Origin: Ignavibacteriales bacterium
GTDB taxonomy: Bacteria; Bacteroidota; Ignavibacteria; Ignavibacteriales; Melioribacteraceae
Assembly (NCBI GenBank): GCA_026390775.1
Contig: JAPLFF010000007.1
Location: 1,240,001-1,304,000, forward strand
Direction of reading: 5' to 3'
Length of the DNA: 64,000 bases
Positions 1 to 64,000 of the stretch are shown in pieces. Made by a program: the position numbers and the translations under genes. Under the pieces are notes generated by a model. It searched no databases and was not told the DNA's origin. It was given only the letters and a program-made list of their open reading frames with translations. The first letter of the stretch is position 1. Each line of letters begins with the position of its first letter.

Positions 1-600
1 CCGGACGGAAACCCCAGATTACGTCTTGCAATTGATAATGCAAAAGCCGCCAACATGCCCGCAGATAATATTGAACGTGCAATAAAAAAAGCCACCGGTG
101 AACTTGAAGGTTCACAAATCTCTGAATTAATCTATGAAGGATATGGACCCGGCGGTGTAGCTATTATTGTGGAAGTTGCAACAGATAATAAAAATAGAAC
201 CGTTGCGGAGATTCGTCACATCTTTAGTAGAGGAAACGGTAATCTGGGCGAGACCGGATCTGTTGCGTGGATGTTTGAGAGAAAGGGAATTATAACAATC
301 AAGCGCGATAGCAAATCAGAAGATGAAATGATGGAAATAATTCTTGATGCCGGAGCAGACGATCTTAGTACGGAGGAAGATTTTTTTGAAGTAACAACTG
401 CTCTCGAAAAATTTGAGCATGTTAGAAAGATTTTGATTGATAAAAAGTTAACCATAGAAAATGCCGCGCTGCATTGGACCGCAAAGAATTTAACTCCAGT
501 TAAAGGAGACGATGCTGAAAAGTTAATGAAATTGATCGAGGCAATTGAAGAAAGCGATGATCTTCAAAATGTTTTTACAAATGCTGATTTTATAGAATGA
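1..600 (+). CDS. yebC: YebC/PmpR family regulator / TACO1-like protein, 5' end outside window
   Basis: This is the C-terminal 199 residues of a YebC-family protein; the reading frame is open from base 1, so the first ATG inside the window (base 55) is internal. Visible family signatures are NPRLRLAIDNAKAANMP and NIERAIKKATGE near the break, then the GPGGVA and GETGSVAWMF segments. The family is usually about 245-250 residues, so some 45 are missing upstream. Members have been described as DNA-binding regulators and, more recently, as translation factors that act on difficult peptide stretches; the sequence cannot decide between these. The gene sits just upstream of ruvC, the order commonly seen in bacteria. 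Confidence 0.95.
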   Translation, partial: PDGNPRLRLAIDNAKAANMPADNIERAIKKATGELEGSQISELIYEGYGPGGVAIIVEVATDNKNRTVAEIRHIFSRGNGNLGETGSVAWMFERKGIITIKRDSKSEDEMMEIILDAGADDLSTEEDFFEVTTALEKFEHVRKILIDKKLTIENAALHWTAKNLTPVKGDDAEKLMKLIEAIEESDDLQNVFTNADFIE

Positions 601-695
601 CCTTAGGTCATTCCGAACAAACGAGCGGCTGCGAGTTTGATGAGGAATCTCCATAAAGAAGAGCTTGAGATCCCTCGCTTCGCTCAGGATAACTA
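601..695. repeat. REP-like interspersed repeat between yebC and ruvC (family C)
   Basis: The whole yebC-ruvC gap is made of a sequence type that recurs at 21121-21203. Shared blocks, in order, are GTCATTC near the left end, GA(G/A)GAATC in the middle, and TCGCTTCGCTCAG / TCGCTTTGCTCAG at the right end. It begins just after the yebC stop and ends directly before the ruvC ATG. Such elements are common between genes in this part of the bacterial tree; no protein is encoded. Confidence 0.6.
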
Positions 696-696
696 A

Positions 697-1236
697 ATGA
701 GAATACTCGGCGTTGACCCAGGTACAATTTTCACTGGCTATGGTATTATAGATTTTGAGAGTAACGAACTGAAATATGTCTCAGCGGGAATTATAAAAAT
801 TCCAACCACTAAAGAAATGTCTCCCCGTCTTAAAATAATTTATAATGAATTGGATAAATTAATTAAACAATTCCGCCCGGATGAGTTTGCACTTGAAACA
901 GCATTCTATGGTAAGAATGTTCAATCGGCATTAAAGATTGGTTATGCCCGCTGTGTTTCAATGCTGGCGGCGGTTCATAATGGCATTCCGATGAAAGAAT
1001 ATTCCCCGCGTGAAATTAAAAAATCAGTTGTGGGAAACGGAGCTTCATCAAAAGAACAAGTGCAGTATATGATAAAAAAACTTCTTGCAATCCGTAAAAT
1101 AAAAATGAAATTTGATGAAAGCGACGCGCTTGCAGTTGCTATCTGTCATGCGTTCAAAGTAAATTCATTCGCAAAGGGAAGCAAAAACTGGAAAGAGTTT
1201 ATTATAGAAAATCCGGATAGAGTTATTGGAGAATAA
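697..1236 (+). CDS. ruvC: Crossover junction endodeoxyribonuclease RuvC
   Basis: RuvC is the dimeric, metal-dependent resolvase that cuts Holliday junctions together with the RuvAB branch-migration motor. The 179-residue product opens with RILGVDPGT, giving the first catalytic Asp (D7). The other acidic residues are E67 (ALETAFYGKN) and D140/D143 (FDESDALAVAICHA), so the four-residue active site is intact. Length is close to the usual 160-175. The start at 697 immediately follows an interspersed repeat, and no strong ribosome-binding site is visible. ruvA follows at 2128 but an unrelated exported protein gene lies between them; ruvB is not in the window. Confidence 0.96.
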   Translation: MRILGVDPGTIFTGYGIIDFESNELKYVSAGIIKIPTTKEMSPRLKIIYNELDKLIKQFRPDEFALETAFYGKNVQSALKIGYARCVSMLAAVHNGIPMKEYSPREIKKSVVGNGASSKEQVQYMIKKLLAIRKIKMKFDESDALAVAICHAFKVNSFAKGSKNWKEFIIENPDRVIGE

Positions 1237-1324
1237 AATTTCTTCTTGCTGTTAAGATAAACTTGACCGAAGTTGCACTGGAAAAATTCCTCTAAATTAA
1301 TACTAACTAAATATCGAGGAAAAC

Positions 1325-2029
1325 ATGAAGCCATCAAAGTTATTACTCTTATTATTAGCAATTCTTACTACTAATTTTTCTCTTTTCGCACAAAACGATT
1401 CGGTGAGTTACAAAAGTCAGTTGCAGTTTCATTTGATTAATGGGTATTCTCTATCTTATCTAAATTTATTTTGTCCTTCATCTGGAATAAGATTTAAAAT
1501 TGATCTTCGTTTTAATGGTACTTCCGAGGACAGGGATAATATTCAAAATTCTTTTGATAACAATCCAAATAATCCTATTAGCGAAGAACAAAAGTTTAAG
1601 GACAATCAAGCAAATAGTTCTCAAAATTATAACCTAGCTGTTAATTACATGTGGATATCTAATATTGCGAAGGAAATAAATTTGTACTTAGGTATTGGCC
1701 CTTTGATTAGTTATTCTAGAAATCATGCCGTAGATAACGATGAAACAATTCCTTCAACCCAGAACAGTTATGTTAAATCATTTTATGAAGCAACGTCGTC
1801 TTCCTTTGGTTTAGGTATACAGGGAGTTATTGGTGTGGAATGTAATATAACAGAGAAAATTTCCATGCTTGCAGAATTTAATTTAAATGGCACTTATAGT
1901 TGGGACTATTGGAAATATAATTCTGAAAATCAATCTACTAGTCTTAGTAGAACAGAAAATACTGAAGACGGCAGTTCTTGGAATTATGGATTGGACAATA
2001 TAAAGATAGGAATTGCGTATCGTTTCTAA
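1325..2029 (+). CDS. Exported hypothetical protein, likely outer-membrane beta-barrel
   Basis: The 234-residue product begins with a clear signal peptide (MKPSKLLLLLLAILTTNFSLFAQ, probable cleavage after FAQ) and ends in Phe (IKIGIAYRF), as outer-membrane barrels often do. The body is rich in Asn, Ser and aromatic residues with alternating strands such as NLYLGIGPLISYS and FGLGIQGVIGVECNITEKISMLAEFNLNGTYSW, consistent with a small OmpA-barrel-like or opacity-like protein. A specific function is not recognisable. A good purine-rich site (CGAGGA) precedes the ATG. The gene splits ruvC from ruvA and is followed by its own terminator-like hairpin. Confidence 0.75.
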   Translation: MKPSKLLLLLLAILTTNFSLFAQNDSVSYKSQLQFHLINGYSLSYLNLFCPSSGIRFKIDLRFNGTSEDRDNIQNSFDNNPNNPISEEQKFKDNQANSSQNYNLAVNYMWISNIAKEINLYLGIGPLISYSRNHAVDNDETIPSTQNSYVKSFYEATSSSFGLGIQGVIGVECNITEKISMLAEFNLNGTYSWDYWKYNSENQSTSLSRTENTEDGSSWNYGLDNIKIGIAYRF

Positions 2030-2042
2030 TCTTGCCTTTAAC

Positions 2043-2097
2043 AACCGCAAACTTTAGTTTTCACTAAACAATTTTCTAATTAGGGTTTGCGGTTTTT
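2043..2097 (+). terminator. Probable rho-independent terminator after the barrel gene
   Basis: A 10-bp perfect stem (AACCGCAAAC at 2043-2052 with GTTTGCGGTT at 2085-2094) is followed by a T run. The loop is long (about 32 nt) and AT-rich, so strength is uncertain, but position just after a stop codon supports the call. Confidence 0.6.
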
Positions 2098-2127
2098 CTT
2101 TCATCAATACTAACTACTAATTATTAT

Positions 2128-2715
2128 ATGATCGGTTACTTACGCGGTAAAATAATTTCAAAGAAACCAACAAAACTTTTAATTGATGTGAACGGTGTTG
2201 GCTATCTTGTTAACATTTCAATCAGCACATTTGAAAAAATTGCAGACAAGGTAGAAGTTTCTCTCTACACTTATTTAAGTGTACGGGAATCAGCGATGGA
2301 TCTGTATGGGTTCTATTCTCTTGCAGAAAAAGAAATGTTTGAATTGCTGATAAGCGTTAGCGGAATAGGACCTAAATCAGCACAAAGTATTTTATCCGGA
2401 ATTCAAATTGAAGATTTGAAAGATGCATTAAGAGCAGGAAATATTTCCAGACTAATTTCTATTCCTGGTATAGGAAGAAAAACCGCAGAAAGATTAATGG
2501 TTGAATTGAGAGATAAAGCAGATTCGGTTTCAGACAGCAGCGAAGATTCTAAAGCGGGGACCTCAACGATTCGCTACGACGCTATAACTGCATTGGTTAA
2601 TCTTGGCTATAATCAGAAAGTTGCTGAAAGAGCAGTAAGAGCAATTACAGATCGTAATCCGAATATCTCAATTGAAGATTTAATAAAAGAAACTTTGGTG
2701 GGCTTAAATAATTAA
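2128..2715 (+). CDS. ruvA: Holliday junction branch migration protein RuvA
   Basis: RuvA tetramers hold the Holliday junction in a square-planar form and load RuvB. The 195-residue protein starts MIGYLRGKIISKKPTKLLIDVNGVGY, the classic OB-fold domain I. Domain II carries two helix-hairpin-helix motifs, LLISVSGIGPKSAQSIL and LISIPGIGRKTAERLMVEL. After an acidic linker (about residues 130-145) the C-terminal RuvB-contacting domain reads DAITALVNLGYNQKVAERAV. Length is normal for the family. The gene ends just before a two-way terminator. Confidence 0.97.
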   Translation: MIGYLRGKIISKKPTKLLIDVNGVGYLVNISISTFEKIADKVEVSLYTYLSVRESAMDLYGFYSLAEKEMFELLISVSGIGPKSAQSILSGIQIEDLKDALRAGNISRLISIPGIGRKTAERLMVELRDKADSVSDSSEDSKAGTSTIRYDAITALVNLGYNQKVAERAVRAITDRNPNISIEDLIKETLVGLNN

Positions 2716-2716
2716 A

Positions 2717-2749
2717 AGAAGCCCGATTTTTTTAAGAAATCGGACTTCT
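2717..2749. terminator. Bidirectional terminator between ruvA and the M56 gene
   Basis: The stem pairs AGAAG at 2717-2721 with CTTCT at 2745-2749, and CCGATTT at 2723-2729 with AAATCGG at 2737-2743, with one internal mismatch. It lies between two convergent genes and has T-rich and A-rich sides, so it can serve both strands. Confidence 0.75.
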
Positions 2750-2758
2750 GAAGTTGGA

Positions 2759-4876
2759 CTAATCATTAATCATAAATTTTTCATCATCTTTCAATTCTTT
2801 TCCATAATGTTTCTTATAAATTTCAAGATATTTTTTGTGCAACTCCGGCGAAGCTTTCTTTCCATTTATTTTCATTTCGTCTTTTGAAAGAATAAAATCA
2901 TCAAGATCATCTCCCTCATTAAGTAAATTATCTTTAACGAGTTCATCTTTAGCATCATTAATAAACTCTTTCAAGATCTTCATTTTTTCCTTTAGCTTTC
3001 CCATGTTTGCATTAAGCTCTTTTATGCTTTTCTTAAAAGCTTCGCTATTAGGACCGCTCTTTTTCATTTCCTCGTTGAATTTTTCCGAATCAAATTTGAA
3101 GTCTTTCATGTTTTTTTTCAACTCTTTCATGGATTCCTTAAATACTTCGTTATCAAATTTGAAATTCTTCATGTTTTCTTTCAATTCCTTCATAGATTCC
3201 TTAAATGCTTCATTATCAAATTTTAAGCTATCCAATCCTTCAAAATGCATTGGAGGAATTGTTATAGACGGAATATCAATTCTTGGAATATGAATCGGTG
3301 GAATTTTAAATGAATGCATCGCGAAATTCTCGCGAAGATTTTTTTGAACATCCTTCATAATATCTTTCCATTCGGTTGTATCAAATGCTATCGGGGGCAT
3401 GGGCGGAATGTCAAAATCGAAATCATAATTATAACCATAACTACCTTTGAATTTTTTCATCTTTTCCTTGAACTGTTTCATTTCCTCTTTGTGTTTATTC
3501 ATATTACCGCGGAACTCTTCCATAGCTGAATCATACTCGTTAAGGCGTTCCGTTATTTTATTTTCATATTTATTCAGATCTTTTTCCGGCACTTTCTCGC
3601 CATCTATAAATAATTCCTCGAGCTTACCGTTGTTTAGTTTTGCTTTGAATTTTTTCTCCTCACCGTTAACATCATCATAAAATTTTAAAGTACGGGTCCC
3701 TTTTTTTAATGATGTTGTATCAGGAATATAGTTGATATTACCAACCGGACTCTTGAAAGAGGCATTATCACTTAATGATGTAACCGGATTTATAAAAGAA
3801 GCAGTTGTTAATCCGCGTGGATTCTCTTTTGCCGAGGAGGAAGAATAAATTGATACTACTGTCATTAATAAAAGCAAAACAGCGAATGCGGTGAACTTAA
3901 CGCCATACGATGTATTTTTGTTTTTTGTTGTCATTCTATTTATTCTCCTAAATAATTGATTTTTCTTCCCTATTGCAGCAAGCGCTAATTCATTTTCTTC
4001 AGAACAAATCTGCTGCAAATTGTATAGAGCTTTGAAGTAAACCAAAGAACCGCCGCATAATTTCAAAGTAAGATCATCGCAGCAATTTTCTCTTTCGCTG
4101 TTGATTGTTGATGTAATCCACCATACAACCGGATGGTAAAAGAAAATTGTCTCGATCAAAGTCTGAATAAAATTAAGTATAAAGTCATAGCGTTTTATAT
4201 GAGCAAGCTCATGAATGATTATTGCTTCAACTTGCTCTTGCGGTAAACCGGTTAACATTCCTAACGGAAGTAAAATCACCGGCTTCAAATATCCCATTGC
4301 GACAGGCGCTTTTACCTTTGATGATTCATAAATCCCAACTAATTGTTTTATACCGATATTGTTTGAAAGTTCTCTTAATCTATATACCCAAAAATCATCT
4401 AAAGGTTTTATCCCGACCGTTCTTAATCTTTGTACATAAAGTACTCCGCCGATAAAACGCATTGAAAAAAGAAGAAATCCCAATAGTCAGAGAGTAACAA
4501 TTACAGAAACATTTTGTGAAAAATAATATTCTATCACTTTTACAAAACTTAGGTTTGTGCCGGATGCACCTGTAGAAGTAACCTCAGTAGATACTTGAGA
4601 TGAAATTGCACCGCCGGAGATAATCCCAAAATCCGAAGAAACAGTTTTACCGGATGGATCATAAACTTGAGTAAAAGTTGCAAGCGAAAAGAGGAAGATC
4701 AAAACCAAAGCAGCGAAAGAAAAATTATAACGAAGCTGCGCACTCTTCTTTCCGGTTATTAAAAAAACGCCGCTAAGTAAAACAGCAATCATTGCTCCTT
4801 GCCATAATGAGTGAAAGATTGTCCAGCCGATTGCCTTTATTATTTCTTCGGGTATGAAGTTATAAATAAAGTTCAT
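2759..4876 (-). pseudogene. BlaR1/MecR1-like M56 membrane metalloprotease, interrupted by in-frame TGA
   Basis: The frame starting at ATG 4876 runs to a TGA at 4487-4489 (codon 130) and continues in the same frame to 2759, for about 705 codons in all. Reading through gives VTL-stop-LLGFLLFSMRFIGG, where family members normally have Trp (TGG) in that membrane segment, so a single G-to-A change explains the break. The N-terminal part has several membrane segments; the second part has the zinc-protease motif HELAH (4199-4213) and ERENCCDD. The periplasmic tail has no penicillin-binding domain; it has a proline/isoleucine stretch and repeated FDNEAFKESMKEL-type units. ATG 4876 overlaps the blaI stop (ATGA). 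It could be a nonsense mutant, a two-part gene with a TTG restart at 4483, or a base error. Confidence 0.8.
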
Positions 4877-5262
4877 CTCTGATCCTTTTCAATTTGGTTT
4901 AACAACTCTTTTATTTTTTTCAATTCTGCTTTTGACGGTTGAGAATTTCCAAGAGCTTGCATAACAAGATTTGCCGCCGAACCGCTGAATGCAGTCTCGA
5001 GAAGTTTATCAAGTAAAACTTTTTGAATATCGGCTTGATCTATCACAGCTTTATAAACATGACTTCTTTCGTTCTCATCTCGTTCAACAAGATTCTTTTC
5101 AAACATTATCTGAAGCATTTTCAAAGTTGTTGTGTAGCCGGTTTCTTTTTTTTCATTTAACTTTTCATTAACCGCTTTAACTGTTGAAGCTCCGTTCCGC
5201 CATAAGATCTGCAAAATTTCAAGTTCGGAATCAGTTGGTTTTGGTATTTGCCACTTTGCCAT
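4873..5262 (-). CDS. blaI: BlaI/MecI/CopY family transcriptional repressor
   Basis: The 129-residue product starting at 5262 reads MAKWQIPKPTDSELEILQILW, the usual N-terminus of winged-helix BlaI repressors, followed by the recognition region TVKAVNEKLNEKKETGYTTTLKMLQIMFEKNLV and a dimerisation C-terminus. A longer frame from 5340 exists, but the family match and an AAGG site about 9 nt upstream favour 5262. The repressor is normally inactivated by proteolysis triggered by the partner M56 sensor, encoded directly downstream with an ATGA overlap. A dyad suited to a BlaI-type operator lies at 5307-5322. Confidence 0.92.
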   Translation of the reverse strand: MAKWQIPKPTDSELEILQILWRNGASTVKAVNEKLNEKKETGYTTTLKMLQIMFEKNLVERDENERSHVYKAVIDQADIQKVLLDKLLETAFSGSAANLVMQALGNSQPSKAELKKIKELLNQIEKDQR

Positions 5263-5302
5263 TATTAAACCTTTTTTGTTTTCTAACCCTTGAGACGATC
5301 GA

Positions 5303-5322
5303 ATCATACGAAAAGTTTCGTA
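5303..5322 (-). promoter_or_regulatory. Candidate BlaI operator dyad with overlapping -10-like box
   Basis: TACGAAA-AG-TTTCGTA at 5307-5322 is a perfect 7+7 inverted repeat with a 2-nt centre, about 45 bp upstream of the blaI start codon. BlaI-family operators are short dyads with TAC...GTA ends, so this fits autoregulation. On the minus strand a TATGAT hexamer (5303-5308) overlaps the dyad edge and could be the -10 element, which would let a bound repressor block the promoter. Binding is inferred, not shown. Confidence 0.5.
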
Positions 5323-5486
5323 GATAGGGGAAAAAAACAATTATTGAGAAATAATAGGAATTAGAAAGAAAAATTTGGTTTTTTGTTCAACTTGGACAGA
5401 TGTCAAAAGTGCATTTCGGTGAGGGAGAATACAAAAAGTATAAAATCATTGAGAATTTAATTGAAGGATGAATTTTGTGATTTTTA

Positions 5487-5723
5487 TTATTCCTTCAACC
5501 CTAAACACTCCATCAACCTGTTGTGCGCTTCTTTGGGAAGGTTAACGTTATATTTTTTGTAGAACTCAATTGTGGTTTCAACAGATTTGAAGTAATGGTT
5601 ACAATTCTCACATTCGTCAAGATGTTTTTTTATCATAAGACAATTCGGGGAATCAAGCTGTTCGCCAAGATTATCGCAAATGTGCATCATTACATCTTTA
5701 CAGTTTGGTTTGTTCTTATTCAT
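5487..5723 (-). CDS. Zinc-finger anti-sigma factor (zf-HC2 type)
   Basis: The 78-residue protein carries the compact zinc-binding anti-sigma pattern: Cys in NCKDVMMHICD and the HLDECENC motif (HxxxCxxC) around residues 30-40. There is no membrane segment, so it looks like a soluble, possibly redox- or metal-responsive anti-sigma of the ZAS class. Its start overlaps the end of the ECF sigma gene by 8 bp, the usual arrangement for a sigma factor and its own inhibitor. The signal it senses is not evident. Confidence 0.8.
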   Translation of the reverse strand: MNKNKPNCKDVMMHICDNLGEQLDSPNCLMIKKHLDECENCNHYFKSVETTIEFYKKYNVNLPKEAHNRLMECLGLKE

Positions 5724-6279
5724 AATTAAACATTCCGTTTAATTCATTCCTTAAAAAAGATCTTGCTCGGTGTAGTCTTGATTTAACAGCCGGTACGGAA
5801 AGTTCTACCATCTTTGCAGTTTCTTCTGTTGAAAAACCCTCAACATCTCTCAGCATAAAAACAATTCTGTAATCTGCCGGAAGTTTTTCAATTGCTTTAT
5901 CAAGATGTTCCTTTAGTTCATTGTTTTCTGTTACCTTATCCGGAGTTACTTTCCAATCAGCGATATTTTTCTCATCAATGTCAGCATCCTCATCTTCAAA
6001 TGATGCATAAGCGTATTTGCTTTCTGACCGCGCAAGCATTAAACAATGATTGCTTACAACTCTGTAAAGCCAAGTGGATAATTTCGACTGTCCGCTGAAC
6101 TGATTTAAATTTTTCACCATGCTTAAAAAAGTTTCTTGCATAGTGTGCTCGGCTTTATCTTTATTTCTGCAAATCTTAAAAGAGAAATTATATACAGTCT
6201 GTTCGTAAATTTTTACAAGCTCTGCTAAAGATTTTCTGTCTCCCCGCTGTGCTTGCTCTATTAGTTTTAATTCATTCAT
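5716..6279 (-). CDS. ECF-type RNA polymerase sigma factor
   Basis: The 187-residue protein has sigma region 2 (about residues 10-80; YEQTVYNFSFKICRNKDKAE and STWLYRVVSNHCLMLAR) and region 4 (about 125-180; LPADYRIVFMLRDVEGFSTEETAKMVELS then AVKSRLHRARSFLR). Regions 1.2 and 3 are absent, as expected for the extracytoplasmic-function group. An acidic linker (FEDEDADIDEKN) separates the domains. Transcription likely runs on into the overlapping zinc-finger anti-sigma gene. The regulon is unknown. Confidence 0.93.
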   Translation of the reverse strand: MNELKLIEQAQRGDRKSLAELVKIYEQTVYNFSFKICRNKDKAEHTMQETFLSMVKNLNQFSGQSKLSTWLYRVVSNHCLMLARSESKYAYASFEDEDADIDEKNIADWKVTPDKVTENNELKEHLDKAIEKLPADYRIVFMLRDVEGFSTEETAKMVELSVPAVKSRLHRARSFLRNELNGMFNYE

Positions 6280-6313
6280 TTATTTGATGTCTTTATTCCG
6301 GTAAGGATTCTGG

Positions 6314-6946
6314 TTATTCATCACGTTGGAGTAAATTAATGTCTAAGCTTCTCCAAAGATAAACGCTAACAATGGAACAATACGGATTCCAATTATTCTT
6401 TTTTGAAATTGATTTAATCTTCTTTTCATCCGGTAGTTTTTTCAAATTGTAATTTAACATTACCGCTTTACGAATACCAAGATCGGAATAGGGAAGCACA
6501 TTTAACCGCCCCAACGTGAAAATCAAAAACATGTGTGAGGTCCAAACACCAATTCCTTTTACTTTTGTTAATTCCAAAATTATTTCTTCGTCTGATTTTT
6601 TAGAGAATCCTTTAAGATTAATTTCACACGATAGTATTTTTTCAGAAAGGTCTTTTACATATTTTACTTTGGCATTAGATAATCCGACCGCTCGCAATGA
6701 AGCATCTTCTGCTTTAAGGATTTGTTCAGGCAAAGGGTTGTTGTTGAATAAATTCATAAATCGAAAAGCTATCTTGTCAGCGGCATACATTGATAATTGC
6801 TGACCTATAATAGCATCTAGCAATGCATTGAAGTATTTCTTGTGAGGCATTAAATTGATAATACCGATGTTTTTTATTATTGTTGAAAGAGTATTATCAT
6901 GTTTGGAAAGGTGTTTTATAGCTCGTTTAATTTCTGCATTTTGCAT
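6314..6946 (-). CDS. AlkA-like DNA-3-methyladenine glycosylase (HhH-GPD)
   Basis: The 210-residue protein belongs to the helix-hairpin-helix base-excision glycosylases. YFNALLDAIIGQQLSMYAADKI is the family's first signature helix pair, LTKVKGIGVWTSHMFL is the hairpin, and LPYSDLGIRKAVML contains the catalytic Asp of the GPD motif. There is no C-terminal four-Cys iron-sulfur loop, which argues for the AlkA type that removes alkylated purines rather than for Nth or MutY. It lies 34 bp upstream of the sigma factor gene on the same strand and 29 bp from the divergent kinase-like gene. Confidence 0.9.
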   Translation of the reverse strand: MQNAEIKRAIKHLSKHDNTLSTIIKNIGIINLMPHKKYFNALLDAIIGQQLSMYAADKIAFRFMNLFNNNPLPEQILKAEDASLRAVGLSNAKVKYVKDLSEKILSCEINLKGFSKKSDEEIILELTKVKGIGVWTSHMFLIFTLGRLNVLPYSDLGIRKAVMLNYNLKKLPDEKKIKSISKKNNWNPYCSIVSVYLWRSLDINLLQRDE

Positions 6947-6975
6947 TAAAAATTACCTCAATATTTGTCGGTGAT

Positions 6976-9291
6976 ATGGAAAATCAATTATTAATAACTT
7001 TAAGCCGGAACAAATTACTTAAAAATGCAGACATTTCTAAGATTGACCTAAGAAATGTTAGAGGTCAATTAATTACAATTGGCGAAGGTGAAATTCTCTA
7101 CCGCGAAGGTGATATTGCAGAGATAATTTATTTAGTTATAAGCGGTGAGATAAATGTTCTTAAGAAACGTCTGTTAGGAAAAACCAAGTCATACTTATTT
7201 TCGGAAAATGATTTCTTCGGCCATGAAGAATTTTTTGAAGAAACATCGCGCACTTCAACAGCGGTTGCCCTTAGAGATTCTTACATAATTTCATTAACAC
7301 GCGAAGAAGTTGATCTGTTAATACAGCAAGACGACGAAATTTTAATAAACCTTAGAGAACCGGTTGCCGAAATTGATGAAGAAGAAATATCGGCTAGGAC
7401 TGGAAACATTCAAACCAGGCAAGTTCAGGAAATAGAAGAACCAACGTGGGCACCGCCGCTTAAAGATAATTTTATCCCTATCAAAGAATCAAAACATTTT
7501 GAAGAACAATCAGCCGAAGAAATTTCTCATTTAAGCATAGATCATCTTAACACCCCCAGTGATGAAAATATAAACTCAATAGTAAAAGATGAAATACCGG
7601 AAGAAGATTCCGCGCCGAAGACTCTATTCTTTGATGAAAGCTCATCTTTGAACGAAGACGGAATTCCAAAAGCTGAATTTGAATTACCCGATCTTCCATT
7701 GAAACCCGAAGAAACAAAAAAATCCGACGATGGTTTGAACGATGCATTATTCCGCATTCTTAGCGGCACTCATGAAACTTTCTATGAACCTGAGAAGAAA
7801 AAAGATCAACCACAGATCGAAGAAACCGATGAAGCATTTCTATCATCTCTAGGAGTTAATGAAGAACCTGAAACAAAAAAGAAAACTTTTGATGAAGAAA
7901 TTATTCCATCAAAAGATTTATCCGCTCATAAAAGAGAATCAGCAGAAAAAGTGAATTTTACTAATGGCAATTTAGATTTTTTTCCAGAAGTAATTGATAA
8001 AGAAACAATGAAAGATACTTCCGAAGCTGAAAAAATTACTGAAACAAGCTCAGAACCCGTTCATCAAAAAACTAAACAATTAGTAAACAAAAATTCAGAA
8101 GTTCAAATTGAACAAGTTATGAATACCGATGAACTTCAAATGATTATCAAAGCAGCAGAGTTGGTTAACTCAAATATCCGTGTGGATGAAGTATTAAAAA
8201 ACATAATTGATGTTGCAACAGATCTAACAGGAGCGGACCGCGGAACACTTTATTTGGTTGATAAAGAAAAGAATGAACTCTGGTCTTTGATTACGATGGG
8301 CGATGAGATGCGCGAGATCCGCCTAAAGATAGGAGATGGACTTGCCGGATTTGTTGCTAAGAGCGGAGAGACAGTTAATATAAAAGATGTTCAAAAAGAC
8401 TTTCGGTTTAGAGGTGACATAGATCGTGCAAGCGGTTACACAACAAGAAACATGATTTGCTTTCCAATTAAGAATAATAAAAGCCAGATCATTGGAGTTC
8501 TTCAATTGCTCAACAGTTCTAAAGGCGAATTCAATAAACGCGACGAAGAATTTTTAGCGGCGCTTTCAATTCATTCCGCAATTGCTCTTCAGAATGCAGA
8601 ACTTGTTGAAAAATTATTACAGACAGAAAGAGTTCAATCACTTGGTAAAATGGCAAACTTTTTAATTCAAGATATTAAAAAACCTATTCTTGTTAGTAAA
8701 AGATATGCAGAACATTTACGCAGTAAACAACTACCGGCAGATACAACGCAAATAATTGATATGCTGCTTGAACAACTTGGACAAGTTGCCGACTTAGTTC
8801 AATCAACTTCCAGTTATTCGGAAGGTAAGACTATTCTACGTACAATTAACGTAAGCTTGAATAATACTCTTGCAGATTATGCCTCGCGAGTTGAACAAAA
8901 TGTTGAAAGCCGGAACTGCAAAATTGTAACCGAGACCGACAAAGATGTTACAGTTAAACTTGATCAGAAAGAATTTTTTCAATGTTATACTCACATTGTT
9001 AAAAATGCATGTGATGCCATGCCGGATGGCGGTATTGTTCATGTCTCTACTAAACGCGAAGATAAAAAAGCGAAAATATATTTTAAGGATTCAGGACGCG
9101 GTATTCCCGAAGGATTCAAAGAAAAAATATTTGAACCGTTTATGACGCATGGGAAAAAAGAAGGAACCGGGCTAGGACTTTCGATCACAAGAAAAGTAGT
9201 TGAAGCACATAACGGAACTATTGATGTTGAAAGTTCAATAGGGAACGGCGCTACATTTATTATAACTTTACCAATAGCATCTGCAATCTAA
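6976..9291 (+). CDS. cNMP-binding, GAF and histidine-kinase-like ATPase protein lacking the phosphoacceptor His
   Basis: The 771-residue protein has a cyclic-nucleotide-binding (CAP_ED) fold at about residues 20-125 (EGEILYREGDIAEIIYLVISGEINVL), a long acidic, low-complexity linker (about 130-385), a GAF domain (about 395-545; ATDLTGADRGTLYLVDKEKNELW) and a kinase region. The ATPase is intact: HIVKNACDAMPDGG (N box), DSGRGIPEG and GTGLGLSITRKVVEAHNG. The usual phosphorylated helix SLGKMAxxxAHEIRNP reads SLGKMANFLIQDIKKP, so the His position is Gln (Q565). No membrane segment is seen, so it is cytoplasmic. It may be an unorthodox kinase, a phosphatase or an ATP-dependent sensor. No response regulator is adjacent. 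Confidence 0.88.
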   Translation: MENQLLITLSRNKLLKNADISKIDLRNVRGQLITIGEGEILYREGDIAEIIYLVISGEINVLKKRLLGKTKSYLFSENDFFGHEEFFEETSRTSTAVALRDSYIISLTREEVDLLIQQDDEILINLREPVAEIDEEEISARTGNIQTRQVQEIEEPTWAPPLKDNFIPIKESKHFEEQSAEEISHLSIDHLNTPSDENINSIVKDEIPEEDSAPKTLFFDESSSLNEDGIPKAEFELPDLPLKPEETKKSDDGLNDALFRILSGTHETFYEPEKKKDQPQIEETDEAFLSSLGVNEEPETKKKTFDEEIIPSKDLSAHKRESAEKVNFTNGNLDFFPEVIDKETMKDTSEAEKITETSSEPVHQKTKQLVNKNSEVQIEQVMNTDELQMIIKAAELVNSNIRVDEVLKNIIDVATDLTGADRGTLYLVDKEKNELWSLITMGDEMREIRLKIGDGLAGFVAKSGETVNIKDVQKDFRFRGDIDRASGYTTRNMICFPIKNNKSQIIGVLQLLNSSKGEFNKRDEEFLAALSIHSAIALQNAELVEKLLQTERVQSLGKMANFLIQDIKKPILVSKRYAEHLRSKQLPADTTQIIDMLLEQLGQVADLVQSTSSYSEGKTILRTINVSLNNTLADYASRVEQNVESRNCKIVTETDKDVTVKLDQKEFFQCYTHIVKNACDAMPDGGIVHVSTKREDKKAKIYFKDSGRGIPEGFKEKIFEPFMTHGKKEGTGLGLSITRKVVEAHNGTIDVESSIGNGATFIITLPIASAI

Positions 9292-9340
9292 TCTGTCATT
9301 GTGATGAATGGAACGGTCAAGAATTTGGAATGACAAATAT
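9292..9340. repeat. Short degenerate REP-like segment
   Basis: The gap between the kinase-like gene and miaA reads TCTGTCATTGTGATGAATGG and ends GGAATGACAAA. The paired GTCATT and AATGAC ends resemble the family C elements at 601-695 and 21121-21203, but the middle differs and the match is weak. Confidence 0.3.
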
Positions 9341-9342
9341 CA

Positions 9343-10248
9343 ATGAATTACAATCTGATAACTATTCTTGGTCCCACAGCAGTTGGTAAAACTCACCTTG
9401 CCGCACAATTAGCAAATCGTTTTAATGGAGAAATTATTTCCGCCGATTCTAGACAAGTTTATATAGGGATGGATATTGGTACCGGAAAAGATATTAGTGA
9501 TTATAATATTGATGGAATAATTATCCCGCATCATTTGATTGATGTGATAGAGCCGAAAGAAGAATTCAATCTTTTCCTTTTTAATAAATTTTTTTATGAA
9601 TCATTTAGCGATGTAACCTCCCGCGGAAAGATTCCTTTTCTTGTCGGAGGCACCGGATTGTACTTACATTCTATCTTAAACGGATACGAATTAAACAAAA
9701 TTGATTTTGATGAAGCGCGTTATAAAGAATTTGATGAATATGAAATAGCAGATTTAAGAGAAAGATTGAAAAAGGTTAATCCGTCATTGCACAACACAAC
9801 AGACCTTCTTGTTAAAGAAAGGCTAATACGGGCAATTATGATTGCCGAAAAAGAGAATGATAAAGAGTTGTTAAATAAATCTAACATTAATTCTTTTACG
9901 ATCGGGATTCGGCTTGATAGGGAAGAAATCAAGAAAAGAATAACTGTGCGTCTTAAACATCGTTTGCAGAATGGAATGATCGAAGAAGTTAAAAAATTAA
10001 TTGATGATGGAATTTCTTTTGAACGGCTTGACTTATTCGGACTTGAATATAAATTCATCGGAAAATATTTGAGCGGTGAATTGAATTATAATGATATGCA
10101 TCAAAAATTGAATAGCGCGATCCACAGTTTTGCTAAGCGGCAAATGACATGGTTTAGAAAAATGGAGCGCGAGGGAACAATTATTCATTGGATTGAAGGA
10201 CCTAGTTACGGAGAAGCAGAGCAGATCATTTCTCAATATTTTTCGTAA
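9343..10248 (+). CDS. miaA: tRNA dimethylallyltransferase MiaA
   Basis: MiaA transfers the dimethylallyl group to N6 of A37 in tRNAs that read codons starting with U. The 301-residue protein has the P-loop GPTAVGKT near residue 10, then ISADSRQVYIGMDIGTGK, the GGTGLYLHSILNG motif, and the C-terminal tRNA-contacting part ending in AIHSFAKRQMTWFRK. Length and motif order match the family. It is followed after 9 bp by a glycosyltransferase gene on the same strand. Confidence 0.96.
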   Translation: MNYNLITILGPTAVGKTHLAAQLANRFNGEIISADSRQVYIGMDIGTGKDISDYNIDGIIIPHHLIDVIEPKEEFNLFLFNKFFYESFSDVTSRGKIPFLVGGTGLYLHSILNGYELNKIDFDEARYKEFDEYEIADLRERLKKVNPSLHNTTDLLVKERLIRAIMIAEKENDKELLNKSNINSFTIGIRLDREEIKKRITVRLKHRLQNGMIEEVKKLIDDGISFERLDLFGLEYKFIGKYLSGELNYNDMHQKLNSAIHSFAKRQMTWFRKMEREGTIIHWIEGPSYGEAEQIISQYFS

Positions 10249-10257
10249 ACAAATAAC

Positions 10258-11574
10258 ATGAGCAATTCAATCACAACCCATCAACAACCAATTACCGTTT
10301 CTAAATATTTGGATAAATATGGATTGAAGAACTGGTCACTCGAATTACCAGCCGAGAAGAAATTTAATAACATAATTGTCATTCCGGCAATTCAAGAAAG
10401 TGAAAACATTAAACGGTTATTGGCTTCATTATTAGACAACGATAAAAAATATTTAGAAATGAATCTGTTTGTTTTTGTTATTAATAATCTGAAATATTCC
10501 AACGAAGAAGTAAAAATAGATAACCGGAAGAGCATAGAACATATAAGAAAAATTAGTTTAAAAAAAAATAATCCCGGAATAAATATTGGCCTGGTAAATG
10601 CATCAAGCAGCGGATTAGAGCTGCCCGAAAAAGACGGCGGTGTTGGTTTGGCAAGAAAAATAGGAATGGACCTTGCACTCACACAATTTAATTATTCGAA
10701 TTCCGGTAAAAATATTTTGATCTGTCTTGATGCAGACTGCACAGTTTCAAATAATTATCTTGAATCAATCATTCAAACATTCAAGCAACCGAACATCCAC
10801 GCTGCCTATGTTCAGTATGAGCACATGCTTCCGGAAAACGAGAGCGAACAACTTGCTATAATCTGCTACGAAATTTTTCTCCGCTATTATGTTCTAGGTT
10901 TACAATATGCGAATTCACCATTTGCTTTTCCAACGATCGGTTCGACAATGATCTGCGATTATGAAAGTTATATAAAGGTTGGTGGAATGAATAAAAAGAA
11001 AGCTGCAGAAGATTTTTATTTTATGGAAAAACTAGCTAAGATCACAAAGATCAAAAAGATTAGTACTGCAAAAGTTTATCCATCAAGCCGCGGTTCATGG
11101 CGCGTACCGTTTGGAACCGGACAAAGAGTAAATAGATTTTTTGCTGGCACTCATAAAGAATATCTTTTATATGATCCAAAGTCGTTCGATGTTTTGAAGT
11201 CATGGTTGAAAATTTACAACTCAAAAGAAATTTTTGATGCTGAACATTATTTGAAATCTACTGCAGCAATTCATAAGTCGCTTTATGATTTTCTTGTACA
11301 AAATTCTTTCGAAGATAGTTGGAATAAGATTCTAAAGAATTCCAAATCCGATGAACAAAAACAAAAACAGAAACAAATTTGGTTCGATGGATTCCGCACA
11401 TTGAAATTAATTCACTATCTCAGAGACAACGGATTTCCATTGGTAAATATGTTTGAAGCACTGGATGAGTTATTGAGAATTGAGAATAGCGAATTGAGAA
11501 TTATGAGAAAAAAAATAATTTCGCCAGTTGAAGAACAAATCGAATACCTTTCTCTGTTAAGAAAACTTGCTTAA
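10258..11574 (+). CDS. Family 2-like glycosyltransferase
   Basis: The 438-residue protein has a GT-A fold signature: NIIVIPAIQESENIKRLLASLL at the start of the nucleotide-sugar domain, the metal-binding DAD motif in ILICLDADCTVSN, and a GSTMICDYESYIKVGGMNKKKAAEDFYF segment that matches the acceptor/ED region of GT2 enzymes. No membrane segment is evident. The donor and acceptor are unknown. Near the C-terminus, residues coded by 11472-11503 (RIENSELRI) come from an interspersed family B repeat. The gene lies between miaA and prfA, away from the main glycan locus. Confidence 0.75.
   Translation: MSNSITTHQQPITVSKYLDKYGLKNWSLELPAEKKFNNIIVIPAIQESENIKRLLASLLDNDKKYLEMNLFVFVINNLKYSNEEVKIDNRKSIEHIRKISLKKNNPGINIGLVNASSSGLELPEKDGGVGLARKIGMDLALTQFNYSNSGKNILICLDADCTVSNNYLESIIQTFKQPNIHAAYVQYEHMLPENESEQLAIICYEIFLRYYVLGLQYANSPFAFPTIGSTMICDYESYIKVGGMNKKKAAEDFYFMEKLAKITKIKKISTAKVYPSSRGSWRVPFGTGQRVNRFFAGTHKEYLLYDPKSFDVLKSWLKIYNSKEIFDAEHYLKSTAAIHKSLYDFLVQNSFEDSWNKILKNSKSDEQKQKQKQIWFDGFRTLKLIHYLRDNGFPLVNMFEALDELLRIENSELRIMRKKIISPVEEQIEYLSLLRKLA
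11472..11503. repeat. Family B repeat inside the glycosyltransferase gene
   Basis: A tract built from units of the form TTGAGAAT / GAATTGAGAAT lies in frame near the 3' end of the host gene. Related tracts occur at 19969-20003, 27921-27956, 39179-39222 and 61392-61428, all of them in or at the edge of protein genes. Confidence 0.55.
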
Positions 11575-11679
11575 AGCTTTTCGGCTTATTCCCCAAAGTC
11601 ATCTTAGAATCTCACTCTAAACTTGATTATATTTTGCCCGCATTTTTTCCCGACAAAGTTGGGATTAATAAGAGGAAAA

Positions 11680-12750
11680 ATGGAAATCTACGAAAAACTT
11701 AAATCTATAAAAGAGAAGTATGATAAGATTAATGAGGATTTATCCGATCCGCGCAATCTATCCGATCAATCTAAACTTATTTCACTCAGCAGAGAGAGAA
11801 GCAGTCTTATAGATCTCGTTGAAACTTTCAACGAATACGACAGCCTGGTTAAAAATATAAATGGTAATCAAGAAATTATTGAGAGCAATGATGATAAAGA
11901 GCTTACGGAAATGGCACAGGGTGAACTTAGTGATCTAAGAATGAAACGCGATGCGATGGAAGAGAGAATAAAATTTCTTCTTGTGCCGAAGGACCCCGAC
12001 GATGATAAAGATGTAATTATGGAAATACGCGCCGGGACAGGCGGAGATGAAGCCGGATTGTTTGCCGCCGATCTGTATAGAATGTATTCCCGTTACGCCG
12101 AAGTCCGCGGATGGAAAAAAGAGATCATTGATTCGAGCGATACAGGCATCGGCGGAATTAAAGAAATAATTTTTAGTTTAACCGGTTCAAGTGTTTTTGC
12201 AGACTTGAAGTTTGAGAGCGGTGTTCACCGTGTCCAGCGTGTTCCGGCAACCGAAGCAAACGGAAGAGTCCATACATCTGCCGCTTCTGTGGTTGTACTT
12301 CCCGAAGTTGAAGATGTTGAAGTGAATGTTGATCCTAATGATATTAGAATTGATGTTTTTAGAAGTGGCGGTGCCGGTGGACAGAACGTTAATAAAGTTG
12401 AAACCGCAATTCGCATAACACATATTCCAACCGGACTTGTTGTTCAATGCCAGGATGAGCGTTCGCAATTGAAGAACCGCCAGAAAGCAATGAAAGTTTT
12501 GAAAGCAAGATTATACGATAAGAAATTATCAGAACAGAATAGCGAAATTGCTGCTGCACGCAAGTTGATTGTAAAGCGCGGAGACAGAAGCGATAAAATT
12601 AGAACTTACAACTTTCCGCAAAATAGAGTTACCGATCACAGAATTGGACTAACTCTCTACAACCTTTCGGAAATTATTGAAGGCGATCTGCATGAACTTG
12701 TAGAAAAATTAAAACTTGCAGATCGTGCTGAGAAACTTCAAGCAAGTTAA
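11680..12750 (+). CDS. prfA: Peptide chain release factor 1
   Basis: RF1 reads UAA and UAG stops and triggers peptide release. From ATG 11680 the product is 356 residues, the normal size; the AGAGGA site at 11671-11676 supports this start over the longer frame at 11623. The GGQ catalytic tripeptide is at residues 233-235 (SGGAGGQNVNKVE) and the stop-codon-reading PxT motif is PAT at 189-191 (RVPATEANGRVHTSAASV), which identifies RF1 rather than RF2. UGA stops in this genome would need RF2, which is not in the window. Confidence 0.97.
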   Translation: MEIYEKLKSIKEKYDKINEDLSDPRNLSDQSKLISLSRERSSLIDLVETFNEYDSLVKNINGNQEIIESNDDKELTEMAQGELSDLRMKRDAMEERIKFLLVPKDPDDDKDVIMEIRAGTGGDEAGLFAADLYRMYSRYAEVRGWKKEIIDSSDTGIGGIKEIIFSLTGSSVFADLKFESGVHRVQRVPATEANGRVHTSAASVVVLPEVEDVEVNVDPNDIRIDVFRSGGAGGQNVNKVETAIRITHIPTGLVVQCQDERSQLKNRQKAMKVLKARLYDKKLSEQNSEIAAARKLIVKRGDRSDKIRTYNFPQNRVTDHRIGLTLYNLSEIIEGDLHELVEKLKLADRAEKLQAS

Positions 12751-12771
12751 AATTTCTTTAACAGTCACTTA

Positions 12772-13734
12772 TCATTTCATTAAGTAATCACTTGTAACGG
12801 CTTTGTTTTCTGTTGGTGATGTGAAGCAGTAAGTAAACCCGCCCTTTAATGAGTAAGCCCCGACTTCTCCGCTTTTTGAAATTGCCAAATAACTAATGTT
12901 GATATCTGTAAAATCTTTTAGTGATTTATAAAGACGGTTAATAGCAAACCGGCAAGCTTTCTGTGGGGATAAACCTTCTCGCATTTTTTCAACGATTAAA
13001 AAACTACCGAGCGTTCTCATAACATACTCGCCGTTGCCTGTCGAAACAGCTCCACCAATTTCATTATCAGCAAATAAAGCTGCGCCGATTATTGGCGAAT
13101 CGCCAACTCTTCCGTGTAATTTAAAAGCCAACCCGCTTGTAGAAACACCGCCGCTAAGGTTATTCATTTTATCTATTGCCAGCATGCCGATCGTATCATG
13201 ATTATCTTTTTTAATTTGGTTCTCTTTCCATTTTAACCAGGCATTCTTTGCATTTTCAGTTAAAAGATTTTCTTCTTTGAACCCGTTTTGAAGAGCGAAT
13301 TTTTTTGCGCCGTCGCCTGCTAGCATAACGTGTTTAGTTCTTTCCATTACGAGCCGTGCAACAGAAATCGGATGCATTATGTTTTCGATAAAAGCTACCG
13401 AGCCTGCATTTCCTTTCCAATCCATGATCGAAGCGTCCAAAGTTACTTTGCCGTCTGCATCCGGTAATCCGCCGTATCCAACCGAAGAATCGTTCGGGTC
13501 GGCTTCGGTAATTTTAATTCCTTCTTCAACAGCATCTAAAGAACTTTTTCCTTGCAGTAATACTTCCATTGCCCGCGCGTTCGATTTCAAATTGGGCGAC
13601 CACGTGGAAACAACTATTGGACCATTAGATAATTTTGAACCGGAGAAAATGTTTGTTGGAGATAATTGATTTAGCAACAAGCCGCTTCCTGCTATAGCCC
13701 CGGTTTTTACAAAATCACGGCGTGTGATCTTCAT
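12772..13734 (-). CDS. Glycosylasparaginase-type Ntn hydrolase with Tat-like leader
   Basis: The 320-residue protein matches N4-(beta-N-acetylglucosaminyl)-L-asparaginase / isoaspartyl peptidase enzymes, which self-cleave to expose an N-terminal Thr nucleophile. The cleavage site is NHD-TIGMLAID, making T181 the expected nucleophile, followed by GGVSTSGLAFKLHGRVGDSP and the GNGEYVMR loop. The N-terminus TRRDFVKTGAIAGSGLLL looks like a twin-arginine export signal, so it probably works outside the cytoplasm. Its start overlaps the end of the pseF-type gene by 20 bp, so it is likely cotranscribed with the pseudaminic acid genes. Whether it acts on glycoasparagine or on plain amino-acid amides is not decided. 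Confidence 0.88.
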   Translation of the reverse strand: MKITRRDFVKTGAIAGSGLLLNQLSPTNIFSGSKLSNGPIVVSTWSPNLKSNARAMEVLLQGKSSLDAVEEGIKITEADPNDSSVGYGGLPDADGKVTLDASIMDWKGNAGSVAFIENIMHPISVARLVMERTKHVMLAGDGAKKFALQNGFKEENLLTENAKNAWLKWKENQIKKDNHDTIGMLAIDKMNNLSGGVSTSGLAFKLHGRVGDSPIIGAALFADNEIGGAVSTGNGEYVMRTLGSFLIVEKMREGLSPQKACRFAINRLYKSLKDFTDINISYLAISKSGEVGAYSLKGGFTYCFTSPTENKAVTSDYLMK

Positions 13735-14500
13735 GTTTATCTCCCATCTTTTTCTGTTTGATATTCTGATTTATGGAAATTAGGTCTGGTCTCTCATCAA
13801 ATAATTTTAGAACATCATTGAAAAGAAATATTTTCTTTGAATGATATAATGCTTTATAAATTTCTTCAACTAATTTAAAATCTTCTTCTGTGTCAACGGT
13901 CCATCTGTGAAATGAATAATCTTTTGGATTCGGATAATTTTTAATTCTGAATAATTTTGAATGTTCATAAATAAACGGGGTTACATGTTCCCGTTCATAT
14001 TCTTTTGATGCATGATAGAAAGCTTTCCGAAGTGCATTGAAAGAAAATATTTCTACATCTAATCCGCGTGGAAATGTGCGGTGAATTGTATTGCTGAGAT
14101 AATCGAAATACTTCAGTTCATTTAATTTGTTAAACGTCTCTACCATCCGATCAATTATCTCCGGATCAATCAAGGGGCAATCCGCTGTAATTCTTATAAT
14201 AGTATTAGCGCGGAAAATTTTTGCGGTTTCAAAGTACCGAGATAAAACATCATTAGAACTTCCGCGGTAACAAGGGATAGTATTCAGTTTGCAATATGCT
14301 TCAACTTGATCGTCCTCCGTTTCAGTTGTTGTAGCAACAACAATCTTGTTAATATATTTTGAATAAGAAAGTCTGTTAACAACGTGTTTGAGCATGGGTT
14401 GGTCAACCAAATTTTTAAATATTTTTCCGCGAAAGCGTGTTGAACCAAATCTCGCTTGAACAATTGCCACTATGCTAATATTTTCTTTTCTATCTAGCAA
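13715..14500 (-). CDS. pseF: SpsF/PseF-type cytidylyltransferase (CMP-sugar synthesis)
   Basis: The 261-residue protein opens with IVAIVQARFGSTRFRGKIFK, the nucleotidyltransferase signature of SpsF-like and CMP-acylneuraminate synthetases, followed by RGSSNDVLSRYFE and RITADCPLIDPEIIDRM, and then FHRWTVDTEEDFKLV. It overlaps pseI by 11 bp. In this context its most likely job is activation of pseudaminic acid with CTP. SpsF-like proteins have been assigned this role in several pse clusters lacking the Campylobacter-type PseF; the substrate is inferred from neighbours. Confidence 0.8.
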   Translation of the reverse strand: MLDRKENISIVAIVQARFGSTRFRGKIFKNLVDQPMLKHVVNRLSYSKYINKIVVATTTETEDDQVEAYCKLNTIPCYRGSSNDVLSRYFETAKIFRANTIIRITADCPLIDPEIIDRMVETFNKLNELKYFDYLSNTIHRTFPRGLDVEIFSFNALRKAFYHASKEYEREHVTPFIYEHSKLFRIKNYPNPKDYSFHRWTVDTEEDFKLVEEIYKALYHSKKIFLFNDVLKLFDERPDLISINQNIKQKKMGDKHEDHTP

Positions 14501-15539
14501 TTAAATCCCAGTTTAATGGCGTTCCTTTTTCAATATTTGCAGAAGCTTTTTTGCCAAGAATATCTTTTAAATATTTTGGGGCAAGTCCGTTAGAGGGACG
14601 GATAGATCGGATATTATTTTCCGTAAACACTTCACCGGCGGCAATATTTGTTACAGCAAAAAGGGAACGGGCAAATGTTCTGCTCTTTTTTATTTTATCC
14701 GATAACTCAAAACTAACATTGCCCAAAGCTTTTTCTACTTGCCTTATTTCATCAACCATTTTTTTGAATTCAGCAGGTTCTATAGAAAACGAAGAATCCG
14801 GTCCACCTATTTTCTTATCTAATATAAAATGTTTTTCAATTATTCTTGCACCCATAGCAGCGGCAGCAATTGGAACGGTTGTGCTTAGTGTGTGATCTGA
14901 TAAACCCGCGACCACATTAAATTTTGATGCAAGAAGCGGAATCATTTTTAGATTTGCATCTTCAATCTGAGCGGGATATTCTGATGTACATTTTAACAAA
15001 GCGATTTGATCATTGCCCACACGGCGACACGCTTCAACTGCGTCTTTAATTTCTTCTTCTGTTGCAATACCGGTAGAAATAATTATTGGTTTTCCTTTCG
15101 ATGCGGCATATTCGATCAAAGGAATATCTACAATTTCAAATGATGCGATTTTGTATGCGGGCACATTCATCTTCTCTAGAAAATCCACGGAGCTTTTATC
15201 GAATGGTGTTGAGAAGAATGTTAGTCCGAGTTCTTCGGCAAGTTGTTTTAATTTCGGCTGCCACTCCCAAGGTGTATATGCAGTTTGGTAAAGCTGATAT
15301 AAAGTCGCACCGTCCCAAATTGTGCCTTGTTCGATCTTGAAATAATCTTTGTCGCTATCTATTGTTAGAGTGTCTGCTGTGTAAGTTTGAACTTTAACGG
15401 CATCGGCACCGCAATCTTTAATTGCTTTTATAGATTGAACTGCATTATCATAACTGTGATTATGATTGGCAGAGAGTTCTGCAACAATAAATACTTTGTT
15501 CTCTTCAGCAGTATTAAAATTTCCGATTTTGAAATTCAT
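14490..15539 (-). CDS. pseI: Pseudaminic acid synthase PseI
   Basis: This 349-residue enzyme of the NeuB family condenses a 6-deoxy-2,4-diacetamido hexose with phosphoenolpyruvate to give pseudaminic acid. The TIM-barrel part (about residues 1-280) has AELSANHNHSYDNA, DAVKVQTYTADTLT, TFFSTPFDKSSVDFLE, the STGIATEEEI loop and EKHFILDKKIGGPDSSFS. The C-terminal SAF (antifreeze-like) domain is at about 290-349 (RSIRPSNGLAPKYL). ANHNHSY and TLTIDS resemble PseI more than NeuB or LegI. It follows the pseG-pseH fusion with a 4-bp overlap. Confidence 0.92.
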   Translation of the reverse strand: MNFKIGNFNTAEENKVFIVAELSANHNHSYDNAVQSIKAIKDCGADAVKVQTYTADTLTIDSDKDYFKIEQGTIWDGATLYQLYQTAYTPWEWQPKLKQLAEELGLTFFSTPFDKSSVDFLEKMNVPAYKIASFEIVDIPLIEYAASKGKPIIISTGIATEEEIKDAVEACRRVGNDQIALLKCTSEYPAQIEDANLKMIPLLASKFNVVAGLSDHTLSTTVPIAAAAMGARIIEKHFILDKKIGGPDSSFSIEPAEFKKMVDEIRQVEKALGNVSFELSDKIKKSRTFARSLFAVTNIAAGEVFTENNIRSIRPSNGLAPKYLKDILGKKASANIEKGTPLNWDLIAR

Positions 15540-16999
15540 TTTTTGTTTAGAATAAATTTTAAAAATCGTTTTTCATTAATTATAGATTCATCACTCTTTA
15601 TAAAACCGGCAGATTTAAATCCATTAATTGAAGCAATATTATCCGGGAGGATATAAGCAGTAATAGTTGAAATGTCCTTCTCGGAAAATATTTTAGTGCA
15701 CGCTTCTTTCAAAATATTTTTCGAAAAACCCTTTCCTCTAAATTCATTTACAATGCTGATGCTTACTACCGCATCAACTTTTTTAATATCAAACCGTACT
15801 TGTCCCATAAAATTGTTTTTCTTATCAAAAGCTAACAGAAATATATAATCTTCTTTCTTTATTTTCTCGGAAAACCATTTTTTATGATCACCCAACTCAA
15901 TAGTATCAGAGGTAATAGATTGACTCCTAACAGCGGGATCATTGGATAAATCGAATACTTTTTGCGAATCAACTTCAGCCGCGCTTCGTAAATAGAATCC
16001 ATATGAATTACAAACTTTGTCTATAAGATAATTGACCACACGAATCGAACCTTGACCATCAACATTATTCACACCAATACCGCTTAATTTTTTGCGGACG
16101 GAAATTGATTGTAAAGTTTGAAATTGTTCAATAATTCTTCTTATAAAGTTTACGTCGTTATGATAAATCGTATTTAATAAAAATCCTTTTCTTTTCCATT
16201 CAAGAATATTGTTTTTTTGATTTTCTGCTACAGCAATTGCAATTGAAGGCGTACCAGTGGCAGCAAGTTCGTAAAGCGTTTGTCCTGCCGCAGTAATAGC
16301 AATATCGGAAAACAGCATCAGCTCTCGCATAAGCAAAGCCGAGGGTGAATAAAATAATTCTGTATTGATATCACGAAGTTTTTCAATTTCATCTTTGTTT
16401 ATAAAGCCGCTTCCGACTACAACTTTCTTTTTTATGGCTGGAAAGTTTTCATGCAGCGATTTTAATACTGAACATGTTAGATTCTGGCTGTCTGTTGCAC
16501 CAAATGTTATTAGTATAGAAGAGAGTTCCTTATTGAATTTTCTGTTTACTGCATTCCAAAATTCTTTTCTGAGAGGAATATATTTTGTACCCAGCAAGAA
16601 TTCCTTGCCGGGTTTTTTCTTATATGGAAAAGTTTCCGCGTTTATAGTTCCATTCAAAATAATTCCGTCCGAGTAATCTATACGGATATTGTCATCTATA
16701 AACAGTGATACTTTAGCATGCTTTGAAATATTTTCGTAAAAATCTTTTCCTACCAGATAAGAATCTATAATAACAATATCACTGTTCTTTATTTCACCGA
16801 TTAATTTTGTCGGATGTGCAGCCCAGTCTATAATCTTATAATTTGTATTCGGGAGGAGCGATCTTACATTATCATCGCCATTGATATAAAGTGTAGGAAG
16901 AATATATTTCTTTTCAAAAGCTTGATAGAGTGAAAGACACCTGGTGATGTGTCCATATCCGGTTTTTGAAAATCCTTCGGTAATAATGGAGATCTTCAT
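15536..16999 (-). CDS. pseG: PseG-PseH fusion: UDP-sugar hydrolase plus N-acetyltransferase
   Basis: The 487-residue protein joins two pathway enzymes. Residues 1-330 are PseG-like, a GT-B-fold hydrolase that removes UDP from 2,4-diacetamido-2,4,6-trideoxy-altropyranose; H17 in KTGYGHITRCLSL matches the catalytic His position, and SDIAITAAGQTLYELAATGTPSIAI is the UDP-binding C-terminal lobe. Residues 335-487 are a GNAT acetyltransferase (YGFYLRSAAEVD... then SISIVNEFRGKGFSKNILKEAC with the acetyl-CoA loop), which fits PseH, the step just before hydrolysis. There is no separate pseH in the cluster. It overlaps pseC and pseI by 4 bp each. Confidence 0.9.
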   Translation of the reverse strand: MKISIITEGFSKTGYGHITRCLSLYQAFEKKYILPTLYINGDDNVRSLLPNTNYKIIDWAAHPTKLIGEIKNSDIVIIDSYLVGKDFYENISKHAKVSLFIDDNIRIDYSDGIILNGTINAETFPYKKKPGKEFLLGTKYIPLRKEFWNAVNRKFNKELSSILITFGATDSQNLTCSVLKSLHENFPAIKKKVVVGSGFINKDEIEKLRDINTELFYSPSALLMRELMLFSDIAITAAGQTLYELAATGTPSIAIAVAENQKNNILEWKRKGFLLNTIYHNDVNFIRRIIEQFQTLQSISVRKKLSGIGVNNVDGQGSIRVVNYLIDKVCNSYGFYLRSAAEVDSQKVFDLSNDPAVRSQSITSDTIELGDHKKWFSEKIKKEDYIFLLAFDKKNNFMGQVRFDIKKVDAVVSISIVNEFRGKGFSKNILKEACTKIFSEKDISTITAYILPDNIASINGFKSAGFIKSDESIINEKRFLKFILNKK

Positions 17000-18207
17000 T
17001 TTATCTTATCAAGTGTTTCGATAATTGTATTTGAAATATATTCAAGATCTTCTTCTGTTAGAGCGGGATACATCGGTATAGATAGCTCACGTTCATAAAA
17101 TTTCTCTGCGACAGGAAAATCATGGGCGTTGAATCCAAAGTTCTTTCGATAAAATGGTTGAAGATGTACAGGAACATAATGCACCTGGCAATTGATGTTT
17201 TTCTCTTTCAATTTTAAAAAATAATTCTTCTTGGAAATTTTTAACTCGTTAAAATTTATCTGAAGAGGATAAAGATGATACGCGTGTTTTGCAAATTCGG
17301 AAACTTTTGGGATAATAAAACGATCATCCTTTCCGAAAATCTTATCATAGTATTCGGCAATTTCTCTCCGCCTTCCGATATTAAGCTCTAACTTTCTTAA
17401 TTGGCTTATTCCAAGTGCACATTGAAAATCAGTGATGCGGTAGTTAAATCCGGGTTCATGCATTTCATAATACCATGGTCCGTCATTCTTTTCGAGAACA
17501 GATTCATCTTTCGTCATTCCGTGAGTGCGGAGAGTTTTTATTTTATTATCAAGCGATTCGTTATTAGTTAGAACGGCTCCGCCTTCGCCTGTAGTAATAT
17601 GTTTTACCGGATGAAAACTAAGATTAACAGCGTCAGCATATTTTGGTGCGTACTGAATTTCATCTTTGTATTCAGCGCCGAGAGCGTGGCAATAATCATT
17701 AACAAGTTGGAATTCATATTTTTCTTGTAATGTTTTTAATGCGCTCCAATCGCATGGATGGCCGGCATAATCAACGGCAACAACTGCTTTTACTTTTCTG
17801 TTTTGTGTTGAGTATTGTTTAAGCTTCCATTCAAGTTCATTCGGGTCAAGTGTGTATGAGGATTCATCTATGTCAACGAAATCGGGCGTGGCACCAACGT
17901 ATACAGCACAATTTGCACTTGCTAAAAATGTAATTGGTGAAGTGATTACAACATCATCTTTTTTCCAACCCAATCCTAAAGCGATTAAATGGAGTCCGGC
18001 AGTTCCGTTCGAAACTACAGAAGCAAATTTTCCCCCGAACCTATTATTTAGCGCTTGCTCGAACTTCTGAATTGTTGGTCCTTGAGTAAGCCAATCGGAT
18101 TTGAGAGTTTCTACAACTGCTTGAACATCGAAATCATCAATTGATTGCTGCCCGTAGGAGAAGTGTTTTGTGATCGGTTGTTGGTTATCGGTTGTCGGTT
18201 TTTTCAT
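16996..18207 (-). CDS. pseC: PseC: UDP-4-amino-4,6-dideoxy-altrosamine aminotransferase
   Basis: This PLP enzyme of the DegT/DnrJ/EryC1 family puts the 4-amino group on the 4-keto sugar made by PseB. The 403-residue protein has SYGQQSIDDFDVQAVVETLKSDWLTQGP at the start of the fold, the PLP-lysine K202 in LSFHPVKHITTGEGG, and the usual C-terminal YHLYPLQINF. The first 14 or so residues (MKKPTTDNQQPIT) are not family sequence; they are encoded by an interspersed repeat (18171-18201) that also flanks the broken gene upstream. The downstream pseG-pseH gene overlaps by 4 bp. Confidence 0.92.
   Translation of the reverse strand: MKKPTTDNQQPITKHFSYGQQSIDDFDVQAVVETLKSDWLTQGPTIQKFEQALNNRFGGKFASVVSNGTAGLHLIALGLGWKKDDVVITSPITFLASANCAVYVGATPDFVDIDESSYTLDPNELEWKLKQYSTQNRKVKAVVAVDYAGHPCDWSALKTLQEKYEFQLVNDYCHALGAEYKDEIQYAPKYADAVNLSFHPVKHITTGEGGAVLTNNESLDNKIKTLRTHGMTKDESVLEKNDGPWYYEMHEPGFNYRITDFQCALGISQLRKLELNIGRRREIAEYYDKIFGKDDRFIIPKVSEFAKHAYHLYPLQINFNELKISKKNYFLKLKEKNINCQVHYVPVHLQPFYRKNFGFNAHDFPVAEKFYERELSIPMYPALTEEDLEYISNTIIETLDKIK
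18171..18201 (+). repeat. Family A repeat, left arm of an inverted pair
   Basis: This tract contains the units ATCGGTTGTTGG and TTATCGGTTGTCGG. Bases 18173-18199 match the reverse complement of 18577-18603 at 23 of 27 positions by eye. It forms the N-terminal codons of pseC. Confidence 0.7.
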
Positions 18208-18571
18208 TTTGATTTTATTGATGATATTAATGAATTTATCTTTTTACCCAATATGGAGTAATTATTTTTAAGTTCTTTGAATATATTCTCTTCTAAGTAG
18301 CCCAAATCTTTGGCAAGTATTAAATGGTATTTTGTTCCTTCCACTGAGCCTCGAGAGATGATTAAGAATTGTAAAAATTCTTTTTTAGAAAATCTTCCCA
18401 TCCCTTTAGTAATATTTGTCGGGATGGATTGAGCAGATCTAATAATTTGTTGTGTAGAATATAATCTTCTGACTTAGGAAATGATTTAACAACCTTATAA
18501 ATTTCTAGAACTAGAGAATGCGAAAACTTCCAAATTTCTAAATCCTCAAATGATTTAATCTTATTTATCAT
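18204..18571 (-). pseudogene. Frameshifted four-helix-bundle protein (S23/IVP, TIGR02436-like)
   Basis: The first part (from 18571) reads MINKIKSFEDLEIWKFSHSLVLEIYKVVKSFPKSEDY, the typical start of four-helix-bundle proteins related to those encoded in 23S rRNA intervening sequences. After HNKLL the frame fails; shifting frame at about 18441-18447 restores the canonical RSAQSIPTNITKGMGRFSKKEFLQFL and continues to the stop at 18204. One lost base in an AT run explains this, and the restored length of about 122 residues is normal. It lies between pseB and pseC and is bracketed by inverted family A repeats. It could be a decayed gene or a sequencing indel. Confidence 0.85.
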
Positions 18572-18573
18572 TA

Positions 18574-18624
18574 CTCACCGATAACTGATAACCGACAACA
18601 GATAACTATTATTGCTCACCGATC
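18574..18624 (-). repeat. Family A repeat, right arm of an inverted pair
   Basis: The tract has ACCGATAACTGATAACC and ACCGACAAC units in the opposite orientation to 18171-18201. It begins beside the start of the broken four-helix gene and reaches the last codons of pseB (GCTCACCGATCAC). Confidence 0.7.
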
Positions 18625-19643
18625 ACATTTGTTTTGATAAGTTGTTGCAATTCTGAGACTGAAAGAAACCATTCGTTTGTTCCGCTGTTATATTTGAAAC
18701 CGTATTCGCAAAACTTTCCGGCTTTACCACTGCTTGCAATCCGGAATTTTTCAGTATTCCAAAGTTTTAACTGTTCATTATCGCCAAGTTGGACGGAAGG
18801 AAGAATAACAAAATACTTTTCAAATTCTATTGTGTTTAGAGCATCCGCCTCAGTTATCATTTCTTCGTGTATCTTTTCGCCGGGACGAATTCCCACTTCC
18901 TGGATTTTACAATCGGGTGCGATTGCCCTAGCTAAATCTAAAATATTGAAGGAAGGAATTTTCGGAACAAATAGTTCTCCGCCCCACATTTTATCGAAGC
19001 ATTGCGATACAAAATCTACACCTTCCTGAAGTGTAATATTAAAACGCGTCATTCTTTTATCAGTAATCGGGAGAACACCTGAACTTTTCTTCTCAATGAA
19101 AAATGGAATAACAGAACCGCGGCTTCCCATAACATTTCCATAACGGACCACGGAAAATTTTATATCGTGTTTGCCTTTATAATTGTTAGCAGCAGTAAAA
19201 AGTTTATCGGATGTCAATTTAGTTGCACCATAAAGATTTATTGGTGCGGCGGCTTTATCAGTGCTAAGGGCAATAACTTTTTTAACTCCGCTTTCAAAGC
19301 AAGCATCAATTACATTTTGTCCGCCGATGATATTTGTCTTTACCGCCTCAAACGGATTGTACTCTGCTGCTGGAACTTGTTTGAGTGCAGCTGCATGAAC
19401 AACTATATCTACCTCTTCCATTGCACGCGTTAATCTCTTTGCTTCGCGAACATCGCCGATAAAATAACGCATTAGCACACTGTCTTTTTTAAATTTCGGA
19501 TCTTGCTGCATTTCAAATTGCTTCAGTTCATCTCTGCTGTAAATAATTATTTTTTTCGGATTGTAGCGTTTAAGAACAGTCTCAATAAACTTCTTACCGA
19601 AAGAACCGGTTCCACCTGTTATAAGAATAGTTTTACCGTCCAT
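18609..19643 (-). CDS. pseB: PseB: UDP-GlcNAc 4,6-dehydratase (inverting)
   Basis: PseB starts the pathway by dehydrating and C5-epimerising UDP-GlcNAc. The 344-residue SDR protein has the NAD(P) motif ILITGGTGSFGKKF, the IYSRDELKQFEMQ segment that is diagnostic for the PseB/FlaA1 group, HAAALKQVPAAEYNPFEAVKTN, and the active-site stretch STDKAAAPINLYGATKL with Tyr and Lys. The start is well placed. It is the first of the pse genes and is separated from pseC only by the four-helix-bundle remnant. The last codons overlap the right-hand family A repeat. Confidence 0.95.
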   Translation of the reverse strand: MDGKTILITGGTGSFGKKFIETVLKRYNPKKIIIYSRDELKQFEMQQDPKFKKDSVLMRYFIGDVREAKRLTRAMEEVDIVVHAAALKQVPAAEYNPFEAVKTNIIGGQNVIDACFESGVKKVIALSTDKAAAPINLYGATKLTSDKLFTAANNYKGKHDIKFSVVRYGNVMGSRGSVIPFFIEKKSSGVLPITDKRMTRFNITLQEGVDFVSQCFDKMWGGELFVPKIPSFNILDLARAIAPDCKIQEVGIRPGEKIHEEMITEADALNTIEFEKYFVILPSVQLGDNEQLKLWNTEKFRIASSGKAGKFCEYGFKYNSGTNEWFLSVSELQQLIKTNVIGEQ

Positions 19644-19725
19644 AAATCCTCGTGTTTAACTAATAACAAATTTAGGAAAATTATCATTCTGTTTGCTGTG
19701 AAAATATTTAGCAACAACTGGTTAA

Positions 19726-21117
19726 TTATAAAGAAAGAGGGTCATTGAAAAGAGATCGGCCGTTAAATCTTTCGGCTATATTATTCTCTTTATAAAACCG
19801 ATCAAAAAACGGAATGTATTTCTCGTAAAGCCTGTGGAGCTTTTCCATCTTGTAATTTTCAAAAACCCAGAGATGCTTTTTAAATTTCCACAGTTTTGAA
19901 TAAATAGCTCGGTTGTAGAGCGGGCCCGCAATTCTTATTAAAATATAAACGAGCCAATGCCAGAAATGCAATTGATAATTGATAATTGCGAATTGAGAAT
20001 TATTTATTGTTTGTTGGAAATAATATGAAGCACGTATGTGATTCATTCCATCGCCATAACCAATAATATCTTTGATCAATTTATTACGCATTGAATCTTT
20101 CTCAGCACTATAAAAACTTTCAATCCTTCCGGTCGAATAAAATTCATCAATTAATTTTTGAAATGAATTATAATCTTGAACAATAACCGAACCTTTGTAA
20201 AGCGGATCGCGGTTGAATTCTACTTCGGGATTAATAAAAATTGTTTGTTTTTCCATCAGCCAACTTTCAAGTGCCGTTGTAGATTCGAAGCAAGTCCAAA
20301 TATCTGAAACACTAATCAGATCATGAATTGATTCCTCTTCGCACAAGTAAACCACATTTTTGTAATGAGCAAGTTCGCTCATTTCATTTTTTACCGGTTC
20401 AGTTCTTTCGGGTGCATTTTCTTGTGGATGTTGTTTTAATATGAATAGAGTTGAAGGATTATTAATTATTGCTTGTTCTAAAATATTTTTTACTTTTTTC
20501 CGCTGATCTTCAATCCACTTTAATTTACTCTCATCACCTTTTGCCCAAACAAGCAATTCATCTCGTCCGCGTTTGTGATCCAACTTACCGAATGCCCATC
20601 CCGCATAACCAATTACTTTTTTGAATTGAGTACTGCTGTACTTGCGGAGGAAATCTTCTTTCTGCATGAACTTATAAATTGTATAACGATCGAATCCTAC
20701 ACCGCCGGTTACAACAATTTTATCTTTTGCTTCTGGGACTTCTTTCCTTAGGAACTCAGCCGTGCGTTCACTCCAACAGCAAACAAAATCTTGATAGAAT
20801 TTTTTATCGCGGTTGAATCCCCAATAATTAAAACTACCGTCGGTTCTAAAATTTCCTTCGGAGATAAGCGCAAACAAAGGAATATTTTGTTTATGAGCGA
20901 TCTTTGAAATTTGAAAATAGAGATTACTACCGATAGTGTTTGCTTGTAAAATTATATCCGGTTTAAGGCGGTAGATTTGATAAATATCTATATTGAGTGC
21001 GTGATGAAATTCGCAGTTCAAAAATCTTTCTGCAAAGTATCTGATAGGCAGCATCATTTCCACATCGCGCCCGACAGCAAAATCCGTAAAGCAAAGTACT
21101 TTTATTTTTTTATTCAT
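19726..21117 (-). CDS. Putative GT-B-like surface carbohydrate biosynthesis protein
   Basis: The 463-residue protein is not recognised with certainty. It looks like a two-lobed GT-B protein: KIKVLCFTDFAVGRDVEMMLPIRYFAER at the start, IVVTGGVGFDRYTIYKF in the middle, then LFILKQHPQENAPERTEPVKNEM and SISDIWTCFESTTALESWLMEKQTIFINPE (SD-TCFESTTALE), a pattern seen in CDP-glycerol-transferase-like and surface-carbohydrate proteins. No membrane segment dominates. Residues about 371-383 (NSQFAIINYQL) come from a family B repeat and are probably an insertion. It lies in the glycan locus between a GT4 gene and pseB. Confidence 0.6.
   Translation of the reverse strand: MNKKIKVLCFTDFAVGRDVEMMLPIRYFAERFLNCEFHHALNIDIYQIYRLKPDIILQANTIGSNLYFQISKIAHKQNIPLFALISEGNFRTDGSFNYWGFNRDKKFYQDFVCCWSERTAEFLRKEVPEAKDKIVVTGGVGFDRYTIYKFMQKEDFLRKYSSTQFKKVIGYAGWAFGKLDHKRGRDELLVWAKGDESKLKWIEDQRKKVKNILEQAIINNPSTLFILKQHPQENAPERTEPVKNEMSELAHYKNVVYLCEEESIHDLISVSDIWTCFESTTALESWLMEKQTIFINPEVEFNRDPLYKGSVIVQDYNSFQKLIDEFYSTGRIESFYSAEKDSMRNKLIKDIIGYGDGMNHIRASYYFQQTINNSQFAIINYQLHFWHWLVYILIRIAGPLYNRAIYSKLWKFKKHLWVFENYKMEKLHRLYEKYIPFFDRFYKENNIAERFNGRSLFNDPLSL
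19969..20003. repeat. Family B repeat inside the GT-B-like gene
   Basis: This tract shares an identical core of about 26 nt, beginning AATTGATAATTGCG and ending TTGAGAATTA, with the copy at 27921-27956. It lies in frame within the host gene and adds an Asn/Ile/Gln-rich segment. Confidence 0.7.
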
Positions 21118-21120
21118 ATT

Positions 21121-21203
21121 TATAGTTGTGTCATTCTGAAAGAGTCCGGCAGTCGCCGGACGACTGAAGAATCCGAGACTCTTCGCTTTGCTCAGAGTGA
21201 CAT
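21121..21203. repeat. REP-like interspersed repeat (family C)
   Basis: It fills the gap between two glycan genes. Blocks GTCATTCTGAAAGAG, GAAGAATCCGAGA, CTTCGCTTTGCTCAG and GAGTGACA match the order seen at 601-695. A small internal palindrome (GTCCGGCAG-TCGCCGGAC) can fold into a hairpin. Confidence 0.65.
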
Positions 21204-21204
21204 T

Positions 21205-22503
21205 TTAATGTTTTGTTATTAGATCTAAATAACCTGCCAGCTTCTTAGTTAAATTTCTATTTGAGTATTGAGAAATATCTGTTTTGTTCGATGGCAAATT
21301 GTCTTGTCTAAATTTTTCGTATAAATCTTTTACTGTTCTAATTGTTTTTTCAAGATCATTGAAATCACAAGTATAGCCGGCATTAACACCGTGAACAATC
21401 TTTGAAGCATCGCTTTCTTCCGGGCCGACAACAAGTATTGGTCTGCGTGAAGCAAGATACTCAAAAAGTTTTCCGGGGAGCCTCCCATTAACATTAGGCA
21501 TATCGTTTAGAATAAGTAACAATATTTGCGATTGGTGCATACTTTCAAGAGTTTCCTTTCTTGAAATATGATCTGATAGATTAAGATTTCCAGTTAGCCC
21601 AAGTGATTTAATTTCATCAACGATTGCATGACCGACAAATCCGACTAGCTCAATCTCAAGATTGTTCGCAAATTGTTTATTCTCATTTGCAATAATAGAA
21701 AGTGCTTTCCACAAAGTTTTTGCATTGCGGTCGGGACCCAAACTTCCGAAATGACTCAAGGTAAATTTTTTTGAAAGCGGAACATTTATGTTTTGAAAAT
21801 CATCTTCATCATAACCCCAAACAATTACGCCAACATCTTTTGCACCGATTGATTCAAGATCGTTTTTCCAAGTGTCGCTGCAGATCGTAACTTTATCCGC
21901 CCACCGAAAGACAAGTTGTTCTTTTGCTTCATGAATTTTTTTTGATATCGGATTCAACATAAGCTGGGGGAAATAATCCACTTGTGTCCAAGGATCTTGA
22001 AAATCTGCATGCCATGGAATTTTTAAATTTCTCTTTATCTCGTACGCGATCATGTGAGTAGATTGAGGCGGACCGTTGGTGAATAAAACATCAACAGGAT
22101 TATCTTTTAAATATTTAGATAAAAATTTTACCGAGGGACGAATCCAAAACTTTCGGGCATCAGGAATAAAAATATTTCCGCGAATCCAGATGCCAAGTTT
22201 ATGTCCGATACTTGGTTTTTCTTCTTCAATAAAAACATTGTGAATCCGCTCTTCCTTTTTCTTGCCCGTGATGAATTTAAATAAATTATACGGTTCCCAA
22301 ATTTTAGTTTTTAAAATTTTAACACTGTTCGGTATGTCCTTAAAATTTCCTTCATCTAAAACAGGATATTCGGGATTCTCTGCAGTACAGATAACCGGTT
22401 CCCAACCGAACTCGCGTAAATATTTTGTAAACTTTAAGCAGCGGTGAACAGCAATACCGCCTGCAGGTGGCCAATAGTATGATATGATCAAAACTTTTTT
22501 CAT
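21205..22503 (-). CDS. Glycosyltransferase family 4-type
   Basis: The 432-residue GT-B protein starts KVLIISYYWPPAGGIAVHRCLKFTKYLREFGWEPVICT, the glycine-rich N-terminal lobe of GT4 enzymes. The C-terminal lobe has FTLSHFGSLGPDRNAKTLWKAL and LLLILNDMPNVNGRLPGKLFEYLASRRPILVVGPEESDA, with the GKLFEYLA donor-binding motif. The substrate is unknown. It starts at the last base of the flippase stop (TAATG), so the two are translationally coupled. Confidence 0.9.
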   Translation of the reverse strand: MKKVLIISYYWPPAGGIAVHRCLKFTKYLREFGWEPVICTAENPEYPVLDEGNFKDIPNSVKILKTKIWEPYNLFKFITGKKKEERIHNVFIEEEKPSIGHKLGIWIRGNIFIPDARKFWIRPSVKFLSKYLKDNPVDVLFTNGPPQSTHMIAYEIKRNLKIPWHADFQDPWTQVDYFPQLMLNPISKKIHEAKEQLVFRWADKVTICSDTWKNDLESIGAKDVGVIVWGYDEDDFQNINVPLSKKFTLSHFGSLGPDRNAKTLWKALSIIANENKQFANNLEIELVGFVGHAIVDEIKSLGLTGNLNLSDHISRKETLESMHQSQILLLILNDMPNVNGRLPGKLFEYLASRRPILVVGPEESDASKIVHGVNAGYTCDFNDLEKTIRTVKDLYEKFRQDNLPSNKTDISQYSNRNLTKKLAGYLDLITKH

Positions 22504-24020
22504 TAGTGAGTTATATTCTCTGAATCTTCGGGCGCTTTATCAGATCCGCGAATTATTCCTTTAACAAAGTCTATCATTTTAACGGGACTTAAAAGTATAT
22601 CCAATTCCCGTTTTTCATAAAAGCGGAAGAAGAAAAGAATAAACGGAAATGAAATAGTAATAATTATTTTAATTAAGAAAGTTAGAACAAAATTCATTTG
22701 AGGTAAAAAATAAATAGGCGATGAAAGTATAATTCCAATTAGAATCATCACAAGCAGCTTGGAATTTTCATACGGAATCTTTAAATATTTATTCGAAAAG
22801 ATCTGAGTTATGAAATAAAAAATCGTGAATGAAATTAAAGTATTCACAGCGGCGGCAATAATTCCGTATTTAGGTATAAAAATAAAATTTAAAATAATAT
22901 TTAAGGCAGCGGCGGCGGTTGTAATCCACGCAATATGCTTTGTGTTTTTTGTTAAAAACATTCCTATAGAAGCGGTTAAACGCATTCCGCTTAGGACATA
23001 AGAAAGAAGAATGATCGGGATTACTATAAAAGCTGAACGATATTCGCCTTGAGGGGCAAACATACCGACAATCTCTTTGCTGAATAATGAAAGAAGAATA
23101 AATCCCCAGACAAAAAAGAAAGTCGAGTAGGTCATTAATTTTGTGAAGAAGCGGTTATCATCCGGCATTCCGTAATATTTATATGCTAATGGCAATAACC
23201 CCAAACTGAATGGTAAAATTAAAAACATATTGAGTACGCCGGCAACGCGATAACCTAAACCGTATATCGCTACAGATTTTGCACCGAGTAAAAGTTTTAT
23301 TATAAATCGGTCGCTTTGATTAAGCAGCATAAAACCCAACGCACTGAATATTAAAGGCAATCCGAATTTTAACGCAGTAACAAAAATTTGATTATTAAAA
23401 TCGAATTTCATCTTTGGAATTATTCTTAATAAAAGAACAAGCACAGTAAATAATTCTGCCGTTAAAGTTGCGTACAAAATTCCTTCTATTCCAAGATTGG
23501 CAAATGCTACAAAGTAAATTGTTATGCACGTCATCAATAAAGTTTTAGCAATGCTGACAATAGAGTAATAACCTGCCTCCTCGTCGGCGCGGACTTTAGC
23601 AAGGAACAAATCGTTCATTACACGGAGAAGTACTATGTAAGCAATTAAACGGATGTAAATGGATTTGAATTGCGAATGCTCAAAAAAGGAAGAATGATTT
23701 GATATTAATAGTTCGGTAATCAAAACAAGAATAACACAGACGGAAAAAACAAATGCAGACAAGGTAAAAAGCGCCGATTCCTTCTGCCCTTTGTATTCTT
23801 TGCTGTTATTTAAAAAAATTATTGAACTTGCCTGACCGAGAATTGCAACTCCGGCGAGTATCTGAATTGAGTTGTCAATCAAATCCCAGTTGCCGAATTC
23901 ACTTATAGTTAATTTAGCCGTGAACAACGGAAGTAAAATTACACCGACTATTTTCGGCGCAATATTACTTAGACTATAAACAAATGTATCACGGACTGTA
24001 CTTTTAAGTCGTTCAAGCAT
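22503..24020 (-). CDS. Polysaccharide flippase (Wzx/MATE-like)
   Basis: The 505-residue protein has about 12-14 hydrophobic segments spread over its whole length and starts with RLKSTVRDTFVYSLSNIAPKIVGVILLPLFTAKL, the usual opening of O-antigen and oligosaccharide flippases. Its expected role is to move lipid-linked glycan units across the inner membrane. The upstream YfhO gene ends exactly where it starts, and the following glycosyltransferase gene overlaps its stop. The C-terminal tail is short and charged. Confidence 0.88.
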   Translation of the reverse strand: MLERLKSTVRDTFVYSLSNIAPKIVGVILLPLFTAKLTISEFGNWDLIDNSIQILAGVAILGQASSIIFLNNSKEYKGQKESALFTLSAFVFSVCVILVLITELLISNHSSFFEHSQFKSIYIRLIAYIVLLRVMNDLFLAKVRADEEAGYYSIVSIAKTLLMTCITIYFVAFANLGIEGILYATLTAELFTVLVLLLRIIPKMKFDFNNQIFVTALKFGLPLIFSALGFMLLNQSDRFIIKLLLGAKSVAIYGLGYRVAGVLNMFLILPFSLGLLPLAYKYYGMPDDNRFFTKLMTYSTFFFVWGFILLSLFSKEIVGMFAPQGEYRSAFIVIPIILLSYVLSGMRLTASIGMFLTKNTKHIAWITTAAAALNIILNFIFIPKYGIIAAAVNTLISFTIFYFITQIFSNKYLKIPYENSKLLVMILIGIILSSPIYFLPQMNFVLTFLIKIIITISFPFILFFFRFYEKRELDILLSPVKMIDFVKGIIRGSDKAPEDSENITH

Positions 24021-26555
24021 TTATAATTTTTCCGAGGCGTTCTTTTTTCTTGATAAGAAAAATGTGAAGACCAATCCACCGAACATTACCAAATTAAGAA
24101 TCAACGATAAATATTTTCCTAAAACAAAATTTTTAGGCTCATAGATAAATTCAACTTTATGTTCCCCTTTCGGCACAACAATTCCCATAAATCCATGATT
24201 TGTTTTATGAATAGTTGTTTTCGCCTTATCAATAAAAGCTTTCCATCCAGGCAAATAAGTCGTACCAAAAAACAAAAAGCAATTTCCTTGCGATTTTGTT
24301 TCTGCGGTAATCCGTTCATCTTTGTATTCGGATATTATGGCAGTGTTTGTGGAATCTCCTTTATCAAATTTGAAATCCATAGAGTTAACAAAAGCAACCT
24401 TTTTTGGATTGAACGAATTTTCTTTTATTGCATTCAATATTTCGGAAGAAGATTTCTGAGCAACACTGTCAACAAAGTAAACACGTGAAAGCGACATGTC
24501 GTTTCGATTAACAAATGTTGTTGAATCTTGTGACATAGCAATAGTTGTAAAGTACGGGAACGGAAATGGTTTATCGGTTACAATGTATTTTACACCGAGC
24601 ATTCGCCATAATGTAAAATTAGCAGGTGTTACTACATCCATAATATCTTGATAGCTGCGCGGTTTTATAGCAGAGTAGCCCGATAAATCCTCCTGCAGAA
24701 AGTAAACATTGTAATTTGCATTGCTGCTCGCAGTGCCCATCCCAGAGCGTTTCAGGTTCAAAATTCTAAACGGATTTTTTTCATTTTGTTTTTTTATCAC
24801 AGAAATATATTCCGGCTCGCGGAACAATTCCTTTATTTGTTCTACTTCAACATAATTTGCGCCGCGATTTCCAATTCTGAAAAGATCAAATAAAATCATT
24901 ACAGCGAGTCCAAAAACAAATAGTTCTTTATTTAGTTTAGAAGTTACATAAGCATAACTTATGCCGGCAGTAAGAGCGAGAAGAGCGAGCGCAATTATCA
25001 AATCGGTCTTAAACATATCCGACATATATTCAGTAAGTGCTGTAAACATTTGAGATTGTTGTGACTGACCAAGTAATGCGGCATGATCGTTAATGCGTTG
25101 AGTAAACCAACTTCCTAAACTCTCACCGAGAATGATTGATAAAAGAAATAATCCTGCAAAAAATATGGCTGCATTCCTTAAAACTTTTTCGAGCTTAGGA
25201 TTTTTCTCTTCACGGAGAGAAATAATTTTCATTACACCAAAACCCGCCAGAATGGGAAATGTGATTTGAAGAACTGTAAGAATCATCGAAGGTGCGCGAA
25301 AGTTGTTGAATGCAGGGAAGTAGTGATACATCAAATTATATATTACAGGAAAATTATTTCCGAATGAGATAAGTAAAAAAAGCAGAACGATTATACCGAA
25401 AAATTGAATGACCGGTTCTTTCCATCGGACGAAGAGAGTAAAAAGCCCTAACGCAAATATTATTACACCCATATACATCGGCACGTCTACACTTCTCATC
25501 TGTCCAAAATATGTATTTACCGGTGCATCTTGATTTTGAGAAAGAGGTCCGTTGTAAGTAGAATTACCGTAACCGTAAAAGGAGGGAACGATGAAGGTTA
25601 AAACTTCGCCGGGCGAGAACGAATAACTGGTTGCATATTCGTATGACTCGCTTTGTATCGGTGTACCCGGATTTTGTTCTTCAGTCAAACTTTTTGTTCC
25701 GCGTGTTGAATAAGGTTTGTATTCATAAAGCTGAGAATAAGTATCGAATGACATGAGCAAAGCAATTAATCCGGCGGCGGCGGTAACGCCGAGAGATTTT
25801 AATAACTGCTTCTGCAAAAATTTATCTTTTATAACAAATGAACGAATGAAAAAATAAATGAAATAAATCATTGTAGTAAATGCAAAGTAAAAAACGATTT
25901 GGACATGAGCACCCAGAACGAGAATATGCAATCCGAAAACAAAAAGTAAAACATCAAGCAGTTTTATCTCCTTCTGAAATTTAAAAAGCATCATTAAAAT
26001 AAATGGGAAAAGAGCAAGACTCATCAGCTTTGTAATATGTCCTATATAAAAGAAGAGAAGTATCCCGGTGCTAAATGCCGTTGCAACTGCAACAAGAAAA
26101 CTTACGCTCCGGCTTGCGCCGAATCTTCTCATAAACATGAACGACGTAAATGCCAGAATAACAAAACTGAAAGTATAAATTGCATTGTAATCGCGGAAGA
26201 AAGACGAATAAACTCTTGTAGTGTATGAATAGACCGAAGCGGTTAGATCAAACCAGCGCAGCGACATTGAAGTTGCAACTGCTGGCATTCCGCAAAATAT
26301 GTAAGGATTCCAAAGAGAAAATCCGTCGCGGTCTTTTGTAGCGTATTCTCTCAAACTTTTTACCTGTATAAGATCGCCGGAAGATGTGGTTTTATTTCCA
26401 AACATTACAGGCGAGAAGAAGATTAAGATTAAGAGTAAGATCAAGAGTAATAACGCAGGTGTTTGATATTTTTTCGGAATGTACTTATCAAATGAAAAAC
26501 CGTTCTCGTTAGATTTGGTTTGTGCCGGTGTAAATTTTTTTTGCTGCTTCGCCAT
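24021..26555 (-). CDS. YfhO family membrane protein
   Basis: The 844-residue protein has many membrane segments (about residues 35-560), with a short cytoplasmic N-terminus and a soluble C-terminal part. The stretches RDGFSLWNPYIFCGMPAV and AFNNFRAPSMILTVLQITFPILAGFG are typical of YfhO-family GT-C-like proteins, which in Firmicutes glycosylate lipoteichoic acid from a lipid-linked sugar. The C-terminal LPGWKAFIDKAKTTIHKTNHGFMGIVVPKGEHKVEFIYEP and a last membrane pair also fit. In this glycan locus it may be a lipid-linked sugar transferase. GAGAATAA precedes the start. Confidence 0.9.
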   Translation of the reverse strand: MAKQQKKFTPAQTKSNENGFSFDKYIPKKYQTPALLLLILLLILIFFSPVMFGNKTTSSGDLIQVKSLREYATKDRDGFSLWNPYIFCGMPAVATSMSLRWFDLTASVYSYTTRVYSSFFRDYNAIYTFSFVILAFTSFMFMRRFGASRSVSFLVAVATAFSTGILLFFYIGHITKLMSLALFPFILMMLFKFQKEIKLLDVLLFVFGLHILVLGAHVQIVFYFAFTTMIYFIYFFIRSFVIKDKFLQKQLLKSLGVTAAAGLIALLMSFDTYSQLYEYKPYSTRGTKSLTEEQNPGTPIQSESYEYATSYSFSPGEVLTFIVPSFYGYGNSTYNGPLSQNQDAPVNTYFGQMRSVDVPMYMGVIIFALGLFTLFVRWKEPVIQFFGIIVLLFLLISFGNNFPVIYNLMYHYFPAFNNFRAPSMILTVLQITFPILAGFGVMKIISLREEKNPKLEKVLRNAAIFFAGLFLLSIILGESLGSWFTQRINDHAALLGQSQQSQMFTALTEYMSDMFKTDLIIALALLALTAGISYAYVTSKLNKELFVFGLAVMILFDLFRIGNRGANYVEVEQIKELFREPEYISVIKKQNEKNPFRILNLKRSGMGTASSNANYNVYFLQEDLSGYSAIKPRSYQDIMDVVTPANFTLWRMLGVKYIVTDKPFPFPYFTTIAMSQDSTTFVNRNDMSLSRVYFVDSVAQKSSSEILNAIKENSFNPKKVAFVNSMDFKFDKGDSTNTAIISEYKDERITAETKSQGNCFLFFGTTYLPGWKAFIDKAKTTIHKTNHGFMGIVVPKGEHKVEFIYEPKNFVLGKYLSLILNLVMFGGLVFTFFLSRKKNASEKL

Positions 26556-26584
26556 TTATTCTCCAATAGTTTTTCTTAGCTATC

Positions 26585-26660
26585 TCTGCGAATACTCTGC
26601 GATCTTTGCGTTTAAGGCTTTTAACCTGCCTGCGGCAGGCAGGCGCAGAGAACGCAAAGT
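26585..26660. repeat. Intergenic repeat with CTGCG units and a GC-rich palindrome (family D)
   Basis: Two CTCTGCG units and TCTTTGCG (left) face GCGCAGAG-AACGCAAAG (right), and in the centre CCTGCCTGCGGCAGGCAGG (26625-26643) forms a strong palindrome. It lies between the GT4 and YfhO genes on their template strand and can fold into a large hairpin. Related palindromes lie at 40230-40249 and 58781-58800. Confidence 0.6.
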
Positions 26661-27920
26661 TTATTTTAAAATTGTACTTGCATAATTATCCCAGCTCATA
26701 TTTGCTGCTTGTTCTGCAACGTGTTTGCATGGAATTGGTTTTTCTAAGAACAATTTCATCATTTCATACATTGATTTAATATTTCCCGGTTCAGCAAGAT
26801 AACCGTTGTAGCCGTGCTTTATCGTTTCTGGAAAATGTCCGACTCTTGTTGCAATACTTGGCAATTTAAAATTATAAGCGATTGATTCTACTCCCGAAGG
26901 AGTGGCAACAAGATAAAATAAAACATTGCAGTCCGCCACTTGAAAATATTTATGCACTTCTTCATTTCCAACGTAACGGTTTACAACAACAACCTGTTCA
27001 CGAATGCCAAGCTCGTCAATTAAATCAAGAGGACGGTAATTGCTTCCGTCATCGCTTTTACGGATCAGTATTTTCTTTATCAATCCGAAAATATTTTTTT
27101 TTATTATTGTCGATAATTTTTTTGTGTCAAGCGTATTCCAAAATGATTCTCCGACAATCAGAAGCGAAACGTCATCACGTTCTTTGGCTAATTTTGCAAA
27201 AGAACGAATTACGTTATGCAACCCTTTGTATTTGCGGATGAATCCAAAAAACAAAAAAACATGTTTTCGCAATCCAAGTTCTTTTTTAATTTTTTCCTTG
27301 TCGAAAGAAGGATCAGGAATAAACATATCGTAAACGGGATGATAGAGTTTAATAACAAATTTGTTGTCAGTTATCGGTGATCGGTTGTCGGTGATTTCAA
27401 ATTTTTGGTTCGGGAATATTTTCTTTAGTTCATCAAATGTTTTTAGAGAGTGTACGATAAAGGTGTGTGGTTTAGAAAGCGCATACCGGATCATTGCATT
27501 ATCAATTGCACTGCCTTCTTTCTGAGCAACTACGTGAAGATCAAAAATGATTTCGCATTTGCAAACTTGCTTTAGTTTATTTGCAATCCATCCCATTGGC
27601 AATCCTTGAATTGCAATTGCCCACTGAAATATTACTATATCAGGATTTATCTTACCAATAGCATCAACAGTTTTTTTCCATGATAAGGGATTATTGTAGT
27701 TAGTTATGTATTCGACTTTTATGCTGGTCTCTTCGAGAAGATTTTTTTTGCTTGAGTGGTCAATGAAATCACGCGGAATTATTGAAGGATATTGCTGTGT
27801 CCATGAGACGATGTGAACATCGGCGCCGAGTTTGTTTAGTGCCTTTGCAAGCGACGTCGTGTAATTTGCAATTCCGCCCTTGAATTGCGGACCCGGGCCG
27901 AAGACAACAACTTTTTTCAT
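26661..27920 (-). CDS. Glycosyltransferase family 4-type with in-frame repeat insertions
   Basis: From ATG 27920 the product is 419 residues, starting MKKVVVFGPGPQFKGGIANYTTSLAKALNKLG, a GT4 N-lobe. The C-lobe has FLFFGFIRKYKGLHNVIRSFAKLAKE and LFYLVATPSGVESIAYNFKLPSIATRVGHFPETI with the expected E-x7-E style region. A GTG at 27974 would add 18 residues, but these (NSQFAIINSKL) come from a family B repeat, so 27920 is preferred. Residues about 175-187 (TDNRSPITDN) are coded by a family A repeat, an insertion between the lobes. Confidence 0.85.
   Translation of the reverse strand: MKKVVVFGPGPQFKGGIANYTTSLAKALNKLGADVHIVSWTQQYPSIIPRDFIDHSSKKNLLEETSIKVEYITNYNNPLSWKKTVDAIGKINPDIVIFQWAIAIQGLPMGWIANKLKQVCKCEIIFDLHVVAQKEGSAIDNAMIRYALSKPHTFIVHSLKTFDELKKIFPNQKFEITDNRSPITDNKFVIKLYHPVYDMFIPDPSFDKEKIKKELGLRKHVFLFFGFIRKYKGLHNVIRSFAKLAKERDDVSLLIVGESFWNTLDTKKLSTIIKKNIFGLIKKILIRKSDDGSNYRPLDLIDELGIREQVVVVNRYVGNEEVHKYFQVADCNVLFYLVATPSGVESIAYNFKLPSIATRVGHFPETIKHGYNGYLAEPGNIKSMYEMMKLFLEKPIPCKHVAEQAANMSWDNYASTILK
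27362..27396 (+). repeat. Family A repeat inside a glycosyltransferase gene
   Basis: The tract TTGTCAGTTATCGGTG followed by ATCGGTTGTCGGTG repeats the units seen at 18171-18201 in the same orientation. It keeps the host frame and encodes TDNRSPITDN on the minus strand. Confidence 0.7.
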
Positions 27921-27956
27921 CAATTTAGAATTGATAATTGCGAATTGAGAATTAAA
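27921..27956. repeat. Family B repeat at the 5' edge of a glycosyltransferase gene
   Basis: It lies directly upstream of ATG 27920 and shares the roughly 26-nt core with 19969-20003. It may have created or changed the translation start region, since no clear ribosome-binding site remains before 27920. Confidence 0.7.
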
Positions 27957-27963
27957 TTTTGTT

Positions 27964-29019
27964 TCATTTTTCACTTTTCAAGTTTGCAACAGCAACATCA
28001 TAAACACGTTTCATTCCTTCTTCTAAGGAAATTCTCGGTTCCCATCCTAATTTTTCTTTAACAAAACTCATATCACAATAACGTGAATGTACTCCCATCG
28101 GTTTATCAACAAGGGGTTTAATTGTTGGATTGTAATCAGCAAACTTGCAGAAGATTTTTATCAGATCAATGAAAGTTGTAAGCTTACCCGAGCCGATATT
28201 TATCGCAGTTCCATCATGGATTTTATCCATCGCAATAAACATGCAATCCATTACATCATCAATATGAACAAAATCTCTTCCTTGCTGACCGGTTCCCCAA
28301 ACAACAAACGGATTTTCTTTTTTTGCTGCACGCGCTGCAATTGCCGGAACGGGATAGGTTAAATCCTGATCTTCGCCGTAACCACTGAAGGGACGAATAC
28401 AAACAATCGAAATTCCATAATTACGTGCGGCTATCTTTGCTAAAAATTCACCGGTCATTTTTGTCCAGCCGTAAGTTAGATCAGGCATGCCGAGTACGAA
28501 TCCGTCTATATTAATATCTGCTTCTTTCAGTGCAACAGCATCACTTTCTGTCTGCATGTTGATTGGATAAGCGGCTGATGAACTTGGATACATTACACGT
28601 TCAGGTTTTGCTTTTGCAATCCAATTAAAAAATTCCGCATCTATAGAAAGATCAAGCGCTACAGCCATCGGGTCGCCCTCAATCTTTGCTCTGCCGCCAA
28701 CGATAGCCGCAAAATGAAACGCATCACCAAAACGATCTATCTTTAAACCGTATTCTCTTTCAAGCCATTTGGGATCTTCTAAAAGATTATTTAAGAATTT
28801 TCTAAAATCCATCTTCCAATAAAAAAGCCGTTCATCCTTACCAAAAATTTCTATGTCTTTGATTTTTTTTGTTGTCTTATCACGAAGCCATGTTGATGGA
28901 TGTGTTCCGACAGACAGGTCATCAACCATAATAACCGAATCATTTGTTCTTTTGAGCAATTGTTTAACCGTGTTTCTGCCGACAAAACCGCAAGCGCCCG
29001 AGACTAAATGATATTTCAT
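27964..29019 (-). CDS. NAD-dependent epimerase/dehydratase (extended SDR)
   Basis: The 351-residue protein starts MKYHLVSGACGFVGRNTVKQLL with the GxxGFxG nucleotide motif, then VDDLSVG. The active-site region is PSSSAAYPIN and LTYGWTKMTGEFLAKIAARNYG (YxxxK), and GTGQQGRDFVHIDDVMDCMF is the conserved C-terminal signature of UDP- and GDP-sugar epimerases. It probably modifies a nucleotide sugar for the surface glycan. Several activities are possible (4-epimerase, 3,5-epimerase or decarboxylase). Confidence 0.9.
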   Translation of the reverse strand: MKYHLVSGACGFVGRNTVKQLLKRTNDSVIMVDDLSVGTHPSTWLRDKTTKKIKDIEIFGKDERLFYWKMDFRKFLNNLLEDPKWLEREYGLKIDRFGDAFHFAAIVGGRAKIEGDPMAVALDLSIDAEFFNWIAKAKPERVMYPSSSAAYPINMQTESDAVALKEADINIDGFVLGMPDLTYGWTKMTGEFLAKIAARNYGISIVCIRPFSGYGEDQDLTYPVPAIAARAAKKENPFVVWGTGQQGRDFVHIDDVMDCMFIAMDKIHDGTAINIGSGKLTTFIDLIKIFCKFADYNPTIKPLVDKPMGVHSRYCDMSFVKEKLGWEPRISLEEGMKRVYDVAVANLKSEK

Positions 29020-29128
29020 GTGAATAAATTCCTAATGTTGATCTAAAAATAAGAATTTTTAATTAGAATGTAGGGGGCAGAATAAAGAAGCAGTTCATAG
29101 AATAAAACGAATAAATTTTAAGTACTAA

Positions 29129-30262
29129 TCATTTCTGTTCCTTAATCACGTACTCTTTTTCATCTTGAAAATTATGGACTAAAATTTCTCCCAACAAACC
29201 AATTGCAAAGAATTGCACACCGACAATGATTAATAAGATTCCCAGAAAAAAGATCGGTCTGTTAGCTATAGGTGAGTGGGGATTAACAAAGAACCATTCG
29301 TATGCTAATACAATATTAATTCCAAATCCAATTAAGGCGATAAAAAATCCAACAAAACCGAAAAGATGCATCGGACGTTTAATGTACCTTGTTGTAAAAA
29401 TAACCGTGATTAAATCAACGAAACCTTTGAAGAATCTTGATATACCGAATTTTGTTTTACCATAACGGCGGGGATGATGTTTAACAATAATTTCCGCAAC
29501 AGAAAATCCTTTCCAGTTGGCAAGAACAGGAATGTATCGGTGAAGTTCGCCGTATACACTAATATTTTGAACAACTTGTTTTCGGTATGCTTTTAATCCG
29601 CAATTAAAATCATGAATTTTAACTTTAGTAAATAGCCGTGTTATATAATTGAAAAATTTGGATGATAATTTTTTAACTATCGGATCATATCTTTTTTTCT
29701 TCCAGCCGGAAACAAGATCATAACCTTCTTCAAGTTTTTTTAAGAGATTAGGAATTTCAGCCGGATCGTCTTGAAGATCGGCATCCATTGTAATAACCGC
29801 ATCACCCGTAACATGCTTGAATGCGACTTGAAGTGCGGCAGATTTTCCGTAATTAGTCCGGAAGCTGAAATAATGAATTTTATTGTCAATTCGGGCAAGT
29901 TCTTTGATCATATTTAAGGATTTATCAGAACTACCGTCATCAACAAAAATAATTTCGTAATCGGAGGAGATTCCCCGAAGTGTTTTTTTTATTTCATTGT
30001 AAAGCGGTCTAAGAGATTCTTCTTCATTTAAAAACGGGACAACAATAGAAATCTTCTTAAAGCTGAAATTCTGGACTTGCGGCGGTGGTTGGTTTGGTTC
30101 ACCTGAAGAAGGGCGGAATTTTTTTCTGTTATTGTAATATCTTCTATAAGGTTTTTTAGGTTGATTCTGCTTTTGTGATTGCTGGGGCGGCTGATTTTGC
30201 GCCGGAATTATTTCTGGTTTTGGCTGCTGTGTCTGCGGTTCCGGTTTATTCTGATTATCCAA
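29129..30262 (-). CDS. Family 2 glycosyltransferase, DPM1/GtrB-like, with Pro/Gln-rich N-terminus
   Basis: The 377-residue protein has an unusual 65-residue N-terminal tail rich in Pro, Gln and Lys/Arg (QTQQPKPE, KKPYRRYYNNRKKFRP). The catalytic GT-A domain follows: ISIVVPFLNEEESLRPLYNEI, IIFVDDGSSDKS, VITMDADLQDDPAEIPNLL and FNCGLKAYRKQVV. Two C-terminal membrane segments (HLFGFVGFFIALIGFGINIVLAYEWFF and IFFLGILLIIVGVQFFAIGLLGEIL) match polyprenyl-phosphate glycosyltransferases that make lipid-linked sugars. It is the first gene of the minus-strand glycan locus. The basic tail could bind membrane or partners. Confidence 0.9.
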   Translation of the reverse strand: MDNQNKPEPQTQQPKPEIIPAQNQPPQQSQKQNQPKKPYRRYYNNRKKFRPSSGEPNQPPPQVQNFSFKKISIVVPFLNEEESLRPLYNEIKKTLRGISSDYEIIFVDDGSSDKSLNMIKELARIDNKIHYFSFRTNYGKSAALQVAFKHVTGDAVITMDADLQDDPAEIPNLLKKLEEGYDLVSGWKKKRYDPIVKKLSSKFFNYITRLFTKVKIHDFNCGLKAYRKQVVQNISVYGELHRYIPVLANWKGFSVAEIIVKHHPRRYGKTKFGISRFFKGFVDLITVIFTTRYIKRPMHLFGFVGFFIALIGFGINIVLAYEWFFVNPHSPIANRPIFFLGILLIIVGVQFFAIGLLGEILVHNFQDEKEYVIKEQK

Positions 30263-30429
30263 AGACTTATCCGTTTATTTCTGAAATCGTTGATGCTTTT
30301 GTTTATTCTTATCAAAGTTAAAATAAGAAGTTGCTAAAATCAATTTGGCAAATGAACTGCATTGTAATTAGCCAAAGTTGACACTGCTTACAACAATCTT
30401 TAGATTTCCTTTAATAAGAAAGCAATTTT

Positions 30430-30774
30430 ATGGGCGGAATAATATTCTGGGGAATTATTCGAACGGCAGTTTTAATTCCCGTGCTCTGGATACTATATGG
30501 TTTGATGGAATACAAATATTGGTGGTGGTTCGGAATACTCTCTGTTTACGGAGTGATTATTCACCCTGCGCTGATAAAATATAATATGTTTCTCCAAGAG
30601 AACGATGAGATAATTAACAACTCGCTTTGTTCATCTTGCAAGCATTTTGATAAAACGGCTGTTTTGTGTCTGAAGTTTGATAAACATCCGACTTTAACAA
30701 GTCTTCCTTGTGAAGGAATTGACTGGGAACCAATGGAATCAAAAAATGAAACGACAGAAGTACGTTCACAATAA
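30430..30774 (+). CDS. Small hypothetical membrane protein with C-terminal Cys motif
   Basis: The 114-residue protein has two hydrophobic segments (about residues 4-25 and 30-50) and a soluble tail CSSCKHFDKTAVLCLKFDKHPTLTSLPCEGIDWEP with four cysteines, which suggests metal binding or disulfides. No known family is recognised. It precedes the next small Cys-rich gene and overlaps it if that gene starts at 30746. Confidence 0.6.
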   Translation: MGGIIFWGIIRTAVLIPVLWILYGLMEYKYWWWFGILSVYGVIIHPALIKYNMFLQENDEIINNSLCSSCKHFDKTAVLCLKFDKHPTLTSLPCEGIDWEPMESKNETTEVRSQ

Positions 30775-30988
30775 AGAGAAATCAATTAAAAGTAAGATGG
30801 TCTTTTGCGCTGAATGCGGCGAAGAGCTTGATCTGTTTGGTATCTCCGGTTCTGAAATTGATTTGGAAAAAATAAAAGAACGGCATAAACACTGCAAAGA
30901 AAAAGGAAAGTTCAAAGGGGATAAATGCGCAATGCTCTTTATAGCTGATGAAACCGAACCAATCTCAACTCAAGATGAAGACGAGTAA
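30746..30988 (+). CDS. Small hypothetical protein with CxxC motif
   Basis: The core MVFCAECGEELDLFGISGSEIDLEKIKERHKHC...KCAMLF has one CxxC pair plus two further Cys and an HxxC, like a small zinc-ribbon protein. The start is uncertain: ATG 30746 overlaps the previous gene, and ATG 30797 begins exactly at the conserved-looking core. It ends in an acidic tail (DETEPISTQDEDE). Function unknown. Confidence 0.5.
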   Translation: MKRQKYVHNKEKSIKSKMVFCAECGEELDLFGISGSEIDLEKIKERHKHCKEKGKFKGDKCAMLFIADETEPISTQDEDE

Positions 30989-31229
30989 ATTATCTACTTA
31001 CATCGAGCAAAAAATCTTTTTGTAGCGGTTTATTTATTAGTTGATAATTATTCCAGTTATAAATAAGTTCATCGGGAAATAATTCTGATATTGTAAAAAG
31101 GATAGTTTATTGAAAATCGGAAAAGAAAATCTATTGGATTGTTTATTAAAGCCATTCGATCAAGCCTCACAATTAATTTATTAAATGAGAAATAGAATAC
31201 GGAAAACAAATTAATAGGAGTATCTCATT

Positions 31230-32774
31230 ATGAGTAGTCAATTATGGCAGAGAAAACCTGTCGAACACTTTGAAATTGAAATGAGGGAAAGCAAACTCAA
31301 GCGTGTTCTCGGAAAGTGGGGTTTAACTTCTCTTGGTGTAGGTGCAATAATAGGCGCAGGAATATTTGTTATGACAGGAGTTGGCGCAAAAGAATATGCT
31401 GGTCCTGCATTGGCTCTTTCTTTTGTCGTTGCCGGTATCGGGTGCACATTTGCTGCATTGTGTTATGCGGAGTTTGCTTCGTTCCTGCCTGTTGAAGGTT
31501 CTGCATACGCATATTCGTATGCAACAGTGGGAGAGTTGTTTGCATGGATTATCGGTTGGGATTTAATTCTTGAATATGGCATGGGTGCATCTGCCGTTGC
31601 GGTTGGATGGTCAGGTTACCTGGCAAAATTTTTACATCTCTTTAATATAAAATTTCCAATCTGGTTAATGAATGATGTTTTTACTGCAAAGGAAATGATT
31701 GCTGAGGCAGCACATAAAGGAGAAAATCTTTTAACACGATTTTCTGATCTAAGCTTTCCAACAATTTTCGGAATTGATTTTGCTGTTAATCTTCCGGCGT
31801 TGTTAATTATTTGGCTTCTTACATCAATTCTTGTTAGAGGAATTAAAAATGCATCAAATACAAACAATGTAATGGTTGCAATCAAAGTTATTGTTGTGTT
31901 GTTCATTATTATTTTAGGCGCTAACTATATAAACACTGCTAATTGGGATCCTTTTATTCCTGCACGCGGATTTTATACTGATTCATTTGGGACTCACGGT
32001 GCATTTGGTCTATTGGGTATAGTTTCCGGAGCGGCATATATTTTCTTTGCATACATTGGCTTTGATACAGTCTCTACGCACGCAGGTGAAGCAAAGAATC
32101 CGCAAAAAGATGTTCCGTTTGGAATTATAACCTCACTAATTGTTTGTACAATTCTTTACATTCTTGTAGCACTTGTACTAACAGGAATGGTTAACTATAA
32201 AGATATTGATATTACTGCACCGATAGCCGCAGCGTTTGGCTCGCAAGGTTTGAACTATGCTGTTTTTATTATCTCAGTTGCCGCAATTGCCGGACTCACA
32301 TCTGTTTGTATTGTTATGCTTCTTGGTCAGTCACGTGTATTTTATGCAATCTCGAAAGACGGATTACTACCAAAGAAAACATTTGGAGAAGTTCACCCGA
32401 AATTCCGCACTCCATGGAAAGCAAATATATTAATTGGTTTAGTTGTATCGCTTGTTTCTGCTTTTACTCCAATAGAAGGAATTTCTAAGATGGTTAATAT
32501 TGGAACACTGTTAGCATTCGTTTTAGTTTGTCTTGCTGTTTGGATAATGAGAAAGAAAGAACCAACACGCCATCGCCCATTTAAGGCACCTGTTATTTGG
32601 CTTGTAGCACCATTGGGAATTATTTTCAATCTGGGTATGATGTTAACTTTGGAATGGCAAAACTGGGCACGTCTAGTTGTTTGGTTAATTATTGGGTTAT
32701 TGATTTATTTTTTGTATGGAAAGAAACATAGCGTAATGGCTCAACGCCTAGCTGAAGAAAACAATAAACACTAA
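31230..32774 (+). CDS. APC-family amino acid permease
   Basis: The 514-residue protein has about 12 or more membrane segments. The first carries SLGVGAIIGAGIFVMTGVGAKEYAGPALALSF, the unwound-helix substrate motif (GAIIGAGIF) of the amino acid-polyamine-organocation superfamily. FFAYIGFDTVSTHAGEAKNPQKDVPFGI is the conserved TM6 to loop signature. It resembles cationic amino acid transporter-type (YfnA/CAT) permeases. AATAGGAG lies just before the start. A strong terminator follows. Confidence 0.92.
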   Translation: MSSQLWQRKPVEHFEIEMRESKLKRVLGKWGLTSLGVGAIIGAGIFVMTGVGAKEYAGPALALSFVVAGIGCTFAALCYAEFASFLPVEGSAYAYSYATVGELFAWIIGWDLILEYGMGASAVAVGWSGYLAKFLHLFNIKFPIWLMNDVFTAKEMIAEAAHKGENLLTRFSDLSFPTIFGIDFAVNLPALLIIWLLTSILVRGIKNASNTNNVMVAIKVIVVLFIIILGANYINTANWDPFIPARGFYTDSFGTHGAFGLLGIVSGAAYIFFAYIGFDTVSTHAGEAKNPQKDVPFGIITSLIVCTILYILVALVLTGMVNYKDIDITAPIAAAFGSQGLNYAVFIISVAAIAGLTSVCIVMLLGQSRVFYAISKDGLLPKKTFGEVHPKFRTPWKANILIGLVVSLVSAFTPIEGISKMVNIGTLLAFVLVCLAVWIMRKKEPTRHRPFKAPVIWLVAPLGIIFNLGMMLTLEWQNWARLVVWLIIGLLIYFLYGKKHSVMAQRLAEENNKH

Positions 32775-32800
32775 AAATATTTTTTAGATAAATATTTCAT

Positions 32801-32836
32801 AAAAGGACTTTCATTACAATAATGAGAGTCCTTTTT
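32801..32836 (+). terminator. Rho-independent terminator after the amino acid permease
   Basis: AAAAGGACTTTCATTA pairs with TAATGAGAGTCCTTTT around a CAA loop, with one mismatch, and is followed by more T residues. Confidence 0.85.
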
Positions 32837-32925
32837 ATTTTCTCTCTTCACAAGTTTTATAATTCTTCGTAATAAACAAACCACTTAAGTTTTGCTGACA
32901 GATGATTTTTATTTATTTTTGCCCC

Positions 32926-32998
32926 GCACCCTTAGCTCAGTTGGTAGAGCATATGACTCTTAATCATCAGGTCGCGGGTTCGAGTCCCGCAGGGTGCA
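32926..32998 (+). tRNA. tRNA-Lys (anticodon CTT)
   Basis: A full 73-nt cloverleaf can be drawn: acceptor GCACCCT with AGGGTGC, D-arm GCTC...GAGC, anticodon loop CTCTTAA with CTT at 32959-32961, T-arm GCGGG-TTCGAGT-CCCGC, and discriminator A. The top pair of the anticodon stem is a T-C mismatch (27:43). CCA is not encoded. Confidence 0.95.
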
Positions 32999-33002
32999 CT
33001 AG

Positions 33003-33027
33003 AAACTCCAACAAAAGTTGGGGTTTT
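33003..33027 (+). terminator. Rho-independent terminator after tRNA-Lys
   Basis: CTCCAAC and GTTGGGG form a 7-bp stem with an AAAA loop followed by TTTT. Flanking A and T residues extend the stem. A second, overlapping hairpin (GGGTTTT-GCT-AAAACCC) follows at once. Confidence 0.8.
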
Positions 33028-33198
33028 GCTAAAACCCAACGTTCAAACTCACAGTCAACTTTAAGCAGATAAAAATTATACTATGGAATAGGATAGATAC
33101 ATTTATTAGTATTAAACCACTTTTTCATTATTGTTGTCTACTATTTGTAATAATCTATTTCAGAAATGATTCACTAATAAAAGTAAGCGGAGATCAAA

Positions 33199-34038
33199 AT
33201 GTATTCTAAGAGATATATCAGAAGGATCGGGTTTTCTATTTCAATTTTATTGTTTGTAATTGTTGCAGCCGGTTGTAGCAGTGTAAAAGAAACAACCAGC
33301 TATTGGAGAAATAACGAGATAAAAATTGACGGAGATATTTCAGATTGGCAGAATACTTTGGAAAGCACACCCGATAAAAAATTTGCCGTAGGTTTTAAAA
33401 ACGATGACAAATTTTTATATATAAGTTTAATTACTGATGATCGGGCGAAGATAATGCAGATGCTGCGAACAGGATTTATCACTTGGTTAACACCTAATGG
33501 AGACGATGATAAAAAGTTCGGAATTAAATTCCCTCTTTCTAATAAAGAAATTGGCGTAGCTCAATTCCATGGCATGAATAGAGAAATGATTCCGCCTGAA
33601 AACACAGAAAAAATTATTACACAATTATTGAACGAACAAAAAGAATTAGAAATAATTAACAAAGATAAATTTCCGCTTAATCTTTTATCTCTAGAAAATA
33701 CAGAAGGAATAAAATTAGCATTGGGTTATAAGGCAAATAATTTTGTTTATGAGTTACAAATACCGCTCGCCTCCTCTAATTATCCGACGAAGATAAATTC
33801 ATTACCGGGAGGCAAAGTAATAGTGTATTTCGAAACAGGGAAATCCGAATTTGAAAACGCAACTGGCAGAGCACCGGAAAGCGAAGTTACACAAAGAGGC
33901 GGGAATCAAATGCCCGGTGGGCAAAGGGGAGGCGGACAAAGAGGTGGCGGCAGAATGAGGCAAGGCGCGCCGGGATTACAAAATTCTGAACCAATCAATT
34001 ATTCATTTGATGTTATACTTCAACAACATCCGAAATAA
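33199..34038 (+). CDS. Lipoprotein with CBM9-like domain and Gly/Arg-rich tail
   Basis: The 279-residue protein has a lipoprotein signal with lipobox VAAGC (Cys near residue 26). NNEIKIDGDISDWQ followed by FAVGFKNDDKFLYISLITDD is the pattern of carbohydrate-binding module family 9-like domains, so it likely binds a ligand at the outer membrane. The end carries a GGQRGGGQRGGGRMR stretch, unusual for a lipoprotein and resembling RGG-type sequence. It stands alone, 161 bp upstream of the sugar transporter gene. Confidence 0.75.
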   Translation: MYSKRYIRRIGFSISILLFVIVAAGCSSVKETTSYWRNNEIKIDGDISDWQNTLESTPDKKFAVGFKNDDKFLYISLITDDRAKIMQMLRTGFITWLTPNGDDDKKFGIKFPLSNKEIGVAQFHGMNREMIPPENTEKIITQLLNEQKELEIINKDKFPLNLLSLENTEGIKLALGYKANNFVYELQIPLASSNYPTKINSLPGGKVIVYFETGKSEFENATGRAPESEVTQRGGNQMPGGQRGGGQRGGGRMRQGAPGLQNSEPINYSFDVILQQHPK

Positions 34039-34242
34039 AAATTAATCATTATTTCTTATTGCCTTATTGGGGAAAAAACTGTTAAGCTGATTAAGAATTA
34101 AAGTATAAGATCTTTCAAGCATCTCATATTGAAAAACCCTACCGTTTATCTAAACACATAACACAAGATTTATATCCTTCGAGATTTATTTTAATTATTT
34201 TTTCGAATATGTTTGACTGGTCTTATTCAACAAGGAGAATAA

Positions 34243-35571
34243 ATGACATCGTCCGGAAAAAACTCTGCGATAACTTCGAACACCGTAAACGAGCAGCAGA
34301 ATTATTCATTTGCTCTAACGGTTTTAACCTCACTTTTTTTTATGTGGGGATTTATTACCTGCTTGAACGACATTTTAATTCCTCATCTGAAACAAGTGTT
34401 TACATTGAATTATACTCAAGTGATGCTGATTCAATTCAGTTTCTTTACCGCGTATGCAATTATTTCCATACCAGCAGGAATGCTTGTTGAAAAAATTGGT
34501 TATAAAAATGGAATTGTAATTGGATTAGTCACTGCCGGAATCGGTTGTTTATTATTTTATCCCGCTGCAGAATATCAATCATACATTATGTTTCTGGGAG
34601 CTCTTTTTATTTTAGCTTCGGGCATTACATTACTGCAGGTTGCAGCTAATCCGTATGTAGCAATTTTAGGCAAACCCGAAACAGCTTCGAGCAGATTAAA
34701 TCTTTCTCAAGCAGTAAATTCACTTGGACATACAATAGCACCGTACCTTGGTTCTTTGATAATTCTTTCGGTAGCAGTTAAAACTGCAGAAGAATTAAAA
34801 GGTATGAGCGTAGAAAATTTAAATGCATATCAACTTACCGAAGCAAGTGCAGTTCAAGTTCCGTATTTAGGTTTAGCCGCTGTACTGTTTGTTATCGCCG
34901 CAGTTTTTGCAATCATTAAACTTCCTAAGATTGAAGCATCGGAAATTTCTGCAAGCGGAGGTGACGGACAAAATTTTCATGATCTTCATCAAAGTGCGTG
35001 GGGATATAAACATTTAGTTCTTGGTGCAATAGGAATTTTTCTTTATGTGGGCTCTGAAGTATCAATTGGAAGTTTTCTTGTTAATTATATGGGACAGCCA
35101 TTTATCGCAGGACTTAAAGAATCCGATGCGGGGAAATTTGTTTCGTTTTATTGGGGCGGTGCTATGATAGGACGTTTTATCGGATCGGCAGCTATAAGAA
35201 AAATTAGACCGGCAAATGCTCTTGTCTTCAACGCCATCGTTGCAGCAACGCTTGTAATTATATCAATGTTAACATTCGGCAGAGTTGCGATGTGGTCTAT
35301 TCTTGTTGTTGGATTATTTAATTCAATAATGTTTCCTACAATTTTCACTTTAGCAATTGACGGATTAGGTAAACATACTGGGCAAGCATCGGGAATTCTC
35401 TGCACGGCAATTGTTGGCGGAGCTATTCTTCCTGTAATTCAAGGATTCTTTGCAGATAATATTGGAATACATTACGCATTTTTCATACCGGTTCTTGGTT
35501 ATCTATATGTTGTCTATTACGGACTGAAAGGATACAAACCAGCTTTTGCAAAAAGTTACGGCATAAAATGA
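34243..35571 (+). CDS. fucP: FucP/GluP-like sugar:H+ symporter (MFS)
   Basis: The 442-residue protein has 12 membrane segments and the signatures [19 protein letters not shown] at the start and [41 protein letters not shown] near the end, both typical of the FucP branch that carries L-fucose, glucose or galactose. The partner gene downstream is a ROK sugar kinase whose start overlaps the stop by 4 bp (ATGA), so the natural substrate here is more likely a hexose such as glucose than fucose. An AGGAG site lies upstream of the start. Confidence 0.9.
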
Positions 35572-36548
35572 AAAAAAAAGTTGCGATCGGAATTGATATC
35601 GGCGGGACGAATTCCGCTTTTGGTTTTGTTGATGTTTTCGGTAAATGTATTTACGAATCTTCAATCCCAACTCGCGCAGAACAAAATGCAAATCAATTAT
35701 TTGAAAGATTATTTATTGAGATTGATAAATCATTTAAAAAATTTGATAAAGAATATGAGTTGATGGGAATCGGAATAGGCGCACCGAACGGAAATTATTA
35801 TAAAGGGACAGTTGAATATCCTCCTAATTTAAATTGGGGAAATGTAAACGTAATAGATCTTGTAAAAAAATATTCTCCGCTTCCATGTGCAATAACAAAT
35901 GATGCAAATGCCGCAGCAATTGGTGAAATGATTTTTGGCGCAGCAAAGGGAATGAAAAATTTTATTGTCATCACACTCGGTACAGGTTTGGGAAGTGGCA
36001 TTGTTGTTAACGGAGAATTAGTTTATGGCTCAGACGGATTTGCCGGAGAGATAGGGCATACAATTGTTGATCCTGATGGAAGAGAATGCGGATGCGGAAG
36101 AAAAGGATGTCTAGAAACTTATTCTTCTGCTACCGGAATTTGCAGAACAGTTAAGGAGTTAATCGAAACAACCAACACGCCAAGCGAGTTACGTAAAATT
36201 CCATTTAACAACATTACAGCAAAAGATATTGCAGATGCTGCGAACCGCGGAGATAAACTTGCTCTTGATGCATTTGATTTTACTGCAAAAATACTCGGAC
36301 TTAAACTTGCAGATTCCGTTGCGTATTTAAGTCCCGAAGCAATTATTCTTTTTGGCGGTCTCGCTGCCGCGGGCGATTTAATTTTTGTACCGACAAAACG
36401 CTATATGGAAGAATACATGCTGAATATTTTCAAGAACAAGGTAAAACTAATCCCATCAGGATTACCTGATGGTAACTCAGCGGTGCTGGGATCAAGCGCC
36501 TTGATCTGGAATGAGTTAAAAAACAAAAATTTGTTCCCCGCGGATTAA
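35568..36548 (+). CDS. ROK family sugar kinase (glucokinase-like)
   Basis: The 326-residue protein opens with [17 protein letters not shown], the ATP phosphate-binding motif of ROK kinases. [22 protein letters not shown] gives the catalytic Asp region, and [27 protein letters not shown] is the zinc-binding ROK signature. It likely phosphorylates the hexose imported by the cotranslated FucP-like carrier. Both the length and motif spacing are normal. Confidence 0.93.
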
Positions 36549-36817
36549 CGGATATATTTATCCGCCGATAATTTCTTAGTTGCACTACATCACACCAAAA
36601 ATGTTGATAAACTTTTTTTCTTTAGGTAAGTTGAAAACAGAATTTGAGGATATGTAAATGCATTTATTATTCCCTGTTTCGTTTCATAATTCTTTTCTGC
36701 CATCAACGAATATTCGTTATTCTCTTTTTCGATTGAATATTCTTTTATCACAAAATAAATTTATTGTTACAATTAATTATCGGTCTAATCATTAAACTTT
36801 TAAATAGAAGGTGAATT

Positions 36818-38143
36818 ATGAAAACATTTTTAAAATTATTCATTTTGTTTTTTACAGTATCAAATTTGATCGCTCAAACATGGACAACTTACGATTACAA
36901 TAACTCTAATTCTTCTTTGACATCAGTTTATTGTTTGTCAGTAGATGCTTCAAATAATATTTGGATAGGCACAAATCGGTCAATAGTTAAATTCAATCAA
37001 CTAAATGCATGGACTGTTTACGATGCATCCAATTCTGGAATACCGAATGATCGAGTTATGGATATTGCAACTACAGGAACGAATTCAGTTTGGGTTTGTA
37101 CTTACAGTAGCGGACTTGTGAATTTTAACGGAAGCATGTGTCAACAATATCTACCCTCCAACTGCGGTATACTAAGCAACTATACATATTGTGTCGGTTT
37201 TGATACTCCCGGAAATGTATGGACTGGAATCTATTCAGCTAATGCACAAAATGCTGGTGTAATGAAATTGAGTGGTGCAAATACATGGACTCCTTATAAC
37301 AATTTCTTTGACGGATATAATTACAAGAGTGTTGAAGCCATTGCAAAAGATAATACCGGAAATATATGGTGCGGAACGAGTATTGGTGCTTTTAAATTTA
37401 ACGGAACAGGCTGGACCCCCTATACAAAAGAAAATACAAGTGGTGGACTATGCGGTAATTATGTTAGAACGATTGCCGTTGACGCATCGGGAAATATTTG
37501 GTTTGGTTGCGAAGATTATGATCCTGTTACCGGATATGTGATTGCTGGAGGACTTTCGAAATTTAATGGCTCTACCTGGACATATTACAAACCTTCAAAC
37601 AGCAATTTGAAAACCGGGTACATTAGTTCAATTGCATTTAGAAATACTAATGAAGTTTGGGTTGGAACAGGATTTTGTGGACAGAATAGCGATAACCAAG
37701 GGCTTTATAAATTTGATGGAACGAGCTGGACAAATTATCAAAGCACAAGTACATATCCAGGCACCTGTGTAAATGATCTTGTTGTGGATAAGAATAATAA
37801 TCTTTGGATTGCAGGCCCTAATATTTTAACAAAAGTAAATTTCAATCCGAATGCGGTTGATAATTATCTTGAAACAATTCCTACGCAATTTACTTTGATC
37901 GCTTATCCCAATCCTTTTAATCCAACAACTAAAATTGAATTTGCAATTCCTAAGCAAGGAAAATATACAATCAAAATTTACAATACATTAGGACAAGAAC
38001 TAAGCATGCTGGTAGATCATGAGTTAGTTGCCGGGGTTCACAGTGTAACTTTTGATGCAAGCGGTTTTGCTTCGGGTATTTATATCTGCAAACTGATTGG
38101 AGAAAATGTTAGTCTCAGCAAGAAAATTGTTTTGATGAAATAA
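36818..38143 (+). CDS. Secreted two-component-regulator-type propeller protein with C-terminal sorting tail
   Basis: The 441-residue protein has a signal peptide (FFTVSNLIAQ) followed by about seven repeats with IWIGTNRSIVKFN, VWVCTYSSGLVNFN, IWCGTSIGAFKFN and IWFGC signatures (NIW-G...KFNG), forming a beta-propeller like the sensor half of hybrid two-component proteins but with no kinase. The last 80 residues are YPNPFNPTTKIEFAIP...LGQELSMLV...GIYICKL, a type IX-style sorting domain ending in KKIVLMK. It is therefore expected to be secreted and held at the cell surface. Its binding target is unknown. Confidence 0.85.
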   Translation: MKTFLKLFILFFTVSNLIAQTWTTYDYNNSNSSLTSVYCLSVDASNNIWIGTNRSIVKFNQLNAWTVYDASNSGIPNDRVMDIATTGTNSVWVCTYSSGLVNFNGSMCQQYLPSNCGILSNYTYCVGFDTPGNVWTGIYSANAQNAGVMKLSGANTWTPYNNFFDGYNYKSVEAIAKDNTGNIWCGTSIGAFKFNGTGWTPYTKENTSGGLCGNYVRTIAVDASGNIWFGCEDYDPVTGYVIAGGLSKFNGSTWTYYKPSNSNLKTGYISSIAFRNTNEVWVGTGFCGQNSDNQGLYKFDGTSWTNYQSTSTYPGTCVNDLVVDKNNNLWIAGPNILTKVNFNPNAVDNYLETIPTQFTLIAYPNPFNPTTKIEFAIPKQGKYTIKIYNTLGQELSMLVDHELVAGVHSVTFDASGFASGIYICKLIGENVSLSKKIVLMK

Positions 38144-38161
38144 ATTTAACTATCCCATTAA

Positions 38162-38186
38162 ATCCCCTCTCTAATTAGGAGGGGAT
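38162..38186. terminator. Terminator-like hairpin between convergent genes
   Basis: ATCCCCTC (38162-38169) pairs with GAGGGGAT (38179-38186) around a 9-nt loop; no long T run follows. It lies between the propeller gene and the aldo/keto reductase gene. Confidence 0.5.
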
Positions 38187-38196
38187 ATTGGGAAGA

Positions 38197-39075
38197 TCAC
38201 GGCACATCATAACCTTTCGATGCTACCCAAATTTTAAACCATTCTTCAGGTGTTAATTTTATTTCTAATCCTTTTAGTGCAGATTTTATTCGATTAACCT
38301 TCCCGCTTCCCAACACAATAATAAAATTTACCGGATGAACCAACAACCATGCAGTTGCAATAGCATCAATGCCAACTTGATATTTGTTGGCAAGCTCATT
38401 TAAAACATTTCTAACCCGATTTGCTTGCTCACTGTTTTCCTCAAACATTTTTCCTCCAGCAAATGGAGACCAAACCATTGGAGAAATTCTTTTCTCTTGA
38501 AGAAAATCAATGTTGCCGTTATCAAAATGTTCTGTATTTAGAACTGAAACTTCAATTTGATTTGTGATGAGCGGAAAATCTAAACGTGATTGAAGAAGAT
38601 TGAATTGATTTGGTAAAAAATTAGAAACCCCAAAGTGTAATACTTTTCCGGAGTCCTTCAGATTATAGAATGCTTCGGCAGTTTCATCTGCATTCATAAA
38701 CGGATCCGGACGGTGAATAAGAAGTAGATCAATATAATCGGTAGACAAATTTCGAAGTGAGTTCTCGATTGATTTTATTATATGTGCTTTTGAAGTATCA
38801 TAACAATGTAATTTATGTTCTGGAAATTTTTGCGAGATTAATTTTATTCCGCACTTTGTAACCATCTGCATTTTATTCCGCAATGAAGAATTCTCTTTCA
38901 GAACATTTCCGAACAATATCTCGCATTCATAATCGCCGTAAATATCGGCATGATCGAACGAAGTAATTCCCAATTCAAGTGATTGGGTAATTAAAGTATT
39001 GAGTTGTTGAGTTGAATAATTCCATTCGCGCACACGCCAAAGACCAAGCGCAATTCTTGAAAGATTGAATTCCAT
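38197..39075 (-). CDS. Aldo/keto reductase
   Basis: The 292-residue protein is a TIM-barrel NAD(P)H-dependent reductase. The catalytic tetrad is visible as Asp and Tyr in SFDHADIYGDYECE, Lys in QMVTKCGI, and His in LLIHRPD. The cofactor region IIVLGSGKVNRIKSALKGL is present near the end. It is most similar in pattern to the YdhF/oxidoreductase group that starts with SRIALGLWR. The physiological substrate is unknown. Confidence 0.92.
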   Translation of the reverse strand: MEFNLSRIALGLWRVREWNYSTQQLNTLITQSLELGITSFDHADIYGDYECEILFGNVLKENSSLRNKMQMVTKCGIKLISQKFPEHKLHCYDTSKAHIIKSIENSLRNLSTDYIDLLLIHRPDPFMNADETAEAFYNLKDSGKVLHFGVSNFLPNQFNLLQSRLDFPLITNQIEVSVLNTEHFDNGNIDFLQEKRISPMVWSPFAGGKMFEENSEQANRVRNVLNELANKYQVGIDAIATAWLLVHPVNFIIVLGSGKVNRIKSALKGLEIKLTPEEWFKIWVASKGYDVP

Positions 39076-39152
39076 ATTTACTCCAAAGAAATATATTTGC
39101 TGATATATAATATAGTATTTAGATTGAATTAGTATTAAAAGGATATTTTAAA

Positions 39153-40219
39153 ATGAAAACAAAATATGCTTATTTAATAATTCTAATTCTCAATTCTCAA
39201 TTTGCCATTCTCAATTCGCAATCAATTCGTCCTATCCGTGATGATATTGGTTTTTGCTGGAGTGCAGAAGAGATGAACCAATTTTGAATTATTTATCAAA
39301 GGAAGATCACGCCGGATCAGTAGATCATTCCAAAAATCTTTTTGCCGCCATTTCCGTACATGATGATTATCTCTATGCAGGGAAAGTTTACTATCCGCTC
39401 TATAAAAATATCAAGACAAAAGAAGTTGTGATCTTTGGTGTAACACATGGGACAGTACGAAAGGAAATGGGTTCGCTATCTAATATTATTATACTTGATG
39501 AATTTGATAAATGGCGAGGACCCTACAAAGACGTAGAGATTTCTCCGTTAAGAGAGATTATTAAATTAGAACTTCCAAAGGAAGATTTTATTGTAAGCAA
39601 CAAAGCTCAAAGTATTGAACATTCAATCGAAGCTCTCGTTCCATTTCTTCAATTTTATAATCGAGATATTAAGATCACACCAATTATGATAACACAAATG
39701 CCGTATGAAAAAATGGAAGTCATAACAGATCGGCTCTCAAAAATAATTTTGGACTACATACGTACAAATAATCTTAAACTCGGGGAAGATATATTTTTTC
39801 TTATCTCTAACGATGCAAATCATTATGGTGAGGATTTTAACAATTCACCTTACGGTATGGATGAAGCTGCGCATAAAACGGCGACAGAAAATGATATGAA
39901 AATAATTATGAAAGATTTAGTTTCAGAAGTTACGAATGAAAAAATTCAAAATACTGCAAACGATCTTTGGCCCGATCCGGAAAACAAAAAAATAGTTCCT
40001 TTATGGTGCGGAAGATATCCGATTGTTTTCGGCTTGCAGACAATACTCAAAGTTGTTAATGGTTTGGGTAATCACAAAGTTTATGGAACGCTTTTCAAGT
40101 ACTCGGACACATTCACGGAAAAAGTTCTGCCGGTAAAAAATACAAGCATGGGATTAACAGCGGTATTCTCTTATAAACATTGGTGTGCATGGTTTACTGA
40201 AGGATTTTATTTGAAATGA
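39153..40219 (+). pseudogene. Memo-family (AmmeMemoRadiSam B) protein, frameshifted, with leader peptide
   Basis: From ATG 39153 the frame reads a signal-like leader (YAYLIILIL), then SIRPIRDDIGFCWSAEEMNQF and a TGA. Shifting one base in the TTTT run at 39282-39285 joins it to the following long frame (NYLSKEDHAGSVDHS... to 40219) with Memo features: VHDDYLYAGKVYYPLYKNIK, FGVTHGT, IEHSIEALVPFLQFYN and FLISNDANHYGEDFN. A lost T in the run explains it. The leader is partly built from a family B repeat. Memo proteins normally lack a leader, so a secreted or membrane-tethered copy is unusual. Its usual partners (AmmeMemoRadiSam A and radical SAM) are absent here. Confidence 0.8.
39179..39222. repeat. 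Family B repeat in the leader of the Memo-family gene
   Basis: Three copies of an ATTCTCAATT-type unit (39181-39218), one with TGCC inserted, encode ILNSQFAILNSQ. It matches the reverse complement of the cores at 19969 and 27921 over about 16 nt (ATTCTCAATTCGCAAT). Confidence 0.6.
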
Positions 40220-40229
40220 AAAAGTCAAA

Positions 40230-40249
40230 CCTACCTGCCGGTAGGCGGG
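40230..40249. repeat. Family D palindrome
   Basis: CCTACCTGCCGGTAGGCGGG, preceded by GTCAAA and followed by TGTGAAA, matches the copy at 58781-58800 including these flanks. It lies just before the YiiX-like gene. Confidence 0.65.
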
Positions 40250-40264
40250 TGTGAAAGGTGAAAA

Positions 40265-41737
40265 GTGAAAAGAAAAATTATTTATTCAATCAGTGCAATA
40301 ATAGTTATCTACCTGCTGCTTCTTATTCCAATTGAAAAGAATGAATCTCCCAAAGTTGCAGCAAATCAACAGTTTGTATGGAACCGGGATTCACTTTGGC
40401 TCTCGCTCGAATCTTTTTATGTGCAAGCGAAGAAAAAAGATTGCGCACAACTCAAGAATGAAATAAACAATTCATTTAAGTATTTGAATGCAGTATTGGA
40501 TTCAATCGAAAGAACTTCTCTATTGCCAACAGATTCAAAATTTTTAAGGATTGAAAGCGGAATATTTCATACTGCGGCTTTAGTCGGTGCATGTCAAGAA
40601 CATCTGACCGATTTTATAAATCTTTTTTCACGAATTAGAAACACAGTTAAAGTACAATCAATTAAATGGGATTTGAATGATTTAGTTACACGGCAAACAT
40701 TGTACAAATTAATTTATGGCGGGCGTGCTGCAGTTGAGAAACTTCTTCTCCAAGCGGATAAAAATAAAATACCTTCCTTAATAATTGGTAAAGAAGAAAT
40801 CTCTTCCACACCAATAACTATTATTAACGGATTGGTAATTCATAGCGGAGATATTTTAGTATCACGCGGCGGTGCACCAACTTCGGCATTGATTGCAAGA
40901 GGCAACGATTATCCCGGAAATTTTTCTCACGTTGCTTTGGTTTATGTTGATGAAAAAACTGAGAAGACTTATATAATCGAATCCCATATTGAAAAAGGTA
41001 TAGCGATCGCTTCAATTGATGATTATTTAAAAGACAAAAAACTTCGTATCATGGTTTTACGGTTGAGAGCAGATCATCCCAAAATGTTTCAAGATAAAAT
41101 GCTTCCACATAAAGCTGCAAAGTTTGCATTTGAACGAGCATCCTCTCAACATATTGCTTACGATTTTGAAATGAATTTTAATGACAGCACAAAACTCTTC
41201 TGTTCAGAAGTAGCTTCATTTGCATATAAAAAGTTTGGCATAAATCTGTGGATGGGATTATCAAGCATTTCATCTAAAGGTGTTGCAAAATGGCTTGCGG
41301 GATTTGGAGTTAAAAATTTTGTAACTCAAGAACCTTCTGATCTGGAATACGATTCGCAGTTAACTGTCGTAGCAGAGTGGCGTGATGTCGTAACTCTTTT
41401 AAAAGATCATATTGATAATGCAATAATTGAAGGTCTTCTTGAACAAGCTGAAGCGGGAAAAGAGCTTGGTTATGATTGGTATCTTCTTCCAATAGCAAGA
41501 ACAATGAAGTTATATAGCATAATCCTTAATCTATTTGGTAAAGTTGGACCGGTTCCGGAGGGAATGAGTCCGGAATCCGCTCTCAGACATAAAAAGTTGG
41601 TTGCTATACACGAAGAGATTAAAAATGAAATTGAGATTAAAGCGAAGAAGTTTATTGAGCAAATGAATTATAATCCGCCATATTGGAAATTGGTTTCATT
41701 TGCCAGAGAAACAATCACCGAGAAAAAATTATTTTGA
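40265..41737 (+). CDS. YiiX/YebB-like N1pC/P60 cysteine hydrolase
   Basis: The 490-residue protein starts with a membrane anchor or signal (IIYSISAIIVIYLLLLIPI). The catalytic core is a permuted papain-like fold of the YiiX type: HSGDILVSRGGAPTSALIARG, the His motif NFSHVALVYVD and the Cys motif LFCSEVASFAYKKFGINLW. Such enzymes are thought to act on peptidoglycan or lipid-linked amides. The C-terminal 150 residues are helical and of unknown role. The start (AAAGTGAAAAGAAAA region) uses GTG or a nearby codon and is uncertain by a few residues. Confidence 0.8.
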   Translation: MKRKIIYSISAIIVIYLLLLIPIEKNESPKVAANQQFVWNRDSLWLSLESFYVQAKKKDCAQLKNEINNSFKYLNAVLDSIERTSLLPTDSKFLRIESGIFHTAALVGACQEHLTDFINLFSRIRNTVKVQSIKWDLNDLVTRQTLYKLIYGGRAAVEKLLLQADKNKIPSLIIGKEEISSTPITIINGLVIHSGDILVSRGGAPTSALIARGNDYPGNFSHVALVYVDEKTEKTYIIESHIEKGIAIASIDDYLKDKKLRIMVLRLRADHPKMFQDKMLPHKAAKFAFERASSQHIAYDFEMNFNDSTKLFCSEVASFAYKKFGINLWMGLSSISSKGVAKWLAGFGVKNFVTQEPSDLEYDSQLTVVAEWRDVVTLLKDHIDNAIIEGLLEQAEAGKELGYDWYLLPIARTMKLYSIILNLFGKVGPVPEGMSPESALRHKKLVAIHEEIKNEIEIKAKKFIEQMNYNPPYWKLVSFARETITEKKLF

Positions 41738-42001
41738 AATTATTTAAATGTAAAACGTGAAAAGCAAAACCTCAAACCCATGGTTGCAAATACCCACTGA
41801 AAACTATGAAGGACACCTGTCCGCCCCAAACGTAGATTAATTACAAATGCTTAATAAAATTTTTGTGAACGTTTTGAATGAGGTTCACCCCCAATCTATT
41901 GCAGTTCTTGGCTGTACAACATGAAATAAGTCCTAAATGGGAGAAAAGAAAGTATTACGCACTCCAAAATTTCTTCAGAATTGAATTGCTATATTTAGCA
42001 T

Positions 42002-42679
42002 ATGAAACTTATTCTAATCGAAGACGAAAAAGATTTAGCCAGCACAATCGCTTCTTATCTAAAAGAAGAAGAATACTTAATTGATAAAGCCCATTCATAT
42101 TCAGAAGCTAACGAAAAAATAAATCTGTATGAGTATGATTGTGCTTTGGTAGATTTAATGCTGCCGGATGGGAATGGAATTGATTTAGTTAAGAGGCTTA
42201 AAGAAAGAAATCAACAATGCGGAATTATTATCATATCCGCGAAGGAAGCGATAGAAGATAAAATCAATGGACTGAACTTAGGAGCGGATGATTATATAAC
42301 TAAACCATTTCATTTGGCTGAACTTAATGCAAGAATAAAATCGGTTATTAGGCGAAAACATTTTGACGGTGGAAATATTGTTCAGTTAAACGAATTGAAG
42401 ATTGATATTGATAAACGAGAAGTCTTGATAAATGAGTCGGCTATAGAATTTACCCGGAGGGAATTTGATTTACTTTTATTTTTTATCAGCAATAAAGAAA
42501 GAGTATTAAATAAAGAGGCGATTGTTGAACACGTGTGGGGTGATAACTCAAGTGCATTTGACAGTTATGATTTTGTATATACTCATGTAAAGAATTTGCG
42601 AAAGAAGTTGAAGGATAGCGGGGCTAAAGATTATTTGAAATCTGTTTATGGAATTGGTTATAAGTTTACTCTAAAATGA
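42002..42679 (+). CDS. OmpR-family response regulator
   Basis: The 225-residue protein has a receiver domain (about residues 1-115) with acidic residues EDE at 7-9, the phosphorylated Asp D51 (CALVDLMLPDGNG) and K101 (TKPFH), and an OmpR winged-helix output domain (about 130-225; EFTRREFDLLLFFISNKERVLNKEAIVEHVWG). The stop overlaps the start of the kinase gene by 4 bp. It likely controls the efflux genes directly downstream. Confidence 0.95.
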   Translation: MKLILIEDEKDLASTIASYLKEEEYLIDKAHSYSEANEKINLYEYDCALVDLMLPDGNGIDLVKRLKERNQQCGIIIISAKEAIEDKINGLNLGADDYITKPFHLAELNARIKSVIRRKHFDGGNIVQLNELKIDIDKREVLINESAIEFTRREFDLLLFFISNKERVLNKEAIVEHVWGDNSSAFDSYDFVYTHVKNLRKKLKDSGAKDYLKSVYGIGYKFTLK

Positions 42680-43935
42680 AACTACTTAATAAAATATCGC
42701 TTTATTACATTTTAAACACGGCTATACTTTTTATGCTTGGTTTGTTTGCCATTTACTTTTCTGTTGATTGGATTATTTCTGAAAGATCAGACGGGCAATT
42801 GAGAGATACGAGCAAGGAAATAACTCTAAAACTTGAGAGAGGAATAAAAGCCGAATATCCACCATTGATTGAGATAAAAGAATTAGTAAAAGAAAACCAT
42901 TTCAAATCCGTGTTTAAGGATACAACCATTTTTCTGGAAGCTGAAAAAGAAAATGAAGCCTACAGACAATATACGATCTATAAGAAAGTCAATGATAAGA
43001 ATTACAGAATAACAGTGCGGACATCGTTAATTGAGAAGGAAGATTTATTTTCGGCTATACTGATTATCCTTATTATTATTCTTGCCCTACTTCTTTTGAT
43101 TCTGTCTTTAATTAACCGATACACAGCGAGGAAAATATTCAAGCCGTTTTATAACAATCTAAAACATTTGGGAATGTTTTCATTACATAAAAATGATTCG
43201 ATGATTTTGGAGGATTCCAACATAGACGAATTTAATGAACTGAAATATGCTCTGGCTGAATTATCGGAAAAAGCATTAAAAGAATACCGATCATTGAAAG
43301 AATTTTCGGAGGATTTAAGTCACGAATTACAAACCCCAGTAGCCGTGATAAAAGCAAAAGCAGAATTGTTACTACAGAAGGAATTTACAGATGCCGAAAT
43401 TTCAAGCAATCTGCAATCAATAATAAACAATGCAGATAGACTTGATAAATTGAACCGTTCTCTGATCTTATTGACTAAACTGGAAACAACCGATTTTTTC
43501 CCAACACAAAAAATTCTTTTAGGTAGAAGGATAGAAAGAATTATTGATAACTATACAGATGCGATTAATTCAAAAGAGATTGTAATACGCACTAATTTGG
43601 AATCGATGTATGAAGTGGAGTTCAACGAAAATTTATTGGATATAGTACTAAGTAATTTAATTTCTAATTCGATTAAGCATAACATTTTGGAAGGTGAAAT
43701 ATTTATAGAATTGAAGGATTCTATTTTAATGATAAAAAACAGCGGAAAGGAACCAAAACAAAATCTGTTGAATTACTTTAAGCGATTTACCTATGAAGAG
43801 AAATCGCAAAACTCTCTCGGATTAGGATTAGCAATTGTTAAAAAGATTTGTAATATGTATGAAATTGGAATAACCTATCAATTCATAGACGGGTCACACA
43901 CAATAGTATTGAATTTCAATAAAACAAAAGATTAA
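42676..43935 (+). CDS. Membrane sensor histidine kinase
   Basis: The 419-residue protein has two membrane segments (about residues 12-32 and 128-152) flanking a small periplasmic loop with no recognised domain. The phosphoacceptor is H216 in SEDLSHELQTPVAVIKAKAELL, and the ATPase region has VLSNLISNSIKHN and the NSLGLGLAIVKKICNMYEI motif. A clear HAMP domain is not seen. It forms a pair with the OmpR regulator upstream and probably responds to a compound exported by the RND system. Confidence 0.93.
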   Translation: MKLLNKISLYYILNTAILFMLGLFAIYFSVDWIISERSDGQLRDTSKEITLKLERGIKAEYPPLIEIKELVKENHFKSVFKDTTIFLEAEKENEAYRQYTIYKKVNDKNYRITVRTSLIEKEDLFSAILIILIIILALLLLILSLINRYTARKIFKPFYNNLKHLGMFSLHKNDSMILEDSNIDEFNELKYALAELSEKALKEYRSLKEFSEDLSHELQTPVAVIKAKAELLLQKEFTDAEISSNLQSIINNADRLDKLNRSLILLTKLETTDFFPTQKILLGRRIERIIDNYTDAINSKEIVIRTNLESMYEVEFNENLLDIVLSNLISNSIKHNILEGEIFIELKDSILMIKNSGKEPKQNLLNYFKRFTYEEKSQNSLGLGLAIVKKICNMYEIGITYQFIDGSHTIVLNFNKTKD

Positions 43936-43937
43936 AG

Positions 43938-45203
43938 ATGAAAAAAAATGTTTTATTAATTCTTGTTTGGATTGTTCCGGCTCTTTATGGGCAGAAGAAT
44001 TTCGAGTATTATATTAGCAAAGCATTAGAAAACGCCACATCACTGAATCAATTAAGAAACCAAATCCCAATAAACAAACTTCAGAACGAACTGGACAAAG
44101 CGCTGAATTCGGCATTCCAGATATCTTTGACGGGTAATTATTTATTTGCTCCATTCTTTAATAACAGCAACGGCTTAATTACTACAAATCCGGATCCCCA
44201 AGCGATAGGTTATGATATTGGAATAACAAACGGTGGTTTATATTCAGCTCAAGTAAATGTTCAAAAGAATATTTTTAACGGTAAGCTCATAGATGCACTT
44301 AAAAACAAAAATGAATTATCCGATAAAAGCACTTTGAATGACATTAAGATTGAAGAACATAATCTCAGAAAAATTGTTATCGACCAATATTTAAGCTGTA
44401 TTCAGAATCTCTGGTTATATAATTTGACAAAAGAAATTTCTACAAATCTCAATGAGCAGTTAAGAATAACCGGCGGATTGGTTGAGAAAGGTTTTGTGAA
44501 AGCACAGGATTATTTGCTTCTTAAAATCGAATATAAAAATCAACAGATGCAGCTTAATGAGATATGGCGTAATTATAAAAGCGGGCTGATGCAACTAAAC
44601 TCTATTTGTGGACTTCAAGATACCAGCACAGTTTATTTAGAAAATGTAACTCTTGATGTAATGAAGCATATTTATCTGTCTAATTTTATAATGAAGTATT
44701 CTATTGACAGTTTGACTTTGCAAAACCAGCAAGAACTCTTTGAAACAAAATATCAACCGCAAGTAAATTTATTCTTTAACACAGGATTAAACGCTGTTGA
44801 GTTAGAAAACATTCAGCGAAAATTTGGACTCAGCGCCGGAGTCAATTTCTCTTTACCTTTATTTGACGGTAATCAAAAAGCTCTTACGCGCCAGCAAAAT
44901 GATATTTATGGGAAAACAATTCAACAAAACAGAGACTACATTGAAAAAAATCTTTTCTTACAAAGGCAAAATGGATACGAGAAAATCAAATCGATTAAAA
45001 CATCGTTAGATAATCTGCAGGACCAAATCAAAGATTATGACCAAGTAATTCTACTAGCTCAAAAGCAGGTAGAACAAGGATCGATGATGATGATAGAATA
45101 TTTGACTATTCTGAAAAATTATATTGAATTACAGAAGAATAAAATCACAGCAGAAATAAATTATCAGCTTGAGATAAACAATTACAATTATTGGAACTGG
45201 TAA
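43938..45203 (+). CDS. TolC-family outer-membrane channel protein
   Basis: The 421-residue protein begins with a signal peptide (VLLILVWIVPALYGQ) and then has the alternating helical repeats of TolC-like proteins: FEYYISKALENATSLNQLRNQI, ITGGLVEKGFVKAQDYLLLKIEY and a second half with AGVNFSLPLFDGNQKALTRQQ and EQGSMMMIEYLTILKNYIELQ. It would provide the outer-membrane exit for the pump encoded downstream. It lies 3 bp after the kinase gene. Confidence 0.9.
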   Translation: MKKNVLLILVWIVPALYGQKNFEYYISKALENATSLNQLRNQIPINKLQNELDKALNSAFQISLTGNYLFAPFFNNSNGLITTNPDPQAIGYDIGITNGGLYSAQVNVQKNIFNGKLIDALKNKNELSDKSTLNDIKIEEHNLRKIVIDQYLSCIQNLWLYNLTKEISTNLNEQLRITGGLVEKGFVKAQDYLLLKIEYKNQQMQLNEIWRNYKSGLMQLNSICGLQDTSTVYLENVTLDVMKHIYLSNFIMKYSIDSLTLQNQQELFETKYQPQVNLFFNTGLNAVELENIQRKFGLSAGVNFSLPLFDGNQKALTRQQNDIYGKTIQQNRDYIEKNLFLQRQNGYEKIKSIKTSLDNLQDQIKDYDQVILLAQKQVEQGSMMMIEYLTILKNYIELQKNKITAEINYQLEINNYNYWNW

Positions 45204-45204
45204 A

Positions 45205-46110
45205 ATGAAAATGAATATACTTCTAAAAAGCAGAACCATTGTATTATTTGCCATAGTTCTTATTGCCCAGTTCTATTATTCATGCAGCAATGAGAATGAT
45301 AAAACCTCAGAAGGAAAAAGCGGCGCGCCGGTTAAAATAGTGAACCCTTCGCTGACGAATATAAATGACAATCTAATGTTTAATGCAAATACCATATTTC
45401 AGAAGAAAGAAATGGTCCGCGCAACATTTCAAGGATACATTGTAAAATTTTTCAAGAAGATTGGCGACCGAATAAGCGCAGGTGATTCCGCCGACCACAC
45501 CATGGATATAAACCTTGGTAAAGAATCATTTAAAGGATTGATAATTGTAAAAGCTAAGACAAGCGGTATATTGACAGAGCAAAATCATAATTCAGGTGAT
45601 TTTGTCTCTGACGGCGAACAGATTGCAGTAGTATCAGACCCATCTTCATTGATAATTGAGCTTAACATTCCATACCAATTTGTTTCAAAAATAAAATTAG
45701 GAAGCAGTTGTTCTATTAATTTGCCGGACGGAAAATCTTTGAATGGAATTATTTACAAAATACTTCCAAGCGTGGATCAAGCTTCGCAGACACAAACATT
45801 TTTAATTCAGCTGAAACAGTTTGGTAATCTTCCGGAAAATTTAAATGTAACAGTAAAGATTTCAACAAAAATTATTCGCAATACTTTAACAATTCCCAAA
45901 ACAGCTTTAATGACAGATGAAACACAGTCCAAATTTTGGGTAATGAAATTGATTAATGATTCCATCGCAGTTAAAGTTGACGTAGTGAAAGGAATTGAAA
46001 ATGAAAATGCTGTTCAGTTAATAGGCGGCGGTTTAATGCCGAGCGATAGAATTATTTCCGAAGGCGCTTTCGGTTTACCGGATACGGTCAAAGTGATAAC
46101 AGGAAAATGA
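45205..46110 (+). CDS. RND efflux periplasmic adaptor (HlyD/MFP) lipoprotein
   Basis: The 301-residue protein has a lipobox ending at the Cys near residue 27 (FYYSCSNEND) and is predicted to be anchored to the inner membrane. The biotinyl-lipoyl-like halves are FQGYIVKFFKKIGDRISAGD and IVKAKTSGILTEQNHNSGDFVSDGEQIAVVSDPSSL, and no long helical hairpin lies between them. The C-terminal part matches adaptor beta-barrel domains (TIPKTALMTDETQSKFWVM). It lies 2 bp after the TolC gene. Confidence 0.9.
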   Translation: MKMNILLKSRTIVLFAIVLIAQFYYSCSNENDKTSEGKSGAPVKIVNPSLTNINDNLMFNANTIFQKKEMVRATFQGYIVKFFKKIGDRISAGDSADHTMDINLGKESFKGLIIVKAKTSGILTEQNHNSGDFVSDGEQIAVVSDPSSLIIELNIPYQFVSKIKLGSSCSINLPDGKSLNGIIYKILPSVDQASQTQTFLIQLKQFGNLPENLNVTVKISTKIIRNTLTIPKTALMTDETQSKFWVMKLINDSIAVKVDVVKGIENENAVQLIGGGLMPSDRIISEGAFGLPDTVKVITGK

Positions 46111-46114
46111 CACT

Positions 46115-49100
46115 ATGAATAATTTTTATGAGAAATACAAAAGCCCTATTGCTGTAATTCTATTGATGATTCTTTTGGGTGGAGTTTATTCTTTAATGAA
46201 AATAAAAACCGGATTATTTCCGGATATAACTTTTCCCAAAATAAAAATAATAGCCGAAAATGGAGAGCAGCCGGTTGATAAAATGATGGTTACAGTCACC
46301 GTGCCAGTGGAAAATGCAATCAAGAGGGTTGAAGAATTAAAAATAATCAGAAGCATAACTAGTCGCGGCAGTTGCGAGATATCTGCATTTTTAAACTGGG
46401 GAAGTGATGTTGATCTTGGTAAGCAAAGAGTTGAAGCCCAGATTAATGCAATCAAACAAAATCTTCCTCAAGGAATAAATATCACAGTCGAGAAGATGAA
46501 TCCATCAATTCTTCCGGTAATGGGATTTTCGCTCGAAGGCAAAAACAAAAGCCAAATTGAATTACGACAACTTGCTGAATTTACAATCAGACCGTTTCTT
46601 TCCCGCGTTGAAGGAGTTTCTGATATTGCAATAATCGGGGGCAAAGTAAAAGAGTATCAGATAATTCTCGATCCCATTAAATTAAGTAATCTAAGAATCG
46701 CTCCTAAGAACATTGCAGATATTTTAGCCAAGTATAATTTTGTTGAATCAAGCGGTTTCGAAGTCAGCTACAATCGTTTGTATCTCACTCTCACCAATGC
46801 TACAATTAACACAAAAACCGAATTAGAGAACACAGTTATCATAAATAATTCGAAAAATAAAATTGCTCTTAAGGACATTGCAGAAATAAAAATAGCGGAG
46901 AGACGAGATTACGTAAGGATAAACGCTAATGGTAGAGATGTTCCCTTGATTGCAATAGTTAAACAGCCAAAGGCAAATTTGATTGATGTTGTTGATAAAG
47001 TAAATACTCAATTGACTGAATTAAAAAAGATCCTTCCAAAAGATGTTGAACTAAAACCTTATTACAATCAAGCTGATTTTGTAGGTGATTCGATCAAAAG
47101 TTTAAAAGATGTATTGTGGCTCGGACTTTTGCTGGCAATCATTATCACAATAATATTTTTGCGCTCGTTTAAGGCGAGTTCGGTAATCTTAATTACGATA
47201 CCACTCACATTGGGTTTAACGCTGACGGTTCTTTACTCACTCGGATATACATTCAACATAATGACGATTGGCGCGATTGCAGCGGCTATAGGATTAATAA
47301 TTGATGATGCGATTGTTGTTGTTGAACAGATTCACCGCACACATGAAGAAAATCCGGATGAGAAAAGTATTAATCTTGTAAGCAAAACAATAAAATATCT
47401 TTTACCGGCAATGGTTGGTTCGTCGTTAAGCACGATTGTAATATTTCTTCCTTTTGTTTTGATGAGCGGAGTTGCGGGCGCATATTTTAAGGTTATGACC
47501 GATACGATGATTATTACGCTTATGTGTTCGTTTTTTGTAACGTGGATAGGGCTACCGGTTATTTATCTTTTGTTATCGAAAGAAACACATTCCATAAAAA
47601 ATGAACAGAAAGAAATTAAGAAAAGAAATTGGGTTTACTTTTTTATAAACCGTCCTTACATATCTATAATATTTGTTGCTGTTCTTATTATTTCCGCATT
47701 ACTAATCCTTCCAAACCTACCATCTGGTTTTTTACCGGAAATGGATGAAGGTTCAATCGTGCTGGATTTCGACAGTCCTCCTGGAACTTCTTTAGAAGAA
47801 ACAGACCGTATGCTTAAAGTTGTTGATGATATTTTACTTAAGACTCCGGAGGTAGTAAGCTATTCAAGAAGAACCGGTACGCAGATGGGATTTTTTATTA
47901 CAGAACCTAGCCGTGGCGATTATCTGATTCAAATAAAAAAGAAAAGAAGTAAGACAATTGAAGAAGTTTCCGATGAGATAAGAAAAAAAGTTGAAGCTGT
48001 TCTTCCCGCTCTCCGCGTTGATTTCGGTCAAGTTATTACCGATATGCTTGGTGATTTGATGAGTTCAGTGCAACCGGTTGAAATAAAGATTTTTGGTGAT
48101 GACCGGGAAAAGCTGAAAGAAATTGCCAATAGAGTTTTCTCCATAGTATCTAAAGTTGATGGCACAGCCGATGTGTTCAATGGAATCATAATTGCCGGTC
48201 CGGAAATTCAAACAATTCCTAAAGTGGATGAACTTGCGAAGTATAATCTAACTCCTAGCGATTTCCAATTTCAGATGCAGACAAAGATTGAAGGAATAGT
48301 TGCTGGCGGAGTTCTGGGAAAAAATCAACTTGTCGATATCAGAATGTTCGAAAAAGGTTATAATAAAACGGACCGAGACTTAAACAAGAGTTTTCTTTTT
48401 CTAAATGATGGGAAAATAAAACCGATAAATGAATTTGCAAACATCGAAATTAAAAAAGGTGTTACAGAGATTGAACGTGAAAACTTAAAACCAATGGTTG
48501 CCGTTACAGCAAGATTAAATAACCGGGATTTAGGAAGTACACTTGCAGATATAAGAAAAGAAATTTCGAAAAAGATTGTATTGCCTGCTGGTTATCAAAT
48601 TGTTTATGGCGGGGCTTACGCAGAACAACAGCAAGCATTTACAGAACTTCTAATGATCTTGATCTCTGCAGTTCTTCTTGTTTTCACAGTGATCTTATTT
48701 CTTTTTAGAACTATCAAAATTTCGTTGGCAATTATTTTTATAGCCACGCTTGGAATTGCCGGCAGCGTATTTGCCCTTTTTATAACCGGTACACCATTGA
48801 ATGTTGGCAGTTACACCGGAATAATTATGATTATTGGAATCATCGGCGAGAATTCAATTTTCACTTACATGCAATTTGTTGAATCGAAAAGAAATGGCAT
48901 TAAAAAAGACGAAGCCATTGCATATTCAATTTCGTCAAGACTCCGCCCAAATCTTATGACTGCTTTTGGAGCAATTGCTGCTTTGTTTCCGCTTGCTTTA
49001 GGAATAGGACCCGGGGCGCAATTACATCAACCTTTAGCAATTGCAATTATTGGCGGATTTATTCTTGCAATTCCGCTTCTGCTTATTGTTTTACCAACCA

Positions 49101-49132
49101 TGCTTAAAATATTGGAAAGAACTAATAACTAA
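46115..49132 (+). CDS. RND efflux pump inner-membrane transporter (AcrB-like)
   Basis: The 1005-residue protein has 12 expected membrane segments and two large periplasmic loops. In the first membrane half, GAIAAAIGLIIDDAIVVVEQIHR carries the paired acidic residues (DD) used for proton coupling in the drug-type HAE pumps; heavy-metal CzcA-type pumps usually differ here. TM10 reads IGENSIFTYMQFVESKR. The porter part begins GLFPDITFPKIKIIAENGEQPVDKMM. It is most consistent with export of organic compounds. The substrate is unknown. Confidence 0.94.
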   Translation: MNNFYEKYKSPIAVILLMILLGGVYSLMKIKTGLFPDITFPKIKIIAENGEQPVDKMMVTVTVPVENAIKRVEELKIIRSITSRGSCEISAFLNWGSDVDLGKQRVEAQINAIKQNLPQGINITVEKMNPSILPVMGFSLEGKNKSQIELRQLAEFTIRPFLSRVEGVSDIAIIGGKVKEYQIILDPIKLSNLRIAPKNIADILAKYNFVESSGFEVSYNRLYLTLTNATINTKTELENTVIINNSKNKIALKDIAEIKIAERRDYVRINANGRDVPLIAIVKQPKANLIDVVDKVNTQLTELKKILPKDVELKPYYNQADFVGDSIKSLKDVLWLGLLLAIIITIIFLRSFKASSVILITIPLTLGLTLTVLYSLGYTFNIMTIGAIAAAIGLIIDDAIVVVEQIHRTHEENPDEKSINLVSKTIKYLLPAMVGSSLSTIVIFLPFVLMSGVAGAYFKVMTDTMIITLMCSFFVTWIGLPVIYLLLSKETHSIKNEQKEIKKRNWVYFFINRPYISIIFVAVLIISALLILPNLPSGFLPEMDEGSIVLDFDSPPGTSLEETDRMLKVVDDILLKTPEVVSYSRRTGTQMGFFITEPSRGDYLIQIKKKRSKTIEEVSDEIRKKVEAVLPALRVDFGQVITDMLGDLMSSVQPVEIKIFGDDREKLKEIANRVFSIVSKVDGTADVFNGIIIAGPEIQTIPKVDELAKYNLTPSDFQFQMQTKIEGIVAGGVLGKNQLVDIRMFEKGYNKTDRDLNKSFLFLNDGKIKPINEFANIEIKKGVTEIERENLKPMVAVTARLNNRDLGSTLADIRKEISKKIVLPAGYQIVYGGAYAEQQQAFTELLMILISAVLLVFTVILFLFRTIKISLAIIFIATLGIAGSVFALFITGTPLNVGSYTGIIMIIGIIGENSIFTYMQFVESKRNGIKKDEAIAYSISSRLRPNLMTAFGAIAALFPLALGIGPGAQLHQPLAIAIIGGFILAIPLLLIVLPTMLKILERTNN

Positions 49133-49167
49133 ATATTTATCAATGTTATTTTAACAAAAGGAGCCAC

Positions 49168-50229
49168 ATGAAATCTTTAAAATTGTTTTTCATATCAACA
49201 ACTTTAATTGCACTTGCACTTTTAGTTATTAATTCCAGCGCACAAAATAAGGTGGATGTTGAGAAATCAGGCAGCGGTTATCATCTCATCAAAAAAATTG
49301 AAATCGGCGGAGAAGGCGGATGGGATTATCTTATCGTTGATAGCGACGCAAAACGTTTATACGTCCCTCGTTCTACCCGCGTTGATGTAATTGATATTGA
49401 AGCAGGCAAAAAAGTTGGCGAAGTCCCAAACACAAGCGGAGTTCACGGCGTTGCTTTAGATATTGAAAATGGACGAGGTTACAGCAGTAACGGAAGAGAT
49501 ACTTCTGTAACTATTTTTGATCTAAAATCTTTGAAAGAAATCAGTAAAGTAAAAGTTGAAAAAAATCCCGATGCTATTATCTATGATCCAACTTCAAAAA
49601 GAGTTTTCTCGTATAACAGAGGAAGTTCATCGGTAACCGCTATTGATTGCGCTACCGGCAAAGCTGTTGGCACTTTATCACTAGGCGGTCATCCGGAATT
49701 TTCTTCATCCGATGGAAAAGGTATGATGTATGTAAATCTTGACGATAAAAGTGAAGTAGTTGCATTTGATGCTAAAAAATTAGAGATAAAATACCGCTGG
49801 CCAATTACACCGGGTGAAAGCGCATCCGGAATGGCAATTGATCAAAAAAACGACAGATTGTTTTTAGTTTGCGAAAACAAAAAAATGATTGTTCTTAGTG
49901 CGTCCGACGGTAAAGTTGTAGCTGACCTTCCTATTGGCGAAGGAACTGACGGTGCCGCATTTGATCCGACCTTAAAACTTGCTTTCAGCGCTAATGGCAG
50001 AGATGGAACTTTGACTGTGGTTCAGGAAGAATCTGAAAATAAATTTTCTGTTGTAGAAAATGTTATAACCCAAAAAGGTGCAAGAACAATCGCCTTAGAT
50101 GCAAAGACTCATAATGTATATTTACCAACTGCTCAATTTGGACCACCGCCTGCACCAACTGCAGAAAGACCTACACCAAGACCAAGTGTAATTCCAAATA
50201 GCTTTGTGATTTTAGTTTTTGGTAAATAA
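49168..50229 (+). CDS. Exported YncE-like beta-propeller protein
   Basis: The 353-residue protein has a signal peptide (FFISTTLIALALLVINSSAQ) and about seven propeller blades of the YVTN/NHL-like type: RLYVPRSTRVDVIDIEAGKKVGEV, GYSSNGRDTSVTIFDLKSLKEIS, RVFSYNRGSSSVTAIDCATGKAVG. A good AAAGGAG precedes the start. It follows the RND gene by 36 bp and may be in the same transcription unit. The ligand is unknown. Confidence 0.87.
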   Translation: MKSLKLFFISTTLIALALLVINSSAQNKVDVEKSGSGYHLIKKIEIGGEGGWDYLIVDSDAKRLYVPRSTRVDVIDIEAGKKVGEVPNTSGVHGVALDIENGRGYSSNGRDTSVTIFDLKSLKEISKVKVEKNPDAIIYDPTSKRVFSYNRGSSSVTAIDCATGKAVGTLSLGGHPEFSSSDGKGMMYVNLDDKSEVVAFDAKKLEIKYRWPITPGESASGMAIDQKNDRLFLVCENKKMIVLSASDGKVVADLPIGEGTDGAAFDPTLKLAFSANGRDGTLTVVQEESENKFSVVENVITQKGARTIALDAKTHNVYLPTAQFGPPPAPTAERPTPRPSVIPNSFVILVFGK

Positions 50230-50281
50230 GATGTTTAACAAAATCGTCTTCTAATTATCTCAAAACTTGATTTCTAATTTT

Positions 50282-50314
50282 GGGATGTAATCAAACACAA
50301 TAAGATTACATCCC
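50282..50314 (+). terminator. Possible terminator after the propeller gene
   Basis: GGGATGTAATC (50282-50292) pairs perfectly with GATTACATCCC (50304-50314) around an 11-nt loop. TTCTA upstream and TAGAA downstream can extend the stem. A T run is absent, so function is uncertain. Confidence 0.5.
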
Positions 50315-50421
50315 TAGAAATAAATCTTTAGTATTCTAAATAGTATCAACTTCTCTTCAAAGTTTCTTCAAAATCTGTTTTTATATATCGATTAGGAAAA
50401 ATTCAATTAATGGAGAAGTAG

Positions 50422-52842
50422 ATGAAAAGTAAGCTAATATTTATTTTTATAGTAATCATTTTTATACTTGGGAAAAACACAAATGCACAGAATTTTGGAG
50501 TTTTATCCGGAACAGTTTTAGACTCAACAAATCATCAACCAATCGAGTTTGCAAGCATCAGCGTAATAAAAATTTCAGACAGCAGCGCTGTAACCGGTAC
50601 CATGACAGATAATAAAGGAAAATTCGAAATACCAGATATACCGTTTGGAAATTACTTTTTAAGAATTAGTTCTGTCGGCTATATAACAAGAAACACATCC
50701 AGATTTTCAATAACATCCAAGAACAATGAAATTAATGCCGGTAGTATTTTATTAACCGGAACCGAAGTTAATCTTGATGAAATCTCAGTAACATCCAACA
50801 AAATTATGTTGAATAATTCTATTGACCGCAAAGTTTATAATGTTCAGATGGATATTATGAGCAAAACAGGAACAGCAGCCGAATTATTGCAAAATATTCC
50901 TTCTGTTCAGGTTGATATTGACGGCAACGTAAGTCTAAGAGGATCAACAAATGTTTTGATACTGATAAATGGAAAGACATCACCTCTTATGGGTAAAACA
51001 CGGGCAGATGTATTGCAGCAGATGCCGGCAAATTCCATCGAAAAGATTGAAGTAATTACAAACCCGTCCGCTAAATACAAACCGGATGGCACTTCTGGAA
51101 TTATAAATATTGTTATGAAAAAAGAAATTGGAACAGGATTAAATGGAAACATTACTGCCAGCATTGGCAACCAACAGAGGTATAATGGAAATACAACTCT
51201 AAATTATAAACCAGGCAAAGTAAATTATTTTGGAAGTTTGAGTCTTCGGCAGGATGATCGAAACAGTATTTCATCAGACATAAGAACACAATATGACAGT
51301 GGATCAAATATTTCAGGATTCTATGATAATAACAGTAAATCGTATTCGAGACCTCTTTCAAGAGGAGGAATGCTTGGGTTTGATTATAATATAGACAAAT
51401 CAAACAGTATTGGTATAACTGGAAATTATTTTTACAGAGGATTTACACGGAATGATATTTCGACATATATTTTAAGAGATCAAAATCAAACCGTTACAAC
51501 AGATTATGACAGAAGCAGAGTTGACCCTGAATATGAAAAAGAAGGAGATGTTAATGCATATTTTCAGCACAACTTTTCCGGAGATGATCATAAAATAAGG
51601 TTCGAAATAAACGATTCATTTTCTCCGGAAGTTGAGGATAATCATTACACAAATACTTATCGAGTTCCTTCCATTTATAACGAATATGATAACACCTTAA
51701 TTAAACAGGATGATAATAAAATTCAACTGCTTGCTGAGTATTCGAATCCGATTAGTGAGAGTGCAACTTTTGAAGCAGGATATAACGGCGAGTTGAATAA
51801 AAGAGATATGGATTTTTACGGCGAAGCTTTTGATCCTATCAAACAAAAATTTGTTACCGACAATGAAAGAACAAATCACTTTATATACAATGAAGATATT
51901 CATGCAGTTTATACTACCTACTCAAATTCATTTGGTCCACTTGGTGTTTTAGCCGGATTACGTGCTGAGCAATCTTTTATTAAAGCAAATCTTGTTTCAA
52001 GAGATAATATAATCACGAATAATTATTTCAATATTTATCCTACACTTCATCTAAGTTATAAATTAAACGAGCTAATGCAAATTCAGCTCAATTACAGTAA
52101 GCGTGCTAACAGACCGGAAGGTGAAGATCTTAATCCATTCCCCGAATACCAGGACCCAAGAAATATTAGAGCTGGAAATCCAAACCTAAAGCCCGAATTT
52201 ATTCATTCAATTGAATTCGGATTTCAGTGGCAAACTGATTTTCTTACAATAGTTCCAAGTCTATTTTATAGAAACCGTTATAATGGAATTACAACTGTTA
52301 CGAAAGCAATTAATGATACAACACTTTTAACGACAAAAGAAAATTTGTCTTCAGACCAATCTGCCGGTTTAGAAGTTGTTTTTTCAGGCGGTTATGGAAA
52401 TTTTATAACAACAAATCTTAGCGGGAACGCATTTTATGAAAAGATAGACGCTTCAAATCTTGGATTTAGCAATAACAAATCGACGATAACTTACAGTGGT
52501 AATATGAGTTGTAATGCAAATCTGACAGCAACAACAATGCTTCAGATAAACTCCAATTATAGATCAGCACGGTTAACACCGCAAGGAGAATTCAAGCCAA
52601 GTTTTGTAGTTAATCTTGGGATACGCCAAGATTTATTTGATGATAAATTATCCGTAGTCTTTACAATTTCTGATATTTTCAAAACATTCAACAGAGAAAT
52701 GAATTTGGATACATCTTGGATGAAACAGAATACAATAAACAGCCGTGATTCGAGAATAATGTATTTAGGCGTGACATATCATCTCGGCAAGCCATCTAAA
52801 AAAGCCAAAGAAAAAACTATACAGTATGATAATGGAAATTAA
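50422..52842 (+). CDS. Outer-membrane beta-barrel receptor with carboxypeptidase regulatory-like domain
   Basis: The 806-residue protein has a signal peptide, then a CarboxypepD_reg-like Ig domain (about residues 28-110; LSGTVLDSTNHQPIEFASISVIK...GKFEIPDIPFGNYFLRIS), a plug-type region (AELLQNIPSVQVDIDGNVSLRGSTNVLILINGK) and a large barrel with NPNLKPEFIHSIEFGFQW. It belongs to the TonB-receptor-like OMP_b-brl_3 group common in Bacteroidetes. A typical TonB box is not obvious. It is probably exported by its own signal and followed by the PepSY-like protein gene. Confidence 0.9.
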   Translation: MKSKLIFIFIVIIFILGKNTNAQNFGVLSGTVLDSTNHQPIEFASISVIKISDSSAVTGTMTDNKGKFEIPDIPFGNYFLRISSVGYITRNTSRFSITSKNNEINAGSILLTGTEVNLDEISVTSNKIMLNNSIDRKVYNVQMDIMSKTGTAAELLQNIPSVQVDIDGNVSLRGSTNVLILINGKTSPLMGKTRADVLQQMPANSIEKIEVITNPSAKYKPDGTSGIINIVMKKEIGTGLNGNITASIGNQQRYNGNTTLNYKPGKVNYFGSLSLRQDDRNSISSDIRTQYDSGSNISGFYDNNSKSYSRPLSRGGMLGFDYNIDKSNSIGITGNYFYRGFTRNDISTYILRDQNQTVTTDYDRSRVDPEYEKEGDVNAYFQHNFSGDDHKIRFEINDSFSPEVEDNHYTNTYRVPSIYNEYDNTLIKQDDNKIQLLAEYSNPISESATFEAGYNGELNKRDMDFYGEAFDPIKQKFVTDNERTNHFIYNEDIHAVYTTYSNSFGPLGVLAGLRAEQSFIKANLVSRDNIITNNYFNIYPTLHLSYKLNELMQIQLNYSKRANRPEGEDLNPFPEYQDPRNIRAGNPNLKPEFIHSIEFGFQWQTDFLTIVPSLFYRNRYNGITTVTKAINDTTLLTTKENLSSDQSAGLEVVFSGGYGNFITTNLSGNAFYEKIDASNLGFSNNKSTITYSGNMSCNANLTATTMLQINSNYRSARLTPQGEFKPSFVVNLGIRQDLFDDKLSVVFTISDIFKTFNREMNLDTSWMKQNTINSRDSRIMYLGVTYHLGKPSKKAKEKTIQYDNGN

Positions 52843-52871
52843 TAACACTAAAAACAAAAGTGAGGATCGAA

Positions 52872-53339
52872 ATGAAAACAAGAATCTTTTTAGTAGTTCT
52901 ATTTGCATTCACAATTTCATTAACAGCACAAGAAATAAAAGTGCCGGCAAAAGTAAAAGACGCCTTCACAAAACTTTATCCCAAGGCAACTGAAATAAAG
53001 TGGGGTAAAGAAGGAAAAACTGAATTTGAAGCTGAGTTTAAGGTTAACGGAACGGCGGTCTCAGTTGTAGTGGATGTCAAAGGCAACTTAAAAGAAACCG
53101 AAACCGATATTGCAAAATTAGAATTGCCGAAAGGTGTTGAAGAATTTGTTGCAAAGAACTACAAAGGATGGAGTATCACCGAGTCGTCAAAAATTGTCGA
53201 TGCAAAAGACAATGTTACTTTTGAAGTTCAAGTAACTAAGGACAAGGTAAAAAAGGATTTGATCTTTGATAAAAACGGGATACCATTGGTGAAGAAAGAG
53301 ACCAAGAAAGAAAAAAACGAGAAGGAAGAAAAAGATTAA
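52872..53339 (+). CDS. PepSY-like exported protein
   Basis: From ATG 52872 the product is 155 residues, with a signal peptide (RIFLVVLFAFTISLTAQ). GAGG at 52862-52865 supports this start over 52860. VPAKVKDAFTKLYPKATEIKWGKEGKTEFEAEFKVNGTAVSVVVDVKGN is the repeated pattern of PepSY-like (formerly DUF2874) domains, and a second copy follows from LPKGVEEFVAKNYKGWS. The tail is Lys/Glu-rich. It follows the barrel gene by about 30 bp. PepSY-like proteins are often found beside such receptors and sensor kinases. Confidence 0.85.
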   Translation: MKTRIFLVVLFAFTISLTAQEIKVPAKVKDAFTKLYPKATEIKWGKEGKTEFEAEFKVNGTAVSVVVDVKGNLKETETDIAKLELPKGVEEFVAKNYKGWSITESSKIVDAKDNVTFEVQVTKDKVKKDLIFDKNGIPLVKKETKKEKNEKEEKD

Positions 53340-53423
53340 CATCTATTGATGTAGAATAATCGCCGAATTTAAAAATAAAAATGAAGAGCGGAAAAAGTTT
53401 TTTAGTATTATTATTTCATAAAT

Positions 53424-53447
53424 AAAAGCCGGCAACCGCCGGCTTAT
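53424..53447. terminator. Bidirectional terminator-like hairpin
   Basis: AAGCCGGC (53426-53433) and GCCGGCTT (53438-53445) form a perfect 8-bp stem with an AACC loop between the convergent PepSY-like and coiled-coil genes. Confidence 0.7.
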
Positions 53448-53473
53448 TAATATTCTTGCTTAGATGGATAAGT

Positions 53474-54733
53474 CTATGATTGTTCTTCCTTCTTTTCTTC
53501 AACAATAACTTTCTTCTTCTTTCCCTTCGTAAAGTAAGCCGCAACTAAACCAACAATTACAATTGCACCAAGAATATAAACCCAATTCCACTTTGATCCG
53601 GGTGCAACTTTTTCTTTCCAAGTCGAAATTCTTTTTTCGACAGAATCTTTGTTCGCTTTGGTCATTAAATTATTTTCAATCAAAACCGGAACCCAAATCG
53701 GTTGAACAGTTTTGAAGTAAACGCTGTCTGTAAAAGCAAAAAAAGTTTTTTCTGATTCAGTCTTACTTTTAACGCCGTAATTTTTTATTTCGTCATCAAC
53801 AAAAGAAGTTACACTGTTAACAAATTGATCTCCACTCTTAAAAGGAAGGAGCGCAAGTTTATAATCGTGGAAGAGTTTATTAACCTGTCCCCACATTTCA
53901 TCATTGATGCGGATATTCCAATCGGTGAACAATGCATCAATATTTGCAATTTGTGCCGCTTTATCACGGCGATTCAAATAGACTTCCGCAAGTTTAGGTC
54001 CTACTTGGCGCCATACCTTGTTAAAATCTTTGTATTGTTCTTCCATTTTAGAAAGATCTTCCGCAGTCATCTGGGTTACTTTCATGAATTGGACGTTATC
54101 GCTGATTGTGCGTTCTATATTATAGAATAGATTTCCATTATCAACTTTTTTGTAGACAGCTTGTTTTTCGGCTTCGTTAAGCGTGCCGGGAGTTTTAACA
54201 AATTCTTGCAGCAAACTATCAACGATACCGCGCACAAGTTCATCACGCTGTTCAATGTTCGATTTCAATTGCGCAACTAATTTTGTAAGCGATGCAATCG
54301 TTGCCGCATCTTTAGCTGTTTTAATATTTAATTGTTTTATCTGCAAGATCAAACCTTCGTTCTGCTGGCTGATTTCGGAAACTTTATCTTTAAGCGAGCC
54401 AACTTCAGTTGTGAGCTGTACGATCTGAGTGAAATCACTCTTGCGAACTTCAAGCGTACGTTCGATTTTCAAAAATTCTTCATCGTAATTTATCTGAAGA
54501 GATTTTTCGAGAAATGTTTTGGAATTTGCAAATTCCTCTTTTAGTTTTGCGATGTTCTCACCGATTACGTTGCATTCATCTAAAGAAGCTGCATTCTTGA
54601 TAGCGCTTTCGTATTGCTTAAATCGTGAATCAAAGCTGTTTACTTTTTCACGATCCGATTGAGCAAATGTATTTTGACTAAGAACAAAGGCAGCAGGAAG
54701 GAAAATCAAAAAGAAAAATTTATTTAGTTTCAT
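53474..54733 (-). CDS. Exported coiled-coil protein with C-terminal membrane anchor
   Basis: The 419-residue protein has a signal peptide (FFFLIFLPAAFVLSQNTFAQ), a long heptad-rich coiled-coil region (about residues 95-170; LTTEVGSLKDKVSEISQQNEGLILQIKQL), a globular middle and a C-terminal membrane segment (WVYILGAIVIVGLVAAYFTKG) followed by a basic and then Glu-rich cytoplasmic tail (KKKKVIVEEKKEEQS). This predicts a periplasmic coiled coil held in the inner membrane. The family is not recognised. The lipoprotein gene lies 4 bp upstream, so the two probably form one operon. Confidence 0.7.
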   Translation of the reverse strand: MKLNKFFFLIFLPAAFVLSQNTFAQSDREKVNSFDSRFKQYESAIKNAASLDECNVIGENIAKLKEEFANSKTFLEKSLQINYDEEFLKIERTLEVRKSDFTQIVQLTTEVGSLKDKVSEISQQNEGLILQIKQLNIKTAKDAATIASLTKLVAQLKSNIEQRDELVRGIVDSLLQEFVKTPGTLNEAEKQAVYKKVDNGNLFYNIERTISDNVQFMKVTQMTAEDLSKMEEQYKDFNKVWRQVGPKLAEVYLNRRDKAAQIANIDALFTDWNIRINDEMWGQVNKLFHDYKLALLPFKSGDQFVNSVTSFVDDEIKNYGVKSKTESEKTFFAFTDSVYFKTVQPIWVPVLIENNLMTKANKDSVEKRISTWKEKVAPGSKWNWVYILGAIVIVGLVAAYFTKGKKKKVIVEEKKEEQS

Positions 54734-54737
54734 TTTA

Positions 54738-55184
54738 TTACCTCACTATGCCTTTGTTATTCAATAAATATTTATTAGGACTATCAAGCAATTCTATGTT
54801 AGGAGATTTTTGATTGAACGCAGGGGAAACCAATCCTGTTTCTGTAACCGTGATTTTGTTTTCTAGATCCATGCCATTTTCTTCCGGTTCAAACACGTAA
54901 ACATTTTTAAAGTCTTTCCCTGTGATATAATAAAAACCAAGTTTATCGCGGATTAGTCTAATTTCTTTTCCGGAAAAATTTGTGGAATCCTTAAACTCTT
55001 CATAAAAAAGAGCTTTAACTTTTAACGTGAACGAGTATCTCTGCTCTTCAACAAATCCTTTGGCATCAACTTTTAAAACATTTTCGATCGGCCAGGAATA
55101 ATCTGCTGGTTTAAGTGCTAGCGATGAACACGCAGAGATGATGATTAATAATAACAGAGCGGAAAAATATTTCTGTAAACTCAT
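54738..55184 (-). CDS. Hypothetical lipoprotein
   Basis: The 148-residue protein has a lipobox (LLIIISACSS, Cys at about residue 19). The rest has no recognised domain; it has several short strands and a YYITGKDFKNVYVFEPEENGMDL stretch. It is directly upstream of the coiled-coil membrane protein gene and is probably its partner. Confidence 0.65.
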   Translation of the reverse strand: MSLQKYFSALLLLIIISACSSLALKPADYSWPIENVLKVDAKGFVEEQRYSFTLKVKALFYEEFKDSTNFSGKEIRLIRDKLGFYYITGKDFKNVYVFEPEENGMDLENKITVTETGLVSPAFNQKSPNIELLDSPNKYLLNNKGIVR

Positions 55185-55397
55185 AACAATGCCTCTTCAA
55201 TAAAATTAACTAATGAAAGTTAGCGATTTTAGCTGTTATTTGTAAGTGGTTAAATCCTTAAAGAAATTAATTGGTAATTCTTCAAAACTGAGCAATGTCG
55301 TGATTTTTCTATTACCTTGACATTGAATTTTGCTGAATATATTTTCGATTCAAAATGAAACCATTCATAAAATAATCATCCAATAATAGGGGGAGTC

Positions 55398-56756
55398 ATG
55401 AATAAAATTATTTTTTTGCTGATTGCCTTTTTCTCCATTATAAATTTTTGTTATCCGCAAACTTCGGAATCGCTTTTAAGATCATCTTCTGTAATAAAAA
55501 GCATAGATCCAAACGATGAAGATTATACCGATCTTCTTCCATTGAAGAAAAAAATTGATGAGGCACAGATTGTAGTGTTAGGTGAAATATCACACGATGG
55601 CGGCGCAACTCTCCAAGCTAAATCACGATTTGTTAAATTTCTGCACAAAGAAATGGGGTTTGAAGTTATTGCCTGGGAAGCCGGATTTATTGATTGTTAT
55701 TATATGAATGAAGCTCTTAGATCTGAATTCCCGCTTAAAGATGCAAAAAAATATATGATGAGCGGCAGTTGGGAGGCAAGTGAGTATGTACATCCAGTTT
55801 TTGATTATGCTAGAAGAAGCTGGAAAACGGAAAGACCGCTTATTATGGCGGGATTTGATTTGGGAAGACCGCCGAGTGCAGCAAAAAATTATATAGGAGT
55901 GATTGATTCAATATTTGCAAAAGCGCCATGGCTTAAACCAGCCGATTCCGTTTATTCTAAAATAGATACATGCGCTAAAAGTGTGGGCGGATATTTAGGA
56001 AATCAGTTCACAAAAAAATTCTCTAAGAAGAGTGAACAGACAGTTAAATTTTTTATTTATTCGCTAATGGATTCACTTACAAGTGACAAAAAATCTTCTG
56101 GAGAATTTTCTCAATTAGAAAAATTGAAATACAGTTACTTTTTACGCTCTTTCTATTTTGATGTTGAATTGAATAACCTCATTTACCAAAGGGATGAAAC
56201 TTATCAGACTATGCGTGATAAATTTATGGCAGATAGAATGCTTTGGCTGATAGAAAAACTTTATCCCGGAAAAAAAATTATTGTTTGGGCTTCAACAGCA
56301 CATTTTAAAAGAAACTCATTTTTACAAACACGAATAGATGGTGATAAAAGTATTGGCGATTTATCATTCTATAATAGAAGCTCTGTGTTTCTTCAGGCGG
56401 GTGATTATTTAGATTATTATTTCGGTAAAAAGATTTATACTATTGCGTTCACCACTTTTCAGGGCGAGAAGGGAATGGTGTTTCCTGATGGTCATCCTAA
56501 GAAGAAAGATTATGAATACACGGATAAAATAAACGAACCAGAACCCGGCAGCTATGAAGCAATTGCTCATGAAACTGAAGAAGAATATTTGTTTACGGAT
56601 TTGAGATCGCTAAGAAAGAACAATTGGTTAAGTAAAGAATATATTGCTTATCCGGTTGGATATAGAAAAGTCAAAGCTAGATGGAACGATATAATTGATG
56701 CATTTTTCTTTATAGATAAAATGTTTCCTGAAAAAATACTTCCGATTGATAAGTGA
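55398..56756 (+). CDS. Erythromycin esterase family protein, exported
   Basis: The 452-residue protein has a signal peptide (IIFLLIAFFSIINFCYPQ). The catalytic-type motifs of the erythromycin esterase (EreA/EreB-like) family are visible: IVVLGEISHDGGATLQAKSRFVKFLHKEMGFEVIAWEAGFIDCYYMNEAL and, near the end, KIIVWASTAHFKRNSFL with the conserved His. Family members hydrolyse esters or have unknown substrates; activity on macrolides is not implied. GGGGGAG lies before the start. Confidence 0.88.
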   Translation: MNKIIFLLIAFFSIINFCYPQTSESLLRSSSVIKSIDPNDEDYTDLLPLKKKIDEAQIVVLGEISHDGGATLQAKSRFVKFLHKEMGFEVIAWEAGFIDCYYMNEALRSEFPLKDAKKYMMSGSWEASEYVHPVFDYARRSWKTERPLIMAGFDLGRPPSAAKNYIGVIDSIFAKAPWLKPADSVYSKIDTCAKSVGGYLGNQFTKKFSKKSEQTVKFFIYSLMDSLTSDKKSSGEFSQLEKLKYSYFLRSFYFDVELNNLIYQRDETYQTMRDKFMADRMLWLIEKLYPGKKIIVWASTAHFKRNSFLQTRIDGDKSIGDLSFYNRSSVFLQAGDYLDYYFGKKIYTIAFTTFQGEKGMVFPDGHPKKKDYEYTDKINEPEPGSYEAIAHETEEEYLFTDLRSLRKNNWLSKEYIAYPVGYRKVKARWNDIIDAFFFIDKMFPEKILPIDK

Positions 56757-56876
56757 TAGAACTGATAATAAAAAAGCCGGTTAAAATGCATGCTTCTTTT
56801 TTTATTTCTTTCCAACTCAATTGGTAAATATTATATTCACATCTATAATCTTAAACAAATAAGAAAGGGTTGTACA

Positions 56877-57458
56877 ATGAAGCTAAAAAAATTGTTGGTT
56901 GGAATGATGGCAACATTAATTCTTTTCTCAGCATCTTCTAGTTTTGCTCAACAAGGTGATCAAGCAGAGATGATGAAAAAATGGCAGGAGTATATGACTC
57001 CGGGACCGGTTCATCAACAATTTGCAAAGATGACAGGTAACTGGAAAGCAGCAGTTACACAATATATGGGCGGCCAAGAATCTAAATCAGAAGGAACGGC
57101 TGCATACGAAATGATTCTCGGCGGCAGATATATGAAATCAATATTTAAAGGAAACATGATGGGAATGCCGCTCGAAGGAATGGGATTGGATGCTTATGAC
57201 AATGCTACTAAAGAATATATTAGTATATGGGTAGATAATTTTGGGACAGGCGTTATGTATATGAAAGGGAAGATGGATGAAAAGACTAAAGAAATTGTTT
57301 ACACAGGGAACACAGTGGATCCAATGACGGGCAAAGATCAGCCGACAAAGACAGTAACGAAGAATATTGATAATGATCATCAGCAAATGGTGATGTATAT
57401 GATTCAAGACGGAAAAGAAATAAAAAATATGCAGATTGATTACACAAGAGTTAAGTAA
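56877..57458 (+). CDS. DUF1579 family exported protein
   Basis: From ATG 56877 the product is 193 residues with a signal peptide (LLVGMMATLILFSASSSFAQ); a longer frame from 56790 adds residues without family similarity, and AAGAAAGGG precedes 56877. The body has the DUF1579 pattern: MTGNWKAAVTQYMGG, GTAAYEMILGGRYMKSIFKGNMMGMPLEGMGLDAYDN and NFGTGVMYMKGKMDEKTKEIVYTG. The fold is lipocalin-like but function is unknown. Confidence 0.85.
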   Translation: MKLKKLLVGMMATLILFSASSSFAQQGDQAEMMKKWQEYMTPGPVHQQFAKMTGNWKAAVTQYMGGQESKSEGTAAYEMILGGRYMKSIFKGNMMGMPLEGMGLDAYDNATKEYISIWVDNFGTGVMYMKGKMDEKTKEIVYTGNTVDPMTGKDQPTKTVTKNIDNDHQQMVMYMIQDGKEIKNMQIDYTRVK

Positions 57459-57500
57459 TACGAAATATTATACCGATGTAAATCGTCATCAAAAAATTAC

Positions 57501-57531
57501 CCGAACTGTGAATAACAGTTCGGTTTTTTTT
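57501..57531 (+). terminator. Rho-independent terminator after the DUF1579 gene
   Basis: CCGAACTGT (57501-57509) and ACAGTTCGG (57515-57523) form a 9-bp stem with a GAATA loop followed by eight T residues. Confidence 0.92.
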
Positions 57532-57555
57532 ATTCTATTAAAATTTAGAATTTTA

Positions 57556-57981
57556 TTACTTTTTTAAGAATCCGTACTTCTTCAAATGGAGATAAGCCAA
57601 ATACCCAACGGCGCTTAATTGTACAGTGCCAAGAAGATATTTCAATACTTTCATGCTTTGCAAATCGGAATACTTTTCTTGTAATGGATTTAAGATGTTC
57701 ATTTGCAAATTGTTTTGTATTTCATCTTGATTTATAATTTTTGCCAATTGCATTCGTGTTTGTATCCAGATCGAAGACGAATCATTCAAAAAGCCAGAAC
57801 TTAATTTTAGGCTAGTCAGGTTATCAAAGTTTAATGTGTATGATGATTGGTTATAAAAATAATTGGAAAAGTTTAGAGGGGTCTCATGATTCTTTAATGA
57901 ATCTGTTTTGTTCTGCGCAAAGCACAAATTAAAAAACAGAAAAAGAACTATTAATTTATAAAGGAACGTCTTCATCTTCAT
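57556..57981 (-). CDS. Small hypothetical exported protein
   Basis: From ATG 57981 the product is 141 residues, with a signal peptide (FLYKLIVLFLFFNLCFAQ) and a C-terminal hydrophobic helix (YLLGTVQLSAVGYLAYLHLKKYGFLKK). No family is recognised. The start overlaps the end of the acidic protein gene upstream by 26 bp, so they are likely cotranscribed. An upstream ATG at 58011 is possible but adds residues inside the neighbour. Confidence 0.6.
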   Translation of the reverse strand: MKMKTFLYKLIVLFLFFNLCFAQNKTDSLKNHETPLNFSNYFYNQSSYTLNFDNLTSLKLSSGFLNDSSSIWIQTRMQLAKIINQDEIQNNLQMNILNPLQEKYSDLQSMKVLKYLLGTVQLSAVGYLAYLHLKKYGFLKK

Positions 57982-58471
57982 CGAACTCGTCATCTCCCAA
58001 AAGGTCATCATCTAATTCAACCTCTTCTTCGTTAATATTTTCGGGCTCGGAATCATCGTCTAAATCATTCTCTCCCTTCGGCACATTAGAGTATAATACG
58101 GGATCGGGCTGAGAATAATATGTGTCTTTAGACGAATAATTATCATCCATACGATCCATTACTTGACCCAATAACTCATCGCTTAGATCAGCTTTCATTT
58201 CTTTCGCTTCAACTTTTTTCTCAGCTTCAAATTTTTCCGTTCCTTTATCTGTATTTTTCCACATTTCGGTTAGATCTTTTTTATCCAATTTACTTAGGCA
58301 GTTATCAATTTCTTTTTCAATAACCTTTATATCTTTCTGATCCCAAGTGCTTTCAGAATAGAGTTGAGACTTTAGGTAATCCCAAAATGTTTGTCCTTTC
58401 TTTTCTGGAGAAGGATACTTCTTGAGAACAGTAACCACATCATTAACGATTTTCTTCATTGTAGTCGCCAC
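57956..58471 (-). CDS. Hypothetical cytoplasmic protein with highly acidic tail
   Basis: The 171-residue protein has a helical N-terminal two thirds (IVNDVVTVLKKYPSPEKKGQTFWDYLKSQL) and a C-terminal tail that is almost all Asp and Glu (EEVELDDDLLGDDEFDEDED). No signal peptide is present. Function is not recognised. The start may also be Met at 58459. Confidence 0.6.
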   Translation of the reverse strand: MATTMKKIVNDVVTVLKKYPSPEKKGQTFWDYLKSQLYSESTWDQKDIKVIEKEIDNCLSKLDKKDLTEMWKNTDKGTEKFEAEKKVEAKEMKADLSDELLGQVMDRMDDNYSSKDTYYSQPDPVLYSNVPKGENDLDDDSEPENINEEEVELDDDLLGDDEFDEDEDVPL

Positions 58472-58679
58472 AATAACACCTTTCGAATATTACCACTAAT
58501 AAATTAGCAAATTATAATAAAAATCAAACAGAGATTATTTCCATCAATTTTATTATAGAAAAATAATTCTATTCCTGGAAAAATATATTTTTTTATATGC
58601 GGATAAAGGAAGAAATTCTTTTTATTTTATAATGTATGATCAAAATTATAAATAACAAATCATAATATAAAAATCAATT

Positions 58680-58751
58680 GCCCCCGTAGCTCAGTGGATA
58701 GAGCAGTGGCCTCCGGAGCCATGTGCGCAGGTTCGACTCCTGCCGGGGGTA
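58680..58751 (+). tRNA. tRNA-Arg (anticodon CCG)
   Basis: A full cloverleaf of 72 nt: acceptor GCCCCCG with CGGGGGT (one G-T pair at the end), D-arm GCTC...GAGC, anticodon stem GTGGC/GCCAT with loop CTCCGGA (CCG at 58713-58715), T-arm GCAGG-TTCGACT-CCTGC and discriminator A. CCA is not encoded. Confidence 0.94.
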
Positions 58752-58780
58752 CATTTTTACATGAAAAGTGAATTGTCAAA

Positions 58781-58800
58781 CCTACCTGTCGGTAGGCAGG
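58781..58800. repeat. Family D palindrome
   Basis: CCTACCTGTCGGTAGGCAGG with GTCAAA before and CGTGAAAA after. Same flanks and core as 40230-40249. Confidence 0.65.
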
Positions 58801-58833
58801 CGTGAAAAGTTTTTAATAATAAACGAGGAATCC

Positions 58834-61089
58834 ATGAAACAGCTGAAAGTATTTTTTTTATTAATTCTTGTTCTATTATATAGCCAAACTTTATTTGCAC
58901 AAACCGAAGATAAATCTCTCTTATCGGTTGATAGAATTTTTAACAGCAGAGATTTTTCCGGAGAATTATTTGGTCAATCACGATGGATTGATGATGGGAA
59001 ATTTTATACAACTCTTGAACCGTCTAAAGATACGCTCGGCGGAAGAGATATTGTTAAATATGAAACCGAATCCGGTAAAAAAGAAATAATGGTTTCTGCT
59101 AAGTTGTTAATTCCAGAAGGAGAGACTAAACCGCTTGGGATTAGTAATTACATTTGGTCTCCGAGTCGCAATATGTTAATGATCTATACAAACACTGCAC
59201 GCGTTTGGCGGCAGAATACAAAAGGCGATTATTGGGTACTTGATCTCAAGACAAATAAACTTCACAAACTTGGCGGCGATGCAAAACCATCAACACTAAT
59301 GTTTGCAAAATTTTCTCCTGATGAGGAAAAAATCGGTTATGTAAGAGAACACAATGTTTATGCTGAAAATTTATCCGATGGTAAAATTACTCAGCTAACT
59401 TTCGACGGTTCTACAACAATAATTAACGGAACATTTGATTGGGTGTATGAAGAAGAGCTTGATCTTCGTGATGGTTTTCGCTGGAGTCCTGACAGTAAAT
59501 CAATCGCTTATTGGCAGCTTGATGCTTCCGGAGTGAAAGACTTTCTTTTAATCAACGATACTGATTCTCTTTATTCTTTTGTAAAACCTGTTCAGTATCC
59601 CAAAGTAGGAACAACGAACTCAGCTTGTAAAGTTGGTGTAGTAAGTGCAAGCGGCGGCGAAACGGTTTGGATGAAAATTCCCGGCGATCCGCGCAACAAT
59701 TATATTGCAAGGATGGATTGGGCTGCAAGTTCCGATGAAATTGTTCTTCAGCACTTGAACAGAAAACAAAATCAAAATGAAGTGATGCTCGGTAATTCAA
59801 AAACCGGAGAAGTAAAAATAATCTTTACTGAAACAGACGCAGCATGGATTGATATTAACGATGATTTGAATTGGCTAAAGAACGGAGAAGAATTTACTTG
59901 GGTAAGCGAACGCGACGGCTGGCGGCACATCTATTTAATATCACGGGATGGGAAGAACACTAAATTACTAACTCCCGGAAACTATGATGTTATAGATGTT
60001 CAAAGTGTTGATGAGAAAGACGGATGGATTTATTTTATGGGATCGCCGGGTAATGCCGCACAACGTTATTTGTTTCGCGTTTCGATGGACGGTAAAGGAA
60101 AGATAGAACGCATCACTCCAAATGAATTCAACGGAAGCAACAGCTATCAGATTTCGGATGGGGCTAATTATGCAATTCATTCTTATTCAAATTTTGATAC
60201 TCCGTCAATCACTAATCTAATAAGTCTTCCCGATCACAAAGTGATAAGAAAATTAGTTGAGAACAAACAGTTAAAAGAAAAAATAACCGCACTAAAAAGA
60301 TTACAAACCGAATTTTTTAAGATTGATATTGGCAACGGAGTTGTTCTTGATGGATGGATGATGAAACCGTATAATTTTGATCCAACGAAAAAATATCCTG
60401 TTCTTTTTAATGTTTACACCGAACCCGCCGGACAAACAGTTGTTGACCGTTGGGGTGGGGGCGGTTACTTGTGGCACTTAATGTTTGCACAGGAAGGTTA
60501 TATAATAATGAGTGTTGATAATAGAGGAACACCGGCGCCACGCGGACGCGAATGGAGAAAATCTATCTATAAAAAAATTGGAGTTCTGAATTCCGGCGAT
60601 CAAGCTGCTGCGGTTAAATCATTACTAGAGAAAAATAGTTTTATGGATGCAGATCGAATTGGAGTATGGGGTTGGAGCGGCGGCGGTTCGGCTACATTAA
60701 ACGCAATGTTCCGCTATCCTGATATTTATAAAACCGGAATGGCGGTTGCGCCTGTTGGTCATGAAAAACTTTATGATACAATTTATCAAGAAAGATATAT
60801 GGGGTTAATTAGTGAAAATCCTGAAGTGTACGAAGAAGGATCTCCGGTTAATTATGCAAAAAACTTAAAAGGAAATTTATTGATAGTTCATGGAACGGGC
60901 GATGATAATGTTCATTACCAAGGAACCGAACTAGTTATAAATGAATTAGTAAAAAACAACAAACCTTTTACTATGATGGCTTATCCAAATAGAACACACG
61001 GCATTTATGAAGGACAGGGAACAACTTTACATTTGTACAATCTTTTGACAAGATATTTACATACTAATCTTCCTGCTGGAGTTAGATAA
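58834..61089 (+). CDS. S9B dipeptidyl peptidase IV-type exported protease
   Basis: From ATG 58834 (after CGAGGA) the product is 751 residues, with a signal peptide (FFLLILVLLYSQTLFAQ). The N-terminal beta-propeller (about 50-480) includes VYEEELDLRDGFRWSPDSKSIAYWQLD, the Glu-Glu motif that anchors the substrate N-terminus in DPP-IV. The C-terminal hydrolase has S615 in WGWSGGGSA, D690 in GTGDDNVH and H722 in NRTHGI, a complete Ser-Asp-His set. It cleaves X-Pro or X-Ala dipeptides from N-termini, probably in the periplasm. Confidence 0.94.
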   Translation: MKQLKVFFLLILVLLYSQTLFAQTEDKSLLSVDRIFNSRDFSGELFGQSRWIDDGKFYTTLEPSKDTLGGRDIVKYETESGKKEIMVSAKLLIPEGETKPLGISNYIWSPSRNMLMIYTNTARVWRQNTKGDYWVLDLKTNKLHKLGGDAKPSTLMFAKFSPDEEKIGYVREHNVYAENLSDGKITQLTFDGSTTIINGTFDWVYEEELDLRDGFRWSPDSKSIAYWQLDASGVKDFLLINDTDSLYSFVKPVQYPKVGTTNSACKVGVVSASGGETVWMKIPGDPRNNYIARMDWAASSDEIVLQHLNRKQNQNEVMLGNSKTGEVKIIFTETDAAWIDINDDLNWLKNGEEFTWVSERDGWRHIYLISRDGKNTKLLTPGNYDVIDVQSVDEKDGWIYFMGSPGNAAQRYLFRVSMDGKGKIERITPNEFNGSNSYQISDGANYAIHSYSNFDTPSITNLISLPDHKVIRKLVENKQLKEKITALKRLQTEFFKIDIGNGVVLDGWMMKPYNFDPTKKYPVLFNVYTEPAGQTVVDRWGGGGYLWHLMFAQEGYIIMSVDNRGTPAPRGREWRKSIYKKIGVLNSGDQAAAVKSLLEKNSFMDADRIGVWGWSGGGSATLNAMFRYPDIYKTGMAVAPVGHEKLYDTIYQERYMGLISENPEVYEEGSPVNYAKNLKGNLLIVHGTGDDNVHYQGTELVINELVKNNKPFTMMAYPNRTHGIYEGQGTTLHLYNLLTRYLHTNLPAGVR

Positions 61090-61210
61090 TTTTTCTCAGT
61101 GAGTTGTTTCCTCTGCGCAAGGGGAAGCAACCACTGTTTTATTTTTTGCAAATTCCTTCCAAGTTTACCAATTTGCGTTAAGTCATTTCTTGATAATTCA
61201 GGAACTGTAA

Positions 61211-64000
61211 ATGCGCACAAAACTCCTTTCTCTATTTTTCTTTTATGCCGTAATCCTTTCTGCACAAATCAAAATCGGATTCTTAAATATTAACGATGCA
61301 ATCGTTAAAAACGCAGAAGTAAAAGCAGCATACAATTTTTTAAATAACCAAAAAGATTTTTCTGTCGAACCGATTAATTATAATGATATTATTAATTCTC
61401 AATTATCAATTCAGCAATTCTCAATTATATGGGTCCATCGCCCCGACTCGACAGATCTAACGAAAGAAGAAACAAGTCCGAAGTTTGTCGCCGCACTTCA
61501 AAGTTATGTTAGAGCTAGTGGTAAACTTTTCTTAACTCTTGATGCAATGAAGTATTTAAATCTTCTTGGATTCGAATCCGAACATCCGACTGTAAAATAT
61601 GCAGATGCAACCGATGATGGTTATGGAAGAAGACTTGGTTTGCATTCGTATCGCTCACATCCAATCTTTGATGGACTAAATGGCGGTGCATATATATTCA
61701 ATCCAACAAAAGATTTGAGAACGCGGCAAATTGGATTTTTCGAAAACTCTATTCCTCAAAGCGGAAAAGTTATTGCGGTTGATTGGGCCTACATCACTTT
61801 AAAAGAAGATGCAAAACTTATTATCGAACACAAAGTTGGTAAAGGAAAGATTTTATCAATAGGGGCATATACTTATTATGGATTGGAAAATAATAACCGC
61901 GCTCATCTGGAATTATTTACTAACAACTGTCTTAAATATCTTTTCGCTAGTTTAAAATATGAACCGGCTAAAACATTTTATTGGAATTATTCTCCTGCCG
62001 CAGTTTATGAATTAAAAAGAAAAACTGATCCGGTGAAATTCGATTCATCAAGAAAATGGAATGAAAATTCTAACTCGATAAAATTGGAAAAAGAAAAAGG
62101 GACCGATAATTATTGGAATGTTGCAGGGCAGAAAATTCTTGTTATGGGAAAAGAAAAATCCGGCATTGATGAAATTTGGGCGCATCCGTTTATGGCATTA
62201 AGGGATTATGAAGCGGGGCTTTTGTTTGATAAAAAAGATTCGGTTGTTTGGTTAAAAAATTTCCAACCGAAAATTGAAGTAAGACCTGAATCCTTTTCGC
62301 GCATTTACAAAATTAACAACTCAACTCTTCGTGAAATTATTGTTGCATCAGCCAAACAATCGCAGGCTGTTGTTCATTATGAATTTGAAGGTGAAACATC
62401 AGCGAAGCTTGTAATTAAATTTTACAGCAACTTCCGATTTATGTGGCCTTATTCCGAAAGAACAACCGGAAGCATCGGTTATTCTGTTAACTCTTCCGGT
62501 AATGCTTTTTCTCTAGTAGATAAAAATAATTTTTCTTTACTAGCCGGTTCTAATAAAAAATTTTCGAATTACATTATAGGTCAATACAGCGGATTTGAAA
62601 AATCCGTATCGGGATTTAAAGGTATTAAAACAGACAAGCTATTAGTCGGTGCATTAGCAGAGATCAATCTAAAGAAAAAAGATTATGCCGATTTCATTGT
62701 TCATGCTTCAGTGGAAAGCCCTTTGACTTATGATATGATATCACCGGAAAAAATTTATAAGGATGCTGTAAGTTACACACAAAAATTTTTGAATAACTCA
62801 TTAATGATAACAACGCCGGATAAAGATTTTAACGAAGGATATAAATGGGCATTGATCGGTACGGACAGATTTTTTGTTAATACTCCGGGACTTGGAAAAT
62901 CTCTTGTGGCAGGATATTCAACAACAGCGCGAGGATGGGACGGCGGACACAAAGTTAACGGAAGACCCGGTTACGGCTGGTATTTCGGCCGCGACGGATG
63001 CTGGAGTGGCTTTGCACTTTTAGATTACGGCGATTTTGAAAAAGTAAAATCAGTACTTGAATTTTTTAATAAATACCAGGATCTATCGGGTAAAATTTTT
63101 CACGAGTTAACAACTTCGGGTGCAATTCATTATGATGCATCTGATGCAACGCCGCTTTATATAATTCTTGCCGGAAAATATTTGCATCATACCGGCGATA
63201 TAGAATTCATCAAGAAGAATTGGACATATATAAAGAAGGCAATTGATTTTTGTTATTCAACCGATACAGACGTAGATCATTTAATCGAAAATACAAATGT
63301 CGGGCATGGCTGGGTTGAAGGCGGCGGACTTTATACGGCACACACGGAAGTTTATCTTGCCGCTTGCTGGGCGGAAGCTCTTAGGCAAGCAAGTTATATG
63401 GCAAAACAAATTGAGCTGAAAACTGAAAGCAAAATGTATAGTGATGAATATGAAATCGTAAAAAAAATAATTAATACAGATTTTTGGAACGCGCAAGAAA
63501 ACTTTTTAAACTTTTCGAAATTGAAAGACGGAAAATATAATTCAGAAAAAACAGTTCTTTCCGCAGTCCCGGTATATTTTGAAATGCTTGATTCCGCAAA
63601 AGCAAAACAAGTGTCGGATGCTTATGCTGAGAATTATTTTTCTTCAGATTGGGGCATAAGAATTTTGCGTGAAGACAGTCCCATTTTTAATCCGCGCGGA
63701 TATCATACCGGAAGTGTTTGGCCTTTGTTTACCGGCTGGGCTGCACTTGCTGAATTCAAGAATGAAAATTATGTGCAAGGTTATTCTCATATAATGAACA
63801 ACTTGCTTGTCTATAAAAATTGGCAGCTCGGGTTTGTTGAAGAGGTTTTAAACGGCGCTGAATATAAACCGGGTGGAGTTTGTCCGCATCAAGCATGGAG
63901 CGAAACAATGGTTCTTCAACCGGTAATTGAAGGTATGCTCGGATTAGAAGTTGATGCAGCAAATAATAAAATAAAATTTTCTCCACGGTTACCGTCAGAT
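61211..64000 (+). CDS. Exported (alpha/alpha)6 glycosidase-like protein, 3' end outside window
   Basis: The frame runs from ATG 61211 to the window end (930 codons, no stop). A signal peptide (LLSLFFFYAVILSAQ) leads into an N-terminal glutamine-amidotransferase-like region (IWVHRPDSTDL...GKLFLTLDAMKYLNLLGF) resembling ThuA/DUF4960-type domains. From about residue 540 a glycosidase region follows: AGYSTTARGWDGGHKVNGRPGYGWYFGRDGCWSGFALLD, KIFHELTTSGAIHYDASDATPLYI, GWVEGGGLYTAHTEVYLAACWAEAL and PRGYHTGSVWPLFTGWAAL, close to glycogen-debranching/GH15-GH63-type catalytic domains. Family B repeat codons (NSQLSIQQFSI) lie near residue 62-72. Confidence 0.82.
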   Translation, partial: MRTKLLSLFFFYAVILSAQIKIGFLNINDAIVKNAEVKAAYNFLNNQKDFSVEPINYNDIINSQLSIQQFSIIWVHRPDSTDLTKEETSPKFVAALQSYVRASGKLFLTLDAMKYLNLLGFESEHPTVKYADATDDGYGRRLGLHSYRSHPIFDGLNGGAYIFNPTKDLRTRQIGFFENSIPQSGKVIAVDWAYITLKEDAKLIIEHKVGKGKILSIGAYTYYGLENNNRAHLELFTNNCLKYLFASLKYEPAKTFYWNYSPAAVYELKRKTDPVKFDSSRKWNENSNSIKLEKEKGTDNYWNVAGQKILVMGKEKSGIDEIWAHPFMALRDYEAGLLFDKKDSVVWLKNFQPKIEVRPESFSRIYKINNSTLREIIVASAKQSQAVVHYEFEGETSAKLVIKFYSNFRFMWPYSERTTGSIGYSVNSSGNAFSLVDKNNFSLLAGSNKKFSNYIIGQYSGFEKSVSGFKGIKTDKLLVGALAEINLKKKDYADFIVHASVESPLTYDMISPEKIYKDAVSYTQKFLNNSLMITTPDKDFNEGYKWALIGTDRFFVNTPGLGKSLVAGYSTTARGWDGGHKVNGRPGYGWYFGRDGCWSGFALLDYGDFEKVKSVLEFFNKYQDLSGKIFHELTTSGAIHYDASDATPLYIILAGKYLHHTGDIEFIKKNWTYIKKAIDFCYSTDTDVDHLIENTNVGHGWVEGGGLYTAHTEVYLAACWAEALRQASYMAKQIELKTESKMYSDEYEIVKKIINTDFWNAQENFLNFSKLKDGKYNSEKTVLSAVPVYFEMLDSAKAKQVSDAYAENYFSSDWGIRILREDSPIFNPRGYHTGSVWPLFTGWAALAEFKNENYVQGYSHIMNNLLVYKNWQLGFVEEVLNGAEYKPGGVCPHQAWSETMVLQPVIEGMLGLEVDAANNKIKFSPRLPSD
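61392..61428. repeat. Family B repeat inside the glycosidase gene
   Basis: TTAATTCTCAATTATCAATT and GCAATTCTCAATTAT units lie in frame near the 5' part of the gene and resemble the other four family B tracts. It may be chance low-complexity sequence. Confidence 0.45.

Follow-up and report, generated by a model that had tools for sequence, protein, structure and literature searches.

Heptamer arrays inside a glycosyltransferase gene and in the arms of 23S_rRNA_IVP elements

A heptamer array in a glycosyltransferase linker

The window, by which we mean the whole stretch of 64,000 nucleotides analysed here (contig JAPLFF010000007.1 of an Ignavibacteriales bacterium, whose genome is called G000 below), carries a glycosyltransferase gene with a tandem repeat between the segments that encode its two domains:

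27362-27396, plus strand: heptamer array of TCGGT/TCAGT + NN units, inside the glycosyltransferase gene, in the interdomain linker
26661-27920, minus strand: GT-B glycosyltransferase of 419 amino acids; the array makes residues 177-186

The letters at 27362-27395, TGTTGTCAGTTATCGGTGATCGGTTGTCGGTGAT, form a tandem 7-mer array with the units GTTGTCA, GTTATCG, GTGATCG, GTTGTCG and GTGAT (type GTTATCG). Translated on the minus strand (27392-27363), it reads TDNRSPITDN and falls between Glyco_transf_4 (residues 15-174) and Glycos_transf_1 (208-407). The original prediction of a repeat lying in frame between the two domains is thus borne out by the translation and the domain positions, and also by the excess over chance. 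The period-7 score of the loop is 0.76, and nothing in the rest of the gene equals it (at most 0.52). In the 64-kb window, the two-unit pattern has 9 matches against 0.93 expected, a number reached by none of 100 shuffles, and period-7 runs number 8, against a mean of 0.55 and a maximum of 2 in 20 Markov simulations. Over the whole genome, a three-unit pattern with at most two mismatches gives 32 overlapping matches, and its reversed control 1. An Rfam scan of 16900-30300 found no rRNA match and returned just two matches, both far under their gathering scores.

Fifteen close orthologues, that of G000 included, were retained out of 57 genomes searched; 13 are full length, and those of G018 and G007 were read in part. 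Periodicity of the loop is at least 0.71 in six of them (G000, G008, G011, G003, G005 and G009), lower in G001 and G004, which we call degenerate, and at background in the remaining seven, so that the array cannot count as a conserved feature of the protein. Aligning orthologues was the check proposed with the original prediction, and conservation of the peptide by protein sequence, which would have spoken against it, was not what the alignment gave. No other part of the enzyme varies as much as the loop, whose sequences are unrelated and 21 to 31 residues long over the 15 orthologues: 21 in G000, G011, G003 and G001, 29 in G009 and G004, and 31 in G005 and in G008, where a second insert of 30 nt within the array accounts for the length. 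That the array had added ten residues, as first proposed, did not hold up: the seven array-free loops are longer (23-28 residues against 21), which argues that in G000 the array replaced or filled a loop already variable. The orthologue tree has too low a resolution to tell a single origin of the array from repeated ones. No IVP gene was seen in, or just before, the glycosyltransferase gene of any relative examined. The G018 orthologue (L050) looks frameshifted past the loop.

The pseB-pseC element, reading frames and further arrays

The PseC protein (start 18207) opens with MKKPTTDNQQPITK, encoded by an array at 18170-18203. This array belongs to an inverted pair around a 23S_rRNA_IVP gene (IVP gene hereafter):

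18170-18206, plus strand: heptamer array forming the 3' arm (as seen from the IVP gene) of the inverted pair; source of the PseC N-terminus KKPTTDNQQPIT
18231-18547, minus strand: frameshifted 23S_rRNA_IVP gene (PF05635, four-helix bundle, S23), between the arms
18573-18608, minus strand: heptamer array forming the 5' arm of the inverted pair, immediately before the IVP start
16996-18207, minus strand: PseC-like DegT/DnrJ/EryC1 aminotransferase, which takes its N-terminus from the 3' arm
18609-19643, minus strand: PseB-like dehydratase, whose last codons (VIGEQ) are heptamer-like

The IVP gene matches PF05635 in two frameshifted halves of 82.1 and 27.7 bits (cut-off 33.8) over 18231-18547, and the element has terminal inverted repeats: the predicted RNA fold pairs the two arms with each other (z = -3.48), and none of 100 shuffles is as stable. 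The N-terminus of PseC is an arm of an IVP element, a setting overlooked by the original prediction, which had rightly traced the PseC array to the repeat family. The array translations also bear out its claim that one nucleotide repeat family encodes both the glycosyltransferase and the PseC peptides. The glycosyltransferase array has the unit family of the PseC arm and the polarity of 3' arms; it is a single arm, and no terminal inverted repeats are found there.

PseC homologues occur in 10 of 12 genomes of the genus, and the pseB-pseC junction was read in ten. Seven junctions hold an IVP gene, intact, frameshifted or partly deleted (G000, G010, G001, G006, G004, G007 and G009); G003 is masked by N; and G005 and G002 lack the gene, G002 retaining its last codons. 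These two IVP-less genomes still carry heptamers in the start of PseC. By inspection, many units in the arms of G000, G010 and G007 have the core TCGGT, and the cores in both arms of G001, G006 and G009 are mostly TTGGT or TTAGT. When arms of the seven orthologous elements were paired with their own partners or with those of other species, own pairs had no clear advantage, so that co-variation of the arms at pseB-pseC is a matter of inspection only.

As 7 has no common factor with 3, a heptamer array gives on either strand a single peptide cycle whatever the frame (PITDNR* on one strand, LSVIGYR on the other), and the frames are bound to agree; likeness of peptides between two proteins is therefore uninformative on frame keeping. 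A stop recurs every 21 nt in the array, and variant units avoid it in both the glycosyltransferase and the pseC genes. The proposal that the element spreads in coding DNA while keeping the frame accordingly stands in its first half, with in-frame arrays in several other genes, and is overstated in its second: frame agreement is partly trivial, the sole need being to avoid the stop that recurs every 21 nt.

Further arrays in the window, to which no strand was assigned, are the following:

27920-27964: family B array (unit AATTCTC), immediately before the glycosyltransferase start; the unit differs between species
19966-20012: family B array inside the 463-aa ORF 19726-21117, encoding NNSQFAIINYQL
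11469-11506: family B array encoding LLRIENSELRIM in ORF 10258-11574, in its C-terminal part
39181-39217: heptamer array (CAATTCT) between ORFs
40248-40281: heptamer array of the GTGAAAA type, spanning the start of ORF 40265

ORF 10258-11574 starts with MSNSITTHQQPIT, similar to the PseC peptide. Elsewhere in G000, family A arrays encode segments of other proteins: an EamA transporter at its N-terminus (MIKVTPTTDNRSLTTNHRSPIT), a further protein at its signal-peptide-like start (MKKIYLLIVVSCQLSVVSGQ), a tyrosine recombinase (NSDQLSVISDQI) and, within its linker, an E2 acyltransferase. At L007 (1494-1551), the array strand that gives LSVVSCQ-type peptides appears to act as a signal peptide. The E2 linkers vary by species and look heptamer-rich in G000, G008, G003 and G005. 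Matches in T9SS tails (L017 and L034) may be partly ordinary coding similarity and were left out of the array count. In the recombinase, all nine aligned homologues have 44 residues in the region concerned, with or without an array (TCGGT-type in three, TCAGC-type in two, intermediate in one, L256, and none in three). As the length does not change, simple insertion does not explain the replacement; we conjecture that short-patch copying between arrays would account for it.

Palindromes accompany some arrays. A repeat of about 30 nt, CCGCTTCGAC...GCGAGGCGAG, lies in either orientation inside heptamer arrays at four places: the glycosyltransferase loop of G008 (L038), the E2 linkers of G003 (L269) and G008 (L268), and upstream of the glycosyltransferase in G009 (L043). 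It is as if heptamer arrays were its target. Palindromes resembling CCTGCCTGCGGCAGGCAGG occur in the window at 26627-26650, 40224-40259 and 58775-58810, and among heptamer units upstream of the glycosyltransferase in two relatives (L039 and L042).

IVP genes and their arms across genomes

PF05635 matches were found in 38 of 39 genomes of the genus and its relatives, up to 19 in each; the homologues of known structure are 2gsc and 2rld, with five chains in each entry. Among 29 IVP loci of these genomes, 15 have a period-7 score of at least 0.71 in both flanks (the 3' flank of L074 is masked), and their units, which vary from element to element, are inverted complements of each other within any one element. 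Period 8 outscores period 7 in one or both flanks of L068, L071, L078 and L097, perhaps as a variant arm unit or by chance.

A scan of named genomes yielded 80 IVP loci, from Poribacteria, Chloroflexi, Cyanobacteria, Bacteroidota, Acidobacteria, Nitrospirae, Patescibacteria, deltaproteobacterial lineages and others. Full flanks were available for 76, and removal of 13 orthologous duplicates left 63. A period-7 score of at least 0.75 is reached by the 5' flank of 40 of these, the 3' flank of 26, either flank of 48 and both flanks of 18, against 2, 1 and 3 (5', 3' and either) of 59 controls taken 1.2 kb away, an enrichment that is flattered because the control windows are probably mostly coding. 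Other intergenic gaps of the same loci are a fairer control, and arrays are present in 14 of 70 such gaps as against 43 of 81 beside IVP genes (Fisher P = 4e-5). Heptamer arrays thus need not derive from IVP elements: they are generally common in these genomes and enriched at IVP genes, and inverted complementarity is the sharper mark. Complementary arms (score of at least 24) flank 50 of the 63 loci and 1 of 59 controls; swapped pairs reach this score in 16.9% of cases, and none of 10000 permutations attained the observed mean complementarity. The periods 5, 6, 9 and 10 are absent from the flanks, and period 8 appears once.

Arm units of the 63 loci conform to T-H-R-G-Y-N-N. Identity between neighbouring units, over 216 comparisons, is.88,.82,.87,.99,.94,.50 and.38 from the first to the seventh position, a contrast between core and free positions that is partly built in, since the phases were set by the core. 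Counting only arms in which one phase gives three or more core matches, 36 of 38 5' arms are forward and 33 of 34 3' arms reverse (69 of 72 together). Arms are missing or in direct orientation at L330, L327, L068, L095 and L100. On plasmids, where 8 of 24 IVP matches were read, six of the eight loci have period 7 in both flanks and seven have a stem score of at least 29; L327 has its arms in direct orientation and L330 has no period-7 arms. The IVP gene of the Picosynechococcus PCC 7003 plasmid (L330) has cas10 and cmr3 as its two neighbours in a type III-B CRISPR operon, and that of the Pseudanabaena galeata plasmid (L327) stands between cas6 and cas4.

Two further sites of the genus were compared with and without the element. 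At L067, G000 has an IVP gene with TTAGCNN arms; G005, G003 and G009 have no IVP gene but keep TTAGC heptamers, two to three in number, from which the C-terminus of the upstream gene is translated; neither feature is present in G001, G006, G002 or G010, and in G004 the IVP gene is broken. At L069, G005 shows a clean short junction. The same site in G011 and G010 (L217 and L218) holds another IVP-like gene with other arms than in G000, a relation read by eye, and this occupancy by differing IVP-like genes suggests a hot spot or replacement. The two sites fit the view that coding ends can retain heptamers once an IVP gene is lost, but do not reveal by what route an array entered the glycosyltransferase gene. 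No clear target-site duplication was seen at the element-free sites of L067 and L069, whose boundaries are blurred by heptamers. Among 112 loci compared at 80% identity over 250 nt, no transposition pair (one element with differing flanks) was recognised, and the strong pairs looked orthologous.

Origin of the glycosyltransferase array and known heptamer systems

Taken as a whole, the glycosyltransferase repeat is probably best explained as a tandem array of heptamers, like those that bound IVP elements. Such an element consists of a PF05635 gene between two inverted-complement arrays, with T-H-R-G-Y-N-N units on the coding strand in the 5' arm and their reverse complement in the 3' arm; as RNA, the arms can pair into a long stem, as in the intervening sequence (IVS) of 23S rRNA. 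Outside rRNA, these elements often lie between co-directional operon genes, where their arms can reach into the genes on either side, overlapping the upstream one at its end and the downstream one at its start, and upon decay or deletion of the IVP gene, heptamers can remain in the coding ends. The glycosyltransferase array may have arisen through loss of an element, of which it would be a scar, or as a copy of an arm, for instance of the pseB-pseC arms 9 kb away. The arrays that survive would be only those whose lengths and unit variants stay open in tolerant segments, such as termini, loops, linkers and signal peptides.

An ordinary heptanucleotide microsatellite, generated by polymerase slippage in a tolerant linker and owing nothing to IVP genes, is a less likely but serious competitor, under which 7 nt would simply be a preferred slippage length in many bacteria. 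According to one survey, as summarised in the available part of PMC4679880, heptanucleotide repeats are the most abundant class in most genomes; arrays do stand in 14 of the 70 gaps devoid of IVP genes, and solo arrays outnumber IVP-linked ones both in the window and in the G000 genome. Relatives show no IVP gene at ten other solo-array sites of G000: when these were compared with 50 sequences of IVP loci from relatives, in which some loci are represented twice, none matched. Neither does the number of arrays per genome support a link with the number of IVP genes (rho 0.36, against 0.40 for the reversed control pattern). Slippage, however, predicts identical neighbouring units, whereas IVP arms share a 5-nt core followed by two free positions (.82 to.99 against.50 and.38, with the partial circularity mentioned above), and the glycosyltransferase array varies as IVP arms do, with the unit of the PseC arm and the polarity of 3' arms.

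It is improbable that the arrays spread by themselves, as MITE-like elements or, in the manner of a diversity-generating retroelement, through a reverse transcriptase and an Avd-like IVP protein, and overwrite short coding stretches. The different heptamer types at one site of the recombinase homologues at unchanged length would agree with this, as would the species-specific units at the junction upstream of the glycosyltransferase and the existence of inverted pairs without an IVP gene (L020 and L018). One IVP protein matches bAvd, but weakly (24.5 bits, under the cut-off of 40), and no target-site duplication was recognised at the two loci compared. RVT_1 is present in just 11 of 39 genomes; a search of G000, which is 99.94% complete, gave 0 matches, and G001, G006 and G047, which hold 16 to 19 IVP matches, have none. 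Spread by a reverse transcriptase was set aside, RVT_1 being absent from G000 and from 28 of the 39 genomes searched. Far less probable still is that the peptide is conserved for protein function, with the DNA repeat as a by-product. A similar peptide is retained at one place in four close genomes; yet the loop varies more than any other part of the enzyme, is unrelated in sequence among orthologues and is interrupted by a 30-nt insert in G008, and the orthologue alignment largely refutes such conservation.

Degenerate tandem arrays of heptamers like those described here are present in cyanobacteria as STRR (short tandemly repeated repetitive) sequences, for which we know of no link to IVP genes. 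Repeat DNA is also tolerated in frame inside proteins in the case of the Rickettsia palindromic elements, which are palindromes of some 100-150 nt, whereas the array here is a direct heptamer array of 34 nt.

The tandem repeats of Borgs likewise create new protein segments, namely disordered regions; host, unit and setting differ, and the available part of the article mentions neither IVP genes nor inverted arms (PMC9879509). Close to the window element is the 23S rRNA IVS, in which a PF05635 ORF lies within a hairpin of terminal inverted repeats with heptamers in an arm. In Coxiella, two to three tandem GACAGAT repeats, variable between strains, are reported just upstream of the S23 ORF, and the stem is cleaved by RNase III (from the available part of PMC4990558). 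The Azospirillum lipoferum IVP locus that we read lies inside 23S rRNA, with GACAGAG/GACGGAT arms; the window element, in contrast, stands between pseB and pseC of a sugar operon, within 16900-30300 where no rRNA match was found, and its unit is TCGGT/TCAGT + NN. Direct repeats of the heptamer TAACTGA are known from Beggiatoaceae, Cyanobacteria and Bacteroidetes (MacGregor 2015, PMC4679880). As far as the available part of that article goes, they lie mostly just upstream of start codons in one genome, some fall within ORFs and give ITDN-type or LSVISYQ-type peptides, and they are proposed as regulatory sites, no mechanism of spread having been found. The unit family is the same, TAACTGA being the reverse complement of TCAGTTA; in the glycosyltransferase array it occurs once, amid variant units, rather than as at least two direct units. 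What differs is that such units are tied here to IVP genes as inverted arms; the terms '23S', 'S23' and 'helix bundle' are absent from the main text of PMC4679880. The Coxiella heptamers and the TAACTGA repeats are thus already known, and in the open-access literature of PubMed Central we found nothing that joins heptamer arrays with IVP genes in general.

The heptamer-armed IVP element is likely a widespread, under-described form of IVS-like element. A broader reading can be offered tentatively, at somewhat less than even chances: that a class of hairpin-arm elements, marked by PF05635 (S23/IVP) genes, extends through many bacterial phyla, mostly outside rRNA and in operons, and that its T-H-R-G-Y-N-N arm units have a fixed grammar and polarity and stay matched between the two arms, perhaps through being read by the IVP protein or by a processing enzyme. 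The unexplained arrays of cyanobacteria, Beggiatoaceae and Bacteroidota would then be arms or scars, and arrays would continually rewrite adjacent coding DNA into termini, linkers and signal peptides. This would join the S23 gene of the 23S rRNA IVS and the heptamer arrays of several phyla in one system with a testable grammar, and would give a concrete route for the conversion of non-coding repeat DNA into protein, in linkers, in signal peptides and at the ends of genes. For the genes annotated as 'Four helix bundle protein' inside operons, such as those in the type III-B CRISPR operon and between cas6 and cas4, the arms may affect transcript processing.
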